This document shows, in pieces, positions 1 to 64,000 of a stretch of DNA of 64,000 bases. Position 1 is the stretch's first letter. Every line of letters starts with the position of its first letter. The position numbers were made by a program, and so were the translations under genes. Below the pieces are notes generated by a model. That model did no database searches. It saw only the letters and a list, made by a program, of their open reading frames with translations, and had not been told where the DNA came from. The stretch comes from Lunularia cruciata. Lineage: Eukaryota > Streptophyta > Marchantiopsida > Lunulariales > Lunulariaceae. Where the stretch lies: the NCBI GenBank assembly GCA_948567375.1, contig OX419757.1, positions 52,635,665-52,699,664 on the forward strand, in the 5' to 3' direction.

Positions 1-1500
1 AGAGTGGTGACATCTGGATTTGGTAGGGAGACCTCATCCACGGTTGTGACTTCTTCTAGAATGCAATTGAGTGCACCATGCTCGGTTGGTTTTTGAGGAC
101 AAGGTGGACAACCTAGATCTTATGGAGCAAGTGGAGGGCCTAGTGGAGCTAGACCTTTACCTTCATTTTTGGGTCAGCAGCAGCTAGTGAGTCGTGGTGT
201 TGCTTATTGGACTTGTGGTGGACCTCACCATCAAAGAGAGTGTACTTAAGACAATGGACCTGATACCTCGGGTGCATCACAACCAGCACAGAGGCATGTG
301 AGCATTGCTACAGATTTGGTCACACTAGTGACCGGTGTTTTGACCTACACCCGGAGTTACAAAGTAGGGCTGCTATGGCAGGTAGTAGAGGAGCTCTAGT
401 TCAAGGAGGATGAGGTGGTAGAGGTGGTGGTAGAGGATCTACACCTAGTAGGGGTGCAGTACCTGCCCTTACTTTTGATACAACTATGGCTACTCAGATT
501 GAGCAGTTGGAGCAAAGATTGGCTAGTATGGCTATTGCTCAGAGGAGATCGGATTTGGGTGCAGAGGCTTCTACCTCATATGCTAGTGATAGAGATGCTT
601 TGGACTTCATGTGCGGAGAAGGATAGGTGGATGTATCTGTAGTAGTGACTAGGAGTGCAGTACGTGCTCCAAAGCCTAGAGGAGCATTAGTGGAGTTGGA
701 TCCACAGAGAGGAGAAGTTGGGAGACAGGTCAGACTTCCCCAGTCTTTCACACGATTTGAGGCATTGCAGACAACATCCATGGTTCCTAGACATCCAAGT
801 GCATGTGTAGTAGGTGGTGATGGAGTACATGATGGACTACCTACTAGTCAGTCATGTGCTACTACACAGACTGAGTCTAGCATGATGTTGAGGGTGGCTC
901 AACTAATTATGCGGCGTCCTTTGTTTTTGGCCAATGACATGTTTACATTGGTAGTTGATCCAACCCCAATGTTCTAGTTGACTGCCACATTGTGTGAGAG
1001 TAGGGATGATGCGGTACCTATTACTAGAGCAGAGGTGGTTGATAGTGGAGCTGACTTGGTTGAGGAGCACGGGATCTGTTCAACGACTAGTGGTTTATGG
1101 TAGGCAACAGTGGCTAGACTAGAGGAGTTGCTTGCTAGACCGGCTTTTGAGAGAGCACGGTTCACACCTAGTGTTGTCCTATTGGATAATCAGAGGGGAA
1201 TTTTCCATTTGGTGTGACCATCAAGGAAGGTCTATACACCATAGAGAGTCTTGTTAGACTCTGGTGTGCAACTTCTTATGTTGGAGAAGGCTGTAGTTGT
1301 TGGTCTGGAGTTACAAAAGACCGATGTGGAGAGGTGTTCATTTTAGATCCAAACATCTCTAGGTGGTGGTTTGACATAGTACATCACACGCGGGGAGCTT
1401 GTTGTCCAGGTTCAGCCTGGTCATCCAACTAATAGCTTGGTGGTGAGAGCTCAGGCTATTGTGACAATAGCTGAGTATATGATGTGCTAGTTGGTGGAGC
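1..1500 (+). pseudogene. Family A copy 1: gag end and protease, decayed
   Basis: Broken gag-protease part of a Ty3/gypsy element, continuing from before the window. Two CCHC zinc knuckles are visible. The first is at 205-243, where the first Cys is replaced by Tyr. The second, at 297-338, is a complete C-x2-C-x4-H-x4-C in another frame. An alanine/arginine-rich linker follows (about 480-800). At 1257-1265 a Leu-Leu-Asp-Ser-Gly triplet marks the retropepsin active site. In-frame stops (for example 247-249) and frame changes show that it cannot make a full protein. The protease is cut after 1500 by element B1 and resumes at 9339 in frame once the GAGC duplication is removed. Copy A2 has the matching region at 62330-64000. 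The gag N-terminus lies outside the window. Confidence 0.8.
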
Positions 1501-2192
1501 TGTGAGCCGGCCTGTCTCTCACTCAGGATGAACCTCTGATGGCTATTATGGTAGCGCACCATGGACTAAGAAGGCAAGGAACCCCAACTCCATCATACTC
1601 CTCCAAGGCTAACACTCCAAGACTCAAGACATTGCTCACTAGAGAACTCAATGAGAGAGAGATAGTTGCAAATGAAAGGATGATGAGTACCTCCTCACTC
1701 CTTGTTTATATACTTGTGAAATAGTTACGTACCAAAGTTACTAATTACCGTAGTAACTCAAGTTACTAGACTAAAAGTCAAGTAAAGTCAAAAAGTAGAA
1801 AGGAATATCCATTCACATGGGCATATTCCCCTAAGCATGTGGTCTTATCTTGACCCAACCACTAAAGCAAGGATTCCTTCACATGGGCTATCCTTGGACT
1901 AAAGAAGAATCCAAAACAAAAAGGCTTGCGGGCCCAAGAGTTCTCAACTCTTTCCCCAAAGCCAAACACCTAGGAATAATACCAAGTCAACACACTAAAA
2001 TCCAAAATAGTGGTGCTCATCTTTTCTACTTCCTCTAAAGTAAGGTCCCATCTATCTTAGCTATGACTAACTTTAGCTAACCATGACTAACATAGAACCA
2101 TCCTTTATCTCTATATAAATAATATCTCTTAAGTACTTGTAATACCAAGCTAAATATCACAATACCACACACATGCACAAATGGGTGTTACA
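1501..2192 (-). repeat. B1 3' LTR
   Basis: Left LTR of B1, which is the 3' LTR because the element reads on the minus strand. It begins TGTGAGCC and ends GTTACA on the + strand. Length and sequence match 8643-9334. The short reading frames inside it recur identically in the other LTR, so they are by-products of the repeat and not genes. A TATA-like element is at 1704-1712 on the minus strand. Confidence 0.95.
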
Positions 2193-2203
2193 TTTACCCC
2201 CGG
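2193..2203 (-). other. B1 polypurine tract
   Basis: Read on the minus strand this is a G/A-rich run (CCGGGGGTAAA) directly against the 3' LTR. That is the expected place and composition for the plus-strand DNA primer. It lies 37 bp beyond the end of gag-pol. Confidence 0.7.
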
Positions 2204-2240
2204 ACTAAGTTTTCACTTTGTCCTCAAAGTGAAGGTCTCT

Positions 2241-5200
2241 CTACCTTCTATGGTACATCTTCAACTTATCATGGTTAATCCTATCAAAGTGTCTTCCTCC
2301 CAACTCCTTGAGATCATAAGTGTAATTTCCCCACACCTTCTCTACTATGAAAGGTCCAAAGTACTTAGGCAAAAACTTCTTTTGTACTCTCTTAAATCGA
2401 ATGGAATCAAACAACATTACCCAATCACCTTCTTTGAAAGGCTCCACCTTCTTCTTGCCTTGCCTCTTGTCATAGCTCTTCTTTTGTTTCCTTTGGGCTT
2501 GCTCCACTCGAACCATAGCAACTGCTCTTGCCTCTTCCAACTCCATGAGTTGATCCTTCCTTGACTTCTCTGCATCACTTCCTTGTGCTTTCTTCAATCT
2601 CCTATGAATGCTTTGGAAGGTAGGAAGATCAAAGTGAATAGGTAAGGTAGACTCAATACCATACACCAATTGGAATGGAGAATATCCAGTGGAAGTCTTC
2701 ATGGTTGTCCTATACTCCCACAAAACTGCATGAATCCTCTTGTCCCAATGATGTTTAGCCCCCTCCATTTCTGCATCTTTGGCCAACATCATGCACAAGG
2801 TCTGATTGGTTCTCTCTGCCAAGCCATTGGAATTTGGCTTATAGGATGTAGTTACTCTATGTGTGATAGAGAAATGTCGTAGCATGGCTGTAGTAATGCT
2901 TCCTGTAAACTCTCCTCCTCTATCAGAAACCAACTCCAAAGGGCATCCAAACCTAGTGATAATGCGTTCATAAAGAAATCTACCCACTTCATCTTCATTC
3001 TTGTCCCTCAATGGTCTAGCCTCAACCCACTTGGTAAGGTAATCAGTAACTACCACAATGTACCGATTGTTCCTTGGGGTTCTATTGAGAGGTCCTACAA
3101 AATCAATTCCCCACTTCTCAAAAGGTCCTAGCAATGGAATTGATCTAAGTGGTGGAGTGGATGTAGACTTTCTAGCAAAAGCTTGACAAACATGACAAGT
3201 TTTGCAATAATCAAGACAATCCTTGAAAATCCCTCTCCAATGGTAACCTGCATCTAGAATCTTGAAAGCAGTCACCTTTCCTGCAAAGTGTCCTCCACAT
3301 ACTAAACCTTCATGAAACTCCTTTATGAGTAGGATAGACTCTTCCTTACCCACTGCTCTTCGAAGTAGACCATCTGCTCCTTGGTGAAAAAGAATATCAT
3401 CCACCATTGTGTAAGGTCTAGATCTTGCTGCAAGGGCCTTCCTCTCCCTAGCATGCATCCCTTCTGGATAGTTACCTCTTGTCACAAAATCCACAATCTC
3501 CTTGTACTCCATTGGAATCTCTTGAGTGACTGAGATTGTCATGAGCTCCTCATCCGGGAAGGAATCATCTACTGGCTCATCTCCATCATGATCATAGGCT
3601 CTAGATAACAAATCAGCATTTGCATGTTTCTTTCCTGGCCTATCCTCAATTGTGTAGTCATACTCAGACAAGAGTATCATCCACCTTGCTAGTCTCCCTT
3701 CAACATTAGGCTTGTTGAAGATGTACTTCAAAGCCTTGTGATCCGTGACAATTGTGGCTTTCCCTCCAATCAAGTAGTGTCTAAACTTCTTGAGACCAAA
3801 GATCACTGCCAACCCTTCTCTCTCTGTGACAGAGTAGTTCTTCTCTGCTGAAACCATCTGCCTACTAGCATAAGCTATTGGATGATCATGCCCATCTTGG
3901 TCTAATTGACTAAGAGTGCATCCTATAGCTACATTAGAAGCATCAGTGTAGAGGATGAAAGGCTTACTCCAATCAGGTTTAGCAAGAATTGGAGCTACAA
4001 CAAGGGATTGCTTGAGCTCCTCAAAAGCTTTGAGAGCCTCCTTGTCTTCCAAAATCACCATGTAATCTACACCCTTCTTCATGTAGATGGTCAATGCATA
4101 AGCCTTGTTGGAAAATGAGAAGATGAACCTCCTATAGTACCCAACCATTCCCAAGAATTGGCGTAACTTTGTCAAGCTTGAAGGGAATGGAAGGTCTGAG
4201 ATTTTCCTCACCTTCTCAGGATCAACTGCTATTCCATCCTTGGAGATGATGTGCCCCAAAAGTAGACCTTCTTCACATCCAAAAATGCACTTCTCTGGGT
4301 TGAGTGATGCATTTGCCTCATCCAAGCGTTGCAAGACTTTGATTAGGTGCTCAAAGTGCTCCTCCTTGCTCCCATAGACACAAAAGTCATCAATGAAATC
4401 TCTCACAAATTTCCCAATGAAAGGTTCAAATACCTTGTTCATGAACCGTTGGAATGTGGCTGGAGCATTGCAAAGCCCAAAAGGCATGACCTTGAAAGCG
4501 TAAGTTCCCCAAGGTGTGGTGAATGTGGTGAGTTGTTGATGCTCTGGTGCAATCTTGATTTGGTTATATCCACTATAACCATCTCCAAAACTGTACCTCT
4601 CATGACCTGCAACCTCCTCCAAGATCTCATCAATGAATGGCAATGGGTAGTAGTCCTTCTTGGTAACAGCATTGAGCTTCTTGTAATCCACACATACCCA
4701 AAGCTTGCCATTCTTTTTCTTCACAATGACAATTGGAGACACCCATTCTGAATTCTCCACCTCAAAGATAAATCCAGCCTCCTTGAGCTTATCAATCTCC
4801 TCCTTCACAACCAAAGATATTGGTGGGCTAATGCGACGTTGCTTTTGGCGGATTGGTCTTGCATGTGACTCCACCTCTATCTTGTGCTCCTCCAAGGTGA
4901 CTTCCTTCAAATCCTTGTAACTAAAAGCAAACACATGGATGAACTTGCGGAAAATCTCCTCAAATCTCACCTTCTCCTCCTTGGTAACATTTGGGCCATA
5001 CTTGAGGGTAGATAACCTTCTCTCTACCTCCTCAAGTGTCAATGGTGATTTATCTGGGTCCTTCAAAACCTCTGGCTTAGGTGCAAAATCCATAGCACAC
5101 AAAGGATACACATCTGAATCAGATTCAGATTCATCCTCCTCCGTGGAAGTCTCCTCTTCCATGCTTGTGTCCACACCTGAAGCTCCTCCTTCAGAATCAG

Positions 5201-7067
5201 ATTCCCAATAATCAGAAGATGGGGTATCTGAATGTGAGGTGTTGGTGGTGTTAGTCACAGGAACAGTGACTCTATGGTTTGATGGCCCAATCCTTAAGTA
5301 CCCTTTGTGCCATCGATCAGTTGTGCGTGCTGCTCTCAACCATGGCCTCCCAAGAAGTAAGTCATAGCTTGAATCCTTCAAGACTTGGAAAGTCATGAGA
5401 TTTTGAACTCCCATAACTGAAACTACCACCTTATCCATCACTCCTACTGGTCGAACTTGTTGCTTGTTTGCCATGCTCACCACAAATGTTGAAGGTCTTG
5501 AGGGTATCATACCCAACTTCTTCATCAACCTTTCTGACATGGCATTCACTGCTGATCCTCCATCAACCAATGCATCCTTGATGTTGTGACCATTCACTCT
5601 CACATCAATCTTGGAGGCATATTCACAAGCTTCCCATGGTGCTGGCTTGGCATCCACCACCCCCATTGATATTGGAACTTTTGCCTTCTTCTTCTTCTTG
5701 CTCCTTGTAGAACTCAAACCACCTCTAAGCTCCTTTCTCAAGGTAGGGTTCAAAGCAATTAATTGGCCCACTGTGATGTTAGCCTTGTGACTACCAACAT
5801 CCTCCAACACATTGTAGTTCCATTGTTGCTTGGAGATCAAGAAGTCCTCCATCCCCAACTTCTTCCTTGGAGTCTTTGTTGTTGATGGTGTTGAGGTGCG
5901 AGTGCTCCTAGTAGACATAGGAGTATCCTTGCTTGAAGTAAATCTTTGAGAAGAGTGAACATCCTCTGCAAAACGAGCTCTCTTCTTCTCTTGTGCCAAA
6001 AGCTCCAAATTAGGACCCTTGGAGTTTGAGCACTCTCCCTTCTCATACTTGCTCTCAACCACATCTATGGATGCTATCCCCTTACCTTTGTTGGGATTAG
6101 GAGCCACTTGGGTTTCACTACCTCCCTCTTTCCCTCTATTGGCTCCCTCATAACCCCTTCCTCCATGGTAAGTGGAATTTGGGCAATTCCTTTGGATATG
6201 GCCTCTTCCCCCACAACCAAAACAATTTCTATCATTGAAATTGTTGGCTGGTTGGCCTCCTCTATATGGATGGTTTCCATAACTCCTAGGCCCTCTCCCT
6301 ACATTCTGATCCACCTCTCTCTTCTCCCATAATTGCACCACATTGATCTTGAGATCCGCAAGTTGTTCTGTGATGGTTTGGAGTGGATCTTTTGGTGGAG
6401 GTGCAAGAACTGGAGCAACTACTACTTGTGGTGCAACCCTTGTCACCAAAGTATCAGAAGTTCCACCATACTTGTAGCCTTGAGGAGGATGCACAACCTC
6501 CTTCACCACCAAATCACTTTCATCCCCTTCCAAACTCTCCTCCATACGAATTGCGATCTTGATAGCTTCAACCTTGGAAGAAGGTTTCTCATATCTCACC
6601 TTGCTTCTAATTTGTGGTCTCAATCCTCCCACAAAATTCTTGGTGAGCATGGCCCCTATGCCAATCATTGTAGTCTCCACATCATCCCCACCCTTCCTCA
6701 ACACTATGCGAAATCTGGACTCCAATTTTTCCACTCTTTCCACATAGACTCTCACTTTCTCTCCATCTCCTTGCTTGAGAAATGTAACCTCACTCATCAA
6801 TCTCTCATAACTCTCATCAGGAAGAAAGTTCTCAATGAGTGCTGAAGTCAAAGTCTCCCAAGACTCCTCTTCCCCCTCTCTCCTCTCTCTCTTTTGGTAT
6901 TCTGACTCATACCATGTAAGTGCTGCATCCTCAAAGAAATCTGGTAATAATGAGGCCCACTCATTCTTCCTCCTCTCATTGTTTCCTATGCAAGCTCTCT
7001 TGAAGTCTCTCACAAAGGCCTCCACATCTTCTCCATCCTTGCCAAAGAAAACCGGAAGTTTCCCCAT
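2241..7067 (-). CDS. gag-pol: B1 gag-pol polyprotein (1608 aa), intact
   Basis: Single open frame for all replication functions of a Ty3/gypsy element. An N-terminal gag capsid-like region spans about 1-190. A CCHC zinc knuckle (CFGCGGRGHIQRNC) is near 279-292. The retropepsin has Asp-Gly-Gly-Ser near 501; a Gly after the Asp is common in this plant clade. RT follows from about 750, with active site FIDDF near 891. RNase H starts at YTDAS near 1041. Integrase has its His/Cys zinc-binding part near 1265-1295 and a DDE core: GIDFVG near 1322, SDRGGEF near 1383, GLAERTN near 1417. A GPF motif lies near 1570. There is no chromodomain; the protein ends at about 1608 with a short basic tail. The chosen start is the first Met of the frame, before a gag-like sequence. 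It is most likely processed by its own protease in virus-like particles (family knowledge). No frameshift separates gag from pol. Confidence 0.95.
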   Translation of the reverse strand: MGKLPVFFGKDGEDVEAFVRDFKRACIGNNERRKNEWASLLPDFFEDAALTWYESEYQKRERREGEEESWETLTSALIENFLPDESYERLMSEVTFLKQGDGEKVRVYVERVEKLESRFRIVLRKGGDDVETTMIGIGAMLTKNFVGGLRPQIRSKVRYEKPSSKVEAIKIAIRMEESLEGDESDLVVKEVVHPPQGYKYGGTSDTLVTRVAPQVVVAPVLAPPPKDPLQTITEQLADLKINVVQLWEKREVDQNVGRGPRSYGNHPYRGGQPANNFNDRNCFGCGGRGHIQRNCPNSTYHGGRGYEGANRGKEGGSETQVAPNPNKGKGIASIDVVESKYEKGECSNSKGPNLELLAQEKKRARFAEDVHSSQRFTSSKDTPMSTRSTRTSTPSTTKTPRKKLGMEDFLISKQQWNYNVLEDVGSHKANITVGQLIALNPTLRKELRGGLSSTRSKKKKKAKVPISMGVVDAKPAPWEACEYASKIDVRVNGHNIKDALVDGGSAVNAMSERLMKKLGMIPSRPSTFVVSMANKQQVRPVGVMDKVVVSVMGVQNLMTFQVLKDSSYDLLLGRPWLRAARTTDRWHKGYLRIGPSNHRVTVPVTNTTNTSHSDTPSSDYWESDSEGGASGVDTSMEEETSTEEDESESDSDVYPLCAMDFAPKPEVLKDPDKSPLTLEEVERRLSTLKYGPNVTKEEKVRFEEIFRKFIHVFAFSYKDLKEVTLEEHKIEVESHARPIRQKQRRISPPISLVVKEEIDKLKEAGFIFEVENSEWVSPIVIVKKKNGKLWVCVDYKKLNAVTKKDYYPLPFIDEILEEVAGHERYSFGDGYSGYNQIKIAPEHQQLTTFTTPWGTYAFKVMPFGLCNAPATFQRFMNKVFEPFIGKFVRDFIDDFCVYGSKEEHFEHLIKVLQRLDEANASLNPEKCIFGCEEGLLLGHIISKDGIAVDPEKVRKISDLPFPSSLTKLRQFLGMVGYYRRFIFSFSNKAYALTIYMKKGVDYMVILEDKEALKAFEELKQSLVVAPILAKPDWSKPFILYTDASNVAIGCTLSQLDQDGHDHPIAYASRQMVSAEKNYSVTEREGLAVIFGLKKFRHYLIGGKATIVTDHKALKYIFNKPNVEGRLARWMILLSEYDYTIEDRPGKKHANADLLSRAYDHDGDEPVDDSFPDEELMTISVTQEIPMEYKEIVDFVTRGNYPEGMHARERKALAARSRPYTMVDDILFHQGADGLLRRAVGKEESILLIKEFHEGLVCGGHFAGKVTAFKILDAGYHWRGIFKDCLDYCKTCHVCQAFARKSTSTPPLRSIPLLGPFEKWGIDFVGPLNRTPRNNRYIVVVTDYLTKWVEARPLRDKNEDEVGRFLYERIITRFGCPLELVSDRGGEFTGSITTAMLRHFSITHRVTTSYKPNSNGLAERTNQTLCMMLAKDAEMEGAKHHWDKRIHAVLWEYRTTMKTSTGYSPFQLVYGIESTLPIHFDLPTFQSIHRRLKKAQGSDAEKSRKDQLMELEEARAVAMVRVEQAQRKQKKSYDKRQGKKKVEPFKEGDWVMLFDSIRFKRVQKKFLPKYFGPFIVEKVWGNYTYDLKELGGRHFDRINHDKLKMYHRR

Positions 7068-7308
7068 CTTAACCCCTCACTATCTTTCTTTTCTCTCAAT
7101 TTTTTTTTTTTTTTCCTCTTTTCTTTTCTCTCACTCTATTACTAATAGAGTATATACATGACTAACACCATCTGAGAATAATCCACTCTAGGGAACACAA
7201 AAGGTTCAGGTTGCTCCAAGATTTCTATAGCAACATCAAATCCTAGAGTGCATATTAATCTAACTCTCATGGATAGTTTATCCATAAGTTGAAAGATTAT
7301 CTCCATCA

Positions 7309-7806
7309 CTAATCTTGAGAACTAGCTGATGAAGGTGGTAGTATTTCTGTAGCTGTACTAAGACTCTCTCCAAGATCCTTCACCAAAGTTTCCAAAAGTG
7401 CTTTTACTCCACTACACTCATGTCCTTTTGGAAGTCCTTCAACTCCACAAACCTCACACAACTCCTTGGTCTTAGATCTTCTCCCTCCCAATCTTGGTGA
7501 AGAAGGTCCAACATGCAAACCCAAGTCAAGTAAGCCTCTCCTTTCCCTCAATCTCTTGCTCTCAAAGGTCAATGGACATGAACTTGCCTTATGTCCCTTC
7601 TCTCCACATAGAAAGCACTTAGACTCACTCTTTCCTCCAAGTGGTGTAGGTTTTTGGATCCTCTCAACACTCTCTTCAAATTCTATTGTAAACTCTCTTT
7701 TCCTCAAATCCACCCCTACAATCACCTCAAACCCTTGGGGAACCTTGCATAATCTCAATTTCCACTCTTGATGACTCTCCATGTTCCCCAAGATGAATCT
7801 AAACAC
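7309..7806 (-). CDS. B1 extra upstream ORF, zinc-knuckle protein (165 aa)
   Basis: An open frame on the same strand as gag-pol, placed between the 5' LTR and gag and ending 241 bp before the gag-pol start. I do not recognise it as a known family. Visible: a hydrophilic N-terminal half, a perfect CCHC knuckle at residues 64-77 (C64, C67, H72, C77), a basic stretch around 84-116, and a second Cys/His cluster (C117, C120, H129, C131). The tail is Ser/Thr-rich. Met1 or Met9 could be the start. The single-knuckle pattern suggests nucleic-acid binding, perhaps to the element's own RNA; this is inference. It lies in the leader of an apparently intact element, which argues against chance, but only one full copy is available here. 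Confidence 0.6.
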   Translation of the reverse strand: MFRFILGNMESHQEWKLRLCKVPQGFEVIVGVDLRKREFTIEFEESVERIQKPTPLGGKSESKCFLCGEKGHKASSCPLTFESKRLRERRGLLDLGLHVGPSSPRLGGRRSKTKELCEVCGVEGLPKGHECSGVKALLETLVKDLGESLSTATEILPPSSASSQD

Positions 7807-8621
7807 TCAAACATGCTTTTTGTTGATCTCAAACTTCTCATGCATGAGATCTCCACTCTGCAGAATTGACCCTTCCTCACAATGTCACTCAAATCTCCCA
7901 ACTAATATGTCACAGTCCTCTGAAATTTTCCACACTTGATCACAACTCTAGGGCGTCCCTCCCTGCAAAATTTTAGATCTTTTCATCGAGCCATTTGGCC
8001 TAGACACCTTTCTATTCAGCACCCATATTTCAGATTTGGTCTGAAAACCACCCCCCTCACTTCAAAAACTCATAACGCACTGCGCAAAAATGATCTCTCT
8101 CTAATTTTTGTGGCACCAGGTAGGATACAATGCACTGAATTTTCTTGGAAATTTTCAGGACAATTCACTAAACATTGAAGAAATGGCAGACTCTGTACAA
8201 TTTTCCAGAGAGCATGCAGTTGCGGGAGCACTTTACCCTATCAACTTTCAAAAATTCTAGCCCAATGCGCATAGAAGCTCTCTCAATAATTTCAAGTGTG
8301 TTAACTGAAAGATAACCCAATCTATAATGTGTAGAAATCTCAAGTCCAGATCTCAAACTTGAGATTTTGCCCAAAATCACCTTAATCCCCAAAATCTGCA
8401 ATCCACCTCACACAATCTCTCCAATTCCTCTCATGTGTACAAGATGTACAAAATCACCTCAAAGACATCATAATGAACTACAGGGTATACAAATGGATCT
8501 TGGTTCTCTAACATAAGTTCAGCCCTCTCCTCTCCTAATGTTCTCTCCAAGTGAGCTCTCATAGCCTCCTTCTGCCTAATGTAGAATTGGACGCGGAACA
8601 TTATCTTGCCTTCTAGAGAGG
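7807..8621 (-). other. B1 5' leader, untranslated
   Basis: About 0.8 kb between the primer-binding site and the extra ORF. Only short unconserved reading frames are present. The stretch 7068-7308 between the extra ORF and gag-pol is also non-coding; it holds a long run of T on the + strand near 7100-7112 (poly-A in the sense direction). Confidence 0.6.
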
Positions 8622-8638
8622 TCCCGGCAACGGAACCA
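8622..8638 (-). other. B1 primer-binding site, tRNA-Asp-like
   Basis: Four bases inside the 5' LTR, the minus strand reads TGGTTCCGTTGCCGGGA. It ends (on the + strand) with ACCA, as a tRNA 3' end would. It resembles the site used by many plant gypsy elements that prime with tRNA-Asp, differing at two positions from the TGGCGCCG... form that I know. Confidence 0.7.
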
Positions 8639-8642
8639 AAAA

Positions 8643-9334
8643 TGTGAGCCGGCCTGTCTCTCACTCAGGATGAACCTCTGATGGCTATTATGGTAGCGCA
8701 CCATGGACTAAGAAGGCAAGGAACCCCAACTCCATCATACTCCTCCAAGGCTAACACTCCAAGACTCAAGACATTGCTCACTAGAGAACTCAATGAGAGA
8801 GAGATAGTTGCAAATGAAAGGATGATGAGTACCTCCTCACTCCTTGTTTATATACTTGTGAAATAGTTACGTACCAAAGTTACTAATTACCGTAGTAACT
8901 CAAGTTACTAGACTAAAAGTCAAGTAAAGTCAAAAAGTAGAAAGGAATATCCATTCACATGGGCATATTCCCCTAAGCATGTGGTCTTATCTTGACCCAA
9001 CCACTAAAGCAAGGATTCCTTCACATGGGCTATCCTTGGACTAAAGAAGAATCCAAAACAAAAAGGCTTGCGGGCCCAAGAGTTCTCAACTCTTTCCCCA
9101 AAGCCAAACACCTAGGAATAATACCAAGTCAACACACTAAAATCCAAAATAGTGGTGCTCATCTTTTCTACTTCCTCTAAAGTAAGGTCCCATCTATCTT
9201 AGCTATGACTAACTTTAGCTAACCATGACTAACATAGAACCATCCTTTATCTCTATATAAATAATATCTCTTAAGTACTTGTAATACCAAGCTAAATATC
9301 ACAATACCACACACATGCACAAATGGGTGTTACA
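8643..9334 (-). repeat. B1 5' LTR
   Basis: The right LTR, and the promoter-bearing one, since the element reads on the minus strand. It has the same 692 bp as the left LTR. The A1 protease frame resumes just after it, at 9335. Confidence 0.95.
8846..8854 (-). promoter_or_regulatory. B1 LTR TATA-like box
   Basis: On the minus strand this reads TATATAAAC, followed about 30 bp later by a CT/AG-rich stretch. It is the best TATA candidate in the LTR. A second AT-rich candidate (TTTATATAGA) lies nearer the LTR start in the sense direction. Confidence 0.5.
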
Positions 9335-9789
9335 GAGCAGTGTTATACTCCATGGGTTTCAGTATTGACTATTGGGAAGAGATAGCCTCCTATAGACCAG
9401 GTTGGCAGTCTGGTGATAGATGGGTATGTCGCCTACCAATACGCTTCAATAGTGGTAGTCTTGGCTCACTATAATCCGAGACCATGGTAGCATCAATTTT
9501 AGCTTTCAGTGGTGCAGTTACTTGGCCTGGTGACTTGTTAGAAGGGAATGCCCATGTAGAGGATACTCTAGTACCAAAGGAGATCACTCCAATTTGGAGT
9601 ACAAGTGAGATTGTTCCATTTACCTTGGATGATCCATTGTGGAGTTCAGAGGAGGCATTAGAGCAGCATGCAGATCAGTTGATGTAGTAGGCTTGGAGTG
9701 GAGCCTTTGTACCATTAGGAGATGAGTGTGAGGATGAGCCTCCAGAGTTGATTACTTTGACACCTCTAGATACCACACTCATTGCTTGG
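9335..9789 (+). pseudogene. A1 protease end and linker to methyltransferase
   Basis: Continuation of the A1 polyprotein after B1. The frame starts with a GAV-LYSMGF-type sequence that joins the sequence before 1500. It then runs through a Trp- and Gly-rich stretch (9350-9480) and an acidic segment (9484-9687) that ends in two stops. It links retropepsin to the methyltransferase domain. I do not recognise a separate domain in it. Confidence 0.65.
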
Positions 9790-10760
9790 CAGTATCTAGT
9801 AGAGAGGATATGTCTATTGGAGTTGTTCGGTGGGATTAGCACCAAACTAGTTGTGGTATTACAGACGGGTATACAAGTACAAAGGTACTTGTATGTAGAG
9901 AGAGATGAGAATATTAGGTGAGTCTCTCTACATCATGTGGCACACTTGGCCTATTGATATCTGGAGTTATTACCGATGTCAAGAGTCAAAGGTTACCAAA
10001 AGGCCCTACCAGTAGACATTTCCTTATTGGGGGCGCATGATTTGGAGAGATATATGCCTATTCACTTGGTGATTTTTGGATGGCCATGTCGGGGACATAC
10101 ATGTGCTGCTAGAGGTTTGGGTCTTCAGGATCCTAGTTCTGGTGTATTTTGGGAGATATTATGGATACTACAACATCTTCAGGTTCATCAGTCTATTTTT
10201 CCAACTTACCTTTTGGAGAACATTCCTTTGATGGGCGATTCTTGCACTAGAGTGGTGGCAAGTACACATCAGGTCCATTCTTGGATGGGACCTGCTATAT
10301 TGTTAGATGTAGCCAGAGTGGGATCATGGGCTCATCGTCTTCATCTTTGGTGGACAAACCTCTTACCCAAAGAGGTTCTATAGCGTGCTTATGATGGGAT
10401 TCAGTGACTTGACAACATCCTTGTTGATGATATCTTGGATGTTGGGCATCAGTCTCAGAAAATGGTTGTGGTTGATAGGTCACCTATGACAGTGGTAAAC
10501 CTAGTTGTATAGCCTAGAGCCGCATTTCCTACACTCATGAGTTTCCTAGGCTCTCATGCTTTCTGAGAGGGAGGACCTAGACTTGTTGGGACTCATAGTT
10601 ACAACAATTGGTGGAGCCCAACGCTGATGAGAGAGAGCGGGCAATGGGTTTTGCACCGGTATTACCATTGTTCCAACAATGGTAGAGGCATCCAGGCGTC
10701 AAGTGTTAGGTCAGGCTATGGACCTGAACTGTTTGACCTAGATTGTGAGTTTTGGGCTTG
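9790..10760 (+). pseudogene. A1 C5-cytosine DNA methyltransferase domain, decayed
   Basis: This domain would transfer a methyl group from S-adenosylmethionine to carbon 5 of cytosine. The C5-methyltransferase motifs appear in canonical order. Motif I, for cofactor binding, is LLELFGGIS at 9814-9840. Motif IV is GWPCRGHTCA at 10078-10107, with the catalytic Cys at 10087-10089. Motif VI is ENI at 10216-10224. Motif VIII is AHRLHLWWTN at about 10335-10364. Motif IX-like AFPTLMSF starts near 10523. Motif X has ERERAMGF near 10640 and GQAMDLN near 10710. The target-recognition region between VIII and IX is only about 50 codons. Decay: stops at 9919-9921 and about 9954, a 1-base deletion just after AMGF, and a stop after motif IX. 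The methyltransferase lies between protease and RT of a gypsy polyprotein, an order repeated in A2. Capture of such enzymes by retrotransposons is known from some algae and dinoflagellates (from memory). Confidence 0.85.
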
Positions 10761-11269
10761 GCAGAGCAACATAGGATGCACTTAATAGGCATCACTACTT
10801 GGACACTTGTGAGCCTTGTGCCTATCACAACAATTCAAGCATAGCTGGGGGCAATGGACCGAGTGGACATGGTATTTGTGGGACACAACCAATAGCTATT
10901 AGGGAGAGTGGTCTACTTGGAGTCCATCCAGGTGAGCATGGGCTACTTGGATTACGCCCTTGGTCCACTTGAGATGCAGCTAGAGGACGTGTGGAGCTTG
11001 CAGCCAAAGTGGAGGGAGTTTTTCACACAAAGGTTGGGACCTCTAGTGGTCAAGGGCATGACACTATTGCTCCTAAGGGCCCAATGTAGCAGTGCAGTCA
11101 ATACGTTTTCCACTCCTACTACAATTACAGAGGATACTTGGGAGCAAGATCTTGGACCCAAGCTTATTGGAGAGGAAAGATGGAGGGTTTGGAGGTTCTT
11201 GAGGAGCCATACAAGTTGTATTGCCTTTAGTATGAAGGATTTGGGTGCTCTAAAGGGAGCTAGTATACA
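10761..11269 (+). other. A1 conserved linker between methyltransferase and RT
   Basis: Translates, across frame changes, into a Gly/His-rich stretch. Pieces recur in A2 (59441-59960): GPSGHG and LLGVH.GEHGLLGL. A later segment contains EEPYKLYCL, then a stop, then YEGFGCSKG just before the RT. I do not recognise a known domain. Similarity between two independently decayed copies suggests the source element made it as protein. Confidence 0.55.
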
Positions 11270-11999
11270 GATTGAGCTGACTAGCAATACACCAATTTTC
11301 TGACGTCCTTGTTGATATAGTGAGATGTAGAGGATATTGATTTAGAGCCAAAGTAGTGACCTTTTTGAGGCTAGTTTGGTGGAGATTTCACATGGAGAGT
11401 ATGCATCAACAAAAGTGATGCCAGCCAAGAAGGATATGCATGGAAGCTACACAAATAGGCAGATGTGTAGAGATTACCATCCTATCAACCAACAGACCAG
11501 GGTTGATCGGTATATCATGCCTACACTAAAGGAGATTTTTGATGCAATTGGGCATGCAAAGGTCTTCAATACATTGGATCTTTGAGCGAGATATCATTAG
11601 TTGCCAATTAGGGAGGAGGATAACTCCAAGATAGCATTTTGGGCTATTGATCCTCACGGCAAGGATGTGTTATATCAGTGGAGGTTCTTACCATTTGGGT
11701 TAAAGGACACTCTTGCTGAGTTCTAGAGGGTCATGGATAGGATCCTAGTTGGATTGGATTTTGCTTGGTGCTATATTGATGAAATTTTGGTCTATAACAC
11801 TACTGTGGAGGAGCATGAGAGACAATTGTTGGAGGTGTTTGAGAGGTTGAGATCTCATGGACTCAAATTACATCTAGGGAAGTGTAGGTTCTTCCACGAG
11901 CAGGTTGAGTATTTGGGTCACACTATCTACCCGGAGGACTTTGTGTTCAACAGACCAAGGTGGAGGCTATTGCACATATTCTTTGGCCTACGGATGTGA
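11270..11999 (+). pseudogene. A1 reverse transcriptase, decayed
   Basis: Ty3/gypsy RT. Visible pieces are the RPINRQTR-type fingers motif (11470-11510), a LDL-x-ARYH palm segment with stops (11570-11605), FLPFGL (11685-11703) and the active site at 11772-11783, which reads YIDE where YIDD is expected. KLHLGKCRFF and YLGH follow (11865-11925). Stops fall where Arg and Gln are expected (TGA and TAG), consistent with C-to-T changes. The second active-site Asp is lost, so the copy is dead even apart from the stops. Confidence 0.85.
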
Positions 12000-13330
12000 G
12001 CAGAGTGTGAGCATTCCTTGGGTTGGCAAACTTCTATGCCGATATGTTAGAGGATTTAGTGCTATTGCCAAGGCCTTGACCAAGCTGACCAAGCTTACAC
12101 AGGAAAGGTGTTGGGGAGATGAGCAGGAGAGAGCTTTTTTAGAGCTCAAGGAGAGGTTGACATTTGCTCCTATTTTGAGGAGACTGATCAAAGAATGTCT
12201 ATTTCAAGTTCATACTGATTGGAGTTTGTTGGGGCTTAGAGCGATGCTCACCCAACATGATGATGAGGAGAAGGAGTTTGTGGTGGCCTATGCTAGTTGC
12301 TCCAACAATTCAACAAAGGCAAAGTATAGTTCATATGAGGGAGAGTGCTTGACAGCAATTTGGGAAGTAGCACATTTTTTATGTTACTTATTTGGTAACC
12401 CCTTCACTCTTATCATTGATCTGTAATACTCATTTGTGCATGTGTGTGGTATTGTGATATTTAGCTTGGTATTACAAGTACTTAAGAGATATTATTTATA
12501 TAAAGATAAAGGATGGTTCTATATTAGTCATGGTTAGCTAAAGTTAGTCATAGCTAAGATAAAGGGGACCTTACTTTAGAGGAAGGAGGAAAGATGAGCA
12601 CCACTATTTTGGATTTTAGTGTGTTGACTTGGTATTATTCCTAGGTGTTTGGCTTTGAGGAAAGAGTTGAGAACTCTTGGGCCCGCAAGCCTTTTTGTTT
12701 TGGATTCTTCTTTAGTCCAAGGATAGCCCATGTGAAGGAATCCTTGACTTAGTGGTTGGGTCAAGATAAGACCACATGCTTAGGAGAATATGCCCATGTG
12801 AATGGATATTCCTTTCTATTTTTTTGACTTTACTTGACTTTTAGTCTAGTAACTTGAGTTACTACGGTAATTAGTAACTTTGGTATGTAACTATTTCACA
12901 AGTCTATAAACAAGGGGTGAGGAGGTACTTATCATCCTTTCATTTGCAACTATATCTCTCTCATTGAGTTCTCTAGTGAGCAATGTCTTGAGTCTTGGAG
13001 TGTTAGCCTTGGAGGAGTATGATGGAGTTCGGGTTCCTTGCCTTCTTAGTCCATGGTGCGCTACCATAATAGCCATCAGAGGTTCATCTTGAGTGAGAGA
13101 CAGGCCGGCTCACAAATCATCAGCCACTGAAGTGGTTGATGGAGTCCAACAAGCTTTCAAGGAAGCTTACATGATGGGCTCTGATTTTACAAGAGTATGA
13201 TTTCATAGTTGTTCCCAGACCTAGAGTGGTGAATCGTGATGCAGATGGGTTGAGTAGAAACCCATGTCCCAGCCAACAGGATCAGACCAGAGCACATTGG
13301 CATGGTGAGACAGATGAGGAGATGGTGCCA
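12000..13330 (+). pseudogene. A1 RNase H, split by a solo LTR
   Basis: RNase H of the A1 polyprotein. The first part (12000-12421) carries the connection domain and a TDWS.LGLRAML stretch with the first catalytic Asp and the later YSSYEGECL segment. The frame stops in a Leu-Ile-Ile-Asp end and resumes at 13119 with His-Gln-Pro-Leu-Lys-Trp-Leu once the B2 solo LTR and its 4-bp duplication are removed. The NRDADGLSR sequence at about 13232-13260 closes the domain. Confidence 0.8.
12422..13114 (+). repeat. B2: solo LTR of family B
   Basis: 693 bp, starting TGTAATACTC and ending GGCTCACA. It is the reverse complement of the B1 LTRs as written, so its sense direction is +. It is clearly diverged from them and has no internal region. 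Flanks GATC (12418-12421) and AATC (13115-13118) fit a 4-bp target duplication with one later change. It interrupts the A1 RNase H frame. Confidence 0.9.
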
Positions 13331-14094
13331 GGTTGGTATGCATTGGCCTTTCTGTGTATATTTTTAGAGGCTTTGGTGGTATCTCTCTCAGTGCATACAA
13401 GAGGAGTTATTGAGGTCATAGATCTAGAGAGTGAAGATATTGGTACAATTTAGCAAGACATTCATGATGATGTCTTAGTGATGGACTATCTTTGCATTGG
13501 TGTTGTGGGTGGTATAGTTGGGACCAAGGAGAGAGACCGTGTTCTTCAGCGAGCCAGACGGTTCAGATTGGAAGGCAAACACCTTTTATGTGTATGGGAG
13601 GATAGTAGAGTGTGAGTAGTACCACTTCCATCTCAGAGACCACAATTGGTCCGTCATGCTCATGAGGAGTTAGGACATTTTGGAGTAAAGCATACATATA
13701 GCTTACTCTAGAGTCATTATTGGTGGCGCGGTATGAAGACCAAGGTACAATAGTTTGTTACCAGATGTGTGGTTTGTGACCAAGTTAGAGCATCATTCAA
13801 TGCTCCTACGCCACAGTTACACCCATTACCTATCATGGGATTGGGTTACCATTGGAGTTTGGACTTTGCTGGACTGTGAGACATTATTGGTATGTTTTGG
13901 TGATGGTGGAGCACTTCTCCAAGTGGATTGAGTTGGTGGCCCTTCTTGACAAGTCTAGTGAAGGGACAACTTACTCGTTCTTGGATCGAGTTTTAAGTCA
14001 TTTTGGTGCACCAATTGAGGTTTTGATTGATCAGGGTACATAGTTCTTGGGGGAGTTTCAGGTCTTGTGTGACAAGGCTTTGATTGATCACTGT
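13331..14094 (+). pseudogene. A1 integrase, N-terminal and core part
   Basis: The zinc-binding domain HAHEELGHFGVKH...RCVVCD lies at about 13649-13780. The core begins with a SLDFAG segment (13855-13872, first catalytic Asp) and a VEHFSKWIELVALLDKS stretch. LIDQGT near 14024 carries the second Asp. Stops interrupt all frames. Element C1 is inserted at 14094; the third catalytic residue, Glu, lies beyond it in GLAERVVQ at about 21750. Joined across the insert, the frame reads through. Confidence 0.85.
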
Positions 14095-14140
14095 TGTAAC
14101 AATATGGAGTTTAGCGACGAAGTTAGTCGGGCTAACAAAG

Positions 14141-14168
14141 TTTAGGGTTTAAGGGTTTAGGGTTTAAA
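14141..14168 (+). repeat. Interstitial telomere-like repeat in C1 5' LTR
   Basis: Four head-to-tail units of the plant telomere type: TTTAGGG, TTTAAGGG, TTTAGGG, then a decayed TTTAAAG. The matching place in the 3' LTR (near 21323) and in both C2 LTRs lacks it, so it was added after C1 inserted. Confidence 0.75.
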
Positions 14169-14268
14169 GTAAGCACATAAGACAAAGTAGCCTAGAATAT
14201 TCCGGAAGTATCTAAGAAGCTTCTTGGGAAGCTTCTAGACTAGCTTAGCTTGCACCTCAAGTAAGTAG

Positions 14269-14283
14269 CTTCTAGAAGCTTCC
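14269..14283 (+). promoter_or_regulatory. Heat-shock-element-like triplet in C1 5' LTR
   Basis: CTTCTAGAAGCTTCC holds three contiguous alternating 5-bp units (nTTCn nGAAn nTTCn), the heat-shock factor consensus. It lies about 140 bp before the TATA box. Further GAAGCTTC palindromes nearby are out of phase. Confidence 0.5.
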
Positions 14284-14424
14284 AACTAGCTTAGCTTGCA
14301 TGCCAAGTAGGTGGATTCTAGAAGGAAGCTTCTTGAGAAGCTTCCTAGTTAACTTGGCTTGCACTCTAAGAAAGCGGCTTGAGTAAACTTCTTGAGAAGC
14401 TTCTCAAGGGCCTTGTATGCCACG

Positions 14425-14432
14425 TATAAATA
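14425..14432 (+). promoter_or_regulatory. C1 LTR TATA box
   Basis: TATAAATA in the U3 part of the LTR, downstream of the palindrome array and about 105 bp before the LTR end. The same box recurs in the 3' LTR near 21593. Confidence 0.6.
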
Positions 14433-14537
14433 CCAAAGCCAAAGCTCATGCTAGGCATTTGGAGTTTTTCCTCATTCAAGTGTACTAATGTGAGTTTCCA
14501 TTCTCCTATTTCTCTCCTCGGATTTGGTCTTTTACAT

Positions 14538-14549
14538 TGGTATCAGAGT
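14538..14549 (+). other. C1 primer-binding site, initiator-Met tRNA
   Basis: TGGTATCAGAGT, one base after the 5' LTR. It matches the usual plant initiator-Met primer site (TGGTATCAGAGC) except at the last base. Confidence 0.9.
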
Positions 14550-15428
14550 AGGAATGGGATGGATGGAATTTATGGACCACCAAATCCACTTCCACCAAAC
14601 CATTGGGATTTTTGCATCCAAATACTACCCAAGTATCATTTCACACAGTTCATCACCTTGCACTTTGGACATGATTTTATGCATATGATCACCATATCTG
14701 AAGAACCCTTGGTGCTTCCGGTTGTAACTTATGGGGAACAGTGGACGTGCTATTTCTATGTGTTGATAAATTAGATAGATTGGGAGTGGTGTGATAAAGG
14801 AGCAACCATGGCGGCAATACCTGATGTTATCCTTGTTATGCAACAACAAATTAAGCACCTTACTCGATTGTTGGATGAACTAGATCTTTGACGACAAGAG
14901 CAAGTGGAGAGAGTACCAATCCGAGAAGGAGAAGATTGGATCAGATTCCCTAAACCCAAGGTATTTGAAGGCAAGAATCTCCCGGGTGCAGTGGAGAATT
15001 TTTTGTTCGATTGTGAACATTATTTTGAAGCTACCAATCTACAAGATGAGCTAAAATAGATTCTCTTGGCGTCGAGCCAATTGGATGGAGTAGCAAAGCT
15101 ATGGTGGAGATTCCAAGTGGAGCGAGGTGAACAAAAAATGGTTACACCAATCTTGACATGGGAAAAATTCAAGAGCGCAATAATTAGTTGGTTGCAAGCT
15201 ATAAATGCCACACAAGTTGCACGGGATAAGTTGGCAGAGTTGAAACAGATTGGCTCTGTAAGAAGTTACATCACACAGTTCCAAAACACCATCATGCAAA
15301 TTCTAGATATATTGGAAGGTGGAGCTCTAGATCTATTCATGAGGGGCTTGAAGGCAAGAACCAAATTAGAGGCAACCATGCATGAGCCACAACACTTGGA
15401 AGAAGCTATGCGGTTGGCCGAACGTTTT
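14550..15428 (+). pseudogene. C1 gag, first part
   Basis: Leader and gag of C1. From about 14805 a frame with several stops reads as retroviral-type gag: a Gln-rich coiled start, a KVFEGKN segment (14960-14985), LDGVAKLWWRFQ (15080-15115) and an RSYITQFQNTIMQ stretch (15260-15300). The best open piece is 15066-15428. It ends in an LAERF segment exactly where the 1931-bp LTR is inserted and resumes at 17365. Confidence 0.75.
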
Positions 15429-17359
15429 TGTGACAACCCGGCAAATATCACTTTTGCGGTAATCGGGTAAGTAAAGTTTGTTCCCGCAGAGATACGATTC
15501 AGAATTGGTCAAATACAAAGTCAAATAGTAACTTTTAGTTCTTCTTGATTTCTTCTTTAATCTCTCAAGGAGAAACTACACCTAAAAGAGAGTAACAAGC
15601 TCACAATCTTGACAACTTGTCACAACTACACACTCATAATCACAACATAGCAAATTCTGTCCAAACAACTCTTGATTGTGATGATTCAGATTCTCCCGAA
15701 GATGACACTTCACTGCAAAGAACAATTTCTCCTCAGAATTGTGTTCCACCTCTCGACTGAAGGCACAACTTCCTTGATCTAAATTGCTTCACATCAACTT
15801 TGTGTTGCACTCACAAATGCAGAATACTACCAACACTACAATTCCTCTCAGATTTGTCAAGGCATTACTCCGATGCACTTCACTCAAGATCAAACACACA
15901 GAATGAAGATCGAGGCTGCAAAATCCAACATCCATAGTCACACTGACTTGCACTTCAAAATTCTCCACACACTCACAAACACAAACACAGAATTGACAAT
16001 CAGAATTAATCTCAAGCAATGAGCACTAAAAACCAGCACTTCATTTTATCTATCTTCAGAAATTTGAATACTGAACAACATAATATTGCAAATGCTCCCC
16101 TTAAATACTGAAGCAAATGGCAGTTCTTCCTACCTATGCACCACTTCCTAACCCCTCTTCCTACTTGTAGATCCAAACTGACAATCCATCTCTTCATATC
16201 TGCCTATTCTTATCTCAAAATTGATACTTACACTAATCCAATGTCTATTTCATCATCGGCTTCCAAACCCAATGATCTTCCTTGTACTTCTCCTTCTTTG
16301 GGTATATCTACAACTACTAATTCCTTCACTACTTCTACTACTTCTACACTAGGAACTACCATTGCACTAAGGAGTGACTTATCTAACTCTTTATCTCCTG
16401 ACCCACTCCTCTCTAATGTGTCAAATAACAAGTCCGATGACACCTGAACTCCAATGTCTACAACATCGGGTCTAATTACAATCAATTCCTTTGCTAATTC
16501 TACTATATCCTTGTCACAAATTGTAATTGAAAGCATGGGTACACTATCTACACCTTCAATTTGTAACCCACTTTCCCCTAATCACTCATGTTAGTGACCC
16601 AAAGATACTTACAGTCTGATCTTGCACTTCGGGTATATTCACTACTGCTATTTCTCTTCTAATTTTATCATATCTTCAATCAGAACTGAAATTGAAGTCA
16701 TGGGTATCCTTACCATCTATTCTTCCTCTATCCTAACTCTCTCTTATGCCTCTGGCAAGATTCCCGAAGTCACTTTCACTGCACTTTGAGGTCCAACTAT
16801 CTCAGATCTAGTCATCTTTGTCTTGAGGCAAAGAAGCTTCTAACCCGGAGTTGTGTAAACCTGAAGTCCAAAGTCCAAAGTCCGAAGTCTCAAGTCCAAA
16901 GTCCGAAGACGCCAACCCAAAGACACTAAACTACATTGTACATCTACTCCCAAAACTTCAAATATTTGTAACTTCTTCTAAAAACCTCCAAACTTTGCTA
17001 TTTTGGTGGCAACAGAAAGCCCTGAACGAGACGCTTGCAACAAGATATAGCACGCTTGATTTGAACTTGTGGACATTGAGATATGGCCCCCGCAAGAATC
17101 CTGACCTGCAACTTCCTTTCCTCCTTCGGGTCTGCTTTCCTTCGGCATCTGATCCAAGTTTTTTCCTCCTCCGACACAAAGTAAGCTTCTTTGGGTCTGA
17201 TCCAATCCAATTCCTTCTTACTCTAACACAAAGTTGCCTTCCTTGAGCTTGATCAAAACACACATTTCCACTCATTTCTTCTCCATTTGGTTTCAATTTG
17301 GTTTAAGCAAGCCACTTCTTCTTCAAAACTTGTCTAAAATGAAAAATGTGGGTACCACA
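15429..17359 (-). repeat. Long solo LTR (1931 bp) inside C1 gag
   Basis: It begins TGTGACAACCC and ends GGTACCACA, with a perfect 5-bp duplication GTTTT on both sides (15424-15428, 17360-17364). No protease, RT or integrase sequence lies within it, so it is read as a solo LTR. The minus direction is favoured because that strand carries a TATTTAAG promoter-like box (near 16100-16112). A short direct repeat of the AAGTCCAAAGTCCGAAG type sits at about 16862-16910. Parts resemble the decayed region 28338-30312. Confidence 0.75.
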
Positions 17360-17364
17360 GTTTT

Positions 17365-17690
17365 GATTCCTTGGTGGCAACAACTTGGTCTTGACCTTGA
17401 CCTCCACAAAGCCTACCAATACACTACACACAAGTGGAGGAGCCAGCACCAATGGAGATTGATGCAATTCAACGAAGACCACTTGGCACGGCAGATAGGG
17501 AGAAACTACGACAAAATGGTGGTTATTTTTATTGTCGCCAATTGGGGCATCGCATTGCTGAATGCACACTCAAGAATGGATGACCTTGACAAGTTGCCTA
17601 AGTGGAGGTTGTGGAGCGGAACGATCAAGGAAACGAGGAATCCTAGTAGGAGAATTCAAGCCGCCTATTGGGAGCTTGATTAGTTCCAAT
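17365..17690 (+). pseudogene. C1 gag end with zinc knuckle
   Basis: Gag resumes after the solo LTR with a Trp/Gln-rich segment. A CCHC knuckle at 17524-17565 reads Y-x2-C-x4-H-x4-C, with Tyr in place of the first Cys. A basic linker leads to the protease; a stop lies at about 17682. Confidence 0.7.
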
Positions 17691-18116
17691 GGGATTAAAG
17701 GTTCGACCTATGCAAGTTTGCTTCACTTGCAAAGGTATGATATCTAATCAAGGTTGTAGGATTTTGGTTGATTTTGGAAGTTTAGAGAATTGCATGTTTA
17801 TGCAAGTAGCAAAGGAATTGGATATTCCTATCAAGCTAGTGATTGAAAGTAGTTTGATGATGGCGGATGGTAGAAAAGGTTCTACATTCTGCACCTCGCA
17901 TCCTGTTACCTTCAAGATTGGGATGGAGTATTTAGAGTGTATGAGGTTTGTAGTGGCACCTCAACACTATGATATCATTTTGGGTCTACCTTGGCTTGAA
18001 CGTCATAAGGTTCAATTTGATTGGATCCGATGCCAAATTCAAGTACAACACCAAGGTAGAAATTTCCGATTAGGTTGTCTGGCACCTCTGAGTAAAACAC
18101 CTAAGATAGTCTGAAT
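17691..18116 (+). pseudogene. C1 aspartic protease
   Basis: Open for about 140 codons. It shows ILVDFGSLENC near residues 25-35, an ADGRKGS flap-like stretch near 70 and DIILGLPWLERH near 95-106. The active-site triplet is Asp-Phe-Gly where Asp-Ser-Gly is usual. C2 has the same Phe (ILVDFGSSEKC), so the change was already in their common source. Confidence 0.8.
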
Positions 18117-18123
18117 AGTCAAT

Positions 18124-18305
18124 CCCAAGATGTGAAGTTTGTTGAGAAGGTAACCATAGAGCAAACCTTGAAGGAAGTGGAGCCCTCAAGATGGGAAGTT
18201 TGCCAAGAAGGCAACCATGGAGCAGGCTTGGAAGAGAGATGAGTTCCTAGAAGGGAAGTTTGTTAGCAAAGCAACCATAGAGCAAGCTTTAGAGGAAGAT
18301 AAGTC
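18124..18305 (+). repeat. Three 60-bp tandem repeats in C1 pol linker
   Basis: Three head-to-tail copies of about 60 bp, each coding a 20-residue unit like GKFV.KATIEQAL..., between protease and RT. C2 has the same three-copy block at about 38745-38905. Confidence 0.7.
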
Positions 18306-19323
18306 TATATTTGTGGTGTGGATCAAGCCAATTGCACAAGACCAATCTATGGAGGATCAAGAGCCTCATCAAGTTATGGTTGATCGGATAGTTAAGGAGT
18401 TTTTGGATGTGTTTTTGGATTATCTGCCGAAGAAATTACCCTCCAATCAAGGTATGCCCTTCAAGATCAAGTTATTGCCAGGGAGTACTCCAATGAGTAG
18501 ACCAATCTATTGGCTCTCACCAAAGGATTTGAAAGAGTTGCAAACAACACTTACAGAGTTGTTGGAGAAGGACTTCATACGACATAGTACCTCTCCTTAG
18601 GGAGCACTAGTACTATTTGTTCCAAAGAAGGATGGAGGACTTTGATTCTATATTGATTATTGTGGGCTCAATAAGCAAACCGTGAAGAATGCATATCCCT
18701 TGCCTTGGATTGATGACTTGCTTGATCAACTAAGTGGAGCACGTTACTTTTCCAAGTTGGATCTTTGCAGCGGCTATTGGCAAATTCCGATTGATAGAGA
18801 GAATGTGCAAAAGACTGCCTTTCACACAAGGTATGGGCATTTTGAGTGGAGACTTTTACCTTTCGGACTTACTAATGCTCCAACACTCTTCATGGATCAT
18901 ATGCATCGGGTGTTAGATGGACTATTGGATCAATTAGTGGTGGTGTTCTTGGATGATATCTTAATCTATAGCAAGATAGAGGCAAAACACGTGAATCATG
19001 TGCGAGAAGTCCTAAGACAACAACGACAATGGAAATTTTACTACAAGAAGTCGAAGTGTGCGTTTTGGCAGAAAGAGGTTACCTTCTTGGGTCATAAGAT
19101 CTCCTCAAAGGGGATCAAGATGGAAGAAGAGAAGATCAAGGCCATTACTAATTGGCCTACCCCAAAGAATGCTATAAAAGTATGGGCATTCAATGGATTG
19201 GCCAGTTTTTACCGGCGGTTCATCCATTATTATGCTCATGTGGCTGCACCATTGACTGACCTCTTGGAAGGAACTCGAGCTTCCAATGGAACACCAAGCA
19301 TGAAGAAGCATTCCAGAAGTTGA
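18217..19323 (+). pseudogene. C1 reverse transcriptase
   Basis: Two open stretches (18217-18600 and 18682-19323), broken by a TAG where Trp is expected. Motifs: SPKDLKELQ, LPWIDDLLDQLSGARYF, SKLDLCSGYWQI, LPFGLTNAP, the active site VVFLDDILIYS with both Asp codons at 18952-18957, and FLGHKIS. The catalytic pair survives. The later part runs into the connection domain, where the frame shifts at about 19290. Confidence 0.88.
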
Positions 19324-19667
19324 AACATATGGTGTCTTCAAGACCCATTCTTCAACCATATGATCCTCAACTACCTTGTGTGGTTGATTTTGATGCTTCT
19401 AACTTTGCAATTCGAGTTGTGTTGCAACATGAATTCCCAAATGGACTAGATCCCATTGCCTTTGTGTCTTGTTGACTAAATACAGCTGAAATAAATTACT
19501 TTGCTTGAGATCAGGAACAACTTGCAATGGTATATGCCACCAAGGTATGGAGGCATTATCCCTTGGGGAAACAAGTGATCATGCAAACTGATCACAAGCC
19601 ATTATTGCAGACCTTACACCTAGAGCACATGAAGAGTCAACATCATCGATGGGAAGAGCAACTCTAA
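19324..19667 (+). pseudogene. C1 RNase H
   Basis: Contains VDFDASNFAIRVVLQ (family form VxTDAS), an ISYF..DQEQLAMVYA-like stretch broken by a stop, and QTDHKPL. It is followed by the FDIKLEYRPG end that opens the integrase linker. Confidence 0.75.
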
Positions 19668-21059
19668 TTGTTTGACATTAAACTTGAGTACAGACCAGGT
19701 TGGTTCCATGTCATCCTTGATGTTCTATCACAACAACCTAATTTGAAGTCTCTTCCTCTCATTGCAGCAGCAATTACGATGGTGTCAATTGACCCCAAGA
19801 TCCATAACAAGTTTTGGTTAGCTCTACAACAAGATCCCTTCTTCCAAATGGTACATGGTCGTGTAACAATAGGTGACAAGGAATACAATACCTTCTCCTT
19901 CAAAGAAGGCCTTCTATTCCATGCGGACTGGATCTATGTTCCACCCAAAGGTGATCTTTGACTTGTGTGCCTTCAAGAAGCCCATGATTTACCCATCGCT
20001 GGTCATATGGGTGTGGACAAGACCTTGGGTACCCTCCAACGTCAATGGTGGTGGCCCAACATGACACGAGATGTTCAAGGATTTGTCCGATTGTGTGAGA
20101 GCTACCAACGTAACAAGGCCAACAACCTGAAGCCAAGTAGACTCCTTCAAATGCTTGCCATTCCATCAGCTTGCTAAGAGCATGTGAGCTTGGATCTCAT
20201 CACATCCAAAGACAAAACAAGGACACACCGCCATTGTGGTGTTTGTGGATAAGCTTAATAAGAAAATCCACTTGGCACCAACCTGTGATACCGTGGATGC
20301 TCCAACCTTAGCGCAAATCTACTTCGACAATGTCTTCAAGCATCATGGGATACCACGCGTACTCATCTCCGACTGTGATCCTTGATTTACCGTGAAGTTT
20401 TGGAAAGCACTCTTTCAGATACTTGGCACCAAGCTTGCTTTGTCCAAGGCCTATCATCCTCAAACTGATGGACAAACCAAATGTGCAAATCGTACATTGG
20501 AGGATATATTGCTAGCCTTTGTCAATGTCCACCATACCAATTGGGATGAATGTCTTGTTGTTGCAGAATTTGCCTACAACAATTCCAAACATGCAAGCAC
20601 CAGATTCTCTCCTTTCTTTCTCAATTTTGGCCAAGATTTGCTTGTTCCAGATTCTCTTCTTGCTCCTCCTCCATCTCAAGTTCCTCATACTTCCACATTC
20701 TTGACCACTTTATCCCAATCTCTCCAACAAGCCAAGTCTCACCTCCTTGTTGCTCAAAATCACCAAAATCAATATGCGGACCACCATCGTCGTGATCTGA
20801 CCTTTGAAGTTGGTGATAAATTCATGCTATCCTCCGGTAACCTCCCTCTCCCACTTGATACCCAATTTTGTAAACTTGCCTCCAATTGGATAAGACCCTT
20901 TGATATCACCCAAATTGTCTCTCCTATTGCTTATCGACTTGCCTTGCCTTGTCACATGCGTATCTATCATGTCTTTCATGTTTCCAAGTTGAAACCCTTT
21001 GTTCCTAACCCCTCTTCCTTTTCCTCTCGAGTCCAACCTCCCCCTCTTCCTATCCCTAT
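19668..21059 (+). pseudogene. C1 integrase
   Basis: The zinc-binding domain HDLPIAGHMGVDKT...CESY (19984-20105) has Tyr instead of the last Cys. The core segment LDLITS is near 20190, and SDCDP followed by a stop near 20370 gives the second Asp. The third catalytic residue is lost: DGQTKCANRT has Lys where Glu is expected (near 20480). The C-terminal part (20392-21056) is open and includes the FNNSKHAST-like and GPF-type segments. Confidence 0.85.
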
Positions 21060-21203
21060 CAATGATCATGAGGAGTACAAAGTTGATTGTATTTTTGCAC
21101 GTCACCATATTCAACGAGGCCATTGCCAACATATGGAGTACAAGGTCCTTTGGAAAGGGTATCCCCTTCATGATGCCACTTGGGAACCTCTTTCTCACCT
21201 CTA
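21060..21203 (+). pseudogene. C1 chromodomain
   Basis: The open frame 20392-21204 ends in a chromodomain with the aromatic core: EYKVDCIFARHHI, then EYKVLWKGYPLHDATWEPLSHL. In chromoviruses this domain binds modified histone tails and guides integration (family knowledge). A TAG ends the frame at 21202-21204 just after the domain core. Confidence 0.9.
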
Positions 21204-21270
21204 GAATGCACAGATGGCCATCCAGGAATTTGAAGCTTCACTGGCGACAAGGACGTCACCAACTAGCGAT

Positions 21271-21279
21271 AGGGGAATA
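21271..21279 (+). other. C1 polypurine tract
   Basis: AGGGGAATA, directly before the 3' LTR start at 21280. Confidence 0.7.
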
Positions 21280-21704
21280 TGTAACAATATGGAGTTTAGT
21301 GACAAAGTTAGTCGGGCTTACGAAGTAGCACATAAGACAAAGTAGCCTAGAATATTTTGGAAGTATCTAGGAAGCTTCTTGGGAAGCTTCCCAACTAGCT
21401 TAGCTTGCACCTCAAGTAAGTAGCTTCTAGAAGGAAGCTTCTAGAAGCTTCCAACTAGCTTAGCTTGCACGCCAAGTAGGCGGTTTCTAGAAGGAAGCTT
21501 CTTGAGAAGCTTCCTAGTTAACTTGGTTTGCACTCTAAGAAAGCAACTTGAGGAAGCTTCTTAGAAGCTTCTCAAGGGTCTTGTATGCCACCTATAAATA
21601 CCAAAGCCAAAGCTCATGCAAGGCATTCGGAGTTTTCCCTCATTCAAGTGTCCTAATGTGAGTTTCCATTCTCCTATTTCTCTCCTTGGATTTGGTCTTT
21701 TACA
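21280..21704 (+). repeat. C1 3' LTR
   Basis: 425 bp, the same ends as the 5' LTR but clearly diverged from it and lacking the telomere-like block. The A1 integrase resumes after it. Confidence 0.93.
21433..21452 (+). promoter_or_regulatory. Four-unit heat-shock-element-like site
   Basis: GGAAGCTTCTAGAAGCTTCC gives four perfect contiguous units (GAA, TTC, GAA, TTC, each two bases apart). It is also a 20-bp palindrome. Equivalent sites are in both C2 LTRs. Confidence 0.55.
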
Positions 21705-22040
21705 ACCGTACTACCTCTCGAGATCACCCTGAGGCAGATGGCTTAGCAGAGAGAGTGGTTCAAATGATGAAGAGAGGATTGCAAAAGTATGGTTTGCAAA
21801 GAGGCCACTTGGGAGAGTGGGATCTCCAGTTACCTTGGTTGGCCATGGGCTATTGATTCTGCCAGCAAGCCTCCTTAGCATCCTTCTCTCTATACTTTCT
21901 ACTCTATGGACGAGATCTAGGTTTATCTGTAGCCATTTATCAAGATGCTACTATAGTTTTGGACTTGGATGACCTTGATGTATAGATGAATGCATGTTCT
22001 TAGCGGGTAGAGATATTTTGGAGAGTGATGCCGATGGCCT
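21705..22040 (+). pseudogene. A1 integrase, C-terminal part of core
   Basis: After the ACCGT duplication the frame gives TSRDHPEADGLAERVVQMMKRGL, which carries the third catalytic residue Glu (in GLAER). A WDLQLPWLAMGY segment, a LYGRDL stretch and an acidic VLDLDDLDV segment follow. Stops interrupt it at about 21857 and 21979. Confidence 0.85.
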
Positions 22041-22500
22041 TTGAGAACTTGGCAATTGCTCATCATAGTGATACTTTATGTTATGCTACCATTTGAGGAG
22101 GAGGTTATAGACCCTCAATCCATCAATTTCATCCAGGAGAATGTATATCTTCAACAGATAGCACCAATGACACTTGATGTTTTGACAAGCCGCACTATCT
22201 TGAGAGTGTGTGAGGTTTTGCCATCTGGAGTCCTTGTATTAGAAGGATATAATGGTGTTTTTTGGAAGGATCATGTGTGCAATTGTGCGCCATGCCACCT
22301 CCCAAACATTGATGGTACTATGGACCAAAGCTTGGCACTTGTACGTGCAAGCTTGAGGTGTATGTTATGTGGCTCTTTTGGTGGAGCTACTATTATGTTA
22401 GTGTGTGATAGTTGTTCGAGAGGATGGCATATGGCATGTATGACTCCTCCCCTCATGGTGGTTCCTCAAGGATAGTGTTTATGTCCTAGATGTACTTGAC
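22041..22500 (+). pseudogene. A1 C-terminal barrel and PHD finger
   Basis: An open stretch to 22475. First comes an integrase C-terminal beta-barrel-like segment (VYLQQIAPMTLDV...ILRVCEVLPSGVLVLEGYNG). Then CNCAPCHLPNIDGT and a PHD-type zinc finger at 22359-22493 with C4HC3 spacing: RCMLCGS, LVCDSC, GWHMAC and, after a TAG where Trp is expected, CLCPRC. PHD fingers read histone H3 tails, often Lys4 state (family knowledge). It sits where chromoviruses carry a chromodomain. A2 has the same finger at 45988-46080, so it belongs to the element and is not captured host sequence next to one copy. Confidence 0.8.
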
Positions 22501-22668
22501 CTATAGCTAGTTCATTCTTTATATGGTATAGATTGCAGACAGGTGACTAACGATGGGGCTTCATAGCACCAAGCCTCCTTATCTTTGCCCATCATAGGGT
22601 ATACCATATACTTTGAGTAGATAACTATCTGGAGTTAGAGGGACCTAACCGCCAGCTAGGGAGGCAAT

Positions 22669-23320
22669 TGTGATACTTTAGAGTCTATGTATGACTTATG
22701 TGTGAGTTGTGCTTCTATAGTGTATGATGTTGACAACAATGTATGTTGTGTAGCTATGTATATGCACTACAATTGTCACACCATTTGTAGTGTCACATCT
22801 AGATTGCTTGAACACTAGAGTTCCAGTGATAGTAGTTAGAGTTATTTCAGCAGTTTCTCTGAGACTACTTTCTGACGGTCAGATTTTGTGTTTGGGGTAA
22901 TGACTTGACAATGGGGCCCACCGTCACTTTGCACTGCTTTCACCGTCAAGTGTGCCGTCAATGGGACCATTAGGGTTTCAGACCTAGCTCAAGTCCAAGG
23001 AGTATACTTTCACAGTGCAGCTCTAGAGAGCTCACTTCTCTGATGTTGAGCCTTTGAGTTCCTGCTTATGGTGGATAGAGGCTGGCGAGCGTCACCTAGA
23101 TTCTCTTAGCTAGAGTGAGTGTGGCTTGATTGTAATCAGTGCCCAGTTATTGGCAATTTATAGAGTGACAAATCACGTACTGATCTGAGTTGAGTTGAGA
23201 GTGGTAAACAATCTGATTATTGTGGCACTTTAGAGTCTATATATGACTTATGTGTGAGCTGTGTTTCTATAGTATATGATGTTGACATCTATGTATGTTG
23301 TGTAGCAATGTATATACGCA
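22669..23320 (+). repeat. A1 3' LTR-like region with a repeated end block
   Basis: It starts TGTGATACTTTAGAG right after a purine-rich tract (AGGGAGGCAAT, 22658-22668). The first about 100 bp recur at 23220-23315 (TGTGGCACTTTAGAG...). A2 has the same layout on the minus strand (45761 downwards, with the second block near 45215), so the duplication is part of the family LTR or of a fixed tandem of two LTRs. The true LTR end cannot be fixed because neither 5' LTR is in the window. Confidence 0.6.
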
Positions 23321-24104
23321 TGACAATCAAACTATCTTTCCCAGCCAAAGCTACAGGTGTATAGATAATAATGGAACAATCACTAGGATAACAAGCAAGG
23401 GTGGACTAGTTAGCTAGAGCACCAGTCCAAGAACCAAAGATCTAAGGGTCAAACCCTATTGCGCACAATCTAGCAGGATGTGCAGATTTTGCCAAACAAT
23501 GACCAAGATCTATTCTAAATTAGCTAGCCTCATGCCAGTAAGCTGACCCTTCATAGCCTTTCATAGCCAATAACTCTATGCCTCAAAGCCTCTAAACACC
23601 AAAATTTAGCCAAATGAGGCCTTTCTTCTTACCACTTCAAACCCTCTCCAAATTTGGCAAAATTGCTCCAACTCTAGCCAAAAATCAAATTTGAACTTCA
23701 GCCAAAATTTGATATAAATCCCTAAAGTTGGTTGACCGCCAAATCTTCCCCTAACTCTCCATTTGAGCCAAATTGAAATGATAGGTTTCTCCAAATCACA
23801 AATTCCCAAGGATAGGTTCCCAAATCCACCTTCAATTTCACTTTTTGAGCCCAACTCACACCAGATTGGTCCTACTTTCACCATTTGAGCTCAAAATGAC
23901 AACCATTGCTTGAAAATTGCGTCTCTTTGCTCAAAATTTGGCCAACGCTTTTGCACACCGTCTGCCTCATTGCCAAATCAACATCAATTGAACAAGTTTC
24001 TACACATTAAGGAAAATCCAAACTCTGATTGAGGTACCAACAACCAGCAAGTCTTGGAGATACCACCAACACTCTTAGTTCTTGCACCCAATTTCCCCAT
24101 GACC
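23321..24104. other. Non-coding stretch between inverted A LTR pieces
   Basis: No gene seen. Rich in CCAAA/GCCAAA-type words. It could be leader sequence of a third, inverted A element, because it lies just inside the inverted LTR fragment, but I found no convincing primer-binding site. Confidence 0.4.
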
Positions 24105-24575
24105 TCACTTCTTTGATGTAATCAGTTTGTTTACACAACTCAAATCACTCTCAAATCAGATCAGTACTTGATCTGTCACTCCATAATCTACCAACAATTG
24201 GGCATTGATTACAACCAAGCCACACCCACTCTAGCTAAGAGAGTCCAAGTGATGCTCACCGGCCTCTATCCATGATAACCAAGAACTCAAAAGCTCATCT
24301 TCAAAGAAGTGAGATTTCTAGAGCTGCACTTTGAAAGTATACACCCTAGACTTGAGCTAAGTCCCAAACCCTAATGGTCCCACTGACGGCACATCCAACG
24401 GTGCAAATGATGCAAGTGATGGTGGGCCACACCATGTAATCAATACCTTGAACATGAAATCTGACCGTCGACAAGTATTCTATGATTAATTACCAAAATA
24501 CTCATGACTACCAACACTACTACTCTAGAGTCAGAGCAATCTAGGTGCAATGCTACAAATGGCGTGATATATAAT
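24105..24575 (-). repeat. Inverted family A LTR fragment (A3)
   Basis: The minus strand of this stretch matches 22786-23215. Shared words include CCATTAGGGTTT, AGTGCAGCTCTAGA, GACGGTCAGATTT and TGTGGCTTG/GTAATCA. It lacks the first 100 or so bases of the LTR. With 22786-23215 it forms an imperfect inverted repeat with a loop of about 0.9 kb. Confidence 0.7.
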
Positions 24576-25260
24576 CTTTTACTTTCAAAAGTCTAGAAAT
24601 ATACCCAATTGACATGGAGCTTAGCCACATGTTACCTTTTTTGTCTCTCCCTTGTTTGGCTTGATGGGGTCTTCCCATCCTTCATTTTTCCTATGCGGTC
24701 ACCTTTCTCTAAGAAATATACCCAATTGAATAAAATATAATTTCCAAAGTACTTTTTGTAGTCATTTAATTCATATATATGATACATATAGGTCAAGAAA
24801 CATAAGATAAAAAAATAAATAATTTTATCACAATTATTATGAACATTCACTAGAATATTTTATCTGTATATAACTAAAAGTTTTAAGCCATTTTGAATCC
24901 TTGAAATTTTATAATGATAAAAAATTCTGAAATTGAAAATTTTAATATAAAAATATTAGAACAAAAACTTTGTCAACAAAAGAAATAGATAAGATTATAT
25001 GTAAGTTCCTTTTTATCATCAAAAGATATTATATTTATAAGAATCTAAATTTAGTTATTGAACCTATTATTGAGATTTTTCTAAAATATACATCTGAATA
25101 AAAAAAATATTTAAAAAAAATCATAAATGTGGTGCTGTACCTTAGGAGAGCAGAATTCTTATTTGTTTTGTTAAAATTGTGTGGTATAATAGTAGGTAGT
25201 TTATTAGATAGGTGACAAAATCAAAGGACAGTTCATTATTTATTCATTAATCTTGTAATA
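24576..25260. other. AT-rich spacer
   Basis: Very AT-rich, only short frames, no recognised element. I see nothing functional in it. Confidence 0.5.
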
Positions 25261-28200
25261 GGTCAAAGATGATATCTTTTTTCATGTGGATTTGCGGCTT
25301 GGAGGACAAGGTACAAGACCACTCCTACAATAAGGTAGCATACAAGGACAAGGATCTTCATACTTGTAACAAACAAAGGTCAAATGTCATGGTGTCATAA
25401 CCATATTCATATGGTGATAGTTTGTAACCTTTGTTGCTATGGACCTCATGGTCTTTGTAATTATAGGCTGAAAGATAATACAAAGTCAAGAATTGTGAGT
25501 ACTATTACCACTTCTTGTGGATGAGAAACAAGTATGAGTTCAAGAGTGCTACATCAAAGATCACATGTTCATGCAACCAAGTGTTAATGCAAACATTCAA
25601 GCAACATGATTGCACCAGAACAGAATAGAAATTTGGACCGTTTGCCTTGATTAAAATAATCTCATGCCAAATGTATTGACTCTTCACCACCTTTGACTGA
25701 AATAATCTCATGCCATATATATTGACTCTTCACCAACTTACATGCCTACCTACTGTTAAAATGGTACACCTTGAGTACAAAATGAAGACTCATGTTGTGG
25801 AGTAGAACTTAACACAAATTCACTCTTTGAAAATTCTCTCCTATAGTTGCCTCAATTTACAAAAAGAGCTCAATTTTGACAATCATGTATTTCAAGAGTC
25901 TATGTGAGAGAGTGGATTTTGGTGTGGTAATTCCCTATGTATGTGTGCAGAAAATGAATGTAGTCATGGCGCTAGACAAGAGAGGTAAGAGAAAACAACA
26001 TGAACTCACTAAGAAAATTAGCAGACATTGGAAATCTTTGAGTGTGGACTACACCAAGAAGCCAAGTATATTCAAAGTAGAAGAACAGAATTCTTGTTAG
26101 GGGATTGGAACATCTCAAATGTTTCCATGCTAGAAGAGATCCATAGTAATCTTGATCCAAAAAATAAACTATTGAGAGGCAATCCTACAATTTGGGCAAA
26201 AGATGATTAGCAATAGGTTGAACACTAAGCCTCCTAGTTTGATGAAACGATTAAAGATACCCAACATAGTCATCCTAGTCCAAAACTCAAAGCCAAGATA
26301 GATGACTTGTTCAATGATGCAAACATGAGTAATGACTATTGCATAGACTCCTTAAAAGATCTGGTCCACTAAGTCAACATAGAAAGTATCATGAAGTTTT
26401 TCAAGTCTAAATGCATGTCTTATGTAAACTTGAACCAAGCCATCTTCTTTCAACTCCTCCACAACAAAAAACTATTGAGTTGGGCGTAAATGTTTTGTTT
26501 ACAAATGGCTTAGTTAGTAGAAGAAATGAGGGAGCAAGGAGGAGCTACAATTATATTGCCATTTGTGATTCACTTTTACATCAATGTGGACCTCCTTACA
26601 AAGGAGGGAAAGAAGAAGTATATGAGTCAATTTCATCATCTTGACTATTTCTTTTCAAACCTTGATGCCTTGAAGGAGATAGAAAAACACAAGGTAGTTG
26701 ACAAAAAACTACAAGAAAATAGAGTTTTATCAAGTAGAAAAATCATACAACACGGCAAACATTTGTAACAAGGTTACTATCACATGACCCAAGATCAAGG
26801 CATCTAAGAAGCAAAAAAGAACCGTCCAAATAGTAGATGTATCTTCAAGAGGAAGTGGAAGCCAAGGAAAAAACATAGGCAATGATGGGAATATATACAA
26901 GGTAAGAACTTGGGTCACAAGCACATCCAAACACAAGAGGGTTGCTTTGGTGCACAACAAGAGATCATGGAGTGACAATTTATTCACTCATATTTCATCA
27001 CCTATGTATAGAGACAAGGTGAATGTTGGAGATCTGAATTACAAAGTGCAATTGTTTGAGATGACAAGCACCCTAGAATGGCATATTCCATTTATTTCAA
27101 CTTGAAAGAAAATAGATAGGGTGATTTAGGTGAAATCTAATGGAGATTCAATTTTCACTCACTTGTGGGATTTAGGTGGTCCAAGGGGGACCAATAAAGC
27201 TACTCCTTGCTGACCTTTTGTAAAGAACTTGATAAGATAAAAAACACCTTCTTGAACTTCCATTTGTATTGCTTGAATATCTTTAATATAAAATTGAATA
27301 AAAATATGAAAATATTTTTGGGAATTTTCATCCCTAATGTAGAGATACATATGATACAATGTGTGTTGTTGTAGCCAGTTGTAGCTATTTTAATAGCAAC
27401 ATTAGAAACACTCCTCTATGTTCTTTTGGTCCATTGCTCTGAAGGTTAGGATCTAGGTAAGTCTTAAGCAAAGGAGGAAACAATGTGAAAGGACATCAAA
27501 GAGACCCTTATTTCCAACTTGAGAAAGAAATCAAATGAGGTAGCAACAACTCATTTTTAGATGCCTTGGGTAACAAAGCTGGGTTGTCTCATATGGTGTT
27601 GAATGAGACCCATACAAACAAAGCAGACCATGTTAACAAAGAATACAAAATATACAAGGAGCCACCCATAATGGCAAAAGTTCTAAAGACAAAGGATGAA
27701 GGGGCAAAGAGCATCATGATCAACCTATGGATCAATGGCGGCCAACAAAGATCAAACAAATAACACCAACATGATGGAGGACATCTTATGTCATTTGAAA
27801 TGCAAAGCAACTCTCTCTAGTGATTGATAGCAATATACTCTATCAATATGGTTATGATGATGGATGCTTGGAGGAATTCATGGCATTCTACCCTAAAGTA
27901 GACCTTATTTTTAATGACCCAACAACACTCATACAATACCTTTATAAGCTTGCTCAAACTACAATGAAAGATAAGGCTCTACTTTGCAGTGAGCTTGATT
28001 GAGTCAAATGAGAGCTCAAGATAGAAGTAGAAGATTGCAAAGAAAAAGATCAGATGCTTGAGAAATATAGGAGGAAGAACTAGCATGATAGGAGCAACAC
28101 AAGGTGGTACTACAATGCACGTAAGTATATGTTATTGCCTTCAAAGACAAGGTCTCCAAACAATGAGCCTAACACAAAGACCAAATATGGTGTATGTGAC

Positions 28201-28337
28201 AAAGAGGTGATAGCACTAAAAATAGTTGGAGGAGGCTAGAACCAAGATAACTATAGCTAAAGTACTATGGTGACTCAATCTTGAATCACTATAGTATAAT
28301 CAATCAGGTTGGAAATGACTAGAAATGAAGATAGATT
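25261..28337. other. Unrecognised decayed sequence
   Basis: A-rich, with short + strand frames (25876-26100, 26411-26644, 27566-27763, 27820-28002), rich in Lys, none matching a family I know. It may be the eroded interior of the long-LTR element whose LTR lies at 28338-30312. There is a 46-bp tandem duplication at 25657-25738. Confidence 0.35.
25657..25738. repeat. Short tandem duplication
   Basis: AATAATCTCATGCCAAATG... recurs after 46 bp as AATAATCTCATGCCATATA..., both followed by TATTGACTCTTCACCA. Confidence 0.75.
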
Positions 28338-30312
28338 GTCATAATGTCATAAGTTTTCTATTCTTGCCTATTTAACCTCTTTCAAAAAAACCACTCCAAA
28401 AGAGGGTAGAGTCACCACCTCTAGTACACTAAAAAAAGTAGAGAATTACTAATAATCACTCTCACAATAGATTTAATCTAGAGGATTCTTGATTGTGATG
28501 GTTCATTTGTAATGAAGGTCACTTCACCTTGGAATTTCTATACCTTCCTTGTTGCTTGGCCAAATTCTTGACAACTATCATTGAAGCATTCATAAGTCCT
28601 AAAATTGGCATTCACATCATTATGTTTAGGTTGTACAAAATTGAGATTATTAAGGTTTCTCACAAATAGGTCTTAGAATGCACAAACTAAGAGAGAGTAA
28701 GATCTCCTAATCACTCTTACAACTACAATTGTGACATAGTGTTCCACCCTTCCCAAGAGGCACAACATCACAAGAGTCTTGAATGACTATGTTGTTGACC
28801 TATAGGTTGGTATTACTAACAATACTCCAGCTTATGATGACCTATTGTTGGATTGTTCTTGACCTTTGTAGAGCCTATAGAGTTCCACACTCTAGTTCCA
28901 CATGAATGACTTCCCTCACTCAAGTGCTTTTGCTCAAGATTCCTCACTCCCATTCAATCCAACCTACAATCACTTATACAAAGTACAAACTAAGACACGT
29001 ACACCAACTTGATAGTCTTGATGGTATAAACTTTGTTTAATGCAATTAAAAGATGCACCAAATGAACTTGTGAACATCTGTTCTAAGCCCAATAAAAATC
29101 CTACTTAGCTATCAAAAGAATCTAGTGGTTACAATGTACTAGAGATCCCAAATTACATTTAAGTTGCTCAATGCTAATCATATCTTATCTACTTATTTAA
29201 CCCTAAACCTAATCCTAAGTAGGTATAGGCCATGTTGTATGGCCACCTAAGCTGCTTAACTTATCATCTGCCACCATCATGTCATGTTAAAGGTGTAATA
29301 CAAGATCTTTGCATCATAACCTAGCTATTATGTACAAAATATGTACATATACAAAATGTCTTGTACAGCAATTGTAAAAAAGTACCTTATTGTATCTACA
29401 AAATGGCTCTTAGTATTTTATGACAAAGTTTAATGCTACTCATTCTGTATGAAGCTATTGATGAAATGAAGAAATGAAGAAATGAAGAAGTACAAGAACA
29501 AAGTATGAGGTTAAGTACACAAAAGAAGTATGAGAAACAAATATTACAAGGTCAGAGATTTTGTATGAGTACAAGGTGTGAGTATGAGACAAATAGTATG
29601 AGGTAGAATAGAAGGCATGAGTATTAGGTCTAAGATGAGTACAAGGTACAAGGTGATGAGGTATGAGGTGTGAGTTTGAGACAAGTATGAGATATGAAAA
29701 TGAGATAAATGGTATGAGGTCGTAGTACGAGACAAGTACAAGATTACAAATGAGAAATGAGTATAAGGTTACAAACAAGAAACTAATATGAGGTTACAAA
29801 CAAGAAACAAGTACAAGGTTACAAACAAGAAACAAATACATGGTTACAAACAAGAAACGAGTACGAGAATAAAAATGAGAAACAAGTAAGAGGTTACGAA
29901 CAAGTATGAGGCTATAAGGTGTGGGCTGAACATCCAAATTTTGGTACTTCATATGGTCATAACTTTTGTTACAAACCTCCAAACACTCTGATTTTGGTAT
30001 CAATAGAAAGCTCTTGTGAAGTTGATTCTAATGCAATAACAATCACTCCATTTGAATAGGTAACCTTAGAGATATTAACCCCAAGTGTACACAACAAAAT
30101 TCCTCAAAGATGACTCTTCCAAGTTGAAGGTTGATGGCAACAAAGATCTTCAAGGGGCAGCCCCTTTGTACCTTGGTGTAAACAATGATGAAGCTAAATA
30201 ATACCACATTGAGGGGATTTCTTATTTAAACATAATAATATATTTCTTTCTCCTTCACAAAAGTAGAAAGATGGAACAAAATTGCACTCTTGAAAAAAAT
30301 TGAGGTGTGACA
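28338..30312 (-). repeat. Decayed long LTR related to 15429-17359
   Basis: Several segments match the 1931-bp LTR in the same order: TCTTGATTGTGATG, GTGTTCCACC...GGCACAAC, and ACCTCCAAAC followed by ATTTTGGT and CAGAAAGC-like words. The right end GGTGTGACA gives a minus-strand start TGTCACACCTC, typical of an LTR. The left end near 28338 (TGTCATAATG) is a guess. It contains the tandem repeat at 29460-29925. No target duplication found. Confidence 0.45.
29460..29925. repeat. Degenerate minisatellite
   Basis: The clearest part (29765-29925) repeats a unit of about 25 bp, AGGTTACAAACAAGAAAC plus 6-8 variable bases, at least five times. The left part is a looser array of GAGTATGAGGT/GAGACAAGTA words. 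It translates to Tyr/Ser-rich nonsense on the minus strand and is not a gene. Confidence 0.85.
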
Positions 30313-31075
30313 AGTACACTATAAGAACTACAAGTGGCTTGCAAATCTTCATGTGTAAGAACTCATTACAAGCCTAAAACATCAACAAGAGCAAAAAGAT
30401 GAGTTGATGGCCAAGCTTTAAGACAAATTAACAAAGGAGCTCCAAAGTAGGCATAAACACCTACTAAACAAGCTGGTCTACTTTTGGTGGTGGAGCACAC
30501 TACCACCTAACTTGTCAAATAGTTAGAACAAATAGCAATGGAGCAACCACAACATCCAAAATTGAAGGACCTCAAGATGGACATTGACGCATTGGAAAAG
30601 AAGGTATATATGAATGACCAGCTCATGGCATTGGCAGTCGAGCCCTCTCCACAACCAAGTTCCAAGAAGCAATGACTAGTTTAGGACAACCCATTAAAAA
30701 TTATGGAAGGAGCTCATAAAGCTCATTTGACTATGTAAAGAAGAAGAAAGTTTGTCGTAAGCACCACCAGATCACAAAAATGAATGAGTAACAACTTTGT
30801 AAGAAATGATTTACGAGCAACTTTGCATGCGATGAGCAAGTTATAACTTGGAGTAAAACAACTACAACTCATCTTTTTTATTAAGGATAGGATAGATTTC
30901 ATAATCATAGCCCAAGGTCCTTAGTTTCTATACATACTTTGTCCATAGCTAGTTAGACTATGTTACGTATGACTACAAACTCAACAAAGCAAACACTGGA
31001 CACAGTCAAACCGAGCAACTCAGCTACACCAACCTGAAACTGGTCATGCTAAGGGAAGAAAGGGACCATGCAAAG
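30313..31075. other. Unrecognised spacer
   Basis: Lys/Glu/Gln-coding flavour in short frames (30380-30680) but no domain that I recognise and no long frame. Confidence 0.35.
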
Positions 31076-31415
31076 CAAAGTGACATTCATTACTAATGAG
31101 TAATCACAAGAATCATTTAGATTATATTTATAGCGAGCATGATTATTTTTTAATTATCTTTCACAATGTGCACACAATGGTGACATTCCATACTTCTAGG
31201 AATGACTTGGCCCAAGAGGTTAAATATGAAAACTATAGATTGTCACAAAGTGACATTCATTACTAATGAGTAATCACAAGAATCATTTAGATTATATTTA
31301 TAGCAAGAATGATTATTTTTTAATTATCTTTTGCAATGTGCCAACAATGGTGACATTCCATACTTCTACGAATGACTTGGCCCAAGAGGTTAAATATGAA
31401 AACTATAGATTGTCA
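31076..31415. repeat. 170-bp tandem duplication
   Basis: Two head-to-tail units, 31076-31245 and 31246-31415, nearly identical. Each runs from CAAAGTGACATTC to CTATAGATTGTCA. Only a handful of differences are visible, so the duplication is young relative to its surroundings. Confidence 0.95.
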
Positions 31416-34400
31416 TTATTGTGACAATTTATTATGGTTTTAGTCATGTCCAACTTGTATCATGGTGGGACTAATTGGTTCTTACAACATTATTATAGAT
31501 TTGAACAACATTTTTTCATTACAAAAAATAATTTTCATATTTAAATAATGATTATGATAAAAATTAACTTCTAATATTTTAAACTTGTTTGATATTGTAA
31601 ATTGGTCTAATATCAAGTGATGTTTGCTTACTTTATACATTATCTAATTAATTCAATCTGATTGGCAATATATATAGAGAGATAGAGAGATATAGATATA
31701 AATGGTTTAAAAAAAATTTTAATCTCTTTCCACTCACCATTACTTTATAATCAATAAACACAATACTTAAATATAGTCTAAGATAATACTGAATGGTCAT
31801 GCTTTATGATCATGAAGAATTTAAAAAATGATTATAATGACTTCCATAATATCCAATTTATTTTTCTATACCATCAAGAAACTATTCTTGAGTAAATTTT
31901 AAAGAATGAAAAATTTATCTCTTCTTATGGTATGAATAAAAAACTAAATAAGACTTTCTTTATCATGAAATTTTATCATATTTGTAAAAATTGGATTTTA
32001 GTTATTCAAATTTCTTGTAGTTGATATAAAATTGCTTATATATTAGTTATTTTGATTAGCATTAATGTAAATTTAATTTTTCTAAGGATATTTATAAAAA
32101 TAGTTAATTTTTTAAATTTTTTTTATTGGTCTCTATTTGAGAGAAGGAATAGAAGGAATTCTCTAAAATATAGACTTACTATTTTGATAATAAAGTGACA
32201 ACATTATAATTCTGAAAGAGCCTAAATGAAATAGATACAATCAAATAGATGAAATTGAGATAGAGTGCTTTCTTCCCCCTTTGCAGAATTATTATTATTA
32301 TTAATAAAATAAATATTGGTATTATTCAGTTAATTCATCTTGTTTAGGACAATCACATGTTTGTAAAGTAGGCCAACTCATTTTATTAAATTTTCATTGC
32401 CCAATATAAACTTGATTGAAATAGGGGTAATTATTTAGTTTTTTAGAAAATAGAATAAATATTTATACTTAAGATCATAAAGAATTAGAAAATTGATCAC
32501 TAAAAATTAATAAATTATGCTAATTCATCTTATTCCTTTCTTCTTAGGTAAAATATAATCTTTGAAAAGATTAATAGTTATAAATTGTCATATATCAAGA
32601 CCTAGAAAATAGAAATATAGAAATACAAAAAATATTTTTAATGATGAGTTAAGAAAAAAATTAAATATTTGGATAGTTGTGCTTAGGTAGCTTTAAGAAT
32701 AATTGTAAAAGATATTGCATGTATTTTATGAGCTAAAACTAGTCAATCTAAAATTAGTCTAAAATTTAGAATATATAATCACAAATGAAACATAAATTCA
32801 GGAGTAAAAAGGCTTATATTGTACATTATTGCAATAAAATATTCAAAAAGAAATATTATTTTTATTATATAATTGAAATTTACAAATAAAATTTCAAAGA
32901 ATACAACTATGTAAATTTCCCATCTAAGCCTTCTTGTACACTCTACTTCTTTTCATTTTGTTATCTAGTATTTGCTATACATAGCAATTATTTAGAAAAT
33001 ATTTACAATGTTTACATATAGAGGAAAATTATTTACTTATATTTTATAACATTTCTGATCTAAGATTATTCTTTTGTATAAGAGAATCATAATATTTTAT
33101 ATAATAATATAATTTTTATTAATTCTTAGAGTATGTAGATTAAAATCATATAAATTTATACACATAACTTTAAACTATTGATTTTAACTTCTAGCATACA
33201 AATCATTAGATTTGATGCAGATTTTTTATTGGTTATGATTTATTTAGAACTTCTTGATTATAAATTATTTATTATGTTCCATAAAGAAAAATACTTAATA
33301 TTTCTATTCTGTAATTATGCATCTCTCTCTTAGTATAAATATTAATTATATATTGATATGTATAGCACGAAAGTCTATAAGCACTATTTTTACCTTTAGT
33401 TATGGGGTTGATCTATTAAAGTAGTTTTCAAGGTAAAATTATTTGCATCATCTTTTTATTATTGATCTTATAATTTATCATATACTTAGTGAATGGATGT
33501 AAATAGTAAACTTCTTTGTTCCTACTTGTACTCTTTTACTCCAATTTGAAAGGAATCTGGTTAGTTGGTAAGATATAATAAGTATAGTCTTTTCAACAAG
33601 GAAAAGTATTCTCAAAAAGCACTATTTGCTTCAAATAAATCTATGATAATATAATATGTTACCAATAAATTTGTTTCAAATTATATTGATATTCATTCTA
33701 AATTATTATTATTTATTATCATACTGAACCAGAAAAATAATATAAGGTTATAAAAGCAAAACTTGGCACTAGCACTTATATATATAAAACTTGATATTGA
33801 TTATATATCACATATAGGCCAAATATATAAATAGCAATGAGACCTATTTGATTGAGATATAGGCAATGCAAGTAACATTTCTTGATCAGTAATGCAAATT
33901 CATATTTTTGAGATAAATTTTGTATAACTAGCTAATTTTGAAGGACAAGAGGCTTGTTTCATCAATTACAAAAGTCCTTAGAATAGCCATGGAAGTGAAA
34001 ATTTTAGGGCCAGTTTAGGTTGACACTCCCTCCACTTTGCATTACTCAAATTTGTTATTTGGCTGGCTTTACATTTACCATTTACGTTTATTGGTTCATG
34101 GCTACTTAGTCACATCTTTAGTCTATACCATATCTTCTCCTACTTTGTGCAAAGAATCGGGCCAAGCTTGATCATGCACATAATAAATAATTGCAACCTA
34201 TAGGTTGTATACTCCATACGTGATTATTGAATGTATCTAACATTACTCTAGAGTGGACCATTCAACCCTAGAGACATACATTGCCCATCCCAAATGGAAG
34301 ATGTGAGCAAAATCTCACAATCTTGTCACTTCTTTTCTTCTTTCCTTTAATTCATCAATTGTCCCAATGGATGCTGCACAAATAGAGTAATGATTAAGAA

Positions 34401-35287
34401 GATAATTACTTCCAAAGTTAAGACTACTACACATGTACACTATCTTAAGAAGTAAAGGAAATAATAACAAAGAATGCATGCTTGACTTTTTACAATCAAT
34501 AACAAGAGTTCAAACAGTTTTATTTATGGCATCGGAGCAAAATAAGGAATAAAGTGGACAAACAAGTATAGAAGATTTGATTGAGAAAGAAGTTAGATTT
34601 TATTCATATCAGCAGTGGAGCTAGAGAAAGCATATAGAGAAAGAATGATAGAAGAAAATTTGTAGTATAAATCTCACTTCCAGAAAACTAACTTACAACT
34701 CCTTTCCAAGATGTTGTACTATTTCAAATCAAAGATCTAAATAGAGTATATTGAAAGCCTCTTTCATCATCCTTTGATGATATGTCCAGTAATAGAGAAA
34801 CAATTGCATGCATAATCTTTGAGACACATGCTATCTACGTACCATGAATTGAATTTTTCTTTGCATCACATCCAACTTGGATATACATTTGCCTCTATCT
34901 TTCACCATTTTTACCATATTTAATGATAATCACCATCATATAATACCATATCCTTGCTCTTCCAACTAGACATATAAAAGAAAACAATTGCACAAAACAA
35001 CATCTACTCCAAATATTAAAAGTTATGAAAGCATAACAAATTGAGTTTGATAAGTAGATCATTATAGATTGTATAGGTACCATATAGTTTGAGTCAACAT
35101 TGTTATAGATTATATAGATACAAGATCTTTCAAAGTTGACATTGTTGTGAATTTTACAAGTTGCAAATCATTTGAAGTCAACATTATTTTTTGGAAGTAG
35201 ATTAGGAACAACAAAGTGGTGTAAAGAAATGATAATAGCATGTGGTCCTATAGGTGTTGTATCTAGAAGAAAAATCATAAACGAAAT
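31416..35287. other. Long AT-rich spacer
   Basis: Nearly 4 kb of AT-rich sequence with no frame worth calling and no recognised transposon. Small simple repeats: TATAGAGAGATAGAGAG near 31671-31695, ATT runs near 32288. Near 35040-35190 a TCAACATTGTTATAGATTATATAG-like word recurs loosely. Confidence 0.5.
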
Positions 35288-35292
35288 CCAAG

Positions 35293-35698
35293 TGTAAAAG
35301 ACCAAGACCAAGGAGAGAAATAAGAGAATGGAAACTCACATTGGGACGTTGGAATGAGTGAAAACTCCAAATGCCTAGCATGAGCTTTGGCTTTGGTATT
35401 CTTAAGTAGTATACAAGGCCTTTGAGAATCTTAAGCTTCCTCAAGCCGCTTTCTTAGAGGGCAAGCCAAGTTAACCAGGAAGCTTCAAGAAGCTTCCTTC
35501 TAGAAGTCGTCTACTTGGCATGCAAGCTAAGCTAGTTGGAAGCTTCTAGAAGCTTCCTTGTAGAAGCTACTTAATTGAGGTGCAAGCTAAGCTAGCCAAG
35601 AAGCTTCCTAGATACTTTTGGAATATTTTAGGTTAATTTGTGTTATTTTCTACTTTATTAGCTTTACTAACTTCATTGCTAAACTCCATATTGTTACA
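35293..35698 (-). repeat. C2 3' LTR
   Basis: 406 bp, TGTAAAAGACC to ATTGTTACA on the + strand. Two perfect four-unit heat-shock-element-like sites, 35478-35497 and 35538-35557, lie in it. Confidence 0.93.
35478..35557 (-). promoter_or_regulatory. Paired heat-shock-element-like sites in C2 3' LTR
   Basis: 35478-35497 reads GGAAGCTTCAAGAAGCTTCC and 35538-35557 reads GGAAGCTTCTAGAAGCTTCC. Each has four in-phase GAA/TTC units. They are 60 bp apart, matching the spacing of the LTR's own internal repeat. Confidence 0.5.
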
Positions 35699-35744
35699 TA
35701 TTCCCCAACCGCTAGTTTGTGACGTCCTCATCGCTAGTGAAGCT

Positions 35745-37300
35745 TTCAAACTCCTGAATGCATTTTGGAGGTGAGAAAGAGGTTCCCACGTGGCATCATG
35801 AAGGAGATACCCTTTCCAAAGAACCTTATACTCCGTATGTTGTTGACGGCCTCATTGAATATGGTGATGCGCAAGGATACAATCAACTTCGTACTCCTCA
35901 TGATCATTGATAAGGAAAGGAGGAGGGAGAAGTTGGACTCAAAAGGAACAGAAAGAGAGGTTAAGAACAAAGGGTTTCAATTTAGAAACATAAAAGACAT
36001 GATGGATATGCATATGACAAGGCAAGGCAAGTTGATAAGCAGTAGGAGAGACAATTTGGGTGATATCAAAGGGTCCTATCTAATTAGGGGCAAGTTTACA
36101 AACTTGGATATCAAGGAAGAGAGGGAGGTTATTGAAGGATAACATGACTTTATCACCAACTTCAAAGGTGAGATCACAATGATGGTGAGATCACAATGAT
36201 GGTGGTCCGCATATTGTTTTTGAAGATTTTGAGCAACAAGGAGGTGAGATTTGGCTTGTTGGAGAGATTGAGATATAGTGGTCAAGAATGTTGAAGTATG
36301 AGGAACTTGAGATGGAGGGAGAGCAAGAAGAGAATCTGGAACAAGCGGATCTTGGCCAAAATTGAGAAAGAAAGGAGAAAATCCGGTGCTTGCTTGTTTG
36401 GAATTATTGTAGGCAAATTCTGCAGCTGCAAGACATTCATCCCAATTGGTATTGTGGACATTCACAAAGGCATGTAGCATATCTTCCAATGTACAGTTTG
36501 CACGTTCAGTTTATCCATCAGTTTGAGGATGATAGGCCGTGGACAAAACAAGCTTGGTGCCCAGTATCTAAAAGAGTGCTTGCCAAAACTTCTCGGTAAA
36601 TCAAGGATTGCGGTTGGAGATGAGTACATGTGACATCCCATGATGCTTGTAAATCTACTTAGTGTAAATCTACTTAGACATTGTCTAAGTAGATTTACAC
36701 TAAGGTTGGAGCGTCCACAAGATCATAGGTTGGTGCCAAGTGGATTTGCTTACTAAGCTTATCCACAAACACCACGATTGTTGTGTGTCCTTGCTTTGTC
36801 TTGGGCAAGGATGTGATGAGATCCAAGCTCACAGGCTCCCATTGAGTGGATGGAATGGTGAGTGATTGAAGGAGTCCACTCGGCTTTTGGTTGCTAGCCT
36901 TGTTGCATTGGCAACTCTCACACAATTGGACAAATTCTTGAACATCTTGCATCATGCTGGGCCACCACCATTGGCGTTGGAGGGTACCCAAGGTCTTGTC
37001 CACACCCATGTGACCAGCTATGGATAAATCATGGGCTTCTTGAAGGCACACAAGTTGAAGATCTTTTTTGGCTATGACATAGATCTGGTGCTTATGGAAT
37101 AGAAGGCCCTCCTTGATGGAGAAGGTGTTGTACTCCTTGTCACATGTTGTAAGGCGACCATGTACCATTTGGAAGAAGGGATCTTGTTGTAGAGCCGACT
37201 GAAACTCATTTTGGACCTTGGAGTTAATTGACACCCTTGTAATTACCACTGTGATGAGAGGAAGGGACTTCAAATCAGGTTGTTGTGATAAAGCATCAGG
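35745..37300 (-). pseudogene. C2 integrase and chromodomain
   Basis: Minus-strand reading. The zinc-binding part HDLSIAGHMGVDKT...CESCQCNKA (within 36695-37273, open) keeps all four ligands, unlike C1. The first core Asp is in SLDLITS. The Glu region reads TERANCT near 36500-36515, so Glu is kept, but a stop precedes it. The integrase C-terminus is within 36076-36489. The chromodomain at 35758-35910 gives EYEVDCI, a stop, then EYKVLWKGYLLHDATWEPLSHL. A small direct repeat of 22 bp sits near 36651-36685. Confidence 0.85.
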
Positions 37301-37740
37301 GATGACATGGAACCAACCTGGTTTGTACTCAAGTGTGATGTCAAAAAATTTGATTTGTTCTTCCCATTGATGATGTTGATGTCGTCAACTCTTCATGTGT
37401 TCCAAGTGTAAGGTCTGCAACAATGGTTTGTGATTAGTTTGCATGATCACTTGGTTTCCCAAGAGGTAATGCCTCCATACCTTGGTGGCATATACCATTG
37501 CAAGTTGTTCTTGATCTCGAGTAGAGTAGTTTCTTTCAGCCATATTGAGTCAATGAGACACAAAGAAAATGGGATGTAGTCCATTTGGGAATTCATGTTG
37601 CAACACTACTCCAATTGCAAAGTTAGAAGCATCAAAATCAACTATAGAGGGTCAGATGAGGATCATACAATTGAAGAATGGGCCTTGAAGACACTATATG
37701 TTTCAATTTCTGGAATGCTTCTTTGTGCTTGGTAGTCCAC
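37301..37740 (-). pseudogene. C2 RNase H
   Basis: Homologous to C1 19324-19667 by position and words, such as the TDHK region near 37425 and the DASNFAI-like segment near 37615. Broken by several stops and frame changes. Confidence 0.7.
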
Positions 37741-38700
37741 TAGAAACTCAAGTCCTTCTCTAAGAGGTCAATCAATGGTGGAGCCACATGAGTATAATAA
37801 TGGATGAACCGTAAAAAAAAAACTGGCCAATCCATTAATTGCCCGTACTTTTGTAGCATCTTTTGGAGTAGGCCAATCAATAATGGCTTTGATTTTCTCC
37901 TCTTCCATCTTGACCCCCTCCAATGAGATCTTGTGCCCCAAGAAGGTAACTTCCTTTTGCCAAAAGGCACACTTTGACTTCTTGTAGTAAAATTTCCATT
38001 ATCATAGTCATCTTAGGACTTCTTGCACATGAATCATGTGTTCTGCCTCTATCTTGCTATAGATTAAAATATCATCCAAGAACACCACCACGTACCAATC
38101 CAATAGTCCATCCAACACCCGATGCATCTGGTCCATGAAGACTGTTGGAGCATTAGTGAGCTTGAAAGGTAGAACTCTGCACTCAAAATGCTCATACTTT
38201 GTGCAAAAGGCTGTCTTTTTCACATCCTCTCTATCAATGGAGATTTTCCAATAGACACTATGAAGATCCAGCTTGGAAAATTATTGTGCTCCGCTCAATT
38301 GATCAAGAAAGTCATCAATTTGAGGCAAGAGATATGCATTCTTCATTGTTTGCTTAATGAGCCCACGATAATTAATACAAAAACAAAGTCCTCTATCCTT
38401 CTTTGGAACAAATAGTATCGGTGCTTCCTAAGGAGAGGTACTATGTTGTATGAAGTCCTTCTATAACAACTCTGTAAGTGTTGTTTGCAACTCCTCCAAC
38501 CTCTTTAGTAAGAGCCAATAAATTGGTCTACTCATTCGAATACTCCTTGAAAATACCTCAATCTTGAAGGGTATACCACAATTGAAGGGTAATCCCTTTG
38601 GTAGATCATCCGGAAACACATCCGCAAACTCCTGAACTATTTGATCAACCATAGGTTGATGAGGCTCAAGGCTCTCCTTAGATTGTCCTTGTGCAATTGG
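37741..38700 (-). pseudogene. C2 reverse transcriptase
   Basis: Pieces: 38461-38811 (fingers start, SRPIYWLL), 38008-38223 (LPFKLTNAP..., active site VVVFLDDILIYS with both Asp) and 37740-37970 (connection domain). Frames change between pieces. The catalytic Asp pair survives. Confidence 0.82.
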
Positions 38701-38744
38701 CTTGATCCACACCGCAAAAACAAACTTGTCTTCCTCCAAAGCTT

Positions 38745-38905
38745 GCTCTATGGCTGCTTCACTAACAAACTTCCCATCTAGGGACTCATTTCTCTTCAAA
38801 GCTTGCTCCATGGTTGCCTTTCTAGCAAACTTCCCATCTTGGGACTCCTATCTCTTCAAGGCATGCTCTATGGCTACCTTCTCAACAAACTTCCCATCCT
38901 AGAAT
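38745..38905 (-). repeat. Three 60-bp tandem repeats in C2 pol linker
   Basis: Each unit holds AACTTCCCATC and TTCAAAGCTTGCTC-like words, on the minus strand GKFVSEAAIEQAL...; same place and number as in C1. Confidence 0.75.
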
Positions 38906-38969
38906 TGACTATTCTTAGGTGTCTTACTCAAAGGTGCCACACAACCTAATCGGAAATTCCTACCTTGGT

Positions 38970-39345
38970 GTTGTACTTGAATTTTTTGTCAGGTCTAATC
39001 AAATTGAAATTTATGATGTCCAAGCCAAGGTAGTCCTAGAATGACATCATAGTGTAGAGGTGCCACTACAAATCTCATACACTCCAAATACTCCTTCCTA
39101 ATCTTAAAAGTAACAGAATGTGAGGTACGAAATGCAGAACCCTTTCTTCCATCCGCCATCATCCATCTACTTCCAATCATTGGCTTGATAGGAATACCTA
39201 ATTCCTTTGCTACTTGCATAGACATGCATTTCTCTGAACTTCCAAAATCAACCAAAATCCTACGACCTTGATTAGATATCACACCTTGCAAGTGAAGCAA
39301 ACTTGCATAGGTCGAGCCTTCAATCCTATTGGAACTAATCAAGCT
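38970..39345 (-). pseudogene. C2 aspartic protease
   Basis: Open for about 115 codons, with ILVDFGSSEKC, ADGRKGSAF and DVILGLPWLGHH. The Asp-Phe-Gly active-site triplet is shared with C1. A stop or frame change follows the F-D end. Confidence 0.8.
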
Positions 39346-40532
39346 CCTAGTAGGCGGCTCAAAATCTCCTATTGGGATTTCTCATTTCCTTGATCATTTT
39401 GTTCTACAAACTCCATCTGGGCAAGTTGTCAAGGTTGCCCATTCCTTAATGGACATTCAACAATGCGATGTCCAACTTGGCGATAATAAAAACAACCTCC
39501 ATTTTGTCACAATCTTTCTCTATCCGTTGTACCAAGTGGTCTTTGTTGGATAACATCAATCTCCATTGGTACTGGTTCTTCCACCCGTACGTAGTGTACT
39601 GTTAAGCTTTGTGTAGGTTGAGGTCAAGACCAAGTTGTCGCAACCAAGGAATCAAAATGCTCAGCCAATTGCATGGCTTCTTTTATGTTTTGTGGTTCCC
39701 GCATGGTCACTTCTAATTTGGTTTGTGACTTCAATCACCGCACAAATTGATCCAAAACTTCACTTTCTTGTATATTTGGAATTTTCATGATGATGTTCTG
39801 CAATTGTGTGATGTAGCTCCTTACTAAGCCAATCTGCTTCAACTCCACCAATTTATCTTGTGCAGCTTGGGTGGCATTTTTAGTTTGAAATCAACCAAGT
39901 ATTGCATCCTTGAATTCTACCCATATCAAAATTGGTGTAACAATCTATTGTTCAGCTTGCTCCACTTGAAATTGCTACCAAAGTTTTGCCACACCATCCA
40001 ATTGGCTAGAAGCCAAGAGAATCTATTTCCATTCATCTTGAAGATTGGTGGCTTCAAAGTAACGTTCACATTCAAACACAAAATTCTCTGTTGTGCTTGG
40101 AAGATTCTTGCCTTCAAACACCTTGGGTTTTGGAAATCAAATGCAATCTTCTCCATCTTGAACTGGCACTCTCTCTATATGTTCTCATCATTGCTAGTCT
40201 TGTTCATCCAACAATTGAGTAAGGTGCTCAATTTGTTGCTGCATCATAAGGATAATGTATAGTATTGCTGCCATAGCTACTTCTCTATCCCACTACTCCT
40301 AATTTATCTAATTTATTAACACATAGATGCAACACATCCACCGTTCTCCATAAGTTACAACCTAAAGTATCAAGGGTTCCTAAGACAAGGTGATCATATG
40401 TAGAAAATTCTACCCAAAGTGCAAGGTGATAAATTGTGTGAAATGATGTTTGGGTAATATTTGGACATGAAAATCCCAATGGTTTGGCGGAAGTGGATTT
40501 GGTGGTCCATAAATTCCATCCATCCCATTCCT
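39346..40532 (-). pseudogene. C2 gag and leader
   Basis: Decayed gag with the zinc-knuckle region near 39455-39500, a Trp/Gln-rich part (39590-39720) and the LEEA-like segment (39650-39720). It is continuous where C1 has its 1931-bp LTR, which fixes that insertion point. The first 150 bases inside the LTR are leader. Confidence 0.7.
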
Positions 40533-40544
40533 ACTCTGATACCA
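40533..40544 (-). other. C2 primer-binding site
   Basis: The minus strand reads TGGTATCAGAGT, one base inside the 5' LTR, identical to C1. Confidence 0.9.
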
Positions 40545-40545
40545 A

Positions 40546-40959
40546 TGTAAAAGACCGAATCCAAGGAGAGAAATAGGAGAATGGAAACTCACATTGGGAC
40601 ACTTGAATGAGGGAAAACTCCAAATGCCTAGCATGAACTTTGGCTTTGGTATTTATAAGGAGCATACAAGACCCTTGAGAAGCTTCTCAAGAATCTTCCT
40701 TGAGCCGCTTTCTTAGAGTGCAAGCCAAGTTAACCAAGAAGCTTCTCAAGAAGCTTCCTTCTAGAAGCTGCCTACTTGGCGTGCAAACTAAGCTAGTTGG
40801 AAGCTTCTAGAAGCTTCTTTCTAGAAGCTACTTACTTGAGGTGCAAGCTAAGCTAGCCAAGAAGCTTCGTAGATACTTCTAGGATATTCTAGGTTAATTT
40901 GTCTTATTTGCTACTTCATTAGCCCTACTAACTCCATCGCTAAACTCCATATTGTTACA
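40546..40959 (-). repeat. C2 5' LTR
   Basis: 414 bp. Contains a four-unit heat-shock-element-like site at 40799-40818 (with a T instead of the last C) and other GAAGCTTC palindromes. The TATA-like box is on the minus strand near 40656 (TATAAATA), where its U3 would place it. Confidence 0.93.
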
Positions 40960-40964
40960 CCAAG

Positions 40965-41160
40965 GGTAAGTGATGAATTGTTAAAATGGTGCTTTGGTAG
41001 CACATGGATACAAAAATATCAATGATTTGCACATGATTGATTTGGTGGTCCATAGATTCCATCCATCCCATTATTACTCTAACACCAATGTAAAAGACCA
41101 AGGAGTGAAATAAGAGAATGGAAAGTTAGAACAGAATGTCACATTGAGTAAAAGTCCAAA
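40965..41160 (-). mobile_element. C3: remnant of an older family C element
   Basis: GATTTGGTGGTCCATAGATT and following bases match the C leader. CTCTAACACCA (near 41077-41087) is a decayed primer-binding site. TGTAAAAGACC at 41089 starts an LTR cut off after about 70 bp. Confidence 0.7.
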
Positions 41161-41620
41161 GATAGAAAAATATAAGATTAGAATTCCCAAAACTCTGATG
41201 TCACAAAAGAGCACTCTATCTTTATTACATAGCAAAGAGGATTCTTTCTGAGGGAGTTACACCCTTAGATTAGCTACATGTCAACCTTAATTCCATTTGG
41301 TTGGTCAAACAAGTTTGACCAAGCAAAATTTTTTTTTAGGGATCTTTTGTAGGTGGCTTAGAATAGAATGGAAGAGGTACCATTGGAAAGATCTAGATGA
41401 GACAAACTAAGGAGGGTAAATTTACATTTTTGAGGCTCCATCTTTCACTAGGCCTCCAAAATTAGCTTTGAAGTTCTTTATATGTTTTTGACCTCTACCT
41501 TATTACCTCCTCTTTTGGTCTCCTCTATTTGGTCTACTTAGATCATCATGTATAACATCTCTAAAAATATTACCAAGCAATTTTCACCTTTAGATAATTT
41601 GTATAACTAGTGGTATTACA
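41161..41620 (-). repeat. D2 3' LTR, partial
   Basis: It matches the D1 LTRs from the CTCTTTATTA..AGCAAAGAGGAT segment to the TGGTATTACA end at 41620. The start is blurred where it meets C3. A pyrimidine-rich stretch (AATCTCCTTC) after it is the polypurine tract on the minus strand. Confidence 0.7.
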
Positions 41621-43560
41621 AATCTCCTTCATTTAAGATGCAACATCCTCATTGCAAAGCTATTGCTCAAAAGATTGCACTAACACCAATGCATAGGTCA
41701 AGTTAGTTGTGAGCTCCTAGGTTGCTTCTTTCCAATTTATGAGATATTACACATGCTAACAGTAGGTACCTTGGATGTTTTTCTAGAGAATGTGCTCTAC
41801 TTCATATTCCTTTGTTCAATCAATGCGTGTTGGACAAGGTTGAGCTTCTTGTATGGAAGCCAAGTGTGGAGGTCAAGTTGCATAACGTCATACCAAAGAA
41901 AGGTTGAACAATAGATGGATCTTCACGTGTGGAGGTAGCTCAAGGTGATATGGCACTACTCCAACTCAAAATGATGGGAAAAGGACCAATAAAGCAAGGT
42001 TTCAATTTACAAGGACCAACTAACATTATGTTTGTTATAGATAGCCACACTTGATCCTTAACTTCAATCTCCATGTGCCAATGATGTGCATTTGCATATT
42101 GTTTATGCCAGTTTTGGACTATCCATAACCCATTATTGGCATTATCCATGCATTGTTGGATTCTAGATACAAAAGTGTTGACAATATCAACTTTTGTAAC
42201 CATTGGATTGACCTTTAACAAGCTTGAAGGTGTGAAATGGTGTACTCTATAAATGAGGAAGAATGGTGTGATTTTTGTAGATGCATTCACCATATTGTTT
42301 CAAAAGAATTCCACTATAGGAAGTAATATGTCTCACCTTCCTTGCTCCTCAAGATTGAAATCCCATAGCATGCCTTTGATATGACTCTATTTGTCTATTG
42401 GTTTATGGATGGTATATCATGGACATTGCAAGTTTGGCTTTGAAGACTCTAAAGAGTGTTCTCCAAAACAAACTAGTAATTGAGTGCCATGATCTATGAT
42501 GAGCAATCAAGACCATCCATGTTGAGAAAAGACCATAGCTAAGTACAATTGAGCCAATTGTGGCACATCCTTGGTTGTAGGACACAAATGAATCATTTTG
42601 CTAAGTTGGTCTACAAAGACTACAATGGAGTCAAAACTTAAGGTGGTCTTGGGCAATTCACAAATAGATCCATGTTGATATTTTCTGAATGTTGTGAATG
42701 GGTAGGAAGAGGTTGAAAGAAACCTATGGGAACTTGATTAGGGGGATTATTTTGCTACCAAAATATGTAACTTTGAATATACTCTATCACATCTCTATCT
42801 ATCTAGGGCCAATAGTAATGAAGTTTGATTGCATCTAAGGTCTTGTCCACTCCAACATAATATGCAATGGTAGAATCATGCTATTTAACTAGAAGGGTGG
42901 TTTTTAGATCTAGAGCATCAAGGATCCATAACTTGCCATCAAGGAAGTTGAGTCTTTGGGTAGTGGTTACATCTTTGGATGATTGAGCTCCTACAATCTA
43001 TGGGTCAATCTTCGTAGCATCAAGAATTTTCATCCATAAATCTAGTTTCATCTTGACCTCTACAATCCAGTTTTTCATCATAGGCATCCAAGTGAATACA
43101 TCTAGAAGTTTCTTCTTGCACACCACATATGTGATAGTCATGTTAAACCATTGTCTCCAATCTGCCCAACAAATATATCTACATAATAAGATCTTTTTGT
43201 GCCTCTAGGTAGACTAGTGGTTTGTGGGCTATCTCAACTACAAATCCCTTCTAGCCAAGATAGTTCTTCCAATGCTTTATAGCAATGGCAATTGCCAACT
43301 CTTCTTGTTTGGTGGTGTGATGATTTTTCTCTATTGATTATAGTTTTTGAGAGAACTATGCAATTAGGTGCCATCCATCATCCCATTCTTATTGTAGAAT
43401 TTCTCTTCTTGTAATGCATGATGCATCAATAACAAACTTGATTGGACATTTGGGATCATACCATTTTAAGATTGGTGCATATGATAATGCATCTTTCAAT
43501 GGTTGAAAAGCAAGTTCTCTTCTACTAACCCCATATTATTAAAAAGTTCATTGGCCTTTG
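41621..43560 (-). pseudogene. D2 integrase and RNase H, truncated element
   Basis: Minus-strand remains: chromodomain tail (41640-41800), integrase C-terminal part open in 41940-42293 (VNASTKITPFFL, QVWLS), integrase core piece 42403-42585, zinc-binding region about 42730-42900, and RNase H words to about 43540. RT, protease, gag and the 5' LTR are missing. The intact order is seen in D1. Confidence 0.72.
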
Positions 43561-45089
43561 AGTAGACTCAAGAGGTTTCTAGTTCAACAAAAAGTATATT
43601 TGTTAATCTTAAACTATTAAGATACTACTTTCTATATATCTTATCTAATATTTTGGTAACCGTTGATAGGTGGGTGACAAGGCATGGTCTATCTACTTCT
43701 ATACATCTTTGGTAACCAAAAGAAATCTTGTCTAATTTAACCAAAATGCCAAATTGGTTTCAATCTAAGGAACCCAACTTGATCTAGGATATGATCAAGT
43801 GAAAACATCCATCTCTAGCCTTTAAGTATTATAGGCTTCAAAATGGTGTCCTATGATTTCCTCAAGTGGGGAGATTTTGTAGTTTAACAATAAGAGAGTG
43901 CTAAGTTAGTCCAAAACTATTGACACCATGCCAAATTTCATAGGAGGTATTCTTATCATGTTCATGAACCAAGTCTTGTTTGATGTTAGTGATGTTATGT
44001 CCAAAACCCTTCTCAAAATGCCTTTGGCAGCTTCAATGACATTAGAGAGGCTTGAAGTATTGAGAATAAGGCCACAACTTCATTTTGATCCCAACTTTTT
44101 TTTATTGGGATTATGTTCAAGGTACCTTGTTGAGATGAAAGTTATCACTTTGAAGACTTATGATATCCTACCTTACCTTGTCTTTTCAATAGCCTTGCCT
44201 TTTCTTGAAATTGGAGATCTCAAAGACTAGTGCAACATAGAAAGATGAGACTATTTTTTGTAAAGAATTGGAAGTACATATCCTCATGACTAGCCAGATT
44301 TAGACATAGTTAGCCACATATGCATCAACATAGCAAGCAACAAATCCAAATATGGCCAACATATCTTGATATGCAGACTATATCTTCCCCATCAAGGTAT
44401 AACCTACAATTCTAAAAATAATAAAAACATTTATTTACTCTCACTAATATATCTTAGCCAATCTTGGTAATCACACTTGTTGTTGGAAATGAATTTCCAA
44501 ACCAGATCATGATCAAATGGAACATGGTTATGTGTTGGAAAAATTAGGTTATACATTGTGTGCCTTAAATATTATATGATCAAAGCTTTTTCAAAATGTG
44601 AACAAGTAGTTGACATTGTAAAGTAATTAAGATTTCAGTTCTTAAGAAGCATGTTTTACAATATATAACTCAACAATGTTTGGTCACTGTATTGGTGGTG
44701 ATCTATGCCACTCATAGAAGACCTCGATTGGTGATAGATCATAACAAAGATTGATGCCTCAAGAGTTACATATGAGCTGATTTGGTTTTGAATATAGCAG
44801 ATAAGGATAAATCAAAAGTCTAGTTGTTGTGAGTACATTGTACCAAAATGCATAAGCTATCAAGTTGGAAGTTGTAGCAACTCTCTTTGGAGTGATATAA
44901 GTTCAATTTGCATCTCTGTCTCCAATATTCACCATCTCATCACAATAGGACTCAATTCCTCAACACCAAACTAAAGATGTGACTAAATAGCCATAAACAA
45001 TAAACATGAAAATAAAATGTCAAGCAAGCCCAATAATTAATAGTCATTCAAAGTGAAGGGGGTGTGGCACTTGTTGTAAAAATTATAAA
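43561..45089. other. Unrecognised stretch
   Basis: The longest frame (43928-44230, +, 100 codons, Leu/Met-rich) matches nothing I know and has no clear coding signature. It could be eroded transposon sequence. A TTGTTGTTAACA-like repeat lies near 45109-45175, just inside the next feature. Confidence 0.35.
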
Positions 45090-45761
45090 AAAATAAAATA
45101 AAAAATCATTGTTGTTGTTAACAAACATAATATACATAACATTATTGTTGCTAACATACATCATTGTTGTTAACACCATACACCATAGAGGCACAACTCA
45201 TACATATACTCTAAAGTACCACAATAATCAATTCACAATCACCTTGGTTTAGAAATCAATATTCAACTCAATGATATGCTAACAACAAGCATTGATTATA
45301 GTCAATCCACACCCAATGTAGCTTGAGAGACTCCAAGTGATGCTTTCAAATCTCTATCCGCCAAAGCCAAGAGCTCAAAGGCTCAACATCAAAGAAGTGA
45401 GCTTTTTAGAGCTACACTTCAAAGGTATACCCCTCTACTTAATCTGGATCTAGCCTTAACAATGTCACTAATAGCACATCTGATGGTGCAAATGGTGCAA
45501 GTGGTGATAGCTCCCATGATGTGATTGGTAGCCCTAACACAAAATCTAGCCATTGCTAAATAGTCTTTGAGCAACTATTAATATAACTTTGATTGCCAAA
45601 ACTATCACTCTAACATCCAAGAAAACTAGCTTTTGCACTATAGATGTTATGATAGTTGTTGTGCATATATTGTTTATACATTTTTATACAACATACATTG
45701 TTTTCAACATCATATGCTATAGAAGCATAACTCATAAAAAAGTCATAAATAAAGTACGACA
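45090..45761 (-). repeat. A2 3' LTR-like region
   Basis: On the minus strand it begins TGTCGTACTTTATTTATGAC at 45761, straight after the purine tract AAAGGAGGCAAT. A second copy of the start block (TGTGGTACTTTAGAG) occurs near 45215, as in A1. Shared words include the CTAGCCATTG/GTCAGATTTTGTG region. Confidence 0.6.
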
Positions 45762-46477
45762 ATTGCCTCCTTTAGTTGTAGGTTAGGGCACTCTTACTCC
45801 AAATAGCCATCTACTCCAAGTATATGATATGCTCTATGGGAGGCAAAGATGAGGAAATTGGGTGATATCAAGCTCCATTATGAGTTGCTTGTCTACAATC
45901 CATATTACATAAAGAGTGAACTAGCTATAGTTCAAGCACATCTAGGACAAAACTTTTGTCCTTGAGGCACCACCTTTGAGTGGAGGAGTCAAACATGCCA
46001 TATGCCATCCTCTTAAACATTTATCACACACCAACAGAGTAGTAGCTCCACCAAAAGAGAACTACAAAACATGCATTGCAAGCTTGCACATACAAGCTTG
46101 GGTCCATAGTGCCATCAATGTTTAGAAGGTAGTATGGCACACAATTGCACACATGATCCTTCCAAATAACTCTATCAAGTTCTTCTAAGATGAGGACTCC
46201 AAAGGGCAAAACCTCACACCTTCTCAAGATAGTGCGGTATGTAATCACATCAAGTGTCATCATTGCAATCTATTATAGATATACATAATCACTTGGATAA
46301 AATCTATGGATCAAGTTTCTATAATCTCTTCCTTGAATAGTAATATAATGTAAGGTATCTCTATGCCAAGCAAATGCTAAGTTCTCAAAGGCCATTGGTA
46401 TCCCTCTCCCAAAGATCTCTACCCATTGGAACATGAACACATCCATACATCTAGATTATCCAAGTCCAAACACTACA
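45762..46477 (-). pseudogene. A2 integrase end and PHD finger
   Basis: Minus-strand partner of 21960-22660. MTLDVITYRTILRRCEVLPFGVLILEELD (within 46024-46263) is the barrel segment. The PHD finger remains as LVCDKCLRGWHMACLTPP at about 45988-46040, in another frame. The first Cys pair is spoiled (46060-46085). D1 is inserted at 46477. Confidence 0.75.
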
Positions 46478-47052
46478 TGTAATACTTCAAGTTCAAGCGA
46501 ACTCTCCAAGAGAGATACAAGAAAGAAAATACAAACTTCACACTCAATCCTCCGATGCTCCAAAGGAGCACCTTCTCTTTATTATAGAGCAAAGAGGATC
46601 TCTTCAAAGGAAACCCCACCCTTGGATCAGATACAAGGATTGGTGATATGTTAGCAAGCTGCACCCTTAGATTAGTTGCTTGGATGGATGACATGTTGGT
46701 CCTTGGCCTATCTAGTTGGTCAAATAGGAAGGAATCTTCTTGTAGGAAGCTTAGAATCATGTGGATGAGGTACCATTGGAAATCTCTTGATGAGATGAAC
46801 TACGGGAGAAGAAGGCAATCCTCCTTTCCAAAGGGGGGGAATCTTTTCATTTTGAGGCCTCATTCATCCGTTTAGGCCTCCAAAATTGATTATGAAGTTT
46901 TCAATCTATTTTTGGTTTTTGCACTATTTGTTGTAGTACTCTTTTGGTGACACCTCTATTTGATCTACCTATCCCATCATACCAAACATCCTTCTAGATG
47001 TTACCAAATCAATTTTCACCTCGAGATAATATATCTAATTATTGGTATTACA
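46478..47052 (-). repeat. D1 3' LTR
   Basis: TGTAATACTTC to GGTATTACA on the + strand. The short frames in it (46433-46875) are shadows of LTR sequence. Confidence 0.93.
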
Positions 47053-47070
47053 GACCTCTCCCCTTTTAAG
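47053..47070 (-). other. D1 polypurine tract
   Basis: The minus strand reads CTTAAAAGGGGAGAGGTC up to the LTR edge. Confidence 0.8.
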
Positions 47071-47471
47071 ACTTAACATCCTTGTTGTGAAGTTGTTGCT
47101 CAAAAGATTGAACTAACATTAGTGCATTGGTCAAGTTGGCTGTTGGCTCCCATGTTGCCTCATACAATGGGTACACTTTCCAATGTACAAGGTATTCTAC
47201 ATATGGATGGTGAGTACCATAGATGTTTCTAGAGAATGTGTTCAACTTCATATTCCTCCATGTCATCAATGAGGGATGGGCAAGGTCAACTTTCTTGGAT
47301 AGAAGAGAAGGGCGGCAATCAAGGTGCATATCTATGTGGTAAGGAAATATGGAAGACTAGATGGATTGTTATGTGTGGTGGTAGCGTGATGTGGTAAGGC
47401 AAAGTGTCAATTTGATGAAGAAGAGAGAAAGGTCCAATAAAACAAGGTTTGAGCTTGTGAGAGCAAACTAA
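47066..47471 (-). pseudogene. D1 integrase end and chromodomain
   Basis: 47319-47561 starts in the insert, then gives HKLKPCFIGPFSLL...LPPHITIHLVFHISL, the GPF and C-terminal integrase segment. 47066-47329 holds a chromodomain VEYLVHWKVYPLYEATWEPTANL followed by a tail. The frame joins the part at 51070-51362 once the insert is removed. Confidence 0.8.
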
Positions 47472-50400
47472 TGTTGTCGTAAAAAAAAACACCATTCGTG
47501 GCATTGGTGCCATTTGGTGCAAAAGATGTTTTTGTCTTCTTATGTTACAATGACTTGGCATTTTATGTTGTTGCGTCTTGGGAGTATTGTTTATGTCATT
47601 GATAAGTCAGAGGTTTTTTTGTGCTGCTATAAACTTGGGACTTATTTTGAGTGTTACATAAGCTTGGGAGAGTTTTGAGTGTTACATAAGCTCAAGGTGT
47701 TTCTCGTATGGTAGATAAGCTTGAATGTTTCTCTTATGTGACATTAGCTCAAGAGTTCTTTGGGATGTTAAAAAACTCAAGAATTTATGTGTAACATGAG
47801 CTGAAGGCTGATCAAGAGAAGTTTAGGGTCTTCAAGGAAAAGTCTGAAGAGGACTGTGAGAAAAGAGGGTTTAGGATTTAAAGGATGAGGAGCTGCTAGA
47901 AAGGGGAACTTTTTGAGGAGATAAGCGGAAGAGGCCTAGCAAAAACAAAGGGAGTTCTCTTTATTTAAAAGGAGCAAGGCAGAACAGAAGGGATGGCAGG
48001 GAAAATTCCCAAAGGAAGTGCATGTGGAAAGAGGAAGAGAGGGTTTTGGGCTTCAAGAGGAAAGGGAACAAAAAACAGGGAAAAAGTCTATTTAAAAAAG
48101 AAGGAGAACCAATGACAAGGGGGTGACAAGAAGGAAGGAGGTTCAAGTGGATAGGGTTTTGCACTAGAAAAAGGAGAAGAGAGAGGGAGAGAGATGTGGG
48201 TTTGGGAGATAGTGAGCTCTGGAGGACTGTGACAGGAAGAAGAGATAATGCAATTTTGAAGGGAAAGGGCTGGTTGCCACGAGAGGAGACTTTTGAATGG
48301 GAATATGTGCATGAGTTGGAGAACTAATGGTAGAGGAGTGAATTGAAGGAGAGAAGATTTTTTGGAGGAAGAGCAATGGACAAAGGAGAAGAAAGAAAGG
48401 TTTGAGAGGAGCTCCAGCTGAGAAAGGAGAAGAAAGAAAGGTTTGAGAGGAGCTTTGGCTAAGACAAGAGAGGAAAGAAAGGTTTGAGAGGATCTCTGGT
48501 TGTGCAGGAACATGGAATGCTAGTGCATCAAGAGGAAGGGTTGAGGGGAAACTAAACTGACTAGTTTGCGTGTGCAAAAGTGACTGGGAAATCAAAGTGA
48601 GTGGTGACTTGAGTGACATGAGCTTGCTTGGGCAGAAAGAGGAGAATATCAAAGGACATGGGGTTTTGGTAGGGGAATAAGCCTTTGAGAGAAAAAGGGG
48701 TTTAGGAAGGGCCTATAGAGAAGGTGACAAGAAAGAGATAGTGGAAAATTTTGAGAGAAGACCTAGCTGTGTAAAGGTATCGAGATTGAAGTAGCTGTAG
48801 GGAATGAAATTTTTTGAGAGAAAATCTAGCTATGTTGGGTTTTGAGGGAGGTTGGCTGCAATGAAGAAAGGAATCAAAGGAGAAGACCTGCAAGAGTAAG
48901 AGGCCTAGAGGAGGAAATTCTTGAGTGACTATGTTTGGCAATGTAGAGAATTAGGGATTTGAGAGGAGAAGTGCTTGCCTTGCTTAATAGAGAAAAAGGA
49001 TCACTTGAAGAAGGGAGTTTCAGGGCAAGAGGAAGAAGACCATCAAAGGTTGTAGGAAGAGAGGATTTAAAGGGAAAAGAACTGGGTACAGTATAGAGAG
49101 AATTTGGTGAAGAAGGGAAATGAAGTGTAGCAAGGGAGACCAATTGAAGGAAAGACTGGCCTATGCAAGGGATTGAGAGTGAAGCAAGCCAGGAAAGAAC
49201 TCTCAAAGGCAAGTTTGTAGAGCAGGTAGTTCTTGAAGGGAAAGAGTGTCCCTACAAAGGAGGAGAGAGGCCTCAAGAAATGCAATGGCTGGGGTTTGAG
49301 TTGGAGAAAGGGAAGGGAGAGGTCCTTTGAAGGAACAGGCCTGTGGAGGAGTAGACAAATTTTTTTTTTCCCAAAGGGAATAGAGTGTGGGCACAAGGGA
49401 GATTTTTTCAAGAGAAAGCTTGATACAAAAAGGGAATGGTCATGAGACAAGGGCTGATAGGAAACCTTCACAGGAAAGAGTGTGGCATCGGACTAGCTGC
49501 AAGAAGAGATTTTTGAGAGAAGTTGGCATGCTGGGATTTTGAGAGTCTATTGTAGGCAAGGAATCTTCAAGCAAAGCTGATAGTGTTGGGATTTGGGAGA
49601 GTCTGCTGTAGGGGAAGGAATCTTTGAGAAAAAGTTGACAGTGCTGGGATTTTGAGAGTCTAGCTACAAGGAAAGAAGCAATGGAAGGGAAGACCTGACT
49701 TGTGCAGGAGATTCTTTGAAAGAGCAGTGATTTAGTGAGGGCTGTGACAGGGCCAAAGAAGAAAGTCTTGAAGGCTGAGGTTTGAAGTGGATAAAGGGCT
49801 GACATATCTTCTTGAGGGAGAAGAAACTTTTGAGAGAACAATGAGTTTGGAAAAGGCTGTGAAAGATGTGATAGAAAAATCTCAAAAGGAGAGAGTGTAT
49901 GTTTGTGACAAGGTAACTCTTGAAGGTTGAATTGAAGGACAAGAATTTGTGAGGGAAGGATAGGATAGGAGAGGATTTTTTAGTGAAAAGGCCTAGATAG
50001 AGAAGGAGAAGAATTTAGTTTGAGAGGAAAACTTGAACAGATAGAGAAGGAGAGAGGAAGAGCTAAACAGAAGATCTTTTGAGGAGTGAAGAGTTTTGGC
50101 AAGATGAATCTGAAGTGAAGCATCAAACAGACAAGTGAGGCCCGGATAGGAGAACACTCAAGGGGAAGGTCTGGACTGAAGGAGAGAAAGAAGGAAGCAA
50201 CATCTGAAGGAATGACTGTGTAAGAAGTAACAAATTTGAAAGAAGGGTTTAAACACTCTTCACAGGAGAGGAGGAGAATTTTTGAAGTGGCTTAGCTCAT
50301 CATAAGCAGGGGAAGAGAAAATTTTTGAAGTTGGTTTGATCTGGCTGAATGGAATAAGTCTGAATTGCAGAACAAGGACATAGGAGGAAAAAAGAAATTT

Positions 50401-51064
50401 GGAGGGTGAGTTTGCCTTGACTGTTGCCGGACAGAGTAGACAGGAAGTGCTCCAATTGGGTTGCTTGATCCGTTGAAGAGTTTAAGTGTAGGCACTGTAT
50501 AGACTAGAGCTGTTTGGCTTGTCCAAAACTTTTAAACTCTACAGTTTGGTATTCCAATGAATGATGAGTCCCCAAAAGCAAATGTGTGTTCTGATCTGTG
50601 ACTAGCATCAAAGGAAGGACTCCATTTTAGGAGCTCTCAGTCCAGTCTATGTGAATGGTGCAATTCAACAATCTGGATGCCCGGGTTTGAGTCCGGCTAG
50701 ATCACTTGTTGTTAATTTTTTATTAAAAGACCACCAGACCTAGCTCTATGAACTCGCCAGATCTAGAACCACAACCTGAACTTAACAGGAGAACTGGAAT
50801 ATAAGACCTGGCAAGAGTAGAAACCCACAAACTCAAACTTAGCAAAACATGAACAGTTCCATGGAGGTCAAGGTTAAACACAGAACCCTCAAGGAGAGCC
50901 TACCCTAGGAGCAATTGAAAACAACCTAGTCTAACAAGGAAGACATTTCCAACCATACAAGAGTAGAGAGAGTGTGTCCGACTACGGGAAGCATTGACAA
51001 TCAGAGCAATCTGAGCACAAGCAGCTAGGTGCCCGGCGCACTCTTGAGACCAAAAAATCCCCAT
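47472..51064. mobile_element. Purine-rich insert in D1, class unknown
   Basis: It splits a continuous integrase reading (QVWLSTTNLM on the right, LVCSHKLKPC on the left), so it is an insertion. The left end TGTTGTCGTAAAAAA looks like an LTR start. The right end is unclear (CCCCAT or CCCCA); flanks ACTAA and GAAAA agree at 3 of 5 bases. No transposon enzyme seen. From about 47800 to 50450 the + strand is very rich in A and G, built of loose repeats of a TTTTGAGAGAA..CTAGCT kind. It may be a very long solo LTR. Confidence 0.5.
48387..48500. repeat. Tandem repeat in the purine-rich insert
   Basis: About 42-45-bp unit, GGAGAAGAAAGAAAGG then TTTGAGAGGAGCT, present nearly three times. Confidence 0.8.
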
Positions 51065-52130
51065 GAAAACATGAGGTTGGTGGTTGATAGCCATACTTGA
51101 TCTCCAACATTGAACTCCATGTGTTGGTGGTGTGTATTTGCATATTGCTTCTGTCAATTTTGGGCAATTTGCAACATGTGCTTGGCGTTCTCCACCCCTT
51201 GTTGGATTCTAGAAACAAAAGTGCGGACAATGTCAACTTGGTAGCCACCAGATGGACCTTCATCAAGCTCAAAGGTGTCAAAGGATGCTCACCATACATG
51301 AGGAAGAATAGTGTGACTTGTGTGGAGGCATTCACTGAATTGTTGTAAGCAAATTCCACCAATGGGAGTAAGATATCCCACCTTCTCGCTCATTTAAGAT
51401 AAAGCCATGGAGCATGTCCTCAATAGTGGAATTTTTTCTCTCTATTTGTCCATTTGTCTATGGATGGTAAGTTGTGGATATGGCTAATTTGGTTTTGAAG
51501 ACACCAAAGATTGTTCTCCAAAACAAACTAATGAATTGAGTGCCTCTACATGTGATGAGCACTCAAGATAGGCCATGGTGAGAGAAAATTACATCTAAGT
51601 ACAATTGAGCTAGTTGCAAGGTAGTCACATCTTTGGTGGTAAGATGCACATGAATCATTTTGTTGAGTCAGTCGACAAAGACTACCATGGAGTCAAACCC
51701 TAAGGTGGTCTTGGGTAATTCACAAACCAGATCCATGCTTACTTGTTCCTAATGTTGTGTAGGAGTGGGGAGGAGTTGAAGGAGTCCTGTGAGAGCTTGA
51801 TTAGAAGCTTTATTGTGTTGATAGAGTAGGCAACTCCAAATATATTCCATCACATTGTTGCTCATCTTGGGCCAATATTAATAGCATTTGAATGCATCCA
51901 AGGTCTTGTCTATTCCAACATGACTTGCAAGGGCAGAATCATAACATTCTGCTAGGATAATGGTTCTTAGATCCATGGCATTAAGGATCCATAAATTACC
52001 ACTATAAAAGATGAGTCACCAAATGCTAGTGATGCCTTTGGATGATTGAACACCTATGATCTATTGATCAATTTTTGTAGCAGTATGAATCCTTGGCAAG
52101 AATTCAGGATTCATCTTAACTTCCACCACC
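51065..52130 (-). pseudogene. D1 integrase, N-terminal and core
   Basis: 50982-51362 opens with VEFAYNNSVNASTQVT (integrase C-terminal part) and runs into insert sequence. The core and zinc-binding domain lie at about 51390-52000, with many stops. Confidence 0.75.
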
Positions 52131-52640
52131 AAATTGTTTGCCATTAGCATCTGAGTGAATGCATCTGCAAGTTGCTTCTTGCCTTCCACATATATGATTG
52201 TCATGTTGAATTGTTGTCTCCACTCTGCTCATAGAACCTGTCAACAAGAAAGATCTTTTTGTGTCTCGAGGTAGACTAGTAGTTTTTGGTCAGTCTTTAC
52301 CACAAATGCCTTCTTACCAAGATAATTCTTCCAATGGTTGGTTGCAAGGACAATGGCCAACTCTTCTCATCTGGTTGCATTCTCTCAGTAACAACTTACA
52401 AGAGAAATATGCAACTAGGGACCATCCATCCTGCCACTCTTATTATAGGAATGCTCCTATTGCTACGCCTATTGCATTTGTAGCCATCTTGATTGGATGT
52501 TTTGGGTCATACTATTTCAAGATTGGTGCATGTAGTATTGCATCTTTCAACTTTTAAAAGGAAATTCTTGTGCAGTTCTCCATATCCACTTCTTCTCCTT
52601 GCTCAATAGTGTTGATAGAGGCTGTGCAATCTTAGAGAAG
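52131..52640 (-). pseudogene. D1 RNase H
   Basis: Homologous by order and words to the D2 region 43100-43540. Broken; the shadow frames on the + strand (52261-52557) come from this conservation. Confidence 0.65.
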
Positions 52641-53790
52641 TCCTTGACAAATTGACAATAAATATCAATCCCAAGAAACTCTTGAGTTGAGTTTGATCTT
52701 TTGGAGCACCCCATTTTTTAATGACCTCTATTTTATCTATTAGAACTTGGATACCTTTTGCACTTACTCTATGCCCTTAGTAGTCTACTTCAAATTTGCT
52801 AGACTTACACTATGAGATTTTGGCATACAATTGATTATGTCATAGAATCTAGAGGACTTCTCACAGATGTTGCTTGTGTTGTGTCATTGTCTTGCTGTAG
52901 ACTAAGATGTCATTAAGGAAGATAACAAAAAATTTATCCAATTATGGATGAAATATGTCATTCATCAAACTCATGAAAGTGGCTGGAGTGTTGGTGATGC
53001 CAAACGATATCACCAAGTATTCAAAGTGACCATACCTTGTTTGAAAGGCAGTTTGGTGTATGTCTTCCTTTGAAATCTTGATTTGGTTGTACCACTTTGG
53101 AAATCAAGTTTGGTGAAGTACCTTGCCCCATTGAGTTGATCAAACAAGTTATCCATGCAAGGTAGTGGGTATTTTTTCTTCATTTTTTGTTGATTCAGTC
53201 CCTAATAGTCAATGCACATGTGCAATTTTTTTCCCCTTCTTCTTCACAACAATACAAGAGCCCCACATGGTGATAAGTTGGCTTGGATAAACCTCTTTCA
53301 AAATATTTCCTCAATTTGAGCCTTACACTCCTCCAACTCATGAGGTGATAAGTCAATATGGTGCTTTACAAGGAGGTATCTTTCCAAGAAGTATCTCAAT
53401 TTCATGATCTCTCTTTTTTGGTGATAAAGCTATGGGTAATTCATCTTGAAAGACATCTTGAAACTCATTGACCACATCCTTCAAATTTTCAAGAATTTGT
53501 CCATTGTGTTGGACACTCTAAACTTCTCTTATTAGACCCATGAAACATCTCTCTATCTTACCTATAGATGTGGTTCCTATGATAGAGAGGCAACTCTTGC
53601 CTTTGTGATCTTTCTCTAACCTCAAAGATCTTCCATTGACTAGTTCTCACTACTTTCTTTCTCCAATCCATAGTGGGATTGTAGTGCTCCATCCATGTTA
53701 TGCCTAAGATTGCATCATAACAAGCTAACAATATCACCTATCACTCAATAGCTTCTTGATACTCTCCTATAGAGAGTACTTCCTTTCTAG
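52641..53790 (-). pseudogene. D1 reverse transcriptase
   Basis: Minus-strand RT with many stops. The active site at about 52902-52925 reads FLNDILV, Asn in place of the first Asp. The LPFGL-type segment with GITNTPATF-like words is near 52975-53010. The fingers region ends near 53560. Confidence 0.75.
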
Positions 53791-54160
53791 GTAATGACTC
53801 AATCCTCTTTGTCTGACCAGGTAACTCTACTTCATCATTTCATTTATCTTTAGTTCCATCCCCAACCTTATTGCAATAAAGCAAGATAGGAAAATCTTTA
53901 TCTCTCCAGGGTCTATCAACACTCTCATTGGATTGCCTTTTAAGACTCCATTTATGACAATTAATTGTGAATTTGTCTTCCTCCACAGCACCCTTGTCCT
54001 CTTCCTTTTCTTGCTTATAATCTTCTTCACCAAGCCAATAAGGCCACAAGGTACATTCATTGGTGATCTTTGTTTTCCAATGTGATTTTAGCAACCTCCT
54101 CTTTGATTTGTCTCTCTATGTGGTTCAAAGGTTGCTTGTATGGAGGTCACATGCCTCTAA
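53791..54160 (-). pseudogene. D1 aspartic protease
   Basis: Open 53827-54060: VNGVLKGNPMRVLIDPGEIKIFLSCFIAIRLGME. The triplet is Asp-Pro-Gly where Asp-Ser-Gly is expected, and the frame ends early. Confidence 0.75.
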
Positions 54161-55755
54161 GATAATGAGCATGGCAATTGATAGATATGTGCTCAATTCG
54201 GTCACAATTGTAGTAGTGTCATTGTTTTGCTTGAGCCCCTTCTCCCCATGGAACTCCTTCTCTTCTTTCTTTGATCCGTCCCCATTCTCCTAGGAGGGCT
54301 CTTGCTCCTCGGTCTTGCAACCAAATGTTGCTTAATTTTATAGGAATTGGTCCATCAAAATAGTGTGTCTCATCCCAATAGTTTTGCATTGGTGTTACCG
54401 CTTCACCTCCTCCAAGCACCCCTATTATTCTTTGAGTACAAATAATGACTTGAAATATAATGTGAGGATTTTGTACCATTCCCTCTTGAAAAATTGCTCT
54501 TTTGATCTCCTTTTGAAATTATCAAGAGCTTCAATTGGACTCATATTGGTTATTGTAACTTGTAGATCAAGAAACTCCTCTGCTTATTCTTGTATGCTAG
54601 CCAATCTTCTACTTCAACCTCTAGAGTCTGGTTTGGGCTATTTCCACAAAACCTATAGATTGGAAAGTCTTAAGCAACCCTTCTTGCATGGCTGTCCAAG
54701 TGACCCTCTTCTTTCTACCAACAATGATAGTTCCCAAGCATCATACCATGTGAGGGCTTTATTGATCAAGTATCCACATGCAAACACATGCAAAATGATC
54801 AATGATCTCAGTTATGAACAATCAAAGGTATTAATTCATTCTTGAAATCCAATTTTCCACAACTCCCATGGAACGTTGTCCCTTGTAAGGCTCAATGTTG
54901 CATGTCTTTTCTATTTGTGGTAACAATGTTGCTTGGTTGTTGATTGGGGTTGGGATCGCTGTCCTCGGCATGAGTAACTCTCCAAGTACTTTGATTGCTA
55001 GTGCTGGTTGTTGGGATGGTTCCCTTGATTGCATCACTAGATCATTCTTGATGGTATGTACTTGATTTTGAAATTCCTCCATGGTTATCTTGATCTCTTG
55101 AAACTTGTTCAACATCCCTTGCATTCCTTGCATCAACTCATGCAACTACGGATCCATGATTCCTATATACAACCAATGTTCAATTTCTACTTCCTACTTC
55201 AATAGAGTGTTAATATGATCACTTGGGAGGGAGCACAAACTATTAGAACTACCATTAGGACCTCAGAGGCTATCACTTGTTAATAATATTCCTCACCAAA
55301 ATTGTGGACTACAAAATTCCTAAACATCACTTTTGGTCTAACCACATAATAGATTTCTACTTATGTGTTGAAAGGGTGAGGATTTTGTGCATTTGAATCC
55401 ATAATATCATAGCAAAATTTAGATTGTCAAGTTCCACTCTCTATCATACACCACCACAAGTAGGGTCATTGGGTTTGGGGAATTAATCACTTTGTCCATG
55501 AATTTGCTCCAAAATAATAAACAAGAGACAATCTCATTTGCTCATGCTAGATGTATATAATCTTGATATGGAATGGATTCAAGAATGGAAAGCTAGGTGT
55601 AGGAAATTGTCCTCCAAGTGCCTCCATCCCATCCTCTCCCTAAGACACTCCCAAGTCTAACAATTGTAATACATTTCCTCCTCTCAAATTTACTCAATAT
55701 CAATAGCCTGTGTTCTTCCAAGAAGGGTGATCCACTCTCTTGGATGAAAAAACTT
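54161..55755 (-). pseudogene. D1 gag and leader
   Basis: A decayed CCHC at about 54190-54235 has Tyr for the first Cys (YYNCDRIEHISINC). Gag capsid words lie at 54480-54830. A Met/Gln-rich N-terminal coiled stretch is open at 54831-55145, ending in EPYKGQ and WISRMN. Leader 55200-55755 without frames. Confidence 0.7.
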
Positions 55756-55767
55756 GCTCTAATACCA
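55756..55767 (-). other. D1 primer-binding site
   Basis: The minus strand reads TGGTATTAGAGC, one change from the initiator-Met form, one base from the LTR. Confidence 0.85.
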
Positions 55768-55768
55768 T

Positions 55769-56352
55769 TGTAATATTTCAAGGACAAAATAATTTTCCAA
55801 GAGAGATACAAAGGGAAAACACAAACTTCACACTCAATCCTTCGATGCTCCAAAGGAGCACCTTCTCTTTATTATATAGCAAAGAGGATCCACTCAAAGG
55901 AAACTCCACCCTTGGATCAGATACAAGGATTGGTGACATATTAGCGAGTTTCACCCTTAGATTAGTTGCCTAGATGGGTGACATGTTGGTCCTTGGCCTA
56001 TCTAGTTGGTCAAATAGGAGGGAATCTTTAGGGAATATTCTTGTAGGAAGTTCAAAATCACATTGGTGAGGTACCATTGGAAAGCTCTCAATGAGAAAAA
56101 CAATGGGGAGAGAAGGCAAGTCCTTTTCCTAGAGGGAGGGATCATTTCATTTGTAGTTCTAATTCATTTTTTTAGGTCTCCAAAATTGGCTTTGAAGTTT
56201 TCAATCTATTTTTGGCTTCTGTCCTATTAATAAAAGTACTCTTTTGGTGACACTTCTATTTGATTTACCTATCCTATCATACAAAATATACTTCTAGATG
56301 CTACCAAGTCAATTTTCACCTCTAGATAGTATGTCTAACTATTAGTATTACA
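55769..56352 (-). repeat. D1 5' LTR
   Basis: 584 bp, TGTAATATTTC to GTATTACA on the + strand. The sense promoter has a TATAATAAAG-like box (minus strand, near 55868-55880). Confidence 0.93.
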
Positions 56353-57432
56353 CTACAATAACATCAAGACAAATGGTTGTTGGTAAATCTAGATCTTTTC
56401 TATAGATAAGAAAGTAAGGAGAGAAAGATGCTAAGGAGGCTTGCTAGTTGAACCAATAACCCATGGCAAACCAAAATAATTGGAGATCTCAATCTCCCAA
56501 GTGACTTCTCTACAAACCATACTTAATCAATCCTCTCTTTTGAGCCACTCTCTTTGCTAGGCCATCTATTTTACGATGATCTTGGGAGGTAGTATGGTGA
56601 TCAATCAAGGCCTTATCACATAAGACTTGAACTCTCCCATAAACTTTGTACCTTGATTAGTCAAAACCTCACATGGTGCCCCAAAATAATTAAGAACCCA
56701 ATCCAAGAACAAGTAAGTTGTCCCTTCATTGGACTTGTCATGAAGTGCCACCAACTCAATCCACTTGGAGAAGTGCTCCACCATAACCAAAATATACCAA
56801 GGTCCATACTTGAATATTAACCTAACACCATGATAAGTAATGGGTGTAATTATGGCACGGGAGCATTAAATGATGATCTAACTTGGTCATAAACCATACA
56901 TCTAGTAACAAATTGTTGCACATTGGTCTATATACCATGCCACCAATAATGACTCTAGAGTAAGCTATTTGTGCACTTTGCTCCAAAATTTCATATCTTC
57001 TCATGAGCATGACATACTAATTGTGGTTTTTGAGATAGAATTGGTACTAATCATACTCTACCATCTTCCCATACCCAAAGAAGGTATTTGTTCTCCAATC
57101 TAAATTGGTTGGCTTGTTGAAGACATAGACTCTCTCCTTGGCACCAACTATACCACCCAATGTAAAGATAATTCATTACTAAGACATCATCATGAATGTC
57201 TCAATGACATGTACTAATATTTCCACCCTTTAGATCTATGAAGTCAATAGCTCCTCTTGTATGTATTGAGAGAAATACCATCAAAGCCTTTGGAAATACA
57301 CATAGAAGGGTAGATGCATGCCAAATTTACACCATCTCCTCATCTAACTCACCATGCAAACATGGTCTAGTCTGATCTTGCTAGTTGGGACATGAGTTTC
57401 TACTCAATCTATCTGCATCATGGTTCACTACT
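56353..57432 (-). pseudogene. A2 integrase core and zinc-binding part
   Basis: 56605-56790 is open: VEHFSKWIELVALHDKSNEGTT...VLTNQGTKF, where Asn replaces the second catalytic Asp. 56353-56600 is the C-terminal core with the GLAKR-like Glu region. The His/Cys part lies at 56870-57060. The NHDAD-like RNase H end is at 57400-57432, where the D3 solo LTR is inserted. Confidence 0.8.
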
Positions 57433-58176
57433 TGTAATACCCAGAGCTACCCATATGATCTCAATGTGAAATTTGGTTTGGTAACATCTAGATTAACATC
57501 TGTTATACATGATGGACAAAATAGATCAGATAGAATTATCACCAAAAGAGTATTTCTACTAATAAGGCATAAATTGAAATAGACTTGAAAACCTTAGAAC
57601 CCATAGTTAGACATATGATTTAAAGGTGAGAATTGGTTTGGTGATATCTAGAAGGATGTTACATATGATGGAATAAATAGATCAGAAAGAGGTATCACCA
57701 AAATGAGACTTCTACTAATAGAATAGGAACCAAAATATGCTTGAAATCTTTCAAGGCAATTTTGGAGGCCTAAACAAATGAATTAGGCCTTGAAAATGTG
57801 CACATTCCTCCCCCAAAAGTAAAGGTGGCATTCTCTCCCCCTTGCTTTTTCTCGTCAAGAGCTTTCCAACGGTACTTCACCCATGTGATTTTGAGATTCC
57901 CATAAGAAGATTCCCTAAGATATTCCTTCCAATCAAAGCTTATTCGACCAACCAAATAGGATCAGGACCGACATGTCACCTATCCAAGTAAGTAATCCAA
58001 GGGTGGAGCTTATTAACATGTCACCTATCTATGTGCCTAATTTTATGGTGGAGCATCCTTGGAGGAGATCCTCTTTGTCTATATAATAAAGGGAAGGTGC
58101 TCCTTGGGAGCATCAAATGATTGAGTGTGAAATCTGTGTTTTCTCTCTTCTCTTCTCTTGTCCCTGGAGTATTACA
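57433..58176 (+). repeat. D3: solo LTR of family D
   Basis: 744 bp, TGTAATACCC to GTATTACA, with perfect duplication CTACT (57428-57432, 58177-58181). Sense direction is +. A TATATAATAAAG box lies near 58079-58090. It is longer than the D1 LTRs because a block of about 155 bp at its start is present twice (about 57440-57595 and 57598-57750). Confidence 0.9.
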
Positions 58177-59440
58177 CTACTCTTGATCTATGAATAAACA
58201 TGAAATCATACTCTTGTAAAAATAAAGCCCATTGTGCAAGCTTCCATGAAAGCTTTTTAGACTCCATCAACCACTTTAGTGGTTAATGATCAATAATGAG
58301 AGTGACGAGGTTACCAAATAGGTAACATAAGAAATGTGCTACTTCCTACAATGTTTCCAAACATTCTTTCTCATATAAACTATTGTTGCCTATGTTGAGT
58401 TGTTAGAGCGACTAACATAGGGCACCACAAACTCCTTTCTTTCATCATCTTGTTGGGTATTTGAGTTTGAAGGGTTGAGCTTGCAGCACTGCTCCAATAT
58501 ACTCTAATCAATATGAACTTGGAATGGTTGTCCTTTGATTGGTCTCTTGAGAATAGGGTAGATGTCAATCTCTTTGTGAGCTCTATAAAAGCTCTCTTTC
58601 TCATCTCCAAACACCTCTCCTATATAAGCTTGGTCAACTTTGTCAAAGCCTTTGCATGACACTAAATCCTCTAGCATATTGGGCAATAGAAGTTTGCCAA
58701 CCCAAGAAATGCCTGCACTTTGATCACATTTTTAGGCCAAGGAATACATGCAATAGCCTCCACCTTGGTCTTCTAAATGCCAAGTCCTCCAAGGTAAATA
58801 GTGTGACCTAAATATTCAACTTGCTTATGGAACAATCTCTTCCCAAGATGAAATTTGAGTCTATGAGATCTCAATCTTTAAAACACCTCCAACAACTGTC
58901 TCTCATGGTTCTCCATAATAGTGCTATAGAGAAAAATATTATCAATATAATACCAAGAAAAATCCAATCATGCTAGGATGTTGTCCATGATCCTTTGGAA
59001 CTTGACAGGAGTGCTTTTTAACCCAAATGATAAGAACCTCCACCAATTGAGTACATCTTTGCCTTGAGGATTAATAACACAAAATGCTGGACTTGTCTTC
59101 CTCCTTGATTGACAACTATGATATGATAATCAAAGATCCAAAGTATTGAAAACCTTTGTATACCCAATCATATCAAAGATCTCCTTTGGTGTAGGCATAA
59201 CATACCAATTAACACTAGTCTATTGGTTGATGGGATAGTAATCTCCACACATTTATCTATCTATGTAGTTGCCATGCATATCCTTCTTGGCTGACATCAT
59301 TATAGCTAAAGCATACTCTCCATGTGAAATCTCTACTTGACCAAACTCAAAAAGGTCTCTACTTCAACACTAGATATGCTCTCTTCATATCATAATATCT
59401 ATAGGGACATAAAAAAGTTGATGTATCACTAGTCAACCCA
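58177..59440 (-). pseudogene. A2 RNase H and reverse transcriptase
   Basis: RNase H pieces at 58200-58600 (VHIDxS, within 58504-58686). RT at about 58690-59440, with an active site that reads YIDN near 58940-58955 (second Asp lost) and KLHLGK-type words near 58845. Matches 11270-13330 of A1 in reverse order. Confidence 0.75.
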
Positions 59441-59960
59441 ATCCAAATACCAAGCCCTTTTAGAGTACCAAAATTTTTCATACTAAAGACAAAAAAACTT
59501 ATTCAGCTCCTAAAGAACCTCCAAAATTTCCATCTTGCTCCTCTTATGTTTGGCTCCCAAGGATCTTCTATAACTGATGTAGGAGTAGAAGACACACTAA
59601 GTGGTTACTACATTAGGCCCTTGGGAGCAATAATGCCATACTTCCAACTATTTGGATCCCCAACCTTAGAGTGAAGAACCCTCACTCCTTTGCTACAAGC
59701 TCCACACGTCCTCTAGTTGCATCCCAAGTAGATTAAGGTGTGTAACCCAAGTAGACCATGCTCACCTAAATGAACCCCAAGTAGACTCCCTTCACACTCT
59801 CTCCAAGTAGCCACTAGTTGCATCCCAAGAGTACCATGTCCACTTGGTCTATTGCCCCCAACATGTGCATGAATAGTCTTGATAGGCACAAAACTTACAA
59901 GTGTCCGAGTGGTGATGCCTACCAAGCATATTCTATGATGGTCTGCCAAGTCAAGGCTCA
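59441..59960 (-). other. A2 conserved linker between RT and methyltransferase
   Basis: Within the open frame 59713-60195: HVGGNRPSGHGTLGMQLV and LLGVHLGEHGLLGLHTL agree with A1 10850-10960. No known domain. Confidence 0.55.
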
Positions 59961-60900
59961 CAATCCAAGTCAAATAGTTCATATCCATAGCCTGATCTAA
60001 TCCTTGGATACCTTTGACATTGCTAAAATGGAAATAATATTGGTACAAAAACAATTTCCCACTCTCTCTCATTGGCATTGAATTCCACCAACTACTGTAA
60101 CTATGAGTCCCAAACAACTCCAAGATCTCTCTCTTGAAAAGCATGTGAGCTTGGGAAACTAATGAGTGTAGGTAAAGTGGTTCTATATTGCCCAATAAGG
60201 TTCACTATTGCCATAGGTGACCTATTAATCAATACCATTGTTTGAGACTGACGCCCAACATCCAGAATATCATCAATGGTAAGGTGGACTAGTTAATGAA
60301 TCCCATCATAAGCATGTTATAAAACCTCTCTAGATAAGAGGTTTGTCCACCAAAGACAAAGATGATGGGTCCATGATCCAACTTTGGTTATATCCATCAA
60401 CACGGTAGGTCTCATCCAAGAATGGGCCTAATGTATATTTACCATTACCCATGTGCAAGAATCACCCATCAAAGGGACATTCTCCAAAATGTAGGATGGA
60501 GAAATAGACTAATGAACATGGAGATATCATAGAATACATAACATTTCCCAAAACACAGCAAAACAACAATCATGTAGACCCCAACCTTGGCTAGCATGAG
60601 TATGTCCTTAACATGGCAATCTAGAAATCACCAAATGAATGAGGCTATATCTCTTTGGATCTTTTGCACTCAACAAGGAAATATATACTAGTAGGGTCTT
60701 TTAGTAATCCTTGATTGTTGATATCAGTAAGATATCGATAGGCCAAGTGCACCATATAATGTAGAGAGATTCACCTAGTAGTTTCATCTCTCTCCACATA
60801 CAAGTACCTTTGAACCCATATACTTAAATGTAGTACCGCAATTAGTCCAATGCTAAATTCCACCAAACAACTCCAATAGATATACTCCCTTTATTGATAC
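59961..60900 (-). pseudogene. A2 C5-cytosine methyltransferase domain
   Basis: Second copy of the domain, minus strand. Motif I LLELFGGI is at about 60855-60885. Motif IV LPC is followed by a stop in place of Gln, then GHTHAS (about 60590-60625). Motif VI LENVP is at about 60470-60490. Motif VIII THHLCLWWTNLL is at about 60340-60385. The motif X end DQAMDMNYLTWIVSL starts at 59997 on the complement. The frame 59713-60195 runs from motif IX through X into the linker. The catalytic Pro-Cys is kept. Its independent decay from A1 shows that the domain belonged to the source element. Confidence 0.82.
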
Positions 60901-61649
60901 TACCAAGCAATAAGTGTGGTATCTAAATGTGATAAGGTAATAAAATTTGAAGGCTCATCTTCACATTGGTCTCCTTGTAGTACAAAGGCTCCACTCTAAG
61001 CCTATTGCACCTACTGATTTGTATGCTGATACAATGGCTCCTCAAAATTCTACAATGGAACATCCAAGGTGGATGGAATAATTTTACTTGCACTACAAAT
61101 CCAAGTGATCTCCTCTAGTACTAAATTATCTTCTACATGGGCATTCCCTTCTAATAAGTGATCAATCCTAATAATGGAACCACTAATTCCATGATCCCTA
61201 ACTATAGTGAGCCAAGATTTACACTACTAAACTACATTGGTAGGCAACGTACACATCTTTCACCTAATTGCTAGTCTAGCCTATAAGAAGTTATCTCTTC
61301 CCAATAGTCAATATCAAAACCCATAGGATATAACACTATTCCACTAACTAGCACATCATATGACTTTACTACTAGCACAATGGCCTCAGCTTTCACCATA
61401 GCTAGCAATCAGATGATCAGGCTAAATCTAGACAATGAGCTCTCCATAGGTCATGTAATGTGTAGAATCATCCCTAGAGATATCTGGATATGAAATGAAC
61501 ACCTCTCCACATTAGTCTTCCATAGCTCAAACTGGCAATTGTAGCCATCTCCAACATAAAGGGTTGCACAAGAGTCTAGTAAGACACTTTGTGGTGTATA
61601 GACCTTCCTTGAAGGTCTCACCAAATACAAAATCCCACTCTAGTTATCT
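60901..61649 (-). pseudogene. A2 protease and linker
   Basis: Minus-strand partner of 1210-1500 and 9335-9790. The retropepsin LLDSC-like region lies near 61570-61590, where the TAGTAAGACAC words match the A1 active-site neighbourhood. Heavily broken. Confidence 0.65.
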
Positions 61650-62329
61650 TGTGAGCCAGCTTGTCTCTCACTCAAGATGAACCTCTGATTGCTATTATGG
61701 TAATTCACCATGGACTAAGAAGGTAAGGAACTCCAACTCCATCATACTCCTCCAAGGCTAACACTCCAAGACTCAAGACATTGCTCATTAGAGAACTCAA
61801 TGAGAGAGAGATAATTGCAAATGAATGGATGATGAGTACCTCCTCATCCCTTGTTTATATACTTGTGAAATAGTTACACACTAAAGTTACTATTTACCAC
61901 AATTACTCAAGTTACTAGGCTAAAGTCAAGTAAAGTCAAAAAGTATAAAGGAATATCCATCCACATGGGCATATTCTACTAAGCATGTGATCTTATCTTG
62001 ACCCAACCACTAAGTCAATGATTCTTTCATATGGGCTATCCTTGGACTATAAAAGAATCCAAAACAAAAAAGGCTTATGGGCCCAAGAGTTCTCAAGTGT
62101 CTTCTCAAAGCCAAACACTTAGGAATAATACCAAGTCGACACACTAGAATCCAAAATAGTAGTGCTCATCTTTTCTACTTCCTCTAAAGTAAGGTCTCCA
62201 CTATCTTAGTTATGACCACATCACTAATGTAAAACCATCCTTTATCTCTATATAAATAACATCTCTCAAGTGTTTGTAATACCAAGCTAAATATCACAAT
62301 ACAACACACATGCACAAATGGGTGTTATA
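61650..62329 (-). repeat. B3: solo LTR of family B
   Basis: 680 bp, TGTGAGCC to TGTTATA; the final CA has become TA. Many small changes from B1, so it is much older. The expected target site ATCC is seen as ATCT on the left (61646-61649) and GTCC on the right (62330-62333). The family B TATA region is near 61853. Confidence 0.85.
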
Positions 62330-64000
62330 GTCCAATAGAACAACTTTAGATGTGAAACAAGCTCATTCAAGGGCAAGTCTAATTGGTAACTCCTCCAACC
62401 TAGTTGTTGTTGTTGCTTGCCATAAACCACTAATAGTTGAACGGATCTCATGCTCCTCATTTAAGCCAATTCTACCATCAACTACCTCTATGCTAAAGCA
62501 AGAACTACATAATCACTACTAAAAGTGTGGGTAGCAAACCAAAATACTAGAGCTAGATCAACTCCTAGTGTAAACATATCATTGGTTAAAATAAAAGGGA
62601 AATGCATAATCAACTAATCTAACCTCCAACATTATGCTAGACAATCTATGTAGTAGTAGGTGGTTGACTAATATCTAGTCCACCATGCACTCCATTATCA
62701 CCTGCCACACCTACACTAGGATATCTAAGAGCCATGGATATCGTTTGTAGTGCTTGAGAGAGTGTGAAAGATTGGGGAAATCAGACCTATCTAACAATCT
62801 TTCCTTTTGTGGATCCAACTCTATTGATGCTCCTCTAAGCTTTGGAGCATGTATTGCACTCCCAATCACAACAAAAAATGCATCAACATGGTCCGCTCCA
62901 CACATAAAGTCTAAAACATCTCTATCACTAACATAAGGGATGGAAGCCTCAACACCTAAATATGATCTCCTCTGAGCTATGACCATGCTAGCCAATCTTT
63001 GCTCCAAATGCTCAATCTAAGTAACCATAGCTATATCAAAAGCAAGGTCAAGTACCGTGCCCCTTCCAAGTGTGGGTCTTCTACCACCACCTCTACCACC
63101 TTGTCTCCATGACTTGGAGCTCCTCTACTACTTGCCATAGTAGTTGTACCATTGAACAACTCTAGGTGAAGATCAAAGCATTGGTCATTATTGTGGCCAA
63201 ATCTATGGCAATGGTCATATTGTCTTTGAGCTAGCTATGGTACTCTAGAGGTAACAAATCCATTGCCCTTTCTCTTGTGTTAAGGTCCACCACAAATCCA
63301 ACAAATGATACCACCACTCAATAGCTTTTATTGACCTAATAATTAAGGTAAGGGTCTAATTGCACTAGGCACTCCACTTTCTCCATATGATTTGGGCTGT
63401 CCACTCTATGCTTGGAAACCAACATGGTGTGGTGCACTTTATTGCACTCTAGAAAAAGTAACAATTGTTAATGTGGTTTCCCAACCAAATATATATATGC
63501 CCACCCTCTCCTCTACCATGTTGAGCTCAATATGCTTAGCCAAACTAAAGACCACAACCAAAGTAGGTTAGGTAGCTTATAACAACATAATATCATGTAC
63601 TCTAGTGTTTGCCTTGTGAGGCTTTCTCTAGCCTTTCTTTGGAACTCTTGCAAGCTCTTTAGCTTGTTAGTCCGCACTCCTTTGTAGTTTTACATCAAAC
63701 ACTAGAAGAAATCCACCATGAGGCTAAACCTTGGTATTGCATTAACTCCTATTATGGTGCCTCCACTCTTAGTAGCACAATCTTTAACTAGTGCACTTCC
63801 ACTAGATACATCAATGCTACTAAAGCTAAAACTTGTAGGTATTGCAAATCTACCCTTAAAGCCAAACCTAAAGTGATGGAGATGTAGTTTGGAGACCAAT
63901 AATATTTCCATAGCTCAATCTCATCCAAGTGAACTCTCTTGAACTCATGATAGTCATCTATCAATGGACCCTCTAAGTGTTATAATAACCTTATAAATAT
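62330..64000 (-). pseudogene. A2 gag and start of protease
   Basis: Minus-strand partner of A1 1-1200, running off the window. 62711-63007 is open: EQRLASMVIAQRRSYLGVEASIPYVSDRDVLDFMCG, close to A1 500-620. Knuckle 2 is at about 63180-63221, with Tyr for the first Cys (Y-x2-C-x4-H-x4-C). Knuckle 1 is near 63255-63310 (CWICGGP). Upstream gag with AKHIELNMVEERVGIYIF-like words lies at 63490-63550, and the gag start region runs to 64000. Confidence 0.72.

What the first reader, a model, noticed from the sequence alone, without database searches (positions are those of the whole stretch)
9790..22500. Gypsy retrotransposon carrying both a DNA methyltransferase and a PHD finger
Family A reads gag, protease, C5-methyltransferase, RT, RNase H, integrase, PHD finger once the nested inserts are removed. 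Writing a DNA mark and reading a histone mark in one element would be a notable way to meet host silencing, either by marking its own copies or by steering integration. Methyltransferase capture by retroelements is known in a few algae and dinoflagellates (from memory); I do not know of a description of this combined design in a land plant. The role is inference; the domain order is read from sequence.
Basis: partly seen in the sequence, partly recalled or inferred. Interest (0 to 1): 0.88.

Follow-up and report, generated by a model that had tools for sequence, protein, structure and literature searches.

The report
Jumping gene carrying epigenetic writer, reader
An abundant jumping gene in what looks like a moss or liverwort genome carries both an enzyme of the kind that puts methyl marks on DNA and a module of the kind that reads histone tails, which makes it a testable case of a genome parasite equipped with its host's own silencing tools.

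Summary
The window has two co-linear, decayed copies of one Ty3/gypsy element and a 5' fragment of a third. Both copies read gag, protease, DNMT3-like methyltransferase (MT), RT, RNase H, integrase, PHD finger.

The genome (566 Mb) holds many better-kept copies. Of 20 sampled by MT, 19 carry all six domains tested, at nearly constant spacing; L019 stops after RT. Of 20 sampled by PHD, 20 have the MT where expected.

Corrections: it is not one frame. ORF1 is gag-protease-MT, ORF2 is RT-RNase H-integrase-PHD, separated in 20 of 20 by TAG CAGCCA, which fits the leaky-stop consensus CAR YYA. The element begins left of the window and ends near 23327. Its ends are DIRS-like split repeats, yet it has a DDE integrase and, in 15 of 16 copies readable at both ends, a 4-bp target duplication. 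Shared MT variants are depleted of amino-acid changes.

Named relatives: Sphagnum and Calypogeia (MT, PHD), Marchantia (PHD). Closest known: KnitGypsy-Dnmt3 of Klebsormidium (PMC5890265). A bryophyte-type, PHD-bearing member is a new variant. Function is inferred; the host is unidentified.

The parts
1..1504 (+). Copy 1: gag part with zinc knuckle, and first part of the protease (element continues left of the window)
   Evidence: DNA match to L033 (88.7-90.1%); L007 ORF1 tblastn 297-1367
1501..9345 (-). Nested insert in copy 1: another gypsy element with identical 692-bp LTRs and a 1611-aa open frame (not part of family A)
9335..9690 (+). Copy 1: rest of protease region and linker before the MT
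9691..10735 (+). Copy 1: DNMT3-like methyltransferase, frameshifted; active-site Cys codon at 10087-10089 (PCR instead of PCQ)
11087..11089 (+). Copy 1: TAG at the place of the conserved stop between ORF1 and ORF2; following hexamer decayed
11095..12421 (+). Copy 1: RT and most of RNase H
   Evidence: RVT_1 47.1 bits, RT_RNaseH_2 84.6 bits
12411..13115 (-). Nested insert: solo LTR of the 1501-9345 family
13110..14090 (+). Copy 1: end of RNase H, integrase zinc-binding part and core
   Evidence: rve 29.0 bits (below cut-off)
14095..21704 (+). Nested insert: chromodomain gypsy element with LTRs
   Evidence: Chromo 30.6 bits and RVT_1 108.3 bits
21705..22358 (+). Copy 1: integrase C-terminal part
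22359..22496 (+). Copy 1: PHD finger
   Evidence: PHD 27.1 bits; DPF3/KDM5B/ATXR5 PHD matches
22667..22773 (+). Copy 1: terminal repeat B1
22776..23219 (+). Copy 1: terminal repeat A2
23219..23327 (+). Copy 1: terminal repeat B2, end of the element
23326..24567 (-). Copy 3, older fragment: A1 (24567-24119) and leader (24117-23326)
   Evidence: 74-79% DNA identity to L033
45153..46477 (-). Copy 2: integrase end, PHD, B1-A2-B2
56352..57432 (-). Copy 2: integrase
58175..59604 (-). Copy 2: RT and RNase H
59930..60920 (-). Copy 2: methyltransferase with stops
60921..61648 (-). Copy 2: protease region
62331..63990 (-). Copy 2: gag part (62330-61650 is an inserted solo LTR)

Best explanation
SHOWN (about 0.95): family A is a Ty3/gypsy-type element laid out A1 - leader - ORF1 (gag, protease, DNMT3-like methyltransferase) - TAG CAGCCA - ORF2 (RT, RNase H, integrase, PHD) - B1 A2 B2, bounded by TG...CA and a 4-bp target duplication, with many fairly young copies in this genome and the MT kept by purifying selection in lineages that spread. 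INFERRED, my most likely mechanism (about 0.45): most translation stops at the TAG, so the MT is made at Gag dosage as Gag-PR-MT; readthrough gives a minor long form with RT, integrase and PHD. The MT sits in the particle and methylates the new cDNA. The PHD, at the integrase C-terminus where chromoviruses keep a chromodomain, ties the integrase to H3 tails and biases insertion, probably to chromatin unmethylated at H3K4. The B1-GC-A2 junction stores both termini head to tail and may serve as template to complete the ends, as in DIRS-like elements.
For: Co-linear copies in the window. L007, a natural contig with gag-PR-MT, TAG CAA TCA, RT-RNH-IN-PHD. MT-first sample 19 of 20 complete, PHD-first sample 20 of 20 with MT. 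Frames of 1428 aa around the MT in 12 of 111 rows, 8 of them with no stop in the match; frames of 1037 aa around the PHD recur. TAG then CAGCCA in 20 of 20, fitting CAR YYA (PMC2754532, passages). A1-A2 identity 95.5-99.6% in the 16 of 20 copies where A1 was found; 4-bp duplication in 15 of 16 with both ends read. MT nearest to DNMT3A/B in the PDB by sequence. Shared MT variants omega-like 0.42, p = 0.005. PHD nearest to CHD4, KDM5A/B, PHF21A, DPF3, ATXR5. B|A junction also in L007.
Against: No activity, expression, readthrough or targeting was tested. The window's own MT piece is below the Pfam cut-off and its copies are dead; copy 1 against copy 2 shows no codon-position signal. WPCQGH is intact in 35 of 40 copies, L.NVP in 39 of 40; the Glu of ENV in 101 of 119 proteins. 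Shared-variant ratio is 0.78 for integrase, and PHD has only 5 shared variants. L019 lacks RNase H, integrase and PHD; L018 has no duplication at the ends read. Old copies are poor in CpG, so the element is methylated anyway, whoever does it. That the PHD reads H3K4me0 rests on recalled properties of relatives.
Confidence: 0.6

Rival explanations
1. Camouflage or tolerance: the MT mainly marks the element's own copies or cDNA so that the host treats them as silent self, which limits damage and keeps the family in the genome; the PHD is only a nucleosome anchor for the integrase.
For: DNMT under selection; CpG o/e falls from about 0.5 in young copies to 0.26 and 0.12 in the window copies; PMC5890265 discusses such roles and calls the role unclear (section 11).
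Against: CpG loss fits host methylation equally well. The PHD is conserved in its zinc ligands across 120 fetched proteins and sits in the targeting position.
Confidence: 0.25
2. The MT serves another substrate or structural purpose: it binds or modifies RNA, or acts as a nucleic-acid-binding part of Gag, with DNA methylation of little importance.
For: Its place next to gag and protease in ORF1; PMC5890265 raises RNA methylation for a LINE DNMT that was inactive on DNA in yeast (section 11).
Against: Catalytic Cys in 88 of 89 proteins covering it and Asn of ENV in 116 of 119; nearest PDB relatives are DNA enzymes, DNMT3A/B.
Confidence: 0.12
3. Artefact: separate host genes or unrelated inserts lie next to each other in a nested region.
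For: The window is a nest of inserts and its own MT piece is below the Pfam cut-off.
Against: Constant layout in 19 of 20 and 20 of 20 sampled copies, termini and target duplications around the unit, the same order in L007.
Confidence: 0.01

Closest known systems
KnitGypsy-Dnmt3 of the charophyte alga Klebsormidium nitens (PMC5890265; sections 9 and 11 and passages read)
   Same: DNMT3-related methyltransferase inside a gypsy element, DIRS-like repeat structure with gypsy domains (Fig. 4 legend), purifying selection on the MT.
   Different: Host here is probably a bryophyte; a PHD finger follows the integrase (the word PHD has 0 occurrences in that paper's main text; its figure is not held); the MT stands in ORF1 beside gag and protease before a leaky-type stop, whereas the paper places it in the Pol polyprotein ORF. 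Sequences were not compared.
SymbioDIRS-Dnmt3 of dinoflagellates (PMC5890265)
   Same: Retroelement with a DNMT3-type enzyme; split-repeat element class; CG methylation by that enzyme is reported there.
   Different: DIRS element, independent capture; here RT/integrase are gypsy-type with a DDE integrase and target duplications.
Chromoviruses (chromodomain gypsy; Gao 2008 seen only as a title in a reference list)
   Same: Gypsy element with a histone-reader module at the integrase C-terminus.
   Different: PHD instead of chromodomain; an MT is added. A chromodomain element is nested in copy 1.
Ginger1 DNA transposons (PMC2836005, passages)
   Same: Gypsy-type integrase with, in one family of the table, a PHD at the C-terminal side.
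   Different: DNA transposons with an Ulp1 protease domain; no MT is mentioned in the passages seen.

Membership tests
Ty3/gypsy retrotransposon | RT - RNase H - integrase (H2C2, rve) in this order | tested here: met
   L007 ORF2, L033 pieces, 19 of 20 copies
Ty3/gypsy retrotransposon | gag and aspartic protease upstream | tested here: inconclusive
   Asp_protease_2 20.5 bits in L007, below its cut-off 24.3; none in the L033 piece; gag and zinc knuckle judged by eye and by homology
Ty3/gypsy retrotransposon | short target duplication and TG...CA ends | tested here: met
   15 of 16 copies with both ends read, 4 bp (duplications read by eye)
Ty3/gypsy retrotransposon | two plain LTRs as the outermost parts | tested here: not met
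   A1 ... B1-A2-B2
DIRS/PAT retrotransposon | split direct repeats | tested here: met
   junction B1-A2 also in L007. The definition is recalled
DIRS/PAT retrotransposon | tyrosine recombinase and no target duplication | tested here: not met
   rve integrase and no recombinase hit in the Pfam scans of L007 ORFs and L033 pieces; 4-bp duplications
KnitGypsy-Dnmt3 | DNMT3-type MT in a gypsy element with DIRS-like repeats | tested here: met
   against the description in PMC5890265
KnitGypsy-Dnmt3 | MT inside the Pol polyprotein ORF | tested here: inconclusive
   Here MT is in ORF1 with gag and protease, before TAG; the alga's ORF map is in a figure that is not held
KnitGypsy-Dnmt3 | common descent by sequence | not testable with these tools
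DNMT3 methyltransferase family | C5-methylase motifs and closest similarity to DNMT3 | tested here: met
   Motifs in alignment A3 (names recalled); DNMT3A first at 4.6e-13, DRM 6e-6; no tree was built
Chromovirus | chromodomain at the integrase C-terminus | tested here: not met
   PHD and no Chromo hit in L007 ORF2; PHD in the L033 piece 8500-8718

The most novel reading that the evidence does not exclude
A retroelement lineage older than the moss-liverwort split runs its own epigenetic programme: it makes a DNMT3-like writer at Gag dosage by an obligate leaky stop, pre-methylates its cDNA in the particle, and docks its integrase on H3 tails through a PHD, thus reuniting in the readthrough product a DNMT3-type enzyme with an H3-tail reader, the pairing animal DNMT3 has through its ADD domain. 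It completes its ends from a stored head-to-tail junction by a DIRS-like route while using a DDE integrase, and in this host may supply a real share of de novo methylation.
Probability: 0.25. Interest if true: 0.88.

Novelty: new variant of a known kind. Interest (0 to 1): 0.74.

Why it matters
It extends DNMT capture by retroelements from one charophyte alga and dinoflagellates to bryophytes (named Sphagnum and Calypogeia relatives), while an opinion paper says that such transposons are not present in land plants such as tracheophytes (PMC6338049, passage). It joins a DNA-mark writer and a histone-reader-type module in one element, puts the writer on the Gag side of a conserved leaky-type stop, and couples split repeats with a DDE integrase. 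With many well-kept copies in one genome, self-marking, insertion targeting and effects on the host methylome become directly testable.

Tried and rejected
Separate neighbouring genes: rejected by the copy survey. Segmental duplication as the only source of the two window copies: disfavoured, because no match was found beyond the end of B2 and the copies differ in age (about 90% and 76% to L033). Codon-position test between the window copies: no signal. IMG/VR scans: nothing for the window MT piece, P0001 or the PHD alignment; for the MT alignment six viral-contig loci at 31-53% identity over part of the domain, not followed up. AlphaFold models were weak (mean pLDDT 45.9 and 41.6); Foldseek on the first put DNMT3A/B on top but a weak model proves little. 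Exact contig lengths shared by the PHD and MT hit lists (4 at 7 kb or more, 0.09 expected) pointed the same way and were superseded by the genome copies. Host identification failed: ARAGORN found no tRNA in the window and the family search meant for it did not complete. The RT-first survey did not complete, as did the search for nearest kin of the window MT piece. Literature: nine searches. In their listings (titles and starts of abstracts) I saw no paper announcing a gypsy element with both DNMT and PHD; I opened passages or sections of PMC5890265, PMC6338049, PMC2836005, PMC9033089, PMC12344493, PMC5784723, PMC11244446 and PMC2754532. The library lacks most subscription papers and figures, so absence is not shown.
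Full report
CLAIM. A gypsy retrotransposon (family A, 9790-22500) reads gag, protease, C5-methyltransferase, RT, RNase H, integrase, PHD once nested inserts are set aside.

THE WINDOW. Self-comparison shows two co-linear copies: plus strand with pieces at 18-1498, 9339-12421, 13116-14091 and 21705-23308, and minus strand from 63490 down to 45148. The gaps in copy 1 are inserts: a minus-strand gypsy element at 1501-9345 with identical 692-bp LTRs and a 1611-aa open frame, a solo LTR of that family at 12411-13115, and a chromodomain gypsy at 14095-21704. On Pfam the copy 1 pieces score RVT_1, RNase H and PHD above cut-off; rve (29.0 against 32.6) and DNA_methylase (15.5 against 22) stay below. 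Compared piece by piece with a young copy of the same genome (L033), copy 1 is 87-92% identical, copy 2 75-80% in most pieces (68% in the terminal repeats), and 24567-23326 is the 5' end of a third copy on the minus strand (74-79%). Both copies are dead: copy 1 has frameshifts and reads PCR for PCQ, copy 2 has a stop there. Differences between copy 1 and copy 2 by codon position are 0.204, 0.175 and 0.213, p = 0.20, so no selection shows between them.

THE METHYLTRANSFERASE. The 141-aa window piece found 4 JGI proteins at 60-65% identity; the longest, P0001, passes the Pfam cut-off (31 bits), and its best solved relative is DNMT3B, E 7e-6. A profile search gave 443 proteins at E <= 0.01 among 7995 scored candidates (120 listed), with names from Sphagnum troendelagicum and Calypogeia fissa. 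The alignment shows DLFGG, PCQ, ENV, AHRPR and a motif-X-like end (motif names recalled). Its profile ranks DNMT3A first (4.6e-13), a DRM at 6e-6, HaeIII 5e-4, HhaI 8e-4. Of 120 MT proteins 119 aligned to the reference P0131: Cys of PCQ in 88 of 89 rows covering it, Asn of ENV 116 of 119, Glu of ENV 101 of 119.

THE PHD. The 148-aa window piece has 123 homologs at E <= 0.01 (120 listed), with names from Marchantia polymorpha, Calypogeia fissa and Sphagnum fallax. P0018 and others carry the integrase C-terminal part and the PHD in one ORF. Best solved relatives of the PHD profile: CHD4, KDM5B, KDM5A, PHF21A, DPF3, ATXR5. That several of these read H3 unmethylated at K4 is recalled.

A NATURAL RELATIVE WITH OPEN FRAMES. 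L007, a 9285-bp contig filed under a cyanobacterial MAG but of eukaryote retroelement type (contamination, inference), has ORF1 (gag, protease, MT) ending in TAG CAA TCA and, in the same frame, ORF2 (RT, RNase H, integrase, PHD). Its ORFs map in order on both window copies. Its first and last 127 bases are identical, as expected of a circularised repeat assembly (inference).

THE GENOME. The window lies in a genome of 565.8 Mb. A complete MT protein (P0131) gave 111 scored matches of 13,361 first-look candidates; a PHD protein (P0018) gave 150 of 13,965. Only best-scoring candidates are listed, so both lists favour well-kept copies and no copy number is claimed. Frames of 1428 aa around the MT stand in 12 of 111 rows, 8 of them without a stop in the match. 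I took 20 of the 111 at about every sixth row: PR, MT and RT in 20 of 20; RNase H, integrase and PHD in 19 of 20, L019 lacking them in its 10 kb. In these 20, ORF2 is fully open (1037 aa) in 3; none has a fully open 1428-aa ORF1. From the other end, 20 of the 150 PHD matches (about every eighth row) were checked where the MT should lie: 20 of 20 have it, 92.9-98.7% identical to L033. Over these 40 copies WPCQGH is read in 35, L.NVP in 39. TAG followed by CAGCCA stands between the ORFs in 20 of 20. PMC2754532 (passages) names CAR YYA after UAG as essential for readthrough in TMV; CAGCCA and L007's CAATCA both fit.

ENDS. A 449-bp repeat A stands at the 5' end and again near the 3' end, there framed by a 107-bp repeat: B1-A2-B2. 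A1 was found in 16 of 20 copies, A1-A2 identity 95.5-99.6%, some over part of A because the fetched stretch ended. The unit starts TGTCAC and ends ACGACA. Of 16 copies with both ends read, 15 have a perfect 4-bp duplication (read by eye); in L018 B2 is followed by a further A. The internal junction CGACA-GC-TGTCACG looks like the two termini joined head to tail; L007 has it too. This is the split-repeat plan of DIRS/PAT elements (recalled) with a DDE integrase. The Fig. 4 legend of PMC5890265 says the same of KnitGypsy-Dnmt3: repeats as in DIRS, domains as in gypsy.

SELECTION. In 200 MT codons of the PHD-selected sample, variants shared by two or more copies are 22 amino-acid-changing and 20 silent against a spectrum-based neutral ratio of 2.59 (omega-like 0.42, p = 0.005); singletons are 52 and 12 (1.67). 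In the MT-selected sample shared variants give 0.36 for MT (p = 7e-4, but sampling by MT score biases this), 0.46 for gag, 0.44 protease, 0.24 RT, 0.19 RNase H, 0.78 integrase, 0.18 PHD (5 variants, p = 0.07). The MT thus appears kept in spreading lineages about as gag and RT are. CpG observed/expected is 0.51-0.52 in the MT of three young copies and 0.26 and 0.12 in the window copies.

MECHANISM. Shown: anatomy, stop context, termini, duplications, depletion of changes. Inferred: MT made mainly with Gag, long form by readthrough, methylation of cDNA in the particle, PHD-guided integration, ends completed from the B1-A2 junction. PMC5890265 (sections 9 and 11 read) reports CG methylation by a dinoflagellate DIRS DNMT and discusses cDNA methylation, but calls the role unclear.

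KNOWN OR NEW. DNMT-bearing gypsy is described from one charophyte (PMC5890265). A 2025 paper repeats that report for streptophytes, calling the LTR family Copia (PMC12344493, passage). An opinion paper says such transposons are not in land plants such as tracheophytes (PMC6338049, passages). My nine searches listed no gypsy element with DNMT and PHD, in a partial library. I rate it a new variant: new hosts, a reader added, the writer beside gag, and a conserved leaky-type stop.

HOST. Not identified. Named relatives are bryophytes, and the window PHD is 56-75% identical to the named ones compared, so a bryophyte is likely (inference).

Noticed in passing
1501-9345; 12411-13115; 61650-62330: A gypsy element with identical 692-bp LTRs and a 1611-aa open frame (so probably very young) inserted into copy 1, and two solo LTRs of its family in copies 1 and 2.
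   Followed up: partly
14095-21704; 35293-40962: Two chromodomain-gypsy copies on opposite strands, about 80-84% identical.
   Followed up: no
L007 (CADCWO010000201.1): A eukaryote-type retroelement contig filed in a cyanobacterial metagenome-assembled genome, so probably contamination of that record.
   Followed up: partly
P0015, P0032, P0057: Some source annotations call PHD ORFs of this family 'cbb3-type cytochrome oxidase cytochrome c subunit', which looks like misannotation.
   Followed up: no
29704-29928; 31076-31415; 32001-34000: 25-bp tandem repeats, a 170-bp tandem pair, and a stretch of 22% GC.
   Followed up: no
L018: After B2 a further A follows (B-A-B-A), which suggests tandem joining or recombination at the split repeats.
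   Followed up: no
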